A DNA stretch of 64,000 bases, taken from Cliona cf. orientalis (Eukaryota > Porifera > Demospongiae > Clionaida > Clionaidae). The position numbers were made by a program, and so were the translations under genes. The notes beneath the pieces were generated by a model. That model was not told the DNA's origin. It ran no database searches and was given only the letters and a program-made list of their open reading frames with translations. How positions within the stretch are numbered: position 1 is the stretch's first letter; each line of letters starts with the position of its first letter. The stretch lies in the NCBI GenBank assembly GCA_963930775.1, contig OZ005690.1:2340225-2404224 (forward strand), written 5' to 3'. Positions 1-64,000 of this stretch are shown piece by piece.

Positions 1-11
1 TTATTACGTAC

Positions 12-2209
12 TTTTGTGCTTGATGAATGTTCCTTCTACTAGTGTTGAGAAAGTGCTGTATGTGGCTGTCACAATGAAATGGTATTCATCAGGAGGCAGA
101 CTTTCAGTAGCTAAGTTTAAAACAACAGTGTCACTCCACGATGCCTCAATTGGAGACTGAATGTATGGTTGACCATTCCCATATGAAATACTGCATGTAC
201 ACTGACTGGTTTTAAGAGGCTGCCACTGAAGAAACTTACAAGTAGCACGGGTAAAATTGGCATCAAATGTTACCTCTACATATACATTTTTAATCCCTGT
301 GTAAGTAGCAAAATAATATATACACAGATACCTATTAGCAGAGTACATTACAAGGAGTATGCAACGCACAATGGTAGTAGCTAAGTACTCTTTCCAGATT
401 TGATATCATAACTACCCCACATTATTAAAAGGTATACTTAGTTGCAACCATGGAGTCACATTCTGTATATCTGCAGCTGCAGGTGCTAGTTGAATCAGAT
501 ATCAAAACACTGATAGGACAGTGCAGACACAACATTCATGGTTTGATGGTTTTAGTGGTTGCATGTTAATGATATTCTGTGAATCAGATGTCAAATCCGG
601 AAAGAGATGTTTGTACTACTACAGTAACTACTATGTGCATTGCATATACACCTAATAATGTACTTCTGCTATGTTTGTACTACTACTATGTACTCCTAGT
701 AATGTATTCCTGCTATTAGTAAACCATTGCGAATTACCTAGGGTAAAATTAAGAGAGGGTCCTCTTCCTATTACATTAGTACCAAATACATCAATGATAA
801 TATCTTCTACACTGGGACAAGCAGATAACGAAAAATTAAATATTTGGCTGCAAGCTTTATTTGGAGTACACAATGAAGCTGGAATATCAGCAGTGCCACA
901 GATTTTTCCAGAAGCTGAATCCATATACACAACTGTATAAATTAGACTCATCAATAAATTCTTTTCATATAATATGTTGAAAGTTTCCTATCATGAAATA
1001 ATAATAATACTTATTCACGTTATAATGACTCTATGATTGTACCCTTACAGTCTCATCATGTTCAATAATAATTGTTGTGTTTACAGCTGACAAATTTCTA
1101 GTTGAATGCGAATACACAGGGATGATATTAAATATAGGAGAAGCTGGAACTAAAGCAAGCACTGAGATAAGCCAATATTGGAATGCTAAATTTAAAGCTT
1201 ACCATTAAATGCTGCTGTAATTAAAGTAGCATTTCCCTCTACAGCAAGTGAATTGCAAACACTTGTACGTACAGAAAATGTGCATAGTGGACCAATTAGC
1301 ACTTCAGTACAAGTGACATGTGCAGTAGTGTCAGAAGTATTAATACTGTTGGGACATACACCACAATTAGATGTTACGATATTATTATAAAATAGTGCTG
1401 GACAAAAACCATTAGTAACAACACTCCATTCGAAGGTGACCTGTATCGAGAATTCATCTATTATCACCAAATTACTTATTGTGACATTGTTTGGTGGCGG
1501 GAAAGGATCTGTAATAATGTGTGTGCAGCCCCTAGTTATTATTATAAAATAAATTTGGATGAATTTTCACCTTTTATAGATAGAGTCTCTATATATGACG
1601 ATCCAATCATGGTAGTAGTTGTACCATTGTTATAGATACACTCGACACTATCATTGTCCATGCTGGAATCCACTGTGATGTTGAGCTGTGAAGTGTAATA
1701 GCCATCTTCTTCAATCCCAATACCTCGTCCAGTGATGTTGCCACAGGTTCTGGTTTGAGTGAAAGTGCGATGACGAAGAATTATTTCTCCACCAATTTCA
1801 GGACACTGACTAGCTAGTGCCGATCCTCTCCAGAGTGTGCTTCCTATTCCTGGCTCACTAGCAATACGGCATTCATAGCTTACTGTATCTCCGGGACAAA
1901 CACAACCATCTGTATTCAGTAGACTAAAAGCATTCCATGATGTGGTGATTGATCCTATTATTAATATAATAATTATAATTCATCATTAATAATAATAATA
2001 TTATATACTAGAGAGATAAAAATTATTATTAATTTATATAGTGGTATCGTATTGATGCTTTATTAAAATTTAATAATTTTTTCAATGGCCTATTTTTCAC
2101 CCATGCTAGCCATTAGATTGTGGTAATAGACCATACCTGTGTTGTCAATAACAGTTGACAGTGAGAGCAGGACTAGTACAAGGTGACTTGGTAGAGATTG
2201 AAAAATCAT
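12..2209 (-). CDS. Gene A: Ig/FN3 transmembrane receptor, 3' end cut by window
   Basis: Six exons are visible, all with GT..AG sites and matching phases: 2209-2137, 1954-1571, 1508-1203, 1149-1049, 987-738 and 296-12. Exon 1 gives a signal peptide with a long Leu/Val core. Exon 2 is a cysteine-rich Ig-like domain with a YEC strand, a TLWRG tryptophan and a VECIY strand. Exon 3 is an FN3-like domain starting PFPPPN. Exons 4 and 5 form a second FN3-like domain split by a phase-0 intron. Exon 6 is a membrane-proximal domain ending in VEGTF. The membrane segment and tail lie beyond base 1. Its exons 3-6 resemble gene F most, but its Ig exon is almost the same as gene B's. It is likely a cell-surface receptor; ligand unknown. 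The tail type (short, or with death domain) cannot be told from this window. Confidence 0.85.
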
Positions 2210-2384
2210 TCTGATATACTATGGCTATAACTATAAACTGACTCAGTCACGTCACAGAATCTTATAGTTATGCTAAAATTATCATAAACAGTTATTATCT
2301 GAAAGTACTGTGATGAAAGTTTAATGCATGTGACAAGTTGACAATATTATAATGATAGTATTATACTATAATGAACCCTTGACC

Positions 2385-2863
2385 ACATCCCCAGTGGCTG
2401 CATAATTCTAATGGTGCATGTGGTAAAGGTCGTCAATACACACATCGATGCCGGGGCCTCAATCACAGAGATGGAGTCTAAGATCAACTTTCGACTTCGA
2501 GTTTCGATGCTTCAATCAAAGGAGATGAACTCGACAGTACAGTACAGCTTCCGAACTTCAGATCGGTCGTGGCATGACGCGTGCTATAAATAGCGCAAGG
2601 GTAGCTTTATTTATCCACAGGATTACGTCAGCCAAGAGAACGCGTGAAGTTCGGCTGGCATTACTTGTCGGAGAAAGTAGCACTCAGCTTTTAATGTATT
2701 CGCTGGATATGTATGTAAGTTAATATACGATTCTGTGGATTTTCAGGTCTCAGAAGTGTTCTGTAAAGGCTCTGAATTTTAGCGCTATGACGACATAGGT
2801 TACATCATAATTACAACATAATTACCTAATAACCGCAAAAAAGTAAATTTATACTGGGGATGT
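2385..2863. repeat. Non-coding inverted-repeat element, family b
   Basis: The ends are inverted: ACATCCCCAGT on the left and ACTGGGGATGT on the right. A homologous copy with the same ends lies at 21097-21802, and partial copies lie near 23660-23870, 29490-29740 and 51770-51965. Nothing in it encodes a recognisable protein. It fills most of the spacer between genes A and B. Confidence 0.6.
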
Positions 2864-2883
2864 AATAATGAACAACTCAGAGA

Positions 2884-3292
2884 CTACGTCCAGAGTCCCT
2901 CACGAATACGCCGCCATAAATTCGAACTAGGACACATCGACAAACTGCGCATGCTCCGTATACGCGTACAATATTGGGGCGCGCGGCTTGAGCCGGTTGA
3001 CCTTCACCCGCCATGTGCTCGACTGAATAGGGAAACCCCCCTGCCCTGAAAGCGAGCTCGCTAGAGAAACCGAACTGAGAGAAACGCCAAAAGGATATCA
3101 TCGGATAGTCCACGATCTCTTCTATGCTAGGTTCGAATTCTGGGTCCCAACAACCTTGCATGAGCGCTAAACATTTTGAAACAGTTTCACAGTAATTACA
3201 TCATAATTTCATCATAGGTTTCATCATTATTCATCATAATTACCTCATCGCGAGGCCGAATCGATTTGTTAATAATTGGGACTCTGGACGTA
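2884..3292. mobile_element. MITE-like element, family a, 14-bp TIR
   Basis: The ends are ACGTCCAGAGTCCC and its exact reverse complement. Related copies lie at 22490-22905, 29740-29912 (partial) and 49508-49895 (opposite orientation). Near one end it holds runs of a TTTCATCATAA-like unit. It is non-coding and probably a non-autonomous DNA element. It sits about 20 bp from a family b copy here, and an ACGTCCAGAGTCC end also abuts family b near 21080, so the two may form a composite. Confidence 0.65.
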
Positions 3293-3509
3293 ATAATTAA
3301 TAATATAATATACTATAAAATAATTCTGCAAGAGAGCTAGAACCAAATTATAATAACAGTCATTTCATGCAAGGAAGCATGTTCAACTTGGAATATTCCA
3401 CTATATATCTGCATTACATTTAATAATTATAACAGCTGATATTATAACATAATATAATGTCTATAACTATATATAGGTATAATAATATTATAACAATTAA
3501 TACTGAATG

Positions 3510-6500
3510 CTATTTCCAATTTTTGGGCTTGGGAGGAAGCTCTGGAGGGTTTAACTCTGAACCACATTCTCTCTCAGCTTCTGTACCATGGAGAGTGCTG
3601 GAATCAACCTCAATTGGAAGTTGGCCTGGACAAGAAGTTTAAATAAATATAACTTTTACAGGGGATCATTTGGATATTCTATGTTTCTACGCACCTATTA
3701 CATACACTTTCAATATTTTTTCAGCTAACTGATAAAGTTTAATCTGCCTCAGAGCAACAGCTACATCTCTCCAGGTCAGTGGAGCTGCATCATCATGATG
3801 CCTTAGCCAGTAATCCAATATCTCTATCATACATTGATCTGGTGGATATTCGGAATATTTCACTATAACCTCCCTGGGAACTCCAATTGTTAGTCCAAAG
3901 TTTTGCCAATGAGGAGTGACTTCCTCACGAAGTTGAATGAGCAAATTATCCAGATTAACCGGTTTTAAATTATCTGCATGCATAATAATATAATAGCTAT
4001 ATGATATATTGTGCGTTAGATATAATAATTATTGCCGGGAAATAATATTATTCCAGAGTCTTACCAGATTCATCAGACTGATCATGAGTGTTAGCAGTGG
4101 TGACTAGTTTGTTCATCTCATTATGGTTTAATTCAGCATACTGAATTCTGTCATCGGACATAGGATATAGACAAGGTGCATTTTCATTACTAACTTGTAC
4201 ATCAGCATAAGTTCCTTGTGTCTGCTCGGACCTCTATATTCATGATACAAATAATAATAGTACTGTAGAATGCTAGCATAATTGGTAAGGGATACGCGGG
4301 ATCATTGTGTAAGCCTTCAGGGGCTATAGCAATAATTTAATCTCTAACGCAGAAAATTCAAATAGTGACAATGTCCCAATCAATAAAGGCAATATTGCAC
4401 AAGTATATATACCCAGCAATTTGAGAATTATACTTAGTCTAGCATTATAGGCATCAACTGGCATAATTTTGAGAAGTTAGGGCAAGTATAGCTTTTAATA
4501 GATCTTTGTCATAATGCCTGGACTATATAATACATAATATTATGCACTGGTAAAGAATTGATCAATCAGCTGGTACCCACTTTCAAATCCAAGCACATGT
4601 ATAAAACTGAAATGGCGCGGGCCACACTTCATGTCCCATATTAATATAGTCGGTTCAACTTGAGCGTATTATAATGGGAATGTGTTGGGAATTATAGGTG
4701 CACTTCTTAAGCATTATTAGGGATCTTTTGAGCCTTTAAAAATAGCTTTATAGGCCAAAAATTAGGCTAAGCATAATTTACCTAGTATCCCTAATTATCA
4801 GTGAACGAGTGAAGTGGAACATGAAGAATGACCTATATAATATGATCTCAACTTTATATTAAGTGCGGTGTAACATGAACAAACGTACGTACTAGCTACA
4901 TGCATGTATATATACGATTACACAAATCCCATTGCAATTTTAAATTATAGGTCACATTATAAAGCAATATCATAATCATAATTATAGTTAGTGATTACTA
5001 TAATCAAGCCCTACTATAGAGACATCTCTAACTTGTTTTCTATATATATAGACTCCAACATTATGGCATTGCTTACGTATATAGTAATGTGACTAAAATT
5101 TATTTTACTTGTTGCCATGTAAGGTATACGTATCAAAAATTGGGTTAACTTAGCTAATATTATGTTATAATATAGTATTATAGTACCTTATCTGCAGGAG
5201 TAGGTCCAACTAAACTGTACACTCCTAGATACTGAGTGTCTGTAGTAAATTGGTGCTCTTCATGATATTGATCTGTTTGGTGTGGATCACTGTTATAATG
5301 ATAAAAGCAATAATAATATTATTGTTCTGTGGATAGATTATGCTTATAGATCATGGCATTGTTATAATAACCTTTGCATTTCATTGTTTAAAGGGTGAAT
5401 TTCAAATAACATCTTCAGTTTGTTCTTTGATATGAAAAGTAAAATAAGTCCCAAAATCACTGCCATTCCCACTACAATAACAGTTGTTGTAATAGCAGCA
5501 AATATAGCTATGTTCACATTTTCAGTATCCAGTGTTGAGCCTAAAAATGGTATAATTATTATATTATATACACACTGTGTCTGTACACCTTATTAATAAT
5601 TGCTGCATGCATATGCTTATTATACCTCCTTCCGTAATGTTAAATGTTCCTTCAATTTTTACAGTAGACGTATCATCAGTTGCGATTATGGTAAATTGCC
5701 TATGGTTGGATGGCAACTGATAAACCTGGGTGGCGTTGATCATAACAACTACTGTAACAGTGTCAGATCCTCCTGGTCCTGTCATAGTGGTGTTCTGTTG
5801 TTTGTATGATCCATTTCCATAGGTAATATTGCACGCCAGCGTGTTATTAATTGACCATAAAGCAAGAAATTTACACGTCACACTTGTGTACTTTGGATGA
5901 AAGATGACCTTAACAAAAGTATTTCTGCATCCTATAATTATGGGGGTGTATGCATGTATGGTTATGATAATTCACCACTACAAGTGCTGTTACAGTATAA
6001 TAATATGGAATTAGGCAGGTGTGTAATCCATGCATATTATATGTTATAGTTAGACTATAGCCTCAAGTGATTTATTTGAATTGTACACTCAAGGCGTGCA
6101 TTTAAACCACTCAGCAAACCACTCGGCTTCGCCGAGTGGTTTAAATGCATGCACGCATCGAGCATACAATTCAAATAAATCACGATAAGGCTATAGTCTA
6201 AGTGGCTTGTACTATGACCGCCAACCACAGCTCTATGCCCATAGTAAATACACGCGTTATCTGCCAGCTGTGGTATATATATGGAAGTTATACCATGGCT
6301 GGTTACTCCACAGTTTGCACAGTTGGCAGACAGTGGTTTACGTTGTATATACTACAGGCGGTGCCTTTAATTTTTACTCTAGTCATAGTACAAATCCCAT
6401 GTGCATGCATGCGCATGCACTGTTGCAATAGCATGCACTTAGTCTGTTATTATTACCAATGCTGGTGTTGATAGCTGGTCCACGTCCAAACACATTTGTA

Positions 6501-7871
6501 GCTGATATACTCATGATAATATCAATTCGATGATGATAAGCAGACTGCAGGGATGTCGACAAGTTATCATACTCATGTTGGCATACTTGAATCCCTTCCA
6601 AATTATTGGAATATTGTTGATCCTGGATATCAATATTAAGAGTACGACTGATGCTTCTTGATATACCAATATATTCAATTGTGTAGTGGATAACAGGCGC
6701 ATTAATTATTTCTGTATCATAGACTGATGTATTCATCTGTATGGGAGAACTTAATAATAATAATTATCATCATGTATGATGGTGAATACATACCATATTA
6801 TTATGATTGCCGAAGACAGTTGTAACCATTGATAACTTGTTAGTTTCATACGAATACAAAGGAATCACTTCGACGAAAGGAACATCGGGAGCTGAAATGT
6901 TGAATCAACAGAATGAGTAGCTACACTATATTATTTTAATGTGACTATAATACCTTTTAAGTTTAGGTAAATTATCTGTGGAGTTCCTATCAAAGAATCA
7001 TTACAGATGCTTGTTCTTACAGTAAATGTGCAGTATAATTCACTTTCCATTATAGCTGACCATCCAGAGCAAGTAATAGTAGTGGTGATATCGGTAGTGA
7101 AAGTATCAGGGCACAAACCACAATCAGAACTTATGAGATATTGGGTTGAGCAATCATTGACCACTGGGCTCCACATAAGGGTCACTTCAATTATGGAATG
7201 ATTGTTTATCATATCCAACTGGGTTACCTTTGTGTTGTTTGGTGGTGGATAAGTATCTGCATGCATGTATGATCATTGAAACAAAAATTATAGTCTAAAA
7301 CCTATCAAGATTACGTTGCATGCATGCATGCATGGTCCAGTAGTGATGATAATGTGTATGAATGTATATAGATACAATATTGAGTGCTTGCATGCATGCA
7401 TTCACCAATAAGGATATACTATAGCTGCATAATGTTATTGATCATACCAATCATAATCTCTATATATGTCGATCCAATCATGGTAGTAGTTGTACCATTG
7501 TTATAGATACACTCGACACTATCATTGTCCATGCTGGAATCCACTGTGATGTTGAGCTGTGAAGTGTAATAGCCATCTTCTTCAATCCCAATACCTCGTC
7601 CAGTGATGTTGCCACAGGTTCTGGTTTGAGTGAAAGTGCGATGACGAAGAATTATTTCTCCACCAATTTCAGGACACTGACTAGCTAGTGCTGATCCTCT
7701 CCAGAGTGTGCTTCCTATTCCTGGCTCGCTAGCAATACGGCATTCATAGCTTAATGTATCTCCGGGACACATACAATGATTTGTATTAATTAGAACATTC
7801 CTTGATGCTAATCCTTCAGATATATGCAAGGTATATATAATTAAAATGATAGGTGATATCATATTAAGCAA
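3510..7871 (-). CDS. Gene B: Ig/FN3 receptor with ITIM/ITSM-like motifs and death domain
   Basis: Ten exons join in frame to 748 codons: 7871-7448, 7256-6954, 6891-6794, 6736-6457, 5931-5626, 5540-5372, 5289-5187, 4233-4065, 3973-3695 and 3625-3510. In order the protein has a signal peptide (1-20), Ig-like domain (to 141), FN3-like domain (to 242), a second FN3-like domain (to 368), a membrane-proximal domain (to 470) and a TM helix (about 480-505). The tail has TQYLGV (ITSM-like), GVYSLV, GTYADV and IQYAEL (a canonical ITIM pattern). A death domain follows at about 618-710 with WQNFGLTIG, DYWLRHH, LTWRDVAVAL and LAEK. The last exon carries PELPPKPK, a class II SH3-ligand pattern. Inferred role: a surface receptor signalling through SH2 phosphatases or kinases and death-fold adaptors. 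The start is the least certain part: the signal peptide may instead lie on a separate upstream exon, because CTGAAG just before the Ig domain could be an acceptor. Confidence 0.85.
6051..6200. repeat. Near-perfect palindrome in gene B intron 5
   Basis: The arms begin TAGACTATAGCC and end GGCTATAGTCTA, and the two strands pair over nearly the full 150 bp, with a CGGCTTCGCCG core. It is a small foldback element inside the intron between the second FN3-like domain and the membrane-proximal exon. Confidence 0.7.
6207..6393. mobile_element. Small TIR element next to the palindrome
   Basis: The ends are TTGTACTATGAC and GTCATAGTACAA, a 12-bp exact inverted repeat around 187 bp of non-coding sequence in the same intron of gene B. 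Confidence 0.5.
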
Positions 7872-10359
7872 ATAAATGTTGCCCGGTGATATAAAAATCT
7901 ATAATATAACTAATATCATAGCAAATAGATCTTAGCTACTTTTTAACTATGATTAATGTTCTAGCTAACTATGAAGGGTCTCGTGAGAGCACGTGCACGT
8001 ATAGCGCTCATGAGCGCCGCATTATTTAATACCGATATATGTATACCGTAACTTGATCCATGCACTCAGGATCTATCCTCTTCACGTCCTGTAAAAGAAA
8101 TAAGAAACGCAGCACCCTCGCGAAGGAGGGCCCAGTACGGAATGTCGCCCCACCCGATCTGCGCGCGAAAATTTGGAAGCCACGCCCATTTTTGTTGACC
8201 ACACCCACCATTTCGCCCGTTATTGAGTGTGCATTATTACTTGAAGAATCGCCCATGCCACTCTTCACCGCTCAAAAACGATGAAAACGTTCAGGTGAGC
8301 AGCTACTAATGAACTAGCTAGCGATTTTGAAGCTTTAGTATAGCGTTAAAATGCTAGTGACATTATTTATTGATGCCAACTAAGGCATGTTAGCGCTAAT
8401 TAATTGTATGCTTTTGCGCCTAAGGGGGGTGCTCGAGCACCCTGAGCACCCCCCCTCCCCTGGATACGCCACTGCCTGAGGGTACGGTATTTCTAGTCAA
8501 TGCCATGGCGCCAGCGGTCTGTTGACGACCTTTACCTGTAGTAGTGATTCCGGACGTCTAAATTTTCGGCTTGATGGTGCAAATTAGAGGTAGTAGCAAT
8601 ATCTGTGATTAAGTGTCCAAAACCTGGGCCATTTACCTTACGTTTGTACGTTTCCCGGGTGTTCCACTCATGGCACTATGCCCTATGGGGGGTGGATAGT
8701 GTCAAAAGTACAGTCAGTGTTTTGGAGGAGGGTGACTTCTCTGAGGAGGGGGATGGATTCAACTGGAGGGGGTACTTTTCTGTTGGAGGATACCAGTTTT
8801 TGTGGAGGAGTGCGTTTCGATCTCGAGGAGGGAGTCTAGCGCATCTGGAGTAGGGGCTCATACTTCGCCGGGGGGTGCATTTTAATCTCGAGGAGGGGGT
8901 CTAAGTAGGGGGTCATACTTCGCTGGGGGAGGGGTGGATTTTGATCTCGAGGAGGGGGTCTACATCATCTGGAGTAGGGGTCACACACTTTTGGTGGAGG
9001 ATCAAGGAGGAGTGCTCAAGGAGGGCTCTAGTTCATCTGAAGTAGGGGGTGATACTCTGGTTGGACGAGGATGCATTTGATATCGAGGGGTCGACTACTG
9101 AACGGAATATTGTGGGTGTGGCACATTTTACGCATGCGCAAATCCGCTAACATTATTTTAGTCTTCGCGCTATGTGCTGTTACCATGACGGTACGGAACG
9201 TGTGCTGGGAAGCAAGTCGCTTGAAAATGAGTTGTTATGGACTAGTGTAAATGTGCTGGTGGTGTCTCCTGTCATACAAAGTTCAATAATTGTATGTGCT
9301 ATGAATAAATTACCAAATATCTGCACTTCATTGAATAAATGTAGCACCTTTGTACAAGAGACACCAGTAATACATCTACAGCAGTCCAGAATCACGCCAC
9401 TAGCTTCCCAGCTAATAGCCACGTCGCGTCCAAAATTCAAAGCGCACAGGCCATGCCACGTGACGCGGGGATTTTTATGCGCATGCGCGATATGTGCCAC
9501 ACCCACATAATTATAATACACAACTGCTATATAGCTCCACTCCATTGCTTCGAATATGCCCCTCCTCCAGTGGAGGTAGCAGAGATCAAAATGTACCCCT
9601 TGTCCAGCGAAAGTATGATCCCCTCCTCGCGATCAAAACACACCCCTCCTCCAGCGAAGTATGACCCCTACTCCAGATGAGCTAGACCCCCTCCTCGAGA
9701 TCAAAACGCACCCCTCCTCCACAAAAAGTGGTATCCTCCAACTGAAAAGCACCCCCTCCAGTCGAAACCACCCCCCTCCTCAGTGAAGTCACCCTCCTCC
9801 AAAACAGTGACTGTACTTTTGACACTATCCACCCCCCATAGGGAATCACTATCAACTGGTGATATCACTGACTACAAGGCGGCCGGCTCGATCGAGATCG
9901 TATGGCTTCAGTGGCTACTGCCCTCTAATATTCTTGCTCGCCACAGTGACTCAAGCTCCATCGCCAGCTCCAAGGATGTCAAGTATGGTCACAGCGGCCA
10001 CTTTCACGAAGAGCCATGATAGTTCAAAAATCCGCTAGGTCGCTTGCTTGCATCAGCGATATCAGACCTTGTGGGCTACCTAGTGCCTGCCATGTCAGTT
10101 GCTTCTGTGCTGTCATGTCAAGCTAGTATGGCGCCAGCGGGCCAGCCCATTTTCACTTATTTAGATAATTTCCGCAGCTGAGTGTATCGCTAGTATTGAA
10201 AGCGGTACGGGGTCGTTTTTCATAATTATTATGACACGTATTAGGCAAAAGGATTTACGGTAGCGGCCGCGCTAGTGCTAATAGTAAGTTCGAAGACAGA
10301 TCGACGTCGACCAGAGACGAGCCTGCGGTTTTTTTTAACTGCCCGGCAATCGGCCCAGG
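7872..10359. other. Divergent spacer between genes B and C
   Basis: This 2.5-kb stretch separates the 5' ends of gene B (minus) and gene C (plus). It holds a fragment at about 8395-8477 with the end CAGTGGCGTATCCAGG, the 1.16-kb foldback element at 8681-9843, and non-coding sequence. Any promoters for B and C should lie here. I see no convincing gene; the several ORFs over 8.0-9.9 kb are low-complexity readings of the foldback arms. Confidence 0.5.
8681..9843. mobile_element. Foldback element, 1.16 kb, G/C-rich arms
   Basis: The left end reads CCCTATGGGGGGTGGATAGT and the right end is its reverse complement. The arms carry irregular short repeats of a GGAGGAGGGGGTCTA type. The inner 9110-9510 region is also inverted: TGGGTGTGGCACAT near 9111 matches ATGTGCCACACCCA near 9495, and TGGTGTCTC near 9260 matches GAGACACCA near 9358. 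The whole element can fold into one long hairpin. No transposase is seen. Confidence 0.7.
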
Positions 10360-13300
10360 ATGCCTCCTTTAGCCAAGTAAGTATAAATATACTAGGGAAA
10401 TGCACACCACTGTGGGGCGAGCCCGAGAAAGCGTCAGTTGTTTATGTTGCACCACACCCTATACTCGGGTCCTGGTTGCACTTACGAGGTTTCCCAATAT
10501 TCTAAAATATCGCTTTCGGCCACCAGAGCAACACAGACCAGCCTTTTCATTACTACTCTTTGAACATGTCAAACTGACAACCTAACTAGGGAAATGCACA
10601 GCATTGTGGGGCGAGCCTGAGCGACAGTGAGCGTGCAACAGTGATTCATGTGGGTCAAGTGGCATAAACGGCACCCAAATTTTCGCGTGCTATTGTGACA
10701 GGGTTTTAGGTCACCCGTATCTTCTATGGATGAAAGTTTTCGCGGTGCCGTTCTTGCCACTTGATCCATTTATGTTGCATCACGCCCAACTATAAACTAT
10801 GGGCTGCAGGATGCATGCTCGTAACCTGGCCTCTTTCTCCTCTGCCGACTCTGTGGCTAGTAAATTCTCAGTGTCCTTTACTCTTGGCCGCTGTTGAGCT
10901 GAGGCTCCAATTGACAATAAACTCTGTCTCGCTCTTGCTTCCTACCCTTTGAAGCCTCAGTTCTGGGCTTTTCGCTTTGTTCAGCATTCATAGCGCTTGC
11001 AATAGCCTAGCACACATGAATCAGTCTACGCTAAGACCACCTTAATTGGCTCTGGAATGTGGTTTGAGCAGCTGTACAGTAGTATATGGGCGACCGCATG
11101 GTGGAATAATGCATGTACTAAAATTTTCGTAGCTACCTAGACATAAGAGATGTAAGCTACACACTTAAAACACACAGTGCAAAGGGATTATAGAACACCT
11201 GGGAGTACAAGATCATAGATTCTGGCCGGTCATTCGAGCAGAACAAGGCCAAACGGTCCTTAGTCGAGTCTGGCCGCCTCCAACTTCAGTCGAGTGTTCA
11301 ACATGCAGCAAATAGCCTCCAGCAGTTCATAGTTACAAATCTGGGAGCTAACTTTCAGGTAAGTATCTTGACAAATACTGGAGACATACCGTTGTCGTTA
11401 CCTCCAGAAACACCAGCTCAAATATCAGAAATAATTCAACAATTCTCACATAAATAGCTTCATGTACAGTACTGTAGTACTAACTAAACTGAACTGAGGC
11501 TAATAGATCTACCTTACTACTAGTCTCTGTAACAGGTTTCAACTCCCTACCTACAACTGTTTGTTATTTATGAACCGATCTTCATGGCCATCTCCAGTCA
11601 TCGCTCTGTTTCGGCGAAGTTCAAACGAGTGTTCAACCTGCAGCAAACTGTCCTGGCTGCTTGATTAATTGGTCACATGAACATTCCATCCCATAGATCA
11701 TTGGCCTGCCTTGGCTTCCGGTAAATCCTTGCTCGTGTTCAGATATAGCTGCACAAAATCTCAAAAAAGTGAATTTGTAGCCGTGTCGACCAGTGGTGTG
11801 ACGTCATACATAGGGCTTTAACCGCTGTTAGCTTACGCGAGGCATGCGCAAATAATTATATTCATAGACCACCCTTCCTGACTGTGGCGCGCGTGTACGT
11901 CAACCGCGGTTGATTGATGATAACATTCCATAGTACCATTTAAGGAGGTCTTAGCGTAGACTGAATGTAAATTTGCAATCGTTGAATTAGGGCAGCATAT
12001 ATACGGAATGGTGGACGTTGGGCGGGGTGTAACTAAGGACCGACGTACCATATATATATATATATATATACATGTATATATATCTCATTCACGCAGTTCA
12101 TACCCGTTTATGTGGGGCTTGCTCAGGCTTGCCCCAACTAAATGATTTGGACTTACTGTGTGGGCATACTATTGCGTCCATGGAACTATTCCCACATACG
12201 CTGTAGTCCCTTTGTTAGCTCCTTCACAAACACAGGAGATGTCAGTTGGGTGTGGGGCAATATACATCACTTGCATGCTCACTGTCACTCAGGCTTGCCC
12301 CACAATGCTATGCATTTTTTCTTATAATTATGCAGGAAATCAGTACTACCGAATATCTTGCTGATGATTTTCTGTCTACTGGTAGTGGTAGCTGTAAATT
12401 GTGTTTGTGGTAAGTCTATGAATAATTATAACTATGTTATCTCTGATATAACTTGCACCTGCCCCCAACACACACACACTGATGCGTGCATAGCTACAAG
12501 TGTAACTATAGCTCACTAGTCAAGTTACATTGAAGACCGAAAAATTTATATACCTGTACATGTGCAACTCAGGTCATTATAGAGTCCCCAATATGCATTT
12601 ATTATCCATGTTATTTAGCTATTAGCCTACATACTGGTCCAAATCTGAAGTTAAAGGAGCTTTGCTATAATATGTCTCCATGACCAAGGTACATGTATAA
12701 TCATCACTAGTTGTCCAAAACTGCCAAACTATTCCGCCATTGAACCCCCTTTTTGGATATGAGTGTGGTTGATAGCATACTCCATGGCTTCTTGCAATTA
12801 TCTTCATATAGCAGCCACCAGAATGCTTCTTGATCATTCATAGACTTCCGACAACCTCTAGTGGTCTACTAAAAGCACTTGAACTGAAAATGGTGGAGTA
12901 CATTAGGGGGTGAACCCTGGCAATTTATTCAGGTATCAAATTGGAGCTCAGGGTTAATAGGACACAAATCTGACCGTAGAAAATCTATTTAACCAACACT
13001 CCTCAAGAGCGAAGTAATTTTATTCCACCCAAACTTTGACCTCCAATACACTGTGTACAGGGGAAATAGCAGATAGCTACTTACGCCCCATAGGAGGACA
13101 AAGTAGTTGTATCAGAGTAAACTAAAAAGATGAGGCTTTTGTATTCTGACCGTAGAGACTTTCTGTACAACTGTGACTACCTGGCTACCATTGAACGCCA
13201 TACAAATGGTAGATTTTCCTGGGGGTGTGGCACGTCATGTTGAGTACTATGGGACTGATGTATTGCCCATATGCAGCAGAGCTGTGTCTCTATGGTATCA

Positions 13301-16300
13301 GAAATCATAGCCAAGACCTCGAACATTAGGCAGAAACTTGATCAACAATTCGCAGACCCAGATCATTTATGTGCATGTTATTTGCATTTTATGTGCTTGG
13401 TGGCTTAATGCCTTAATTGGCATGGAATGAATGTACGTAGATAGCTACATGATTGACCACACTGTAGACTAGTGATGTCCACATTCCGAACATCAGGACA
13501 CAATGTATGTATTCATAATTCCGGCATCAACATTTACCTCGTTAGTCCCAGCATTGAATTTGCGAGTCATACACATGTACATGTACCTATAATACTCACG
13601 CTTCTCCAGGTTGCCAAAAGCCTATTGTGTATATATGGGAGAATGCCTTTGATGGTACATGTGTATCTGCCATGGGCTGCCCACCTGCTATACTTCTGTC
13701 ATCATGGCTATGATATACCCACTGGAGAAGGTATCTGCATGTAGATTTTACTGCTGATATAGCCACTTTCCAGCGCTCGAAAAGTAATGATATTTCTCAT
13801 GGGAGACTATAGTCTTGCCAACCAAGCCTAGTGCGAGTGGGCTAAATGGTCACACCAGAATTTATTATGTATACCGATATTCTCTTCTCTTGTTAGGGGG
13901 CTGGTGCCCCAGATTAGCAGCAAACAGTAGACTAAGTATGGTCTTTCCTAAATATTATTATCCACTGTTTGCACCTTGAGGCTGAATAACCAGGGCAGTG
14001 TGGCAAGAATTGATCATGGTATATGCTGCCTTATGACCTGCTATTATCATCTATAAAAGGTACATGTAGCTACACCGAGGACTATTCAACTGTTCTTCAC
14101 GTGACAGAGATGGCCTTAAGGTTATGGATAACAGTTTGCATCATGAAATTTTTGTGAATAACAAACTTCATGTATTCGTATCTCCACAAGGGAAACAGCT
14201 ATGAAGCTGAAACAAAACAACAATATAGCTAATGTGATTATAAGCTACATGTACATGTACACAAAAGAAGGTCATTTACGCCATGCGTAATGGTTGACCA
14301 GGCCATCAACACAGCTGTGTTACGGTCAAAAGAGAAGCCATCTAGGCGAAATTTGACGCACCATTTTCATTTGTGGTTTATCTTGGTTTGCTCCATTACT
14401 CACTACCCAAATGCCCGTGTGTGGGCGAATAATACAATATAAACATGGTACAGGTACAGTGTACACTGTATGTGCATGCAGGCCAGAATGACATCCCATG
14501 ATATTAATATACTATATAGACTTACATGTAGATTGAGCTTATATTAATTTTTGTGTGGGGGAGTAACTGCTGTAAGTAATTACACTAATACCTATAATAT
14601 TATTATGTTATTAAACATGTACATGTGTTGGCATAGATGGAATATTTTAGTGATGTATCAATATTAATGATGTAACTACATGTATGCCCACGAGATATGA
14701 AGTAGTTAATAAAGTAATAGTATCCCATGCACACTCGGGATGCTTATAGCACTTAGCCCTCATGCCCTCGTGGTTCAGTGCAATAAATCCCATACATGTA
14801 CATCCCTCGTGCGTATAACATCACCATGCATTGCAAACAGTGACTATAAATAGCAGTAGTGCTTCGATTTCTTGCTCTGCCACTATAGTACACTCCATTA
14901 ATAATTGATACAGTTTTTGATCCTTAGTAATACTCTTGCCTGAAGCGTGCTTGCGGTTGGTGTAATGTGACTTTGTGGTCAGTGATTATGGTTACTTAGC
15001 AATAGCATAGCTGCAATGGAATTACCGTAGTTAATCGAATACAATACATGATCCAATTTAACGCAAGAAATTAGCGTTTTACGAATTCTCATAATGTTTA
15101 TATGGAGCAATTGACAACCTTTGCCAGAAAAACACGCATTTTTCAAAATTGAAATTAAATTTTTTCTATGCGTTTCTATAGATACATCTAATCCTAATTA
15201 TTGTACTTGGACTACCCGCTGAGCATGCAGTATGGTTGCTATTGATGATCATCCTGCCAATGAGAGTAGGTGGCGAAAATGGCAAAATGTTTCTCCTGGT
15301 GACAATTCCAGTGCTATGTCAGCAGTTTAGCAGGCACTGTCGGTGATGATCCAGTTGTCTTGTTCGATCTATGGCCAAACATATGTAACTTTTGAGTTGA
15401 AAAGAAGCCATTGCTGTCTCCTTTGTCTATTTAAAGCTTGCCAGCGAGGAAGGCATTAGTGATCAGCAAATAGTGTCTGAACCCTTAAACAAAGCATTTT
15501 CAGCGAAAGCTACATGAACGAAACATTGAAAACGCCATAATGAACCCTATGGCACCTTGCTTTCGAACAAGGTACTGGGTGGCAGATATCAGATAGATAG
15601 ATAGACAGGCAGACACGCAGACCAGATCTGGCAAGTTTTTTTCTGATAGACAGACAGACACAGAACCGATTGCCTAAGTTATTCCTTTCGCATGCATGCA
15701 CGCGGAAAGGTTGTCAGGTCTATTTCATGATACTAGTCTGCAATTATTGTAAGAAAAGCATGAGATTAATCTTTTCAGTTGCTGGCTGCATCATAATATA
15801 TTTACATGCTGTCATTTTTTAGGTGTCTGCGATTCAGATGAATTTAAGGTCATAGATGAATATGTTTGTCCAGGATACACTACTGCAGTTTATAAGTGCA
15901 CAGTCTTTGGAAATGGATTCACACAATGGGGTGGATCTGCATTCGACTGTCCAGATATTGGTAATGAAATATTTTTATCTCATGCTGATTTTGTTAATGG
16001 AATACGCAAGGAGTGCAATAATGGAGCAATTATTGGACAAAGTCTTCAAGTCAATGGCAGTTGTTATACTTCCCAGCTGATAGTTAATACTTCAACAAAT
16101 CTGAATGGCACAACCATAGGGTGTACCTATGACACTGGAGGTGCCCTGGAACCCATTGGTGCAACAACTCTTACAATTAGAACAGGTATGTGTCATATTA
16201 TATTAATAGTAGACTATAGCTGTAGTGATTGAGTATCTAAATGGATGACAAACATTGGGGGAGTGATACATATGTATGCTCTACTACATTCTCAGTAGTT

Positions 16301-19300
16301 ATTTAGAGCTCTCACTGGTAATTACCGCTCTTATTCTAATACAATGTATGGAAAAAAACTTTTTTTGAAATGCATGCTTTTCTGGTATAGGTCATCAATC
16401 GCTCCATACATGTTATGAGAATTACAGTACCGTTCACTTTGACAAATGAGTGCGAGTGACACGCGTGTAGTGTAGCGCCTGCTCGCGAGTCAATTTCCGG
16501 CAACCGCGTGTACCCGGTACCTGCATTTTAAGTGCATACACTCACGAGGGCACACACAAGTATTCGAGACTCGACAGCAAAAAACCCTGGCTAGTTTGTG
16601 AGCTACGTAGGTATAGTTTAACTTCCTGTCTTCTCTCAACAAGCTTACTAAAAATCTCATGCCTCGGCTGCTCGTGATCACGTTCACAAGTACTTGAGAC
16701 TCATCATGAAAAAAAAAGAGAATTGGAAGCTTATCTTTGCCTAGCGAATCTTTTACTACCTCTTCGCTCAGTAAACTCACCAGTATTCATCAAAAAGTAC
16801 GATAAGTGTGCGAACTGCCTGTTGTCTTGATCTTGCCACCATTGTCTTGTCAGTGCAATAATTGAACCACGCCCTATACATACTCGCGAGTGCGTGCAGA
16901 TATGGGCGAGCGTGCGAGTACTCGCGCTTGCGCGTCGAGGGCGCCTTTTGCATGCGCGCATGAACGTCCAGGCCACACGAGTCACCTCCTCGCTACTTGC
17001 ACTCGTTTGTCAAGTTACCTGTGATCTGTACTGCATGTACATTATATTGGATCAACTACAGTAGTAATAAAGGCTCAATCAGTATCCAGTATTTTGCACA
17101 ATAAGGCCACTGTAATTTGATTCATTGCTTCCAGTCACAGGCCTGCATGCCTATTCTGTAGCCACCTCAAAAGTAGTTATGTATTGCTATAGCAAGCCAG
17201 CTAGTCATGCTCCTTGTAAACCACAGAAAGTAGGCAAGGTTTAGTGGTTACATAATGATATTCATACATAATGAATAATGACCGCCGGCTCCAGACATAG
17301 GAGAGGACAGGAAACAACTATTCAAGTTACAGTGGCCTAATGCTTCATTATCTTAGACCCACAATATGTGCTATGCTTTGAATTTCTGAGAACCCTCTGG
17401 TGCGCACTTTGTTATTACAGTACAAGAGTTTATCTTGATTTTGCTCCATATCTCCTATCGGATATGGGCATTGTAATAGTCCTCATTGAACTTATGCATT
17501 GTGTTTTTGCACGAGTGTGACTGACCTGTTTTCTCCTGGAACTTTGTATGCCTCTATTGCAAAGCTGATAATAATTTTAGCCTCACCAAGTAGTTCCAAC
17601 ATGATGGTAGGGATCTACTATGATGTATATACTATGCCCAAGAAATACTTCTGTCAGATATAGTGCAGTATAGTCCATGCATAACATGCCTCTTCAAGAG
17701 TCATTATTAATAGAGTATAGAATTTAATACACATTTGATACTGCTTGGAAGACACCGAGCTTAACCAATAGCATGAACAGCAGCATACAGTGTATGCTGT
17801 GTTTTGACAAGGAAAAGTTGTGCAGACACAGTGCCTGCCTGTACAACGTATGATCTAATTGTCATTCCTGGAATTCTAATGAATTCAATGTAAGATAATT
17901 TGAATCTGTACATGTAGTTACCGTAGAATCCCACGATTACACCCCCCCCCCCCACCCTCCCTTTGTGTGTGCTAGCATTGGGCAAAAGTGGGGAGGGGGC
18001 TTATTTGCGAGATCCTCACATTTCCACATGATGAACATTACTGACCGTTGAATGCCACGTAGGCACACGATCTCTGTACTTTCTCTGGCTGTTTGATGGG
18101 CAAAACTCGAGAAAAACAACAAAGTAAGGCATAATTATAATAATATTATGACACAAATAGCTAGTTTGCTAGCTGTAGCTACCATTTTTGTTGGCCTATG
18201 AACTCCAAATGTCTACATTTTACTGTTAGAGAGGGGGTGGGGGGCTTATACGCGAGATAAAACTACCTATGCAGGAACTTGAGCTAAAATGCAGTGGGGT
18301 TTATGCGCGAGGGGGGCGTAATTGTGGGATTCTACGGTACTATAAGTATGGTTAACGCATACCATACCGCTTAATGGTAGCTATAATGGAAGGACTAACT
18401 GATCCATTCTGTAGGCTATTTGAAGTCTTGGATTATTGGTACTTAAGAGTACGGGATAGTGTTCCACCCACGCATGGTCAAAGTTCATATGAATAATAAA
18501 TGAGACAGTTATATTCCAGTTTTTATCCACGTTCTTTGCACGCGCACAGTCAAGGCACAGCTGGGTAAGTAGCTCTCCTGATGCCTGCCCCATGGTCCAC
18601 AAAAACGAAAAGCAAACCTGCCACCGTCTGTCTGCAAATGCGGGTAAGTTTTGCAATTAATTTTTCTGCTTCAGTTTTTACCAAGGTAAAAAGACTCTAT
18701 GTAATGACATACAAACGAAACGATAGCTTACGAGTCTCTACAGGGCCAAGTATAGCATTTGAACTCTGTTGAGTTATACGAACAGAAAGCGAACAAAAAC
18801 TTGCTGTTCAGCTGCCATGTGACTCGCTTAATGGCGGCCCTCCAGGACAATACCTTGTCTGACGACTCACCACCTTAGAGTTTTCAAAAAAGCGCTATAC
18901 TTGGCCCTGCTCCGACCGATGGACTATCGTCAACGACAGCAAAGTCAGTTCGTTCGAGTCTCTGGTCTTCAAAAGTTGACGCAAGAAACTTGGACTTTGT
19001 TTACATCTGGAAATGGTCAACGTTCGTTCACGTTTCCGACTAAACCACATTAAAACATACGTGAATTGTGTCCGTGCGCAATTATTTATAAATTGCGCAT
19101 TGAATACTATCCCGTAACCTTAAAGCAAATTATTCACCAGATACATGCATTATTGTGCAGGTGTGCATTGTTTTTTGTCACTATTGACTCGAATTTATTT
19201 TCATATATAGCGGATACATGTAACATTATTGTCGTTGTGAAGTACTATGGCATGTATGTGATAGCTGGACCGTACCATACAAAAAAGAAGATTGGTATAT

Positions 19301-22300
19301 AGGGCATCTAGTAATGACATTGTATTGTTTGCTTGTCATTTGGGACTTAGGGAATAGACCGACTCAAGCCATGAATGAGCTTTGAATATCAACTTATATT
19401 AGCTATGTTGATGAGTCTGCACTGCTATGCAATCACTAGTGATATCACTTGCATGCCATATAATTATGTAGACCCAGAGTATGTTTGCTAGTAGCTAGTA
19501 ATGCCCTCCCAACAAATATGCATGGTATCATGAGTAGATTAGATGGGAGTGTTGAACGGCATGCAAATGCGTTCCAGGAGGATGACGTAGATAATACACG
19601 AGTAAATGAATCTGAGGTCATGTAGGTGAGTAGAGTGGGTGTGTCCCACCCAGGCCACCATAGCACCAGCTGCACTATACAGTTGTACAGCGGCAGTCTG
19701 CATTTATAAGATGTTGATAGTGCATGGCAGCCTTGATTACAATTTGTCTACGTCATCCTACCGGAACGCTGTTACTACATTTGTACTATTGTTCAACACT
19801 TCCATCTAATCTACTCCTGATGGTATACATATACAAGTATAGGATATATACATATATATATATGTATATCACAAGGTAGAGATCTCTACGTGATGTGATT
19901 TAACATGTAGTTTGTAATATTTAATCATGCTGAACCTCTTCAAACTGTCCTAATATGAAGGAGACACTGAATGTTTGGCTTATCGCAGAGTGTGGCTACC
20001 ACATCTTGGATAGCATCTAAGAGTGGAAAGGGAACACAGACACGCTAATGACATGAAGATCAATCGTTGTTATATTATGTCTCCGAACATAAATCGCAAA
20101 TTTCAATGTAGCACTCGCAAAACATGTTTTTCAGGCAAAATCACAGAAATTTTAATGTACCTGCAAATATTTTTCACCTTGAGATATATCACTAACGTAT
20201 AAAAGTAAGCGCTCTCTCCAATCTGAGCATAAAAATGGGTATCTGCATGCTCAGAGTGGGCTGCTGGCATGGATACCATTGCTATTAACTATAATGATCT
20301 GTATATGTGTACACAGATTCTCTCTCTCCTCCCAAGAATGTTCATTTACTTGATGTATCACCTGAAGTGTTAGTGTTCAGTTGGACTCCTGTACCTTTAA
20401 ACTACTCAGCATTACGTTATGAAATTCAAAGCAGCTGTGGTGAATGTCCTACTTTTACGAACTCAACGTCGGTCACTTGTATCATACAAAAGCCACTGGA
20501 CAGAATGTGCGGATTTGCTGTTAGAAGTGTTGTATGCAATAACATGGTTGGTGGCTGGAGTAATGAAATTGAAATAATGTTAAGAGGTATAATTATCACT
20601 ACTTATTGATTGAAATTGAATTTGTGTAGCTAACCATTATTCTGTTCAATGCTACGTGCAGTTCCAAACCCTCCAATGTTCTCCAAGATCTCATCGAGAT
20701 ATGATCCTAGAAATTTACTTGGGCTAGATATACAATTCAGCCACTTGAGTAAGGTAAGCCTAAAGTGATTAGCAATCTGTTATAAATTTACCTATACACC
20801 ACACTTCTAATTACCGTACCGTCGTGAAAGAGGGCTCACTATAGAATATCGGCCCACTGCCCTCAATTTCCTGCTAAGGTCTAAAGTACATGTATACTCA
20901 AATATGCACCCATATGTAGCCACTCTGGAACACACATGTGCGATCACTGTTAAGTGGGCATGATTATGATAGCAAAAACGTACATACTCACTTTTTTGTG
21001 TCAGTTCTGCGGCTATTTGGGTTAGGGAACCAGGACATCTTGGAACGTTCGCCGGCAATCCTGGACATCCCTGGACTCTGGACGTAGTCTCTATTATATC
21101 CCCAGTAGCGATTTACTTTCTGTGGTTATTAGGTAATTGTGGTGTAACCTATGGTGAAATTATGATGCAACTTATGAGGTAATTATGAAAAAATCTAGAG
21201 ACTCGCTGGAGCCTTCTGGGACTTGACAATCAGTAAATATATAGAGTATCTTACGCGTGTATCCAGCGAATACATTACAAGCTGAGCACCACTTTCTCTG
21301 AGAAGTACCGTTGGTTAAACTTCACAAGTTTTCTTGGCTTACGTAATGCCATGGATAAATAAAGCTAGCCTTGCGCTATACTGTAAATCTGGAAATTTTC
21401 GTTGTAAAAATATTTTCGTAGTTGATGGCGGCTACCAAAATTAATCTTACGAAAATTAGCATGCACTACTAACGCTAATGCGGTAAGGAGTAGCTCCTAC
21501 GAAGATTTCTTTATACAAAAATTTATCATACAAAAGTTTCGTTACACGAAAATTTCCAGATCTACGGTATATAGCACGCATCGTTGTCACAAGGAGCTGG
21601 TCCGCGCGTGACTACAGTAGTGCGACCAACCTGAAGTTCGGAAGGAATACTGTGCTGTCGAGTTCGTCTCAGTGATTGAAGCATCGCAACTTGGTTGAGA
21701 GTCAATCTTAGACGCCATCTCCATGATTTCTGGGGCCTGTACGCATTCTGTTGACGACCTTTTACCACATGCACCATTACACTATGTGGCTACTGGGGAT
21801 ATGGTCAAGTATTCATTTCAAATGAGGCAAAAACTGGACCGGGTGAATCCATGCAACAAAAATTAATTTGGCCTGGCCTTACCTCATACATTATCTTACA
21901 CCATTATAACTAACTTATAACCATAGAAAAGTAAATTGCTACTGGGGATATAATAATTACCTAACACCTTAGTGAGATTTAGGGCATATTATTATAGTCA
22001 CAATATGGATGCTTGGGTACTGTTCTTTGTAGATCAGAGTATAATATTACGGGGGAAGGCACCTGGCTATGTCACTATCTAAACTGAAAGTCTCTATAAT
22101 ATTATGTACATACCTAAACTCAATAAAGCACTTTGAGAGTCACTGCCTGTTTACACTGTCACTGCATTGACAACTGACCAGCAAAGCAATCATTTGTGGT
22201 AGGTGCGCATAGACAGGTAACAGCTGCACATGCACCTCTACATCACCACATGACCACGAACATGACCACTATATTATACGTAATTCCCTTATGTTGGTGT

Positions 22301-25300
22301 TTGCGAGTATATCCCTGAATGTGTACTTTCTCTCAGATGATCCCCGTCAAAGCGGCCCCTGAGAAAGGCCCGAGCTGGGGTACTTGTCCAGGATTGCCAT
22401 AGGGTGTCCTGGGGTTAGGGGATGGGGATAGGGTTAGGGTTAGGGAACCAGGACATCTCGGGACGTTCGCCGGCAATCCTGGACATCCCTAGCCAGAGTC
22501 CCTCATGAATACGCCGCCATAAATTCGAACTAGGACACATTGACAAACTGTGCATGCTCCATATACGCGTACAATATTGGGGCACGCGGCTTGAGCCGGT
22601 TGACCTTCACCTGCCATGTGCTCGACTGAATAGGGAAATCCCCCTGCCCTGAAAGCGAGCTCGCTAGAGAAAGTGAACTGAGAGAAACGCCATAATGATA
22701 TCATCGGATATTCCACCTACGCTAGGTTCAAATTCTGGGTCCCAACAACCTTTCATGCGAGCTAAACATTTTGAAGCAGTCTTCACCCCAATTTCATCAT
22801 AATTTCATCATAACTTTCATCATAACTTTCATCATCATTTCATCATCACTTCGTCATTAATTACCTCATCGCGAGGCCGAATTCTTTTTTTGGAATTGGG
22901 ACTCTTCCACTCTGGTTCTCGACCCTTCAATTGCAAATGCCAGTTATCGACAGTCGGTACGTCTTATCGGCACACCGTATACTTTCAATACAGTCAATTA
23001 TCGTCACTTGGAGCTTTGTCATCACAGTGCATGCAATTCAAGAGTAAGAAAAAAAATACTAGTAGGTGCATGAGGCAACTTTATGTGCATAGGTGAGCTA
23101 GTTCGATCTTTATCGTTTTTTCAAACTTGGCAGAAGCGTCTTGGGAACGGTACCATCGCGTCTTTGTCCCTGTATTGAAAAAATAAGACACCATGAGGGT
23201 CATCTTGTCACAAATGGAGCAAATCCTACCTTTAAAAGTCCAGCCTGAAGCAGAGAAGCGAGTCGCAATTGATCACACAAAGTTATTATTAAAAGCGCCA
23301 CACCCACTGCCTATACTAAGGTCCTATGTTGATAATTGATACCCGTATTTCCAACAGTTGGTACCTGTCAGTAATTGGCACTTTATGCTACTGTCAGTAG
23401 CTATATTAACTTGCAAATAGTAGACTATGAGCCAAATAAAAAAGGCTAGGAAATGACAATAATGACCAGGATCTTTTCTGTCTTCATGAAATGTAGTGAC
23501 AGGTAAGCTCTTTAAAATTTGTCACTTGTGATAAAAATACACCGTGTCTGTCAATGAAACATGGATTATTCAATCATGGTTTCCAGCCACTCCCACTTAA
23601 TTTTCAATCACTCGACCCAATCTTTTGATCAGAAAATCCGAGCAATAACAAATTAAAATTTGGAAGCTGTACTGTGCAATCAAATTCATCTCTGATTGAA
23701 GCATCGAGATTTATCACATTTGAGGTCGAGAGTCATGCAGTCTTAGATTCCATCTCTACGATTAGGGCATCAAATGTGCACACTGTGTTGACAACCTTTT
23801 ACCACACGCACCATTATTACCATGCAGCTACTGGGGCTATTTAATAAATAGCACAAAAATTTACTTATAAAGCCTTGCCTAGAGGCAAATCTTAGTTTAA
23901 TTACGAACACATGCTATGTACATGTGCCCATACTATGCGTGCATGGATCTATAATTATTATTAGATAATGGATGTCAATAGAAATGAGGTATACCATATA
24001 GCCGAAAATATTGGCGGGAATTAAATTTGGCAGTCGAGCCCAAAATCACTATTACAAGAATATTAGCGGATTTAAATTTGGCAGTTCGGTACAGGATGGC
24101 CATACGTATATATATATGTGAGAGGAAAATTTTGGCAGATTTTAATTTGGCGGTTGTAATGTAGACTGTCAAACTGCCAAATTTCCAGCTATACGGTAAT
24201 AATATTATTATAAGGAATTTTTATAAATGGCTGTCTACATAGGTATAGCCATTCTGGTACAGTTAGGCATATTATGTTTGTGTAAGTTTTAGCCCAAAGT
24301 AATTGCTTTCGCATGTATATACATTGTAATACTTTTCTGTATCTTCTTTATTATTAGGATTCCTTTAATATATCCAGTGGTATCGATGGTTCTACTATAT
24401 ACTACACTGTAACTTTCAATAACTCTATAACTGGTAGAATATGTGCTTCAACAATCATTTCACCTTCATCATGCTCTGATGTTTGTGCTACCTCTCTTCC
24501 ACTTTCGTGTTTTCCTTTGAGTGGCGATGTCGTAGTATCTGTATCAGCTACAAATGCCCTTGGAAAGGGACCTACTAATTCGGTCATCATAGGTAATAAT
24601 TAATATTCATTGTTAACCCTTGGCGCATTTGCAAGGGGTACAGCAATCATTCTCTGTGTGTATGTGTCTGTTACCAAGCTAGCTGATATATACATCACCT
24701 GGTTTGTATTTCAAAAACAAGGTGCGATTATGCTTTTCATGATTGCTGTGTGGATTTCATTAAAAGGCTATGTTCGAAAGTTTTGGCGACATTTGTTGAC
24801 CACCACTGCCTTCTTTACTTAATGAGCTCTCAATGGATATGTAAGAGAGCAACTGCTGCATTTCAAGAAGAATAGTGCATGTGTAGGTCTAGCAATAATT
24901 TTAAGCTTATAACTCAGACAAGTGATTTAATACTGATCATATATAACTATGCTTCTTGGCTTTAGGTGTGATTCGATCTGATAATTTGGCATACAAATGA
25001 TATATACTATTACATAATTATGTGCAACCAGTATTTAATTCATTCTTGTGGTAACGATCATAAAATTATTAATTTACCAGGCCGGTATTGCTGCATGGCT
25101 TAGCCTGCAATTTGCACATCAATAATGCAATGTTCCAAGGGTTTTACACAATAGTACTTCATTCTAAGATGATTTATGCACTTATTTTGTTAGGGAATAC
25201 TAATGAATATGTCCTTGTTACTGCTGACTCAACTGGAAGGATTACATGCACGTTTCTTAACCAACAAGATAGCCAGATGGAAAAATCATGTAGTGTTTTC

Positions 25301-28300
25301 TATGGACAATGTGCTGAACAATTGTCTTATAGTAGCACATTCCATGCAACAGATGATTCAATAACTGTCCAACTTAACAATGTCATAGAATCTGATCTAC
25401 AAGATTATTGCTATGCCACAATTGCAAACAATGGGACTTTTAGTGTGCTGATTGAAGGAAGTTTCAGCTCCACCGTAGTGACCTTGAGTAAGTGATAGTA
25501 GCTAATTACTATTGGTGCGTGTGCAACATACATACGCTATGTTAGTCTAGCTATTATCACTGATTACAGAGGTTACATGGCATACGTGCATACCCATGTC
25601 ACATTCATTGGTTGGTAATGGTTGTCATATAGCTACATAGAAATATGATCCTGCGTATGAGCTCCCTAGAGATGTTGAGGGGGGAGCAATTATGGGAGCT
25701 CTCCAGACATGTCTTCAATAATGACACTGCTCATATTTCTTGCAGATGATGATACACTTATATCGGCACTTTCTGTCGCTGTGGCATTTGCGGGAGTGGT
25801 GGCGCTCTTATGTATTGCATACATTGTGTTTGCCTTAATTCAGCGCAGAAAATCCAACAAAGTGATTCACATTAGTGGTATGTATACATGCACAGGAGTA
25901 GATAAGGGTTATGATTGTTGAACTTACTGTTAGAATAACTTTTTAGAAACTTGGTGTAGTACTTGAGCAATTATTGCTGTCACTATCATAACAAGCGCAG
26001 GTGCTGGATAAGAGCTAATAGAGTTTCCAGTCATCCACTGTCTGAAGCAATTAGCTACTGTACTACAGTGCTAACATCGTCTGCCCACATCATCCATAGG
26101 TATAGTAGTAAGACTACAGCAATCAGTAGTTTACAGACACAACTTGTGATGACAAGTTTCGGAAACGCAGTAGTATGCAGTTCAACACTCCTATCCCCTT
26201 ATCTATACTCCTGACATGCAGTATATTAAAGTAGCAGTTTAATTTAATTTCAAATTGTTACAGATCTTATTCCTGATGGTGCTAACTCAACTAAACTTTC
26301 AAAATTAACTCGTCAAAACTCTTATCAAGTATCTCAAGTTCCATCTCAACCATCTCAGCATCATGAAGTCTTTCGTGCTCACGTTGTGTTTGATTTAGTA
26401 CATTTACCATGGAAGCTTTTAAGTGCACTCGAAGTTTTCAAGGTACTAGTTGAGCATGCAAGCAGGAAGGCCCACTTTTTACTCCTATTATGATAATGTA
26501 TACAACGGAAATTATTTTTCAGATAGTTATAATTATAGTCTGAGTCCTTACCTGGAGGGCACAATACATGTGCTCTGCAGTATCTCGTCCCAGCCATCCA
26601 TTTCAGAAGGCTCACGATTGGTCAAACTTGTAGTGCTGTATGCACAAATGAGGGTGGCCATAGAGAGACATTCAGCATGAAGCGCCACTTAGCAGGCCAC
26701 CGAGCCTCAAGCAAAGCAAAAGACGAGTTCTGGTCTTTGTAATAGATTCGACATTCGAGCAGAGCAAGGAGGTTGCCATTACACTGTGAGAACTAGTCTG
26801 GGGTAGGGCTGGTACCCCAGACTAGGTGAGTCCGAGCAGCTGCTCTTGGCCTACAGTGAGAGGTGTGCATAGTCTACGCCATAGAACAAAATTCATTGCT
26901 GCTTTCATCTGCGCATGCATGCACACTGTACTATATATAACTGGCAATCTTGATTGTATACAAGTACCTGTACTGAGCATGCTGTTACTGCTCATGCATG
27001 CTCAAACATACTTGTTATATACTATAGGATATGAATATGGTGGATATAAGGATTATACCTGTTGACAAGACAACCAGAAAGATTTATGTTCAATTTGAAC
27101 AAGATCTTTCAATGACTGAGGTAGAATATATTTACAAGAACTGCCAGAAGATGACTCAAAATATTCAAGTTTTCCAGCCTGCTGAAGAAGAATTTATGGG
27201 TATATCTTATAGTGTAACCCAGGTTTATGTACATATAGTTGATATTGGTTTCATTGTTCCACAGATATTCATGATGAGTCTGAAACAAATGAGTCTGCTG
27301 GTATGTGCTATATATATAATTATATTATTGTCTATAAGTATACCAAAGAGACCAGGTGGTGAAAGTTGCATGATTGTGCACCTCCATCCCTATAAAATTA
27401 AATAGGACATCTACGGTTCACTTATCCTATAGCTATTGAGTTCCCTGTGTCAGTTTACTGCTGCAGAGATTTAGGTAACCTTTGGGCCATGTTTTTATTA
27501 TTCCTCCATCCCTACTTAATATAAAGTTTACCGACTGTGATACTCGTGACACAATATAGCTGCTTTGAATATTGCCCCTGTCTAAGCCGAATTAGTGTAA
27601 GGTGTGTAACGACGCAAATGCAATCCCGACCCATTCGCGATACGCCGGTACGTACGCTGCCACGATCACTGGACGATATGGATGGGAGGGGCTGGGAGGT
27701 CAGGGGATGGGTTGCGAATGGTTAGCATGCAGAGTTAGTGTGGGAGGTCTGGGGATGGGTTGCGAATGGTTAGCAGGGTTAGTCTCTAGGGTTTGCATAT
27801 ACGTGGACTGGAGGGGCTGGGAGGTCCGGGGCTGGGTTGTGAATGGTTAGCAGGGTTAGTGTGGGAGGGGCTGGGTTGTGTAGGGTTTGTCTATAAAATA
27901 GTTGAAATAACGGCTGCCAGCAGCAACAACGGTGGTGGCCAAGTGGTTGGGCTCTTATGTATGGGACGGAATACAGAGGGTTCAAATCTTGCCGTACACT
28001 TTGATTTTTTTTTTTCCCTGTCGAATTTTTCTAAGTGTTGATAGATAGCATTTGCGTCGTAACAAGGTGCACCACCAATGGGCCTCTTTAGGAAGATTAC
28101 TATACATGTAGCTACTATAATTGGGGCGAGCCTAAGCGAGCCCCACACTAATCAGTTCTACGAGAAAACTGCTGTACTTATGTATGTATGTATGTATGTA
28201 GCGATATGTCAAACATGTGCTCGCTAGCTCATAACGCATGCGCATAATTGAATCCTGTTATGTACCCGAAACCCGCGCGCCATAGGCGCACAGCCCAGCC

Positions 28301-30660
28301 CCCATACTGGGGGAGCTGGGCTAAATCGCACAATATTATAATAAGCAGCTAAGGTCAGATACGGTTTGGGTTTAGGGTAGTGTTTGACACACAAGGGTTA
28401 GTACTACTATCGTCTATAAAGTGGTGACAAGGCAGTGGCGTTCACGGTGGTATAGTGGCTGGGGCCCTGGTGTATGGATCTATGGACCCCAGTTCGATTC
28501 TTGCTCTATTCATTGTTTTTTTCCCTTTACTCTGGAAATTTTCTAAGTTGGGAGCGAGTTTCAGGCATATAATGCCGCTCCGCATAGTTATCATGATAAA
28601 GATCCTCAACGTCAGCGACGTTTTAACTCTATTAATATAGCTCAACAAATGATGCAGCTCGTATCCATTCGAATAGATGGCTAGAAAAAGTAAGCCATCA
28701 GTACAAGTATCTACAGCAAAATCGAAGACTAGGCCTATAGTCTGGGTGCCTTAAATTATGATCTAATTTCACTAGCTGTACAATTCTATAGCTAGTAGCC
28801 AGAGTAGCCTCATGATCAGTGGCAAACTCCCGACATGCTGGGGATGAATCATGTGTGGTATGCAACTGTTATTAATTTTTTACTCCTCATCCCTTGGTCT
28901 TTATAGTGACAGTAGACTGAATCAGCTGACCAACAGATACCGTAAATCTGGAAATTTTCGGTGTAAAAATATTTTCGTAGTTGATGGCGGCTATGAAAAT
29001 TAATCTTACGAAAATTAGCATGCACTATTAACGCTAATGCGGTAAGGGGTCGTTCCTACGAAAAAATGTTTGCACGAAAATTTATCATACGAAAGTTTCT
29101 TTACACGAAAATTTCCAGATCTACGGTAGCTGCTTGTACATGTACTAGGGATTGAAGATAGTAGAAGGGCCATCCCAATCCTCCCCCTCTACTATTGAAG
29201 TCTATTACTATGAGCGAAGGCTCACCCCCTCGATGATTTACATCTCCCTAGTAATAATATGTATACTTCCATGCACTATCTATTTGCACTACAGTATATA
29301 AATATAGGCGACAATTCCCCCCAAAATCTGGATCCCTGTATAAATTCTTGGAAGGTGTCAATGAACTATCTCAAAAAAATGTAAGTTTTATTACGTGCAT
29401 GTACCTCTTTACTTCTTTCATGAGTTACCAGATCTTACACTGTATAGAGACCCAAATCACAATGATATCAATTATTGTGGCCTTGATAGTTACTGTTATT
29501 ATATCCCTAGTAACAAGTAACTTTTTTGTGTTTATGGTGTAATTTATGATAAACCTATGGTATAATTAATAAGGTAATAATTATGACAAAATTGAGGGCC
29601 TCGATGGAGCCTTTCTGAGGCTTGAAAAATAGGTAAATATGTAGTGTACCACCAGCGAGGCCCTGAATTACCTCATAGATTATATTATAGGTTACACCAT
29701 AATTACCTCATAATCGCAGAAAAGTAATGAAAAACTTAGACTACATCCCTCGTCCCTCATGACTGTGCCTACTGCACGCCGCCATTATAGACCTTAGACT
29801 CATCAACAAACCGTGCATGCTCCGTATACACCTATATTGGGGTGCATGGCTTGAGCCAGTTGATCCGGATATGACCTCCACCTGCCATGTGCTGTTGATT
29901 GGGACTCGGGAGGTAATGCCATGCCTGATCATAGGCACATGGTTCAAATTATAAATGAATGCACAGGAGTGCAGAACCCTCACCGCTTAATGCATGCATG
30001 ACTCATGCGCATGTAGCTAGATGACTGACCAGCAAGGCACAGAATGGCAGTCACTGAGGTAGGTGTCATGTAAACAGACTGGCAATAGCTGCTCACTACT
30101 ACACCACTGGGCAGAACTTAACGTGACCACTCTTGCTTGATGCCGGGTATACCTCAGATGCGTACTGTCTCTCAGACAATCCTTACCATTTAACACAGGA
30201 GGATTGGGACGGATGGACAAAAATCACCAATCGATTGTAGTAACCCTCAATCCACCTACGCTTTGCGGCAAGGGTTAATTAGCTAGTTAGGCACAGAAAA
30301 GTTGCATGCATGATAGTAATGCATGTCACAACACTGGTTGCCCACATAATAATAATATTATTATGCTATTGGGGATTCCCAAATATTTGCAGCCCTTTGA
30401 ATGGCTCCTATGCGTGTAGGTAGGTACAATAGCAAGTAGAAACTCCTATAAAAATTTAATACTGGTAAGTAATTATCAGGGGCCCTACTTACATATATGT
30501 CTCTTTAATTAATGTACAGAGCCATTATGATTTGATAAACATTTGGAGGATAGTTGTTCAACCGTCAAGTCACAATGATGGGGATGCGGTTATAGAGTTG
30601 CAGTTTGTCCGTGAGTTACCATCCAACTGGGTTGAAGAATTTGATAAGATACAGTTTTAA
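10360..30660 (+). CDS. Gene C: Ig/FN3 transmembrane receptor with tandem ACT-like tail
   Basis: Thirteen exons join in frame to 697 codons: 10360-10376, 12336-12409, 15823-16185, 20317-20586, 20662-20753, 24358-24592, 25194-25487, 25746-25877, 26264-26442, 27028-27199, 27265-27300, 29295-29380 and 30520-30660. Order: signal peptide split over exons 1-2, Ig-like (31-151), FN3-like (152-241), second FN3-like split by a phase-0 intron (242-350), membrane-proximal domain (351-448), TM helix (about 453-478) followed by QRRK, then a tail of about 215 residues. The tail reads as two ACT-type units. The first runs FRAHVVFDL, PWKLLSALEVF, MVDIRIIPVD, RKIYVQFEQ, TEVEYIYKNC. The second has SGSLYKFLEGVNEL, INIWRIVVQPS, AVIELQFVREL, NWVEEFDKI. 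The ACT call is mine by eye, about 0.55 sure; the exon model is much firmer because gene D repeats it. Exon 1 was chosen because its 17-nt length and phase match gene D. Confidence 0.85.
10388..10800 (+). repeat. Repeated segments in gene C intron 1
   Basis: The phrase CTAGGGAAATGCACA followed by GTGGGGCGAGCC occurs at about 10397 and 10588, and reversed relatives occur near 12110 and 12290. A GTGCTATTGTGA(C/T)AGGGTTT stretch near 10686 is also found near 36088 in intron 1 of gene D. The shared intron sequence supports C and D being duplicates. Confidence 0.5.
12050..12070. repeat. (TA)n microsatellite
   Basis: A run of TA dinucleotides, followed by CATGTATATATAT, in gene C intron 1. Confidence 0.9.
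12410..15822. other. Gene C intron 2, mostly featureless
   Basis: This is a 3.4-kb intron between the signal-peptide exon and the Ig exon. It holds many TACATGTA and TGCATGCA palindromes. At about 14999-15190 lies a reversed copy of the repeat seen at 43098-43281. A short run of GATA/GACA-like units lies near 15593. I see no embedded gene. Confidence 0.5.
17104..17338. mobile_element. MITE with 17-bp TIR
   Basis: The left end is AGGCCACTGTAATTTGA and the right end is TCAAGTTACAGTGGCCT, one mismatch from an exact inverted repeat. A related, decayed copy in the opposite orientation is at about 49070-49240. It lies in gene C intron 3. Confidence 0.6.
17919..18339. mobile_element. MITE, TACCGTA type, 421 bp
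   Basis: The ends are TACCGTAGAATCCCACGATT and AATTGTGGGATTCTACGGTA, a TIR of about 28 bp with TA at each end. The inside has a C-run and two segments on a GGGGCTTAT..GCGAG theme. Non-coding, in gene C intron 3. Confidence 0.7.
18741..18909. mobile_element. MITE with CAGGGCCAAGTATAGC ends
   Basis: CAGGGCCAAGTATAGC on the left and GCTATACTTGGCCCTG on the right bound 169 bp of non-coding sequence. I could not define a target duplication. Confidence 0.6.
19520..19835. repeat. Inverted repeat, arms about 75 bp
   Basis: The arm near 19525-19595 (ATGAGTAGATTAGATGGGAG, GTTCCAGGAGGATGACGTAG) reappears reversed near 19755-19830, with some differences. This is a diverged foldback in gene C intron 3. 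Confidence 0.5.
21097..21802. repeat. Family b element, interrupted by a MITE
   Basis: The ends are ATATCCCCAGTAG and CTACTGGGGATAT. Without the 191-bp MITE at 21379-21569 its length is about 515 bp, close to the 479-bp copy at 2385-2863. Inside gene C intron 5. Confidence 0.6.
21379..21569. mobile_element. MITE, TACCGTA type, 191 bp
   Basis: The ends are TACTGTAAATCTGGAAATTT and AAATTTCCAGATCTACGGTA. It is inserted in a family b element; the copy at 2385-2863 has no insert at the matching GCGCTA site. A sister copy is at 28938-29128. Confidence 0.75.
22490..22905. mobile_element. Family a MITE copy
   Basis: It shares AATACGCCGCCATAAATTCG and the following sequence with 2884-3292 at high identity, with worn ends. 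A short TTAGGG run (about 22430-22445) lies just before it. Confidence 0.6.
23992..24198. mobile_element. MITE, TACCGTA type, 207 bp
   Basis: The ends are TACCATATAGCCGAAAATAT and the complement of a TACCGTATAGCTGGAAATTT end. The inside repeats AATTTGGCAGT-like units. A piece of a relative lies near 44640-44740. Confidence 0.6.
27606..28063. mobile_element. TIR element with internal tandem repeats and a tRNA-like segment
   Basis: The ends are GTAACGACGCAAATGC and GCATTTGCGTCGTAAC, one mismatch from an inverted repeat. Inside, a unit of the type GGAGGGGCTGGGAGGTC, GGTTGCGAATGGTTAGCA recurs about four times, and about 27930-27995 has tRNA-like A-box (GGCCAAGTGGTTGGGC) and B-box (GGGTTCAAATC) sequences. 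Gene C intron 11. Confidence 0.55.
28440..28520 (+). repeat. tRNA-derived SINE head
   Basis: An A-box-like GGTGGTATAGTGGCTG and a B-box-like AGTTCGATTC are spaced as in a tRNA, with a pyrimidine-rich stretch after them. The arms do not fold into a clean cloverleaf, so it is read as a tRNA-derived repeat, not a working tRNA. Confidence 0.45.
28938..29128. mobile_element. MITE, TACCGTA type, 191 bp
   Basis: The ends are TACCGTAAATCTGGAAATTT and AAATTTCCAGATCTACGGTA. It sits in a repeat whose reversed copy at 36968-37200 lacks the insert and has a single TA, so the TA target duplication is seen directly. Confidence 0.8.
29490..29912. repeat. Degraded family b plus family a copy
   Basis: TATCCCTAGTAACAAGTAAC onward resembles family b, and from about 29740 CTACATCCCTCGTCCCTCAT resembles family a. 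Both are truncated. Gene C intron 12. Confidence 0.45.
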
Positions 30661-32839
30661 TCTTGTAACTGTAAAAACCTCATACAAGTAATCTTGCAAT
30701 AACAATGTATGGTTGTTTAGGCATTTTGTATACACTTTTCAGTGTCATCTAAGGATTCAGAACATTTGTGTTTCACATTGATTGTATGATCTTTAGGCAT
30801 TTTGAGTGTACACAATACACATGATATTCACATTATTATGGGCCATAAGTTAACCAATACTAATCTATACACCTGAAACAAATTTTCCAATTCAGTCAGT
30901 GTGGCCTATAGCTAATTCTCACTTAATTATTTGTTCAACGCTGTTTCTATCACTTTGTGGTTGAACAGCATTCTGTGCATACTTAGTCATAGTTAAAGTC
31001 TCTTTGTCTGCAATGGAGGGTTGTTCCAGTTTGGGGGCATATTATTATGTACATCAACAGAATGCCTCCAGCTGCCCCCAGAAGAAATACAGTACCATCC
31101 ATGTCATATCTTCATTCCAATCGTGGGTACAGATTCATCGCGTAGCTGCATCTTTCAGTCTCTCTACAATTTAAACCTAAGTAGTGCTTGCCCACTTTCT
31201 GGTCAGCTGCATAAGAGGTGTGGCCTAGCAAATCGTGAGAATCACCAGTCCACAGATAGCCATGCAGCTATAGTGAATACTTGCATTCTAGAGCAGTTTT
31301 AATGATCGTTTAGCTTAATAGCACTATCAGTAGCAGACCAAGAGTGCTCTTTCTAACGAGTACTCCTGGCCCATCACTATTATAATGTGAGGAATGTTAA
31401 ATATTTTTCACAAAATAGACCCGCTGAATCCGAGAAACAAAAAATAACTTTGGATGGCCATACGGCTGTCGAAATCAAGCACGTGATGATCCAAAACATT
31501 AACCATTAATTTTATTATGGGATGTAGTCTCGCGGGATAAATGGGGGGGGGGGGGGCGTGGTTAGTCGTACGTAACATCGATGTTGATACTGCTGATGTG
31601 TGGTATTGATACTACTTTTAACAAGCTTAATTACTTTTAGTCAATACGTCAGATCCGACGATTTCTTACAAGTTTTGGTACTTCCTTAATATCCACTCGC
31701 TATCGATTCTGGGCAATTCTTTGCTCGAAGTTTAATCATGACAGTGCTTGTTAGTGTAACGACCCTTTACCGTTATGTGCCTAAAATTCCTTAAACCTTG
31801 CTCGTGTTTGTGTACATGTATGCTACAATTTTCATGTGCAATGTGAGTGGGTCACTGGTAAAGGCGCCAGCATTGACTACCAGCATGTTTAGCAAAAGGA
31901 TCTTATATTAGTATGACATGAGTAAGCCAAGTTTAGTCACTGAGTATTATACTATAATAATATATCCTACAAGTGTGGTTTCAGGTGTGCACTTTAATTG
32001 CCCTATCAACTACTTAGTGCATAGTAAAATGACCACCAGCAAACATAATATGGGGAGTCGGTGAGTTGGGAAGGAGGTCATAATAGCTATTAAATTTGTT
32101 TTCAAATATGGACAAATTTAAAGTAATAATTTAATGCGAGCCACACAAACTGATACTATGTGAGAAAACGATGCACTTTTATCTATAATTATGTGTGCAT
32201 AATATGTTTGCATTTATTATAATTATGTGTATGTAGTAATACATTAATTGTCCATGTGTTCAACAGCCACTCATGCATGCACACACACACACACACACAC
32301 ACACATGCATTCACATAGTATTATGAAAGTATATAAGTGGTCAGTATTATAGTTGTTGATTACATCGACCTTGAATGCATGTTATATCAACGTACAGCAT
32401 GTTATGATCATAGTATGCAGGTTATAATTATTGGATCAATCTATCGATGTTTGGGACCTTAGAATCAGTGATGTACAATGATAAAAAATTATTATGGCAC
32501 ATGTTGACGACATAATTATATTCTGTGTGCTAACGGATGATCATGCTCATAATTATTATTATGTACTTAATAAAACTACATGCAGAGAACATAATAGTAC
32601 CACATGCAGAGAACTAGACTAAGTCTCATGCGTCAGGGCCCCTCCTATCCAGAAGTGGGCTTGGCACAAGACTAGCAGAGAACATGGGATATAGTCAAAT
32701 AAGAGTAATATTAATAATTTTATGCACAAATGTCGATAATAAGCACACTTTATTAGATATCTAGCTATAATAATATTTCGTGTAGTCACTTTTTTAGCGT
32801 ATACACTCTAAACAAGCAATAACATTTATAGGCACTACT
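30661..32839. other. Spacer between the 3' ends of C and F
   Basis: This is a 2.2-kb tail-to-tail spacer. It holds a poly-G run near 31543-31556, a (CA)n run at 32280-32304, and a probable AATAAA for gene F on the minus strand at 32754-32749. A 93-codon plus ORF at 31021-31302 has no recognisable features and is not called. Confidence 0.5.
32280..32304. repeat. (CA)n microsatellite
   Basis: About 12 CA units, flanked on both sides by TGCATG-type palindromes. Confidence 0.9.
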
Positions 32840-34904
32840 TTAAAGTTGGATCACCTCATAAGCCACATTTCTTTCTGTATCAATTATTGTTGGTGGCTCA
32901 TTGACTGATGTTGGCTCATTGTTAGCTATAGGGTCCTTTTTTGATCTGATAAAGACCACTGTAAATATTACCGAGAGAAGAGCAACAAGAAGTAAAACTA
33001 CCACTCCCATGATCCCAAGAGAGATTCCAAACACCAAAACACTAACAGTAGACTGTGTTGCAGTATCCATATCTATAATAGTGAATGATAAACATGATTA
33101 ATATCACTAACCAAACATTATAATATCGCAGCCGTTATATACTATAATAATTATATAGGCATACTTTTATGCTTGATGAATGTTCCTTCTACTAACGTTG
33201 AGAAAGTATCGTATGTGGCTGTCACAATGAAATGGTATTCATTGGGAAGTAGGATCTCTGTAGCTAAGTTTAAAACAACAGTATCACTCCACGATGTCTC
33301 AATGGGAGACTGAATGTAAGGTTGACTATTCCCATATGAAATACTGCATGTACACTGAATGCTTTTATGAGGCTGCCATTGGAGAAACATACAAGTGGCA
33401 CGGGTAAAGTTGGCATCAAATGTTACCTCCACATGTACATTTCTACCCCCTGTGTATAGAATAACAAAAAATAAGGGATACCTTAATCATTGTGGATTAC
33501 CTAGAGTAAAATTAAGAGAGGGTCCTCTTCCTATTACGTTAGTACCAAATACATGAACGATCATAGTGTCTACTGCACTGGGACAAGCAGATAAAGAAAT
33601 GTTAAACTTTAGTATTTGGCTGCAAGCTTTATTTGGAGTACACATTGAAGCTGGGATATCAGTAGAGCCACATGTCCTTCCAGAAACTGAATCCACATAC
33701 ATAACTGTATAAACTAGACTCATCAATAAATTCTGTCCATACAATATGTTGAAAGTTTCCTATAATAATATCATGTTTATGTTAGTAATATAATGATCCC
33801 TATAATATAATTTATGATATTATGTGAGTGTGTATAGAACTTACATTGAAAGTAATTATTGTGTTTACAGCTGATAAACTTTTTGTTGTATGCGAATACA
33901 CAGGGACAACATTAAGCATAGGAGAAGCAGGAACTGAAGGAATTAAAGCAAGCACAGAGCTGATACTACATGCAATACTAATAATTATACATGCAATGCC
34001 ATAATAGCTGAATGTACAGCTGCAGGCTTACCATTAAAGGCTACTGCAATTGAGGTAGTATTTCCCTCTGGGGCAAGTGAATTGCAGACACTTGTACGTA
34101 CAGAAAACATGCATAGTTGACCAATTAACACTTCAGTACAAATGACATGTACAGTTGTGTCAGTAATGCTAGTGTTAGTCCTGTTGGGACATACACCACA
34201 ATCAGAAGTTATAATATAAAACAGTACCGGACAAATGGTATTAGTAACCACTACACTCCATTCGAAGGTGACCTGCATTAAGAGTTCATCCATTACCGCT
34301 ATATCACTTATTATGACATCATTTGGTGGTGGGAAAGGATCTATATTATTATTTATGGACACAATCTATTATGACTAGCTATGTACTAAAAGTATGCATA
34401 AAGTTTCACCTTTTATAGTCTCTATAAATGATATTCCAATTATAGTAGTCGTACCATTATCATAGATACACTCTACACTTTCATTGTCCAAGCTGGAATC
34501 CACTATGATGTTCAGCTGTGAAGTATAACAGACATTTTCTTCTATCCCGATTCCACGTCCAGTAATGTTGCCACAGGTTCTGGTTTGAGTGAAAGTGCGA
34601 TGACGAAGAATTATTTCGCCACCGGTTTCAGGACACTGACTAGCTAGTGCCGATCCTCTCCAGAGTGTGCTTCCCACTCCTGGCTCACTAGCCACACGAC
34701 ATTCATAGCTAAGCATATCTCTGGGACACACACAATGACTTGTGTCCAGTAGAATATTCCGTGATGCCAATCCTACCATAATAATAATATTATTATGCAT
34801 AATGATAACAATTATGCCATGCATATCAGATAGCTATAGTTACCTATGTCGAAACTAATAAATGTTACCAATAGTACAAAAGTGAAAGATCTTTGCAAAA
34901 GCAT
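32840..34904 (-). CDS. Gene F: Ig/FN3 receptor with short ITIM-like tail
   Basis: Seven exons join in frame to 533 codons: 34904-34844, 34772-34410, 34340-34032, 33933-33845, 33759-33501, 33449-33165 and 33072-32840. Order: signal peptide (about 1-20), Ig-like domain (to 141), FN3-like (to 244), second FN3-like split by a phase-0 intron (to 360), membrane-proximal domain (to 455), TM helix (about 463-490), and a tail of about 40 residues ending AYEVIQL. VAYEVI fits the ITIM pattern (V-x-Y-x-x-I). There is no death domain; the stop follows directly in the TM exon. The gene is a close paralog of A. It is head to head with gene D, 631 bp apart. A longer alternative tail by splicing out of the last exon cannot be ruled out, but no matching downstream exons are seen. 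Confidence 0.87.
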
Positions 34905-35535
34905 CTTGTTCCTATGAGTTAAGATGTAGTACTAGATGATTACTCGGGGTCCGTGCGCACTCATGGGCCCTGAAGTGCACTCGTTTTCGGTCTTCAACTC
35001 AATTCTGATTCTGATTCTCCGTGGGATTGATACGCCCATGCCACTATGATGCCACGCCCCTAGCCCTAACCTAACCCAAACCCAAATCCAAATTTTCCAT
35101 GCACGTGTCTTTCGCGCACTTCGATTCAACGGGTAAGTGTAAAACCTGGACTCTGGACTGGACTGTGGACTGAGATTTGGACTCGATTTTGGACTGATGC
35201 GCATGCTCAGTTCAATGACGACCATTTCGTCATTGACCTGCGCATCAGTCCAAAATCGGGTCCAAATATCTCAGTCCACAGTCCAGTCCGTGAGTCCAGA
35301 GTCCAGGTTTTACACTTACCCGATCGCGGGGCCGGCCGGGGACGAGACGAAGACTGCATGCATGCAATTATGCGTGGGTGGCCCATGGGACCCCAAAAAG
35401 GAGCGTGGCATGGGCGTATCTGTCATGTGACTCCTCATTGATCGATATCGATCCTGGATCCGTTGTAAACAGTCAATCCCTCCGCTAAACTTCTTTTTTG
35501 GCCGTATTGTTTGGGACGCTCCGACCTAGATCAGA
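34905..35535. promoter_or_regulatory. Divergent spacer F/D with a large palindrome
   Basis: These 631 bp must hold the 5' control of both gene F (minus) and gene D (plus). A long foldback occupies 35028-35423. No clear TATA box was seen. Confidence 0.4.
35130..35322. repeat. Palindrome of about 193 bp built of GGACT units
   Basis: The left arm starts CGGGTAAGTGTAAAACCTGG and the right arm ends with its reverse complement. The arms carry short GGACT/AGTCC repeats. An outer inverted pair, GATACGCCCATGCCAC near 35028 and GTGGCATGGGCGTATC near 35405, extends the structure. Confidence 0.75.
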
Positions 35536-38500
35536 ATGTCTGTCTTGCCAAGGTAAGTATAAGGTAAATGAACCAGTTATGAAACAGTGAGTTATAAACT
35601 GACTTTTAGATCTAAATTATTTAGCTCTTCGTTTCATAACTGGTACACTTGTGTTTCATAACTGGTTCACTTCCCTTAATCTACTACTGAGCCAATTCGT
35701 GTGACCAGGTGGGTCAGATTTAATATGGCTAAATCTACAGTGTCTTGATTATTATCAAGAGTAAGCTTAGTTGTAGATTTAGCCATAATTATTATTATTA
35801 ACGCTCGGCGCATGCGCACGAGGGGTAATTACAGGTAGTCTGTCTGTCGACATAGAGCCAAGAGGGTCCCCTTCAAAGTTTGCATGCTGCATATATATCC
35901 ATATTATCAAAAAAGCAACGTCAAAGTGATCCCATAAGCATGCTCTAGACTAGGCACATAAGAGATCTAGATCTAGAGTGTGCCTTTTGATTGATCCAAG
36001 TTCCCCCTCTTCGAAATATTTCAAAACCCTACTTATGGCTAATCTACTCTTGCTGGTATAACTTGATGGTATCCCAAAATTTTTATGTGCTATTGTGATA
36101 GGGTTTACACTTGGTCTACCTTGTACAGCATCAAAATGATATGAATTGTCTCTTTGTATGTTATTATATGCAGGAAAATAAGGTTTCTGCTAAGGATCTG
36201 TTGTCTGTTGGTACTGATAGATGGTGTATTTGGTAAGTCTAGCTATTCATAGTCTCGTACCCAGCCTCTTTATCGCACGTGGAAAAAGAGTCTGGTGAAA
36301 CGCGTATTCAATTTTGGTTCCATACGTACGTGATGTATTATGACACAGCACAATGAATGTAATTATAAGCGATGGCGTGATCACTGTTTAATATTATTAA
36401 TCGCGCAAAGTGTTTGAAAAGCACCTACTGTAGGCTATGGCACCAGCGGGACCCTTAGACAGTGGAGTCCGAGTGCTATGCTTGTCTCGTTGCCTGATTT
36501 GTATCCAAAAGGACGGTCAAACATTGATAGTAAGCTTTCAAAAACAGGAAGATTTCCTGGTAGAGATAAAGAGAGATAAACACATCCTTGCCGGCTACAA
36601 TGTAGCTTACCGCCTTCGCCTGAACTTCACAGACACTACCATAACTCAAATTAAACATGGGGTAGCTTCGATGATCGCTTGCTGAATGACAGTCTAGCTG
36701 TCCAACGACTACCATGTAGCTATCTCCTACTAGTAAAGTGCAAAGTGCACGGTGGAGCATCACAATCTTTTCTTGATGATGTGGCACCGTTCTGCAATCT
36801 GATTGGACACGGCGAGATCTTACCGCACGGAACCAAAATTGAATACGCATTTTACCAGACTCTTTTCCGCGTGCGATAAAGAGGCCGGGTACGAGACTAA
36901 GCTATTCATGTGTATAGACTTCTAATCTCACGAGCCAAACCTTCACACATAAAAATGCGTATAATGATACTAGGGTGATGTAAATCATTGCAAGGGTGAG
37001 CCTTCGCTCACACTTAGTAGAGGGGGAGGATTGGGATGCCCCCTCTACTATCTTTGATCCATAGTACATGTACAAGCAGCTATCTGTCGTTCAGCTGATT
37101 CAGTCTATTGTTGCTATTAAGATCAAGGGATGAGGAGTACAGTTAACAGTTGCGTACCATGCATAATTCATTCCCAGTATATCAGGAGCTTGGCGCCTAC
37201 TTGTGTGGCTACAGAACTTTATAGCTAGCTATAATATTATAGATAATTAAAGACTAATTACCAAGGCAGGTGTTGAAACAGGTGATTGAGAAGTGAACGA
37301 AGAAAAAATCTCAGGGATTTGAACCCAGGACCTTCTGAATTCTAGTCGGACACTTACCAACTGAGCTACTGATCCCTGATGGCAACAGAGTGTAGGATAG
37401 GTGGTATGCATCAGTTGGTAAGAATGTCTGACTATAATTCAGAAGGTCCTGGGTTCAAATCCCGGCTTAGTCCTGAGATTTTTTTTTCTCTTCCTTCACT
37501 TCTCAATCGCCTGTTTTAGCTAGCTATAATATTATAGCATTACTGAAATTAGATCATGATATAGTCAGACTATAGCCTTCAAGTTTGCTGTAGATACTTG
37601 TACTGATGCCTTACCTTTTCTTGTTACCCCGCATGCGTGCATGCATGCAGCAGGGGGTAAAGCAATCAGTTTATCTGTCGTCTGTTGTCTGTCGTGAAGT
37701 TTGGAAGGTATTCTGCACTGTCGAGTTCGTCTCTGTGATTAAAGCATCGAAATTTGTCTCTATCAAGGTTGAGTCAGTCTTAGACTCCATCTCCATGATT
37801 TCTGGCTATGTGTATGCATTTATTGATGACCTTTTCAGTGTACACTACAACTGCCGGAAATACGGTTTATACAGTACATATGCACAAATTGCGCCCGTAT
37901 ACCGTCTAAATTAGTTTCTGTTAATCCAAGAAGGCTGTGCTTGAGCTCAAAATGTAGCTCGAAGGTAGTACTAAACGATGGTATAGATTTCAAGGCCATC
38001 AGCTGGCAAATAAGCGAGCTAACAGCGCCTGAGGCATGCCACCTCTCATAGGTATGGTTTTATGTGGTACATTTTAGTAACAGCAAAGCTTTGGCTTACC
38101 GGCTTTAAGGCTCCGTGATTGCGTGGGCGGGATGATGTCGGAATTTGCAGTTTATAGGTACCAATCTAATCTACGTCTAGTCCTAAGGCTGATTAGCGGT
38201 GTTTCACTGTACAGAAGTCTTTGTAAGACTTTGTAGCAAAGGTAATGGTCGTTTTACGACCACGCCCCCAATCCTTGGCGTGGTTGAACGCGCATGTGCG
38301 CGAGCAACGTAAGCATCTTTAGCGCATGCGCACTCTGGTAACACGCGTGGATTGCCATGGCTACCGCCAATTCCTATTACGTAATGATCTGTCGCGAACT
38401 GTACTTGAGTACTCATGACTACTGATTGATCTTGGCACACTTTTTGTTCATTTCACTTGGAGTCTTTCTTGATACAGAAATTTTTACCATGGAATCATCT

Positions 38501-41500
38501 GAAGTAAGTGTAAGTAGAACATAATAATTATTATTATCATAATTTATATTACCTGTATGGTAATAAACTGGTACGCTTACTTGGACCTACCATAATATCT
38601 AACCTGCTCTACCCCACCTTACCCTACCCTACTTACAAGTAAGCGTAGCCGTCCTATGTAATTGTTAGATCTGCGCCACTATGTTGCCGTATTAATTTTT
38701 ACTAAGCGTGTTGGTCAAGTGCTTGGTGTGCACTAAATAGAAAGAGCATGGCTGCTAGATCCTGCATGAGCATATTATACAGCGATNNNNNNNNNNNNNN
38801 NNNNNNNNNGCCTTAACCTGGCATAGAAGAACCCTTGAACTATTTATACAACGATCGAGAATGATTTTGCTCGAGTATCTTCAGAGTAATAGAGACATCA
38901 ACATCGAAGTAAATACTGACGCAAGCTTCAACAGCGCGTAACTTTTGTCCAGAATGTAGCAATTTTGTCTAGTAAACGATAAATAGAAGCTCTACCATAG
39001 CGCCAGCTACTACCCAAACTCGAAAGACTCCTGCTCTAGTAACAAAACTTCTGTAGCCTTCGCAGTACAGCCACTATCTCGATCGCTTGAGTCTAAGGTC
39101 AACTTCAAAAAGTGGTACATTTTGACAGTAACAGACATTCCCAGACCGTTCTGAAACTTGAGATTTACAATCCTTCCATATAGAGCCTTGGAATGGAACC
39201 AGTACCTACTACAAGTATAGAGAACCAAGGCCCCAGAATCTCAAAAAATGAAGCCTAGCTAGTTGCTGATCAAAGTGTTGCATAGATTACTGACTTTGCG
39301 GGCGCAAACACGGAGTATTGGTCAACCACACGGTCATGACCCCACTAGATAATGATATTCACGATGCCAGGTGTGCTGTAAACCACTACTATGCATCCTC
39401 TTCCGCTTTTCAGATGGTCAATCTATTAATAAGAACCCCCTCTGATAGATCCTGGATCCGCCTCTGATAATACATGGTTTTCTGGACAGTCACTGGCATA
39501 ATATTATAGTGGCTATACCACTCCCAAACTTATGGTTTTGACGACCATTTCCCACCGAATTGTAGTGTCCCGGCGCGGGGAAGCGCCTATATACTCCCGG
39601 CGTTCTGCTTTCATCTGCGCATGTGCACTATACTAACGGTTGACATACAGCTAGGGAGATGACTGTTTAAAGCATGTGCATGAGCTTACTGTAACTCATG
39701 CATATTAGCCATAATATTTTAGTATTATCCCGGGCCATGATTGTGACATTAAACATACTTGTAATACCGTATTTCTTCTAAAATTCGGCATGGAAATAAT
39801 ATTGCTTGAGCTTCGCCAAATTTTCAGGGGTTAATGTTCCACATTCCATCCACGTGCACTTTTTATTCCCGTTTATGGCATATACATGTGACAACCTTTG
39901 TCGAAAATTAGAGACTACTAATTTTTCAATCATTCCATAAATAACTAGAGCTCTATAGAGCACATACCCCATACGCTCTGTAGCCACTGTAGCGTAGTGT
40001 TGCAACATTCTGAGGCATACATGTAGCTGTTTCATGACATGACAACCCTTTCCAACACCATGCTTGAGCATGCGCAGTCGCATCTGCATACTATTATGCT
40101 AAAAGAGTGGGTGTGGTCGATAAACCACAGGCATGCTGAACAGAAAATGCACGATTTGTAGCACTAGTAAACCTTTTTGAGCAATTCGAAGCGCGTACAA
40201 ACCAGTTTTTCACCGATATCTACCGATTGGTTGTGCTTATAGCACGCACAGACGCCTAGAACCCGAGATCTGGCGATTTTCGTGCCGACAATAACAACGA
40301 CAACAGACGGACAAACTGATCGCTTTACCCCTTGTGCATGCGCGTGGGGTAATTAGAAGGGCCAAAGTCTTAGAAGTGCAATATTATCAGTGGCGGATCT
40401 AGGGGGGGGGGTAAGGGGGGTGCAAGTGTACCCCCCTTTGGGCTGCATCTAACACTAAGAAGTATTGATGATAAACTAAATGGGAATCCCCCCCCCCCCC
40501 CCTTTCTGGCTATAGATCTAAGAAAACTGCTGCTGTGGCTCACCTTAGAATGCTTTAGAAGAAATTCGTTCGAAAACAGATCGATTGGACTGGTAGGGCT
40601 GGTAGTTTGTCTCAAAAACGATAGAAGTGGGCGTGGTTTTGCCCCAAAGTGGGCGTGGCTTCTAAAATTTTGCACGCGCTTTGCGCGCAAGACTGTATTA
40701 CTACCCCCCTTCTAGAAATCCTAGATCCGCCACTGATTATTATATTATTAAATTTATTATTATTAACATAGGTGCTCTCTGTGATTCACAAGAATTCAAG
40801 ATCATAGATGAGTGTGTTTGCCCTGGATACACTACTGCACTGTATAAGTGTATAGCAGTTGGGAGAGGATTCACACAGTGGGCCGGATCTGCATTCAACT
40901 GTCCAAATATTGGTGATGAGATATTTTTATCTCATAATGATTTTGATAATGGAATACGCAAGGAGTGCAATAATGGAGCAATTATTGGACAAAGTCTTCA
41001 AGTCAATGGCAGTTGTTATACTTCCCAGCTGACAGTTAATACTTCCACAAATCTGAATGGGACAACCATAGGGTGTACTTATGACACTGGAAGTGCTCTG
41101 GAACCAATTGGTGCAACTACTCTTACAAGTAGAACAGGTATTATGTATTATTATGTCACTGATATACAAAAGTTGGCCCTCTCTATGAGGGGCATTTTCT
41201 ATGGCTGCTGGCATGGATATCATTGTTGTAACTATAATGTTTTATCCACACATAGATTCTCTCTCTCCTCCCAAAAATATTCGTTTACTTGATGTATCAT
41301 CAGGAATGTTAGTGTTCAGTTGGACTCCTGTACCTTTAAACTGCTCAGCAGTAACTTATGAAATTCGAAGCAGCTGTGGCGAATGCCCTACTTTAACTAA
41401 CTCAACAATGGTTACTTGCATCATACATAATCCTCTGATCCAGTACAGAACATGCAGATTTGCTGTTAGAAGTGTTATGTGTAATAACAGTGTTGGTGGC

Positions 41501-44500
41501 TGGAGTAATGAAATTGAAGTAATGTTAAGAGGTATACATTTGCTGGCATTAGTAATTAAATCTTGATTATATTCAATTATGCAGTTCCAGGCCCTCCAAA
41601 ATTTACCAAGATTTCATCAAGATATGGTGCTAGAAATTTGGTTGGGTTGGATGTACATTTCAGCCACTTGAGTGAGGTAAGGATAAGGTGACTATCTAGT
41701 GATATTGTTTTCAGTTCTATTTGCATTGAGAAGAGGGTAAAGAAGCAACTCAGGTGCATTAAGGACTGGGACCACGCACGCGCGTGCAATAATTAGTAGG
41801 CGTGGCCAATATCATATGGTGTAGCTGGCCAAAAAGACTCCAAACACTATAATTCTAAGATAGAATACGTAGAATATATGCGAAATAGAACGTACAAGAT
41901 GCCAAAAGAGTCGAAGAAACCTTCAAACTACGCTGTTTCAGCAGTCTGCTTGATCAGCTGCCTGCTTGATCACGTGACCCTGCCACACCCATCCCTGTAC
42001 AAAGTATAGGGAGCCTAACAGAGTGGTTCGAACGGAGAACAAAGAAGCCCTGATGCCGCGTTCAGTGCTTTCTACAGTTTATTTGTGCCTACCTGAAGTA
42101 CCGTATAGCGGGAAATTTTCGAGGGAGAAAACTTTCGCGGATTGGTAGGAAAGGAGCATTTCACGGAGAAAACTTTCACGAAATAATTATTGGTCATATA
42201 ATGGGTGTGGCATGCCTAGAATTTCGTGGAGAAAACTTTCATGGATGGCGGAAAAATCGCGAAATTCGTGAAAGTTTTCTCCCTCAAAAGTTTCCCACTA
42301 TACGGTATTCTGTCCTTCGGCATTTTTGAGAAAATCGATAAGATAGCCGTGAGGTAAGCTTTTGTAGTTGGGCGGTTGGCAAAAAAAATCACAATTTGTG
42401 CTATCAAGAGTATATTATACTCTTGGTGCTATATAGTGCCTACTACTAAGATAACTTACAAAAAAGCCAAAGGGCAGTATTGTAGTCTAGGATGTATAGA
42501 TTCTTATGAATACCCTACCATGATGCTAGCAAGGGTGCTTGTCCTCCGCATTTTGGCTTTTATGCTGTAATAGTGCACGTTTGAGATCAGCCACACCCTC
42601 CAAGGTGAGCGTGGGCGTGGCTAATTAGCAGGCGCCTTTGATGTGGTAAGAGATAAACATTCATATTATGGAGTTTCTTTCATGTCTCTGACATGCTCAC
42701 AAGTGGAGATCTAAGGCCTTGCACACACTTATCACTGTTTTAATGCTGGTCCCGGTCCTTACTACACCTGAGAAATAATGGACTTGCTATGCCCCTCAAT
42801 AGTGACAAAGATTCTCAATACACTTGCCAATGTTTCAACTAGATCCTCTATAGTCATCCTCAGGGCAAAGTGCGGCAAGGTACATGTACGAAAATGTGGG
42901 TGATTTATAGGTGTGGCTTCTGCGCTTCTGTGCCCATGTGATTTGATGCAGATATGGAAGCGCCAGCACAATTAGCTAGCTGCTATACAGCATGCATGTA
43001 GCTTCTTCATTTTCATAGTTGTGATCCAGCAACCAGGTATTATTATATCATATCTGCCTAACAGTGCATGCCCCTGTTGTGAGTAGAGCCTCACTGTACT
43101 TATTCTAATAGAATGTATGGAAAAAAATATTTCCATTTGAAAAACCTCGCTTTCTGGTAAAGGTCATCAATCGCTCTCTATAATATTATATAAACATTAT
43201 AATTATGAAACTTGGTGAAAATTTAATGCTAATTTCTTGCGACGGTCCTTAAATTGGATCATACACTCCATTAGAATAAGTGTGGTTACTGTATTATTCA
43301 ACATTCCAGTTGTGAACACATGCTATGCTATAATGGTATGTGTGATAATCTTTGCTGTAATTTAAAAACAAAATTTTTGTAAAGGGTGTCAATAAATTAG
43401 AGAATAGTGTCACAGTGGTATGAGGAAGTTTGTAAAATTAATGTATGGTCTGTTGTGGTACCTGTTTAGGCATGTGTAATTTTTAGGTCAATTAGTGTTG
43501 GTCTTGGTTGCCTTGTAGCTATCTACATAATGTTATTATTATGAATTTCTCTGTCCTCTTTATTAGGATTCCTTCGATATATACAATGGTATCGATGGTT
43601 CTGTTGTACACTACAACATAACCTTCAATGACTCTATAACTGGTGAAATGTGTGCTTCAACAATCATTTCACCTGCATCTTGTTCTGATGTTTGTGTTTC
43701 CTCTCTTCCACTTTCATGTTCTCCTTTGAGTGGCGATGTCATAGTATCTGTATCAGCTACAAACGTGCTTGGAAAGGGACCTACTGAGTCAGTCATTATA
43801 GGTATGTAAATTATTAAGTTATTCTAAGATGATTCATGCACTCAATTACTTTAGGGAGCAGTAATCAATACGTCAATGTTACTGCTGAATCAACTGGCAA
43901 TGGAAGTATTACATGCACATTTCTTAACCAACAAGATATCCAGACAAATAAATCCTGTCACGTTTTATATGGACGGTGTGCTAAACATTTGGCAATATCT
44001 AGGAGTAACACAATCTATGCCAGAGATAATTTAATAATAATTGTCCCACTTGACATAGAATCTGATATACAGGATTATTGCTATGCCACAATTGCAAACA
44101 ATGGTACTTTCAGTGTGCTGATTGAAGGAACCTTCAGCTCCACCTTGAGTGAGTACTATAATTGACACATGCATAATATTATAGCATATGAAGATATAAT
44201 AATAGTTTGGTTATTAAGTTAAGTGTTAACCTTTCAGTCCTATAATTTTGTAATGCTTATTACCTATAAAAGTTGTATAGGTTTACTTAAAACTGTATTT
44301 ACACAAAAACAGTAGATATTTTGTACAGACAAGTGCACATCAAATAGAAACTCTAAGGTTTAAGTTTATAGTGGGCAAGGTTTTGTTACCATAGCGACGC
44401 ATCTGTATGATTAATTGGGTGGCATTAATTACTAGAAATTAATATCCTGCATAATTTCAATTGGGTATAGCTATGAATAGTCTTATGGCATCACCACACT

Positions 44501-46850
44501 TTCTGCTACTTGGTGATATGCACAAGCTCTCAATGAACAGATTCAAAGCGATAGTGATTAGTTCTTCTTTCCTTAAGCAAGCCACTCCCCTCAACTATCT
44601 CAAGTGTGCACGCTCAGGTGCCAGATTCAGGGCGTGCATGGCTAGATCTAACTTGGCTATCTGCCAAATAAAAATCTGCTAATATTAATTATATTACTTG
44701 CTAGTTGAAGTCTATCCGCCAAATTTTCCGGCTATACGCAGTACTTAAAATAATATTATCTTGATACTGCATGTGCATGCATACAAGCTCAGAGTCCCTT
44801 CCCTGTTTAATCCTGATGCTAGCATTCCAGAATAGGAGCATCTATAGTCGTGGGATTCTATATAATTATTATACTGTTACTATAACAGTGAACCATGGAA
44901 GTGGCTCTCTCAAGCTCTCTATACATGCCATGTCTAATAATGACACTGCTCATAATATTTATTTGCAGGTAGCGATAACAAATCTTCCTGTTCTACACCT
45001 GCCTGGGCACTTCCTATCATTATTTCATTATCGATATTAACTGTCATCATGATGGTGCTCTCCTGTATTCTATTCATCTTGTGTCGGTGTGGCAGAAAAT
45101 TCAAGAGCTGTTATCGTAGAGGTATGTGCACTACAGCTTCAGTAGTACAAAGTATAGCAGTATTAAATTATTTTCGATTTCTTGCAAATCTGAACTTAAC
45201 TCACCAAGTGTCTCAAATCCCTTCAGATCAAATCCGGACCTATAAAATATCTCACTCTAAAAGAAATGAATGCTTCCGTGCTCACGTTGTGTTTACTCTT
45301 GAACATGTACCATGGAAACTTTTAAATGCTCTCAAATTTTTCCAGGTATCTATAACATACAAGCACCGGGTAGTCTGACACTCCACCCTTTTACTCCTCC
45401 ATCTGGCCTTACTCTATTCTGAAATATTAACATAATATTCCACTTCAATCTATAGTTAGACACTGTATAGGTTTCTACATGATTTAGAAGACCGAAGGGT
45501 TGTATGTAGAATCCCGAGCATAGCGAGGGTTCTCTACTGAGCCCCGAGGTCTTCTAATTAAATCACATACTAGAAACCAACTAACTTGACAGTGTTTAAC
45601 AACTTTAGATCCTAGCAACGATGCCCACAAGTTAGATATATAAACTTTGGATCTGCCTATAGCAATAACCCTAATACATAATTATAGTATGCAGGATTGA
45701 TTGCACAATGACTAGACTGTGTGCGTACAGTAGACATTGTTTTCACAGACACGGAAACACACAGTGTCACACCTTAATAATTATTGACACTACTTAGGAA
45801 CCAATTAGCTGTCATTCTATCTGACAGTTTTGCCACATCGCAAGTTCAATAGTGCAAATGAACTATACTAGCTGCTAGTCCACACAGTCTAGATAGCATA
45901 GCTATTTCCGCGAGTTTGTTGAATAGTGAAACTATTAGAATTTTGTTTCCGAAGCAATCTGACTATTGTTGCTAGATCAGAACAGTTGTTGCTATGCACG
46001 TGACTCAGGGTAGGATATATATAATATAATAGTAACTGTTATAGCGCCGTAGCCAGAGATTTATGGCAACGTAATTTAAACTGCCCATATCCTGGCTACG
46101 CCCTCGGACTTGGGTCAGTTTACTGCCATAAATCTCTGGCCCCATTAGTTCATAGTACTTTTGTTTTGCTGGTGATAGGTCTAGGCCTATGAGCAAATAG
46201 GATCATATGGTGCTGACTATCGAGGAGTACACACAACACCTTAAATCAATATCATGCAATGGTATCTTGTATTACTGGTAAGTACATGTCACCACTGACC
46301 ATTAACTTCTTTTTATAGGACATGAATATTGTGGATACATTGATTATGCCTCTTAATGTGACAACTAGAAGAATCTATATTCAATTTGAAAATGATCCTT
46401 CAAAGACTGAGATAGAAAATATTTGCAAGAACTACCAAGAGGGGGCTTATGATTTAAAAGTTTTCCCACACACTGAAAAAAAATTTATACTAGGTATATC
46501 TTTATAGTGTAACCCAGTTTGAATTCATGTATAGTTAACAATTGATATTGATTTCATTATTCCATAGATATTCATGACGAGACTGAAACAAAAGGCAGTC
46601 ACAGTGATGGTATAATATTATATTATATAACATTAGGCCACACAGAATGTTTGGTTACTATTATAATAGCATCAGAGTCATACAGTCAGCTAGTGCAGTC
46701 GGGCAGGTGATAAGTTACAACCAAATTAGGATTTTAATTATGAGCGTCTAGTGTTTGTGGTATACGCTAAGTAATGATTTCAGCTGCTGGGTGCTCTAAG
46801 TATAATAATTATTAACCCTCGGTGCATGCGCCGTAGGGTTACGGTAGTCG

Positions 46851-46909
<59 letters not shown>

Positions 46910-49900
46910 TCTGTCTGTCTGTTACCACAAAATTAGCCGCCTACCTCGTTTTTACGTCGCAAACAAAGTTTTATAGGATTCTTTATGGTGTTTTCAACGT
47001 TTTTACCGTTTGGCTTTCCCTGAAAACGCTTCGTTCAAGAGTTTTGGCATCATTTGCCGGGCACAGCTGCCTTCCTCGCTCCCTGGCGAACTTTCGACGG
47101 CCAAACGAGACAGCGATGACTTCTTTTCAACTCGAAAAGTATATATGGTTGGTTATAGGCCCAACAACACGACTGGTTCATCACTGATCGTAGTACACTG
47201 ACAGAGAGGCTTCTTCGCTATCTCTGCCATGCTACAAAATGCTGACACAGCATTGCACACGTGATATTGCTGGACATTACGAAATCGCGTGCAATGTGCA
47301 TTTTTGTGGTTACTCTAACAGTATGCTAGGCTATAGGAAGCCTGATCCATATGTAAGCATCTTCAGTAATTTTGGGCAGCTAGGCAGTACTAGTACTGCT
47401 CAGTGCTTGCAAGCCGAGGGTTTTGCACTATAGTGCTTCATTATTACAGTTGGTCTGGATGTTTTCATTAATCACTGATATTATTATCCTTTTTATCCTA
47501 TTATAGTATACAGTTACGAGCGACAATTCCCTCCGAAATCTGGATCCCTATACAAATTCTTGAATGGCATCAAAGAGCTCTCTCAAGAAAATGTAAGTTT
47601 GTGCATGAGTCATGTACATGTATATCTTTTACTTAGTACATTATCAACTGAGCTAACCTACCTTGAGGGGTGAATTCATTTATAATTAGAGAGGGCTATT
47701 TTCAATTGGAGGGGTCATTTGGGTGGTATCTTTTTAGGAGGAGGGGGTGCAATTGAACAGGAGCAGGGAAGGATTTGAAAGATGCCTGGGTGCATTTGAT
47801 TATTATACTATATACAACGAAAAATATTTTTCAGACGATCAATTTTCTTATATAGTCCGTGTCCTAACCTGGAGGGCATAAAAGATGCGCTCTCCTACAA
47901 GTTCAGAAGACTCACAATTGGTCAGAATTATTGTGCCGTGTGCACAAACAAGGTTGCCAGGGCCTAGGGGACATAGAGATGCATTCTTGAGCTCGAGCAA
48001 GCGGCGCAAGCGCCGCATTCGACAGGCCTGCTCAGCAGGCCACCGGGCCTCGAGCGAAGCGAGAGGTGATGTCTGCTCTTTATCATGGTCTGGTGGTAGA
48101 TTTGACGTTCGAGCGGAGTGAGAATGTCGCCATTACACGGTGAGTTTGAGCAAATTTTGGTTTGAGCATAGATATTAGAGAGCGGTATGGTTTGAGCAGC
48201 TGCTGATGGCTGGGGGTGTGGTCTACACCATAATAGCCAAGTTCGGTGCTGCTTTCGTCTGCGCATGCGCACTGTACTAACTGGCTCTCGATTGTACATA
48301 GCATGCTGTTAGTAGTGCTCAGTCACATTATCTCATGATTGTGACATCAAATATACTTGTACATAATATTAATGTGTATGCAGACACTGTGTACCGGGCC
48401 GCGGGACAAGATTAAACGTCATTATGATATTATTACATCTAACCACTAGCTCTCTGAACATGTGCACTCACACATCATTGTGGGAAGTGCTTAACACACC
48501 TTGACCTCCTATGCACTCTTGTCAGCTTGGATTCATGTACTCAATCTGAAATAGACCTCTTCCTCCAGCAAAACTGTAGCACCTCACACTGCATGCTCCT
48601 ATTTCAATACACCCTCCCTTGCATGCTCCTGTTCAGATGTACACATGTACCCCATCCTCTTTATCCTCCCCTGCTCCAGTTCAATGTAGTAATCTCCTTT
48701 GAAAACTATAATTCTGTTCCAGATGCTGTTCAAATGCATCCCCTTCTCCTAAACTTGGTACCCTTCAAATGAAACATCCAATTAGAAGTATATAGTCCCC
48801 TCCACGGGTAACCACATAATACTTTTGATGGAATCCACCCTGGCAGCATGCATTAATTATTATACTGGTTAACATACATATATTATATTTAAGTGGTAAG
48901 TGGAATGGTTGCACTTTTGGGGGGAGGGGGCGTGATTGATTACCAGCCAGGAGCGAAGGAGCATTCAACTACATGAATTTATTGGCTTAATTTTGACGTT
49001 AGTATCACTACTGTATCAACACCGTTGCACATAGCTATTACTAGGCTACTATAGACTGGCAGGCGATCATTATTCATTATTGAATATCATTATGTAACCA
49101 CTAAACCTTGCCCACTTCCTGTGGTTTGTAAGAGCTGGCTTGCTATAACCATGCATAACAAATTTTGAGGCAGCTACAAAATGAGCATGTAAGCGGGTAA
49201 CAGGGAACAATGAATCAAGTTACATGGCCTTATAATACAATCAGGGTTTCATGTAATAACTGGGGTGGAAGTGTGATAAATGAGTTGGTGTATGTAGCAT
49301 GCCAATTAAGTTCCTTGGGACGTATTTTTAGAAGAATTTCTTTCAGTCCTCCAGATTGTTTCGGGTAATTTTGATCAAAAAGAAATGCTATAGTTGATTT
49401 GGCGACTTATTGTGATATTTTGATGCTTAAAGTCAAAGTTTAGGGGAGAGCTGGATGAAATCATGACAGTGTGGCTGCTAAACACTGCACTATTGGTGCA
49501 CAGTATTACGTCCAGAGTCCCAATCAACAAAATAATCGAATCGGCCAACCGATGAGGTAATTATGATGAAATGATGATGAAACCTATGATGAAATTGGGT
49601 GAAGACTGCTTCAAAATGTTTAGCTTGCATGACAGGGTGTTGGGACCCAGAATTCGAACCTAGCGTAGAAGAGATCGCGGACTATCGATGATTCTCTCAG
49701 TTCGCTTTCTTTGGCGAGCTCGCTTTCAAGGGGGATTTCCCTATTCAGTCGAGCACATGGCAGGTGAAGGTCACGTCCGGGTCAACTGGCTCAAGCCACG
49801 CACCCCAATATTATATGCATATATGGAGCATGCGCAGTTTGTCAATGTGTCCTAGTTCGAATTATGGCGGCGTATTCATGAAGGACTCTGGATGTAGTCT

Positions 49901-50461
49901 AAGTTTTTCTTAGATCCTACTTGTAGCGAATACAGTGATATGATTGGTTAAACTGTAGTGTCTATCCTTCATAAAATACCTTGTAAGCAACCTTGTAAGC
50001 TCCATAAGAAACCTGGTAAATTTTGTTTGCCTATGGCTAGTTTGTTGCTAGGCAATTGTTTATATACAAAGCTTTTGGGTGTTGTTGCTAGGGTCTAAAG
50101 TAGTTACATACTGCTTAGTTGGTTTCTACATGATTTAGAAGACCTCAGGGCTCAGTAGAACCCTCGCTTCGCTCGGGATTCTATACAGAGCCCTTCAGTC
50201 TTCTAAATCACATAGAAACCTCCTAAACATAGAAACCTCCTAAACAGTATCTAACTATTATACAACAAACATAACCTATAATCAGTCTTGAGATATAATC
50301 CCTTCTTAACTAATGTATAGAACCATTATGACCTGATAAACATCGTGAGGATAACTGTACAGCCTTCGAGTGACAACGATGGGAGTAAAGTTATTGAGTT
50401 ACAGTTCATCCGTGGGTTACCTTCCAACTGGACAGAAGAGTTTAACAACATAAAATTTTAA
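35536..50461 (+). CDS. Gene D: Ig/FN3 transmembrane receptor with tandem ACT-like tail
   Basis: Paralog of gene C with the same exon plan: 35536-35552, 36174-36232, 40772-41137, 41256-41531, 41585-41676, 43567-43801, 43855-44148, 44969-45345, 46319-46493, 46567-46608, 47507-47592 and 50321-50461, joining in frame to 720 codons. Domains: signal peptide with a Leu-rich core, Ig-like, FN3-like, split FN3-like, membrane-proximal domain, TM helix (WALPIIISLSILTVIMMVLS and on), basic stop (CGRKFKSCYRR), then the ACT-like tail (FRAHVVFTL, PWKLLNALKFF, NIVDTLIMPL, RRIYIQFEN; then SGSLYKFLNGIKELS, INIVRITVQPS, KVIELQFIRGL, NWTEEFNNI). The TM and the first ACT-like strand and helix share one open frame, which ties tail to receptor. 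A 39-nt intron at 45122-45160 is possible (706 residues if spliced), since gene C has an intron there. Confidence 0.85.
36251..36898. mobile_element. Mutator-like non-autonomous element with 10-bp target duplication
   Basis: The ends are AGTCTCGTACCCAGCCTCTT and its complement, and the TIR runs about 75 bp with few mismatches. The 10-bp word AGCTATTCAT is at 36241-36250 and again at 36900-36909. Long TIRs with a 9-11 bp duplication are the mark of the Mutator (MULE) superfamily. The ORFs inside (up to 124 codons) resemble nothing I know. Gene D intron 2. Confidence 0.7.
36968..37200. repeat. Interspersed repeat, reversed relative of 28890-29255
   Basis: Shared phrases are GGATTGGGATG(G/C)CCC, CATGTACAAGCAGC and CAGCTGATTCAGTCTA. 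It is the empty-site partner for the MITE at 28938-29128. Confidence 0.6.
37243..37516. mobile_element. Head-to-head pair of tRNA-derived repeats with 21-bp duplication
   Basis: A minus copy (about 37310-37385) and a plus copy (about 37410-37475) each carry an A box (AGTTGGTAAG region) and the B-box phrase GGTCCTGGGTTCAAATCCC. The outer flanks are inverted too (AGGTGATTGAGAAGTG against CACTTCTCAATCGCCT). The word TAGCTAGCTATAATATTATAG occurs exactly at 37222-37242 and 37517-37537, flanking the unit. Anticodon-loop bases differ between the copies (CTAGAAT and CTATAAT), so true tRNAs are doubtful. Confidence 0.65.
37543..38786. other. Gene D intron 2, repeat-poor part
   Basis: A relic of a GAAGGTATTCTGCACTGTCG repeat, also seen near 21640, lies at about 37690-37830. 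CATGCG-type palindromes are common. No gene is seen. Confidence 0.4.
38787..38809. other. Assembly gap, 23 N
   Basis: Unknown bases in gene D intron 2. It does not touch any exon. Confidence 1.
40388..40735. mobile_element. MITE with CAGTGGCGGATCTAGG ends, 348 bp
   Basis: An exact 16-bp TIR, with G-runs and C-runs next to the ends. Pieces with related ends lie near 8455 (CAGTGGCGTATCCAGG, reversed) and near 39455 (CAGAGGCGGATCCAGG, reversed). It ends 36 bp before the Ig exon of gene D. Confidence 0.7.
42099..42307. mobile_element. MITE, TACCGTA type, 209 bp
   Basis: The ends are TACCGTATAGCGGGAAATTT and its complement (one arm reads TACCGTATAGTGGGAAACTT). GGAGAAAACTTTC(G/A) units repeat inside. 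Gene D intron 5. Confidence 0.7.
43098..43281. mobile_element. TIR repeat with ACTTATTCTAAT ends
   Basis: An exact 12-bp inverted repeat at the ends. Relatives with the AGGTCATCAATCGCTC core lie near 16329-16420 and, reversed, near 14999-15190, both in introns of gene C. Confidence 0.55.
45470..45578. mobile_element. Small palindromic MITE
   Basis: The ends are GGTTTCTACATGATTTAGAA and a reversed relative. A sister copy with the same ends but the inner stem-loop reversed is at 50121-50220. Both are in gene D introns. Confidence 0.6.
46053..46139. repeat. Hairpin repeat
   Basis: CCAGAGATTTATGGCA and its exact complement bound an 87-bp hairpin in the intron before exon 46319-46493. Confidence 0.6.
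46854..46908. repeat. (TG)n microsatellite, 55 bp
   Basis: An uninterrupted TG run. It lies inside a repeat whose relative near 24620-24790 in gene C has no such run. Confidence 0.95.
47863..48145. repeat. Interspersed repeat shared with gene C
   Basis: ACCTGGAGGGCA, AGCAGGCCACCG and GTCGCCATTACACGGTGAG are matched near 26545-26790. It includes a GCGGCGCAAGCGCCGC palindrome. Non-coding, in gene D intron 11 of the model given. Confidence 0.5.
49508..49895. mobile_element. Family a MITE copy, opposite orientation
   Basis: The ends are ACGTCCAGAGTCCC and GGACTCTGGATGT. The inside matches 2884-3292 on the other strand. Gene D, last intron. Confidence 0.65.
50121..50220. mobile_element. Small palindromic MITE
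   Basis: The ends are GGTTTCTACATGATTTAGAA and ACATAGAAACC. Inner stem-loop around CCCTCGCTTCGCTCGGG. Sister of 45470-45578. Confidence 0.6.
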
Positions 50462-50470
50462 TATTCCGAC

Positions 50471-50476
50471 AATAAA
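50471..50476 (+). terminator. Poly(A) signal AATAAA for gene D
   Basis: AATAAA lies 10 nt after the gene D stop codon. It is a canonical hexamer, but close to the stop; a later weaker site is possible. Confidence 0.5.
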
Positions 50477-51041
50477 ATCTTAAGTACAAGCAGTCTAGAC
50501 TTTCATTAGAAATATAGCTGCATGTTATGTTATGCATATGGTTATTTTAGACATGTTGAATGCACATAGCGTAAGCTGCCATTTATCGGTATACAAATCT
50601 TCCCAATTTGTAACTCCCGCCAAGAATGATATATGAACTTTGTTCTTGCACTAAAGAAAGCTTATGAAGTAGGCTTTCATTAGCTAGAATCCAGAGAGGT
50701 AGGCCCCATTAATCAATGAGCTATGAGCGCGGCAGCCATGAATGTGTTGATACTATGGGTAAATCGACTAGAGCCATTTCAACTGTATGATAAAATTATG
50801 AAGGATTAGGATGTGTTCTAGGCATCAGCCTCCACCTTAGGAGCGACTATGATGGAATAATAGTCTTTCTAGCTCTTGCTAGGCCACAGTAAAGCCGCCC
50901 AGTATACTTCATCCAATTTCAGTCGAACTTGGCATATAGAGCTCCTTCACCAAGCTTTCTTGCTAGAGTAATATCGTCCTTTTCTTCCTACATGTTTACT
51001 TCCTTTGGTGTGCAATGGCTATTGAGAGCTTCAGGTCTGTA

Positions 51042-51510
51042 CAGTGGAACCCCGCTTAACAGACACCCTCAACGGCGGACACCTGCATGCGATATAACGG
51101 ACAATTCTGAATGTCCGGATTGTATTTCCGTAGACTTTAATACACTCAATAGCGGACACCGTGCTATTCCATATAACAGACACTTATTTTGGTCCCGTTC
51201 AATCCTGCGCAATAGTGAACGACCTCGCATAATGGACAGTTAGGCCACACCCACCATTAAAATCGGTCAATTTCAGCGACCAGTAACTACCATAAAGCTT
51301 CAGTATGTCCCAAAGTCTTGCTTAGGAGCTGTCAGTTGACAGATCTCTCATCAATACAGTCTTTTTCATCATCTACAGTAGTGCTTTATCATAGCTGGCC
51401 GCGATTGTAGGAGGGGCGTGGTCAACCACTAACCCCTGAGCTAAGGACACCTCGCTACAGAGGACAAACTTTTTGGTCCCAATGGTGTCTGCTTTAGAGG
51501 GGTTCCACTG
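51042..51510. mobile_element. pogo/Tigger-type MITE
   Basis: The ends are CAGTGGAACCCCG and CGGGGTTCCACTG-like (GGGGTTCCACTG), with TA on both sides (51040-51041 and 51511-51512). CAGTGGAACC-type ends with TA duplication are typical of pogo/Tigger elements. The inside shows short GCGGACACC-like repeats. No transposase. Confidence 0.7.
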
Positions 51511-52641
51511 TAAACGCTTCAGTTATGTCCATATAATCCTATAAAATACATCATAAACTATATAGATGCTGATAATTTGGCGCAGGGGGTGCTAGTATTA
51601 TGTACATGCCGATATAGTATGGTGGCTTATGCTACAATATAATAATTTTCTTTGTATCGAAATAATTTTTCTGTGTGAAATAAGGATTGAATAATATGCT
51701 AAGTCATTATATATGCTACTGCATTTACAATGTATATAATATACATGTATACATGATTTATTATGTCCCCATGCAGTAGCAATTTACTTTTCTGCAGTTA
51801 TATATTAGGTAATTATGATATAATTATGCGGCAACCTATGTCATAACAATAGGAAATTCAGGGCCTCGACAGAGCTCTTTTGAGACCTGAAAATTTGCTG
51901 AAGTATAGTCTAAGATTGTTTTTACATATAGTATCCAGCGAATACCTTAAAGGTTCCATCATTGTAACCCCATGAGTTTCATGTGCTTGTCATAGCCGAT
52001 CTGTACTGCATTGGGAGACAAAATACAATGTGAATAAGAGGCAATGTAAATTTATTGTCAAAAATGACTCCACTTCTCTCTGAGGTTAGAATGTTCTGAA
52101 ACTTGCTTTTATCACCCCAATCTTAGCTTATTGCACTGCTATTAATAAATTATTACCCGTATCATACTGTTATTATTATTCACTGCTGGATGTGGCTGCA
52201 GGCAGCTTAATAATGAGAACTATAATTGTGCACATGCTGAAGTCTAGTCATTGAAGCAACATGCCATTATGCCATTAACAAAAATGAGGTATCCTATTTT
52301 ATTACAAACTCTGAGTCATAGAAATAATAATATAGATTGAGTCTTGAACTTTGCTGAGGCACCCAAAAGTAGTAAATGATATAATTAATAATTATGCAAT
52401 ATTATGCTGAAATAGGTGGGATAAAAATATTATAGCAAATAATTGTTATTTACACTTGGACTAACTATCATGTTAATAGCAGACATGATTTTCCTCTTGG
52501 GCATGATAATTTATTCAACAATCACCATGCATGCACCTCTATTTATTATAATACGTGCAGTTGTTGTGATTTCAAAAGTCGTGCTATAACTAACTCTCAA
52601 TAAAACAAGTTCATGCATGAGTACAAGAAAAACAGTTTTGT

Positions 52642-53998
52642 TTACGTAGAAATCCTTGCGCAAGCATTCATACCGACAGCTGATACATATGCTGTATTCT
52701 CTCCTACGTCAATGGGTGGTGATGACGACTTTAGAGAGTCCTGCAGTTGAGTAATTTCCTCATAAATTACTGGCTGTTCCTTTACTTTGGCCTGGAGAAG
52801 ATCGAGCTCCAATCGGAGAGCCTGCTTGGATTTGAGCAAAATCGTAGTCATTGAGATGAATAGTAAAGTGATGAAGATAATCATGATGAGCATGGCCCCT
52901 ATTACAGCTCCAAGGGCGATCACAATTCTTAATAGAATTGCACCTGTAATTGTACAATAGCATGATAATAAAGAACACAGTCAGTAACCTTGTAATCCAT
53001 ATTAGTCTTATGTCATGTTTACAAACCATAAGAGTCTGATGATTCTTTGCTATCATTGGGCCCTGTACCGGCTCCTATCATAGGTACGTTGACCACATTG
53101 CTGAAATCTCCAACAATACCATCACACACAGCCGCTCTTACAGCAAATGAGCACTGACGATCATTTGTCAGGTGTTTATAATCTCCTGTACAAGTGACCA
53201 TGTTAGTAGTGGTAGCACTGGGACACTCTCCACAGTTATCTGACATAATGTGATATTGAAGACTTAGTGATAGACAGTGTGATGAAACATGACTCCAGTT
53301 GAATCTGATGCTTGTATGGTTAATTTCAATAGACTGAACATCAGTTGGTGGAGGAAATGGAGCTGTGTTTTATTAGTGCATAAATAATCAAGTAGTTTCT
53401 GTTTGTACGTACCTGTTGTGATATTCAATATGGCCGAATCAATCTCTGTAGAAAGTGTACCATTATCATGAGCACAGACTACAGTTGTGCCGTTGAGTTC
53501 ACTACAAACTTGGATAGTAATCTGAGATGTATATGAACCATTTTCAGCCTTGACAGCACGTCCAACTATAGCTCCATTGTTACAAGGTAGAGGTCTTTGT
53601 GATGTGAAATTGATGGTATGAAAAATGGCAAGCTCATTATTGGTTAAGGAACAGTCGAATGCAGTTCCTTTCCAAATCGTAGCCCCATTACCAAATACAG
53701 TACACTCATACGTCACATTGTGCCCTTCACAGGTGCAGTCATTCATAGCCACAAACAGATTACTACCTCTAGCTTTGATTAAACCTGTTAACAAAAAACA
53801 GAAAAGATTGATAATATCATATCTATGCAGCCATAAGCAGAATTTATCACTTACGCAAGGCTACGATGAGCAATGCTATTTTTATCCACTCAATCTGCAA
53901 TTACAATGATAATTTTATAATGATGCCTTACATGATTAAAATTTTGATTAAGCTAGCAACTCTCATGTAATTTCAGATGAACTTACCATTTTGAACAT
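52642..53998 (-). CDS. Gene G: Ig/FN3 receptor with short ITIM-like tail
   Basis: Five exons join in frame to 354 codons: 53998-53987, 53894-53855, 53784-53413, 53362-53027 and 52943-52642. Signal peptide from MFKMIEWIKIALLIVAL; Ig-like domain about 20-141 with CTCEGHNVTYEC and YTSQITI; one FN3-like domain to about 253 with FNWSHV, CGECP and CSFAVR; TM helix about 262-286. The tail of about 65 residues has VIYEEI, an ITIM pattern, and later TAYVSAV. There is no death domain and no further exon: the stop is in the TM exon. The first exon of 12 nt (MFKM) is typical of this block and is shared with the scrap at 57847-57858. It may be the short partner of the death-domain genes H, J and K. Confidence 0.87.
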
Positions 53999-54347
53999 GT
54001 ACAGCAGCCAAATTATCTTCTGAATCAGCGAATCAGATGACTTCCTTAGTATTAAATGCATGACCTGAAAGGAAGTTTGTAAAGGAAGAGTTTAGTACAT
54101 ATCAAAATGTCTTCGATTCTAAAGTCTTAGAATGATAATAGTCCCAAGGGTTGGAATAAGTAAATCTGCTAAGCCATCTGGTAATACAATTATTATTATT
54201 ATAGTTTATACTTGCACTCTATCACAAAAATTATTATTCTTGCTATTCCCCTGTTATATTATATGATGCATCTATTTTGATTGCAATACACAAAGAGTCA
54301 GCAATAATAATTATATGCATGATAAAGGAATTGATGATAGTTTTTTC
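53999..54347. repeat. Spacer unit, copy 1 of 3
   Basis: This stretch between the 5' end of G and the 3' end of H is homologous to 57859-58260 and 60598-60949. Shared phrases include TAGTCCCAAGG(G/A)TTGGAATA and ACTGATGCATCTATT (weaker in copy 1). It marks the junction of a tandem gene duplication. Confidence 0.7.
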
Positions 54348-56603
54348 TCAAGTGTTTCCGTCTTTGGGTGGCAGTGGCGGTGGAGACAGTAAGTCTGCCG
54401 TGTCTTCGTATTCAGGTATGGAGGAGGTGTATTTCATGGCTCCATGATCCTGGATCTGCTGCTGTTTATCTGACAATGCTGGTGGGGAATCATTTATGCT
54501 ACTTTCCAAGTCATGTTGACTGAAATTTCTTGAGTCAGCCTCTAGTGGGAACTTTCCTGCACATCAATGACTTATGTATAATCATTGATAAAGTGTGATA
54601 AAACATACATGTTGCTAGCTACAGGAGTACATAGAAATGAGTTGTGCCTAACAACTAAGAGAAATTAAATTCACCTGTTGTGGAAATCTGCTGAGCTTTC
54701 TCTGCCAGTTCATAGAGTTTGATCTCCCTGAGAGATTGAGCCACCTCTCCCCATGTTAGTTGTCCAGGGTGGTGCCTTAACCAGTAGTCTAACACCTCAA
54801 TCAAGCACTGGTCTGATGGGTGCCCCACATATCCATCCATCACCTCCTTGGGAACTCCCACCACCAGTCCAAACTCATACCATTTTGGAATAAGCTCATC
54901 CTTAAGTAAGATTAGTAGAAGGTCAAGATTAACTGAAAATTGAGTGCATATTAATTTAATCTCCCAATATAGTCTGTTGTGCACATGTACAACCTGGTGT
55001 TGTTACTGCTGTTTTATGTTGAATTTCTTCGTACTGTATGCGATCATCGTGAAGATTTAAAGTTTGCAGGTGGGTGGCTCTGAATTTGGGCCAAGATCTG
55101 CATATACTATGTCTTCTGTAGACCTAGAGTTCTGTGGACAATGAAAATATTATTATACACATTTCAATCTGACTGTATAGTACATACGAGATCAAGATGA
55201 TTCTGATCCTGGTGTTCGGTTGGCTGTAGATAGCTGTAAACTCCAATTCCCTGTTCATATCATGTGCTGAATAAATTAATTACTGCGCAGAATAGATGTT
55301 TTACTTGCTGATTGTTGTCAACAGCAGTCAGTTCCACTGCAACCATATTATTACGTGTGTTTGCTCCTGGTACCGGTGTTGACCTATAATGTTTAGAAAA
55401 TGATCACTTGTACATATGTGTACAATGTAGAAAGCCAGATTTGTATACCTGGTCCGGTCATTTGCCAAACTGGCTGATTTTATTAAGTAAACTAGTATAA
55501 TTCCCAACATGAGAGTTATTCCCATGAGCACCACGAGTGAAACAACTGTTACTGACACCACCAAGTCTATTGAGATTCCTTCCTCTGTACTCAGATCTTC
55601 TAAGGAAAACAAGACATGACTATTAAATTTTATCGCTACTTAATAATTGAATTTATCATAGGTTGGATTGTATGTTATTGGCTTGAATGCTATTATACAT
55701 ACCAGGTACATTGACTGCATTGCTGAAATCTCCAACAATACCATTGCACACAGCTGATCTTACAGCGAATGAGCATGGATGATCACTTGTCAGGTGTGTA
55801 TAATCTCCAGTGCAAGTGGCCATGTTAGTAGTGGTAACATTGGGACACTCTCCACAGTTGTCTGCCATGATGTGGTACTGAAGTGATGGACAATGCAATG
55901 AAACATGACTCCAGTTGAATCTGATTCTTGTGTGATTAGTTAGAGGGTCAATTAGCTGAACATCATTTGGTGGAGGAAAGGGATCTGTGTTTTATCAATA
56001 ATATTGCGTACTAGCAATAGCAATACCTGTTGTGATATTCAATATGGCCGAACCAATCTCTGTAGAAAGTGTACCGTTGTCATGAGCACAGACTACAGTT
56101 GTGTCGTTGAGTTCATCACAAACTTGGATAGTAATCTGAGATGTATATGAACCATTTTCAGCCCTGACAGCACGTCCAACTATAGCTCCATTGTTACAAG
56201 GTAGACGTCTTTGTGATATGAAATTAATGGTATGAAAAATGGCAAGCTCATTGTTGGTTAAGGAACAGTCAAATGCAGTTCCTTTCCAAATCGTAGCCCC
56301 ATTACCAAACACAGTACACTCATACGTCATATTGTGCCCTTCACAGGTGCATGTGCAGTCATTAACAGCCACAAACAGATTACTGCTGAAACATATTGCT
56401 GTTAAAAGTTACTTTTATAGCAATAATATTATAGTCAATGCTGTCATCATGATCAGCTGCCCAACTTATGGAGTGTTTGAAGAAAGGCCAGCATTGTCAT
56501 GATGGTTACAGTAACTGCTATTGATTGAATGATTTGAATCTGCATAGTCAAGATTGTTTTTGGGAACCTATAATAATAATCCTATTTAATATTCGCATAC
56601 CAT
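54348..56603 (-). pseudogene. Gene H: damaged death-domain receptor of the K type
   Basis: Exons matching gene K: 56603-56601, 56539-56470, 56398-56027, 55984-55703, 55599-55449, 55383-55305, 55250-55188, 55131-54994, 54932-54675 and 54556-54348. Ig, FN3, TM, death domain (WYEFGLVVG, DYWLRHH, LTWGEVAQSLREI) and SH3-ligand tail (PPPLPPKDGNT) are all present as sequence. Two faults: the donor after the signal-peptide exon reads AT (56469-56468) where K has GT, and exon 8 lacks 7 bases relative to K, shifting the frame so the reading stops at 55057. If the first fault is bypassed, the product would be a TM receptor ending after one ITIM-like IVYADL, without the death domain. It may thus be a pseudogene or a truncated inhibitory form. 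Confidence 0.75.
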
Positions 56604-56804
56604 TTTGAAATCAGTTTGTTAGTTTCTGCTTTCTTTGAAGATCTCAGTTGCTTCTTTATGCCTTGCATTATTATTGACGACCAATACCATATTATAATAT
56701 TATGGGAAAGTGATTCACTATGCGGGGGAGGTGCTTATCCCGTGACATGATTAGTGGGTGGGGCTCATGCACGCGACTAGCTGCTTTCTGTAGAAGTAAG
56801 CACA
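56604..56804. promoter_or_regulatory. Shared upstream region of H and I
   Basis: 201 bp between two start codons pointing apart. It is homologous to 63245-63430. Conserved words: TTGACGACCAATACCA with a CCAAT at 56681-56685, AAGTGATTCA, GGGGGAGGTGCT and GTGGGTGGGGCTCA. Read as a bidirectional promoter by position and conservation; no start site was seen directly. Confidence 0.5.
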
Positions 56805-57626
56805 ATGGTTGAACTGACTCTTCTCATCACAGTACTAATCACAGGTATGTCCTATCAATTGCAATTAAAGAGCTTGATATAATAACGTAACTTACTAGGA
56901 TGATTACTAAAAATTTAATTCCCATTTGCATACAGTTGCTGGAGTTGGATCTGGACAACTTATAAAGTTGACCAATGACTGCACATGCCCTGGTGATGTA
57001 GTAACATACAACTGCAACGTAACAGGGAGTGGATTCACCATCTGGAGGGGGTCAGCCTTCAACTGTCCAACTGTCAACTCCAGGATTCTTCTGCGCCACT
57101 CTGAATTTGGTACAAGTAGTGGGACGATGGGACTGTGCAATGATGGAGCCATAATGGGACGCAGTACCGAAATCACTAGAACTAGCTCAAATACCCCTGT
57201 TTATATGTCTCAGCTGACAGTTAACCTCGCCACTAGCTCGAGTGTGATTGGTCAAGAAATACAGTGTGTTTATCGCAACACTGTCAATGTTGAAATGATT
57301 GTTGGCTCAGCAACAATTGAAATAACAGGTTAAAATTAAAAAAATAGATATTTTATTAATGATCACGAGGATCGAGTATTATTTAAATCAGTAGATTCCC
57401 TTCCTCCTCCTGCTATTGTCCAATTGGTTGGAGCAAGCTCCGAACAGCTAGTGTTTAACTGGACCTCTGTCAATTCCAATTGCTCTACACTCAACTACAA
57501 CATAATGTCCAACTGTGGAAGCTGTATTAACACAACAGCCACTACTACAACATCAGTAGCATGCTCCATCTCAGTTACTGACAAGATTACACAGTGTTCT
57601 TTCTGTGTACAAAGTGTAGTCTATGA
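56805..57626 (+). pseudogene. Gene I: Ig/FN3 receptor cut by a rearrangement
   Basis: Exons 56805-56844 (signal peptide MVELTLLITVLIT), 56936-57328 (Ig-like domain: CTCPGDVVTYNC, TIWRGSAFNC, YMSQLTV, IQCVY) and 57395 to about 57626 (FN3-like: FNWTSV, CSTLNYNIMSNCGSC, CSFCVQSVV). The frame then enters sequence that is the reverse complement of the 5' part of a G/J-type gene and stops at 57663. No TM or tail follows on the plus strand. Paralog of gene L. Host gene remnant, perhaps making a secreted stump. Confidence 0.75.
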
Positions 57627-57858
57627 TAGCCACAAACAGATTACTACCTCTAGCTTTGATTAACAAAAGATTGATATCATATCTATGCAGCCATAAGCAG
57701 AATATATCACTTACGCAAGGCTAGGATGAGCAATGCTGTTTTCATCCACTCAATCTGCAATTACAATAGCATTACACTAGTGATGCCTTACATGATTAAA
57801 ATTATGATCAAGCCAGTAACTCTCATGCAATTTCAGATGAACTTACCATTTTGAACAT
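57627..57858 (-). pseudogene. 5' scrap of a G/J-type receptor
   Basis: Holds exon 1 (57858-57847, MFKM), exon 2 (57754-57715, IEWMKTALLILAL-type signal peptide) and the first few codons of the Ig exon, then stops at the junction with gene I. Part of the acceptor before the Ig exon is also gone (AACCTGTT of gene G is missing here). The rest of the gene is absent. Confidence 0.7.
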
Positions 57859-58334
57859 GTACAGCATGCAGCCAAGTTTTCTTCTGAATCAGTGAATCAG
57901 ATGACTTCCTTGGTATTAAATGTACGACTTGAAAGGAAGTTAGTAGGAAAGGAAGGGTTAATTAATTAGTACGTAATAATACATATCAAAACATCTCCGA
58001 TTCTAAAGAGTGACAATAGTCCCAAGGGTTGGAATAAGTAAATCTGCTATGCCATCTGATAATACAATTGCTTGCACTCCATCACAAAATATTATTATTA
58101 TTGCTATTCCCCTACCATGCAGTCCATGGTACTCTCAAGCTACTGATGCATCTATTACTATACTACACAAAGAGTTAGAATAATATTATTATGCAAAATA
58201 CAGGAATTGATGATAGTTTGCTTTCAAGTGTTTCTGTCTTTGGGTGGCAGTGGTGGTGAAGACAGTAAGTCTGCCGTGTCTTCGTATTCAGGTGTGGAGG
58301 AGATGTATTTCATGGTTCCATAATCCTGGATCTG
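57859..58334. repeat. Spacer unit, copy 2 of 3
   Basis: Homologous to 53999-54347 and 60598-60949. The part from about 58209 to 58334 is the old last-exon end of gene J, now past its earlier stop: it still holds a CCACTGCCACCCAAAGAC segment for PLPPKD. Confidence 0.65.
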
Positions 58335-60597
58335 CTATTTGTTAGGCAATGCATACGCAGGTGGGGAATCATTTGTGTTACTTTCCAAGTCACGTTGACT
58401 GAAATCTCTTGAGTCAGCCTCGAGGTCTAGTGTGAACTTTCCTGCACACCAACGAGTTATGTATGGCAGTCAATAATATTATTATTGATAAAGTGTGATA
58501 AACCATCATGTACATGTGGCTAACATGTGCCTAACAACTAAGTGAACCTGTTATGGAAATTTGTTGAGCTTTCTCTGCCAGCTTGTAGAACTTGATCTCC
58601 CTGAGAGCTTGAGCCACCTCTCCCCATGTCAGTTGGTCAGAGTGGTGCCTCAACCAGTAGTCTAACACCTCGATCAAGCACTGGTCTGATGGGTGCCCAA
58701 CATATCCATCCATGATGTCTTTTGGAACTCCAATCACTAATCCAAGCTGATACCACCTTGGAGTAAGCTCGTCCTTCAGAAATATTAGTAGAAGGTCTAG
58801 ATTAACTGAAAAAGAATAATTATCAATGAGCTGATACTGTCAATTGTATCGCTCATGCATGATCACCTAATATAGTCCGTGGTCCATAAACTGGCACTCC
58901 TGTATCTGCTTCACGTTGTAATTGTATTTCTTCATACCGTACGCGGTCATCATCAGAGAGACAGACTAATGTTTGAAGGTGGACATCTCCAGCAAATGGA
59001 TTTGGACCAAGATCTGCATATGTTACATCACCTGTAGACCTGGAGTTCTGTGTAATATTAATATTATTAGGGACAATGAAAACGTAAAATTAATGTGCAG
59101 TAAGCTTACTGATTCATTGTGACTCTGCTCCTGATGTTCGGTTGGTTGTAGAGAGCTATAAACTCCAATTCCCTATTCATAATAATATAAAAAATGATTA
59201 CTGCACAGAATAGATTTTTTACTTGCTGATTGTTGTCAACAGCAGTCAGTTCCACTGCAACTGTACTATGCGTATTTGCTCCTGGTGTAGACCTATAATG
59301 TTTAGAAAATTACCACTTAATTCGGAATCTGTGTGTAGGATGTAAAAATACAGATTTGTATAGTTTTACCTGGTTCTATCATTTATTAAACTCTTAGTCC
59401 TAATTGATTTCTTCGAGATTATCAAGTAACCTAGTGCAATTCCCAACACGAGAGTTATTCCCATTAATATCATGATTAGAACAACTGTTGTAGATACAAC
59501 CAGACTTATTATGAATTGTGTTCCTTCCTCCATGTGCAGATTCTCTAAACAAAGCATGACCATGTTACCGTGCATTTATCTCTATATTATGAGGCCGGAT
59601 TAAAATTAATGCATTAATTTTTCTGAGCAATATCAGTAATATTCAACTGAGATGAGTACCATTATTATAGTATAATACATTGTGTATATACCTGCCGCTT
59701 TAGTTACAGTGATAGCAATGCTGATGTCTCCAACAATACCATTACACACAGCTGTCCTTACAGCGAATGAGCACGGACGATCACTTATCAGCTGTGTATA
59801 GTTTCCAGTACAAATGGCCATGTTAGTAGTGGTGGTAGTTGGACACACTCCACAGTTATCTGACATAATGTGGTAGTAAAGTGAGGGACAGTGCAATGAA
59901 ACATGACTCCAATTAAAGCTGATCTGTGTGTGATTGGCTTCAACAAACTGGACATCAGTTGATGGAGGAAATGGATCTATATTTTATTAATACACATAAT
60001 ATTAAGTAGTTTCTGTTTGTATGCACATAGCTACCTGTTGTGATATTCAATATGGCCGAACCAATGTCTGTAAGAAGTGTACCATTGTCATGAACACAGA
60101 CTACTGTTGTGCCATGGAATTCATTGCTAACTCGGATGACAATCTGAGATGTATAGGAACCATTTTCAGCCCTGACAGCATGTCCAACTATAGCTCCATT
60201 GTTACAAGGTAGAGGTCTTTGTGATGTGAAATTGATGGTATGAAAAATGGCAAGCTCATTGTTGGTTAAGGAACAATCGAATGCGGTTCCTTTCCAAATC
60301 GTAATCCCATTACCAAATACAGTGCACTCATACGTCACATTGTGGCCTTCACAAGTGCAGTCATTAACAGCCTCAAACAGATTACTGCCTCTAGCTTTGA
60401 TTAAACCTGTTAACAAAATAAAAAAAGATTGATATCATATCTAAGCAGCCATAAGCAGAGTTTATCACTTACGCAAGGCTAGGATGAGCAACGCTATTTT
60501 CATCCACTCAGCCTGCAATTGCAATATTGATGGGTTATAATATGATAAATTATGATCAAACCAGCAACTCTCATGCAATTTTAAATGAACTTACCAT
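58335..60597 (-). CDS. Gene J: Ig/FN3 receptor, tandem ITIM-like motifs, death domain
   Basis: Ten exons join in frame to 518 codons: 60597-60595, 60512-60473, 60406-60035, 59976-59692, 59544-59370, 59292-59223, 59172-59110, 59047-58867, 58805-58548 and 58441-58335. Signal peptide (MAEWMKIALLILAL), Ig-like domain to about 138, FN3-like to 233, TM helix about 246-272, then GVYSSL, VTYADL and VRYEEI, the last two 28 residues apart and both canonical ITIM patterns. Death domain 397-482 with WYQLGLVIG, DYWLRHH, LTWGEVAQALREI and LAEKAQ. The last exon ends early: TAG at 58337-58335 stands where H and K have CAG, so the SH3-ligand motif is lost although its bases remain downstream. All other sites look sound. 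Confidence 0.87.
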
Positions 60598-60949
60598 TTT
60601 GATCAGCAGCCAAATTATCTTTTGAATCAGCGATGACTTCCTATATAGGTATTAAATGCATGACTTGAAAGGAAGTTTGTAAAGGAAGAGTTTAGTACAT
60701 ACTAATTATTATCAAAACATCTCCGATTCTAAAGTCTTAGAGTGATAATAGTCCCAAGGATTGGAATAAGTAAATCTGCTAAGCAATCTGATAATTATTA
60801 TAGCTAAGCTGCTTATACTTGCACTTTATCACTATTGCTACTCCCATGCCATACAGTTCATGGTACTCTCAAGCTACTGATGCATCTATTATTGTAGTAC
60901 ACAAAGAGTCAGCATAATTATGCATGATAAAGGAATTGATAGTTTGCTT
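60598..60949. repeat. Spacer unit, copy 3 of 3
   Basis: Homologous to the spacers at 53999-54347 and 57859-58334. Lies between J 5' and K 3'. Confidence 0.7.
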
Positions 60950-63244
60950 TCAAGTATTTCCGTCTTTGGGTGGCAGTGGTGGTGGAGACAGTAAGTCTGC
61001 TGTGTCTTCATATTCAGGCGTGAAAGAGATGTATTTCATGGTTCCATGATCCTTTATCTGCTGTTTGTCAGGCAATGCAGGTGGGGAATTATTTGTGTTA
61101 CTTTCCAAGTCACGTTCAACTTGATTGAAATTTCTTGAGTCAGCCTTGAGCTCTAGTGTGAACTTTCCTGCACATCAACGAGTTATGTATGGCACTCAAT
61201 AACAATAATAAAATGTGATAAACCATACATGTAGCTAGCTACAGGAGTATATAGAAAAAATTGTGCCTAACAACTAAGAGAACCTGTTGTGGAAATTTGT
61301 TGAGCTTTCTCCGCCAGCTTGTAGAGTTTGGTCTCCCTAAGAGCTTGAGCCACCTCTCCCCATGTCAGTTGTCCAGGGTGGTGTCTCAACCAGTAGTCTA
61401 ACACCTCAATCAAGCACTGATCTGATGGGTGTCCCACATAACCATCCATCACCTCCTTGGGGATTTCCACCGCCAATCCAAATTCATACCATTTTGGAGT
61501 AAGCTCATCCTTCAGGAAAAGTAATAGAAGGTCTAGATTAACTGAAAATTGAGTGCATTGCAATAAAATTAATGTATGATCACCCATTGTCCACAACCTG
61601 GTGTTATTACAGCTGTTTCATGTCGAATTTCCTCGTACTGTACGCGATCATCATGAAGGGTTAAAGTTTGCAGGTCGGTGGCTCTAATAACTGAATTTGG
61701 GCCAAGATCTACATACATTATGCCTTCCGTAGATCTAGAGTTCTTTGTAATACTAGGGATTATACACATTATAATCTGCTGAGTGTGCAGTACATACCAG
61801 ATCATGATGATTCTGATCCTGGTGTTCAGTTGGCTGTAGATAGCTGTAAACTCCAATTCCCTATTCATAATTATCATGTTGTGCTTATTAAATTAATTAC
61901 TGCACAGAATAGATTTTTTACTTGCTGGTTGTTGTCAACAGCAGTCAGTTCCACTGCAACCATATTATTATTACGCATGTTTGCTCCTGGTACCGGTGTT
62001 GACCTATAATGTTTAGAAAATGATCACTTGTATATATGTGTACAGTGTAGAAAGCCAGATTTGTATACCTGGTCCGGTCATTTGCCAAACTGGCTGATTT
62101 TATTAAGTAAACTAGTATAATTCCCAACGTGAGAGTTATTCCCATGAGCACCATGATTGGAACAACTGTAACTGATACCACCAGGTCTATTGAGATCCCC
62201 TCCTCTGTACTCGGATTCTCTAAGGAAAACAAGATAAGACTAAAACAGGTGCATTTGTCACCACTTAATAATTAAATTATTTATAAAGTTGGGTTAGTGA
62301 ATATTATTATTATGTTATTCTGCTGATTGCCACATACCTGCCACTGTAGGTACATTGACTGCGTCACTGAAATCCCCAACCATACCATCACACACAGCCG
62401 ATCTTATAGCAAATGAACACTGACGATCACTTGTCAGCTGTGTATATATATCTGCAGTGCAATTGCAAGTGGCCATGTTAGTAGTGGTAGCATTGGGACA
62501 TTCTCCACAGTTGTCTGCCATAATGTGGTAGTGAAGTGATGGACAGTGCGATGAAACATGACTCCAGTTGAATTTGACATTTGTATGGTTAACTTCTATA
62601 AGCTGAACATCAGTTGGTGGAGGAAATGGATCTATGTTTTATTAATGCATAAATAATTATTAAGTAGGTTCTATCTACATGTACGTACCTTGTGTGATAT
62701 TCAATATGGCCGAACCAATATCCGTAGAATTTGTACCATTGTCATGAGCACAGACTACAGTTGTGCCATTGAATTCATTGCTAACTTGGATGATAATCTG
62801 AGATGTATAAGAACCATTTTCAGCCCTGACAGCACGTCCAACTATAGCTCCATTGTTACAAGGTAGAGGTCTTTGTGATGTGAAATTGATGGTATGAAAA
62901 ATGGCAAGCTCATTGTTGGTTAAGGAACAGTCGAATGCGGTTCCTTTCCAAATCGTAATCCCATTACCAAATACAGTGCACTCATACGTCACATTGTTCC
63001 CTTCACAGGGGCAGTCATTAACAGCCTCAAACAAATTACTGCTGAAACATGTTGCTGTTAAAAGTTACTTTTATAGCAATTGCAGTCAATGCTGTCATCA
63101 GCTACCCAACTTACGGAGTGTTTGAAGAAAGGCCAGCATTGTCACAGTGATTACAGTAAATATTATTGATTGAATGATTTGAATCTGCATAGTCAAGATT
63201 GTTTTTGGGAAGCTACAATAATATTCATATTATTTGCATACCAT
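60950..63244 (-). CDS. Gene K: Ig/FN3 receptor, tandem ITIM-like motifs, death domain, SH3 ligand
   Basis: Ten exons join in frame to 550 codons: 63244-63242, 63184-63115, 63054-62689, 62631-62338, 62219-62069, 62003-61922, 61860-61798, 61742-61598, 61541-61284 and 61167-60950. The first exon is just the ATG. Signal peptide core ITVTMLAFLQTL; Ig-like domain about 27-146; FN3-like to 244; TM helix about 257-285; GVYSYL, IMYVDL and VQYEEI (the last two 26 residues apart); death domain about 392-477 with WYEFGLAVEI, DYWLRHH, LTWGEVAQALRE; tail with SPPPLPPKDGNT, a class II SH3-ligand pattern. This is the most complete gene of the right block and the best reference for it. Inferred role: a surface receptor that can call on SH2 proteins, death-fold adaptors and SH3 proteins. 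Ligand unknown. Confidence 0.88.
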
Positions 63245-63430
63245 TTTGAAATTAGTTCGTTAGTTTCTGCTTTCTTTGAAGATCTTGGTTGCTTCTTCAG
63301 GCATGGCTATTGACGACCAATACCAAACACGATAAAGTGATTCATTGTGTGGGGGAGGTGCTCACATGATGATTGGTGGGTGGGGCTCAAGCTACAGGGC
63401 TCTTTTTGATAGGTGCTAAGTAAGGTCACA
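63245..63430. promoter_or_regulatory. Shared upstream region of K and L
   Basis: 186 bp between two divergent start codons, homologous to 56604-56804. CCAAT at 63317-63321, ATTGG (inverted CCAAT) at 63372-63376, then TGGGTGGGGCTCA. Position and conservation suggest a bidirectional promoter. Confidence 0.5.
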
Positions 63431-64000
63431 ATGGTTGAACTGACTCTTCTCGTCACAGCACTAATCACAGGTGTGTTCTGCCAATTGCAATTGATTATTT
63501 AGGATGATTATTAAAAATTCAACTTGCATACAGTTGCTGGAGTTGGATCTGGACAGCTCATAAAGTCCACCAATGACTGCACATGCCCTGGTGATGTAGT
63601 AACATATGACTGCAATGTAACAGGAAGTGGATACACCATCTGGAAAGGGTCAGCCTTCGACTGTCCAAGTGCCAATTTCAGGATTCTTCTGCGCCACTCT
63701 TTATTTGGTACAAGTAGTGGAACCATGGGACTGTGCAGTGACGGAGCCATAATGGGACGCAGTGCCGGAATCACTAGAACTAGCTCAAATACCCCTGTTT
63801 ACATGTCACAATTGACAGTTAACCTCGCCACTGGCTCAAATGTAATTGGACAAGAAGTACAGTGTGTTTATCGCAACACTGCCAATGTGGAAAGGATTGT
63901 TGGCTCGGCAACAATTGGAATAGCAGGTTAAACTTTTTAAATAGGTATTAATTTTTATTAATGATCATGAGGAATCATTAATTTTTAAATTAATAGATTC
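63431..64000 (+). CDS. Gene L: Ig/FN3 receptor, 5' part only
   Basis: Exon 1 63431-63470 (signal peptide MVELTLLVTALIT), exon 2 63534-63926 (Ig-like domain with CTCPGDVVTYDC, TIWKGSAFDC, YMSQLTV and VQCVY) and the first bases of exon 3 after an AG at 63995-63996. The frame is open throughout. It is the intact paralog of gene I, and the rest lies past the window. Its tail type is unknown. Confidence 0.8.

Follow-up and report, generated by a model that had tools for sequence, protein, structure and literature searches.

Paralogous Ig/FN3 receptor genes of a sponge with putative ACT-like modules in their cytoplasmic tails

Two tandem genes, C and D, in a stretch of 64,000 nucleotides from Cliona cf. 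orientalis (the window) appear to encode Ig/FN3 surface receptors, and we lean slightly towards a reading in which their tails are made of ACT-like modules that act by protein contact. ACT domains are regulatory modules of enzymes and of other soluble proteins. The first half of the tail (half 1; C1 and D1 in the two genes) is probably truly related to ACT domains, whereas the match of the second half (half 2; C2 and D2) is weak. This reading rests on tests against shuffled and natural background, which are given below together with the gene models and the alternatives.

Results

Gene models of the two receptors

The rebuilt model of gene C spans 15823-30660 (+), and its tandem paralogue, gene D, spans 40772-50461 (+). 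Gene D was first detected via tblastn and repeats. Both models begin at the N-terminal Ig-like exon, the upstream signal-peptide exon not having been located, and without that exon they comprise 665 residues in C and 658 in D. All 11 modelled exons and all 10 intron phases (1,1,0,1,1,1,0,1,1,0) were common to C and D, every one of the 10 introns had GT-AG borders, and neither model contained an internal stop. The five tail exons of gene C that a preliminary description of this DNA had proposed were found at the positions given there (exons 7 to 11 below, with putative strand and helix labels). Gene D is absent from that description; it lies in the same window with the same exon series and phases.

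15823-16185 (+), C exon 1, N-terminal Ig-like, open with GT-AG; 15826-16125 is 89% identical to D 40778-41077
20317-20586 (+), C exon 2, FN3-like, Pfam fn3 E 0.006, below the cut-off; paralogue exon 41256-41531
20662-20753 (+), C exon 3, first part of a second FN3-like domain, labelled by eye
24358-24592 (+), C exon 4, second part of that domain, labelled by eye
25194-25487 (+), C exon 5, membrane-proximal Ig-like, labelled by eye and from the preliminary description
25746-25877 (+), C exon 6, transmembrane (TM) helix and QRRK, 19-residue hydropathy 2.79
26264-26442 (+), C tail exon 7, linker, then beta-1 and alpha-1 of half 1
27028-27199 (+), C tail exon 8, beta-2, beta-3, alpha-2 and beta-4 of half 1
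27265-27300 (+), C tail exon 9, short acidic linker, phase 1-1; paralogue 46568-46609
29295-29380 (+), C tail exon 10, beta-1 and alpha-1 of half 2 (SGSLYKFLEGVNEL), start set by the paralogue
30520-30660 (+), C tail exon 11, beta-2, beta-3, short alpha-2 and stop of half 2; same stop position in D 50321-50461
40772-41137, 41256-41531, 41585-41676, 43567-43801 and 43855-44148 (+), D exons 1-5
44969-45121 (+), D exon 6, TM
45227-45345, 46319-46493, 46568-46609, 47507-47592 and 50321-50461 (+), D tail exons 7-11

The ectodomain of gene C would run Ig, FN3, FN3, Ig-like, in which the Ig and second FN3 labels come from pattern or from the preliminary description; the Pfam hint in this ectodomain was limited to the first FN3 and was below the cut-off.

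The alignment of C with D showed 443 of 644 residues identical. Six of the 10 introns were without a match at E 1e-3, in three the match was confined to a short segment close to the acceptor, and intron 8 (65 nt) matched across almost its full length. The tails, each about 190-205 residues long, were 65% identical and under purifying selection as a whole (dN/dS 0.40, Fisher P 1.1e-5), which indicates that their frames are coding and did not arise by chance. Purifying selection was clear for half 2 (dN/dS 0.15, Fisher P 1.1e-8; 0.115 for tail exon 11), and half 1 was indistinguishable from neutral (dN/dS 0.76, Fisher P 0.55). The first FN3 exon gave 0.55. The dS between C and D was uneven: the ectodomain and half 1 had values of about 0.2-0.4, the TM exon and half 2 values above 1, a mosaic history that gene conversion perhaps produced.

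A cluster of related receptors in the window

One receptor family is densely clustered in the window: at least 11 N-terminal Ig-like exons, homologous to each other, were counted over the two strands. Genes C and D belong to this family, having ectodomain exons in common with it and one TM helix.

1566-1922, 7452-7850, 34405-34752, 53432-53761, 56040-56408, 60024-60425 and 62678-63043 (-), Ig-like exons
15823-16185, 40772-41137, 56971-57321 and 63569-63877 (+), Ig-like exons, the first two being those of C and D
3690-4028, 54658-55002, 58534-58839 and 61270-61617 (-), Death-like domains in four sister receptor tails, Pfam E 1.4e-4 to 0.013, all below the cut-off
32843-33097 (-), sister receptor with TM helix and a short tail with YEVIQL, by eye
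52645-52980 (-), sister receptor with TM helix and a short tail with YEEITQL and YVSAV, by eye

The sister receptors have Ig/FN3 ectodomain exons homologous to those of C and D. Their tails carry a Death-like domain and/or tyrosine motifs, in place of which the C and D tails have the putative ACT-like modules. Pfam listed no Death domain in the receptors at 32843-33097 (-) and 52645-52980 (-). Motifs of the type YADLGP, YEEIQ, YADVQV and YAELNH were seen by eye near the Death-like domains. The window also contains the following elements.

21378-21569 and 28937-29128, MITE-like elements of 192 nt in gene C introns, 91% identical, inverted ends TAAATCTGGAAATTTTCG / CGAAAATTTCCAGATCTA
27679-27869, imperfect G-rich repeats containing GGTTAG units, gene C intron
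37302-37377 (-), predicted tRNA-Ser (AGA) between genes C and D

Resemblance of half 1 to PheA/PAH-type ACT domains

The comparison was made with a profile of the ACT domains of prephenate dehydratase (PheA) and phenylalanine hydroxylase (PAH), built in this analysis from 27 rows: 24 cyanobacterial PheA ACT domains (24/24), that of E. coli PheA, and two PAH sequences taken out of 18 PDB chains. Half 1 scored 17.1 bits in C and 20.3 bits in D, and aligned nearly end to end, over profile positions 13-85 (C1) and 13-87 (D1) of 94. None of 5,000 shuffles of each sequence reached these scores (maxima 9.5 and 9.7). They were likewise reached by none of 885 natural sequence windows (best 7.6; those from L001 were dropped from the original 922 for the ACT and PAH profiles) and by none in a larger set of 4,554 (best 13.1; 3,877 of these received an ACT-profile score row). 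Being paralogues, C1 and D1 do not count as independent matches.

The composition of the profile was then varied. In four of five profile versions, both C1 and D1 stood above every shuffle and all 885 windows. Leaving out the PAH rows, leaving out 10 presumed Prochlorococcus-like rows, or keeping nine diverse rows only gave 13.1-17.6 bits, with no shuffle or window as high. The 10 presumed Prochlorococcus-like rows by themselves gave 5.8 bits for C1 and 8.2 for D1, equalled by 18 and 5 of 5,000 shuffles and by 2 and 1 of 885 windows. The two-row PAH profile was weak, at 0.3 and 2.0 bits, which 58 and 17 of the 885 windows matched. A general ACT profile, made of 27 rows from 26 of 30 loci plus E. 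coli PheA, left half 1 at background, at -0.8 bits for C1 and -1.5 for D1, levels that 275 and 458 of the 885 windows reached.

Profile-to-profile comparison by hhalign agreed with these scores. C1 and D1 combined matched PheA/PAH ACT over 69 of 78 columns with a probability of 92.4, E 5.2e-7 and a score of 39.1, and none of 400 column shuffles was as high (maximum 19.8); against the general ACT profile P was 0.28. Taken singly, D1 (34.1) and C1 (25.2) both exceeded all 885 natural windows, whose maximum was 22.5. When 21 other true ACT domains were scored in the same way they gave 11.2-27.2, so that D1 topped all 21 and C1 topped 17. At the level of single exons, the ACT profile was used to score all 1,591 unspliced open stretches of the window (25 codons or more); ranks 1, 3, 4, 7 and 8 went to tail exons of C and D, and no single exon was significant (best E 0.11). 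Profiles of the tail itself found no third copy in the window. These results put half 1 clearly above both the shuffled and the natural background, support the ACT likeness claimed for it in the preliminary description, and place it with the PheA/PAH type.

Curated databases and families of similar fold

Pfam gave no ACT match at E<=10, although two matches to PF01842 had been expected, and NCBIfam gave no ACT match for the tails. A search of PDB sequences with whole-tail and half-1 profiles found no ACT; its six matches had E 0.54 or worse and were of unrelated kinds. Pattern scans of viral contigs and genome contigs confirmed no relatives of the tail. The weak Pfam matches were PF25570 for C1 (E 0.014) and PF16924 (0.022) and PF02505 (0.024) for D1; those in NCBIfam were NF041668 (0.077) and NF047669 (0.081) for C1, and TIGR03260 (E 0.0024) and NF033473 (0.02) for D1. 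The match of D1 to TIGR03260, the McrD model, was local (residues 31-72, 46319-46486) and was not listed for gene C.

Since the literature makes the TRADD-N domain a serious rival, profiles were built for TRADD-N, RRM, HMA and acylphosphatase as well as for ACT. The RRM profile drew on 18 of 20 loci and the HMA and acylphosphatase profiles on 20 of 20 each; for each family, windows from its own loci were dropped from the background, which left 629-745. RRM, HMA and acylphosphatase gave half 1 background profile scores and were rejected as its identity. By hhalign, C1 and D1 combined gave P 0.037 to 0.53 with the four families. When 78 members of these families (20 TRADD-N, 18 RRM, 20 HMA and 20 acylphosphatase) were compared with the PheA/PAH ACT profile, none scored above 19.1; human TRADD scored 14.5 and NCOA6 15.1.

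The most serious alternative is that the tail forms a separate family of ferredoxin-like fold, whose likeness to ACT reflects a common strand-helix pattern and not descent. The failure of the curated ACT models and of the general ACT profile to find the tail is consistent with this, as are the local match of D1 to McrD and the weak match of half 2. However, other families of the same general fold did not match half 1, and their members stayed well short of D1 and C1 against the ACT profile. We regard a separate family as unlikely, though it deserves more weight than the other alternatives, and prefer an ACT-related half 1.

Half 2 as a possible shortened copy of half 1

The preliminary description had taken the tail to be a tandem pair of ACT domains. 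Its first member is borne out by the half 1 match, but the match of its second is weak, half 2 being without a clear beta-4 and giving only 5.1 bits (C2) and 4.1 bits (D2) with the PheA/PAH profile. These scores were equalled by 21 and 42 of 5,000 shuffles and by 17 and 36 of 4,554 natural windows, and were not significant by HMM. The hhalign comparison of C2 and D2 combined gave E 9.8e-4 with PheA/PAH ACT and 0.0052 with the general ACT profile. None of 400 column shuffles was as high as the former, but its score, 22.8, was nearly equalled by the best natural single window, at 22.5. Singly, C2 (21.3) and D2 (19.2) were both below that window. A whole-domain match to the PheA/PAH ACT profile was thus found in half 1 only.

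Half 2 had also been described as repeating half 1. With its exon start placed at 29295, half 2 includes a first-strand-like segment, VYKYRRQF in C and VYSYERQF in D; the exon start reads V-YKYRRQFPPKSGSLYKF in C and is kept as V-YSYERQFPPKSGSLYKF in D. It is not a full repeat, however, for it stops past the short alpha-2, at a point that C and D share, before any clear beta-4. Each half consists of a phase-1 exon (beta-1 and alpha-1), a phase-0 intron and an exon with beta-2, beta-3 and alpha-2, a layout that exon duplication would produce. When the halves were compared directly by hhalign, P was 0.085 with the same register of beta-2 and beta-3, which is only suggestive. The link between the halves is weak and comes mainly from exon structure. 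Taken together, half 2 is somewhat more likely to be a degenerate second copy of the half 1 module than to have another origin.

An AlphaFold2 (AF2) model of the intron-interrupted half 1 had a mean pLDDT of 34.6 and placed strands at 5-9, 227-233 and 238-243 and helices at 15-31 and 249-260, with no fourth strand. In this low-confidence model the exon 8 region thus appears as two strands and a helix, without the beta-4 assigned to it above.

Ligand motifs and possible function of the tail

The motifs reported for Phe-binding ACT domains are GAL and IESRP (PMC3828330, PMC10845154). At the GAL position, half 1 has WKL and half 2 has GSL. At the IESRP position, half 1 reads IRIIP in C and TLIMP in D, and half 2 reads IVVQP in C and ITVQP in D. 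Neither half therefore carries the pair of motifs. Unlike PheA and the aromatic amino acid hydroxylases such as PAH, which are soluble enzymes, C and D would hold the module in a membrane receptor tail, largely without GAL and IESRP and with a shortened half 2.

The sensing of aromatic amino acids, suggested earlier for this tail, is not supported, because GAL and IESRP are largely lost in both halves. A broader version, in which an amino acid or other metabolite at the ACT interface would switch receptor pairing and tie recognition to nutrient state, draws on the Phe-binding class being the nearest profile and on half 2 retaining the G and L of GAL and the I and P of IESRP. Against this, half 1 retains just the L of GAL and just the P of ESRP, half 2 has VVQP (C) or TVQP (D) in place of ESRP, and half 2 is without a clear beta-4. 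We consider such a sensor improbable.

Pfam listed no Death domain in the C and D tails. Tyrosine hexamers of ITIM-like form numbered two in the C tail and one in the D tail, all inside half 2. Since a Death domain is lacking and the hexamers occur only within half 2, the tail probably acts by protein contact. Self-association of the ACT-like modules would be the simplest use left, and we propose it tentatively. C and D would then be type I surface receptors (Ig, FN3, FN3, Ig and one TM helix) of a local multigene family. Half 1 would be a complete module that has diverged, with the ACT domains of PheA and PAH as its nearest match, and exon duplication would probably have given rise to half 2 as a shortened further copy. 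The modules may pair within and between receptors, and this pairing may set or read clustering once the Ig/FN3 ectodomain binds a partner. Small-molecule control of the tail is conceivable, but so few residues of the ligand motifs survive that we do not expect it.

The TRADD-N alternative

In a further alternative, the tail would be a module like TRADD-N, an adaptor domain, would belong to the NCOA6 clade and would recruit TRAF-like partners. TRADD-N is structurally related to ACT, with which it shares the RRM-like fold; in the sponge Amphimedon it has undergone a great expansion beside Death domains and is found in 357 proteins of varied architectures (PMC8195603). The receptors adjoining C and D carry Death-like domains, and the WKL of half 1 also occurs, by eye, in human NCOA6, whose sequence matches PF13820. 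The TRADD-N, NCOA6_TRADD-N and TRADD-like_N families (PF09034, PF13820, PF20694) thus offer a related fold in a metazoan immune-type setting (PMC8195603).

The profile tests did not bear this out. The TRADD-N profile, built from 20 of 25 loci of cyanobacterial TRADD-like_N together with human TRADD and NCOA6, and so with sponge TRADD-N outside it, gave -0.9 bits for C1, -0.1 for D1, 0.2 for C2 and -0.2 for D2, all within background. By hhalign, C1 and D1 combined gave P 0.037 for TRADD-N as against 5.2e-7 for ACT. PF20694 found human TRADD at 49 bits and NCOA6 at 64 bits and did not list the C and D tails. Half 1 lacks the uS turn motif of TRADD-N and has VDKTTR / LNVTTR at the turn; the PSS of half 2 is ambiguous in this respect. 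In having no TRADD-N profile match and no uS turn in half 1, the C and D tails differ from these families. After these profile tests with cyanobacterial and human sequences, TRADD-N was rejected as the first-choice identity, and we give a TRADD-N-like tail little credence.

The TM helix and the tail belong to one protein

TM exon and tail exons form one gene, as the preliminary description had assumed. The best 19-residue hydropathy in C lies at the TM exon, which ends in QRRKSNKVIHIS, and the model has no second such segment; the C and D models have one strongly hydrophobic segment each. The phases of the tail exons fit the TM exon in both genes, and in D the two are joined in a single open frame.

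44956-45378 (+), unspliced open frame of gene D with the TM helix and the first tail exon, the 105-nt intron in frame and stop-free

Because the TM helix and the first tail exon of D share this frame, TM helix and tail are parts of one protein in D and, by comparison, in C. That receptor and ACT-like exons are two adjacent genes duplicated together is very improbable: the frame of D exon 7 is open upstream and holds an ATG, but this same frame carries the TM helix across the 105-nt intron, the first tail exon has no in-frame ATG in C or D, gene C has no upstream ATG ahead of a stop in that frame, and the exon phases agree in both genes.

Significance

Among the matches listed in the open-access literature there was no receptor with an ACT-like cytoplasmic tail, which falls short of proving that none is in print. 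A more far-reaching proposal is that an animal immune-type receptor family swaps its cytoplasmic modules, that one branch obtained its ACT pair from an aromatic amino acid enzyme, and that an intracellular amino acid or metabolite sets pairing and signalling; we offer it as a long shot. Genes C and D provide two paralogous tails and hence a directly testable protein. If the reading is true, an ACT-like receptor tail beside sisters with Death domains and tyrosine motifs would show the exchange of output modules among animal receptors, and the modules exchanged could include a metabolic regulatory fold.
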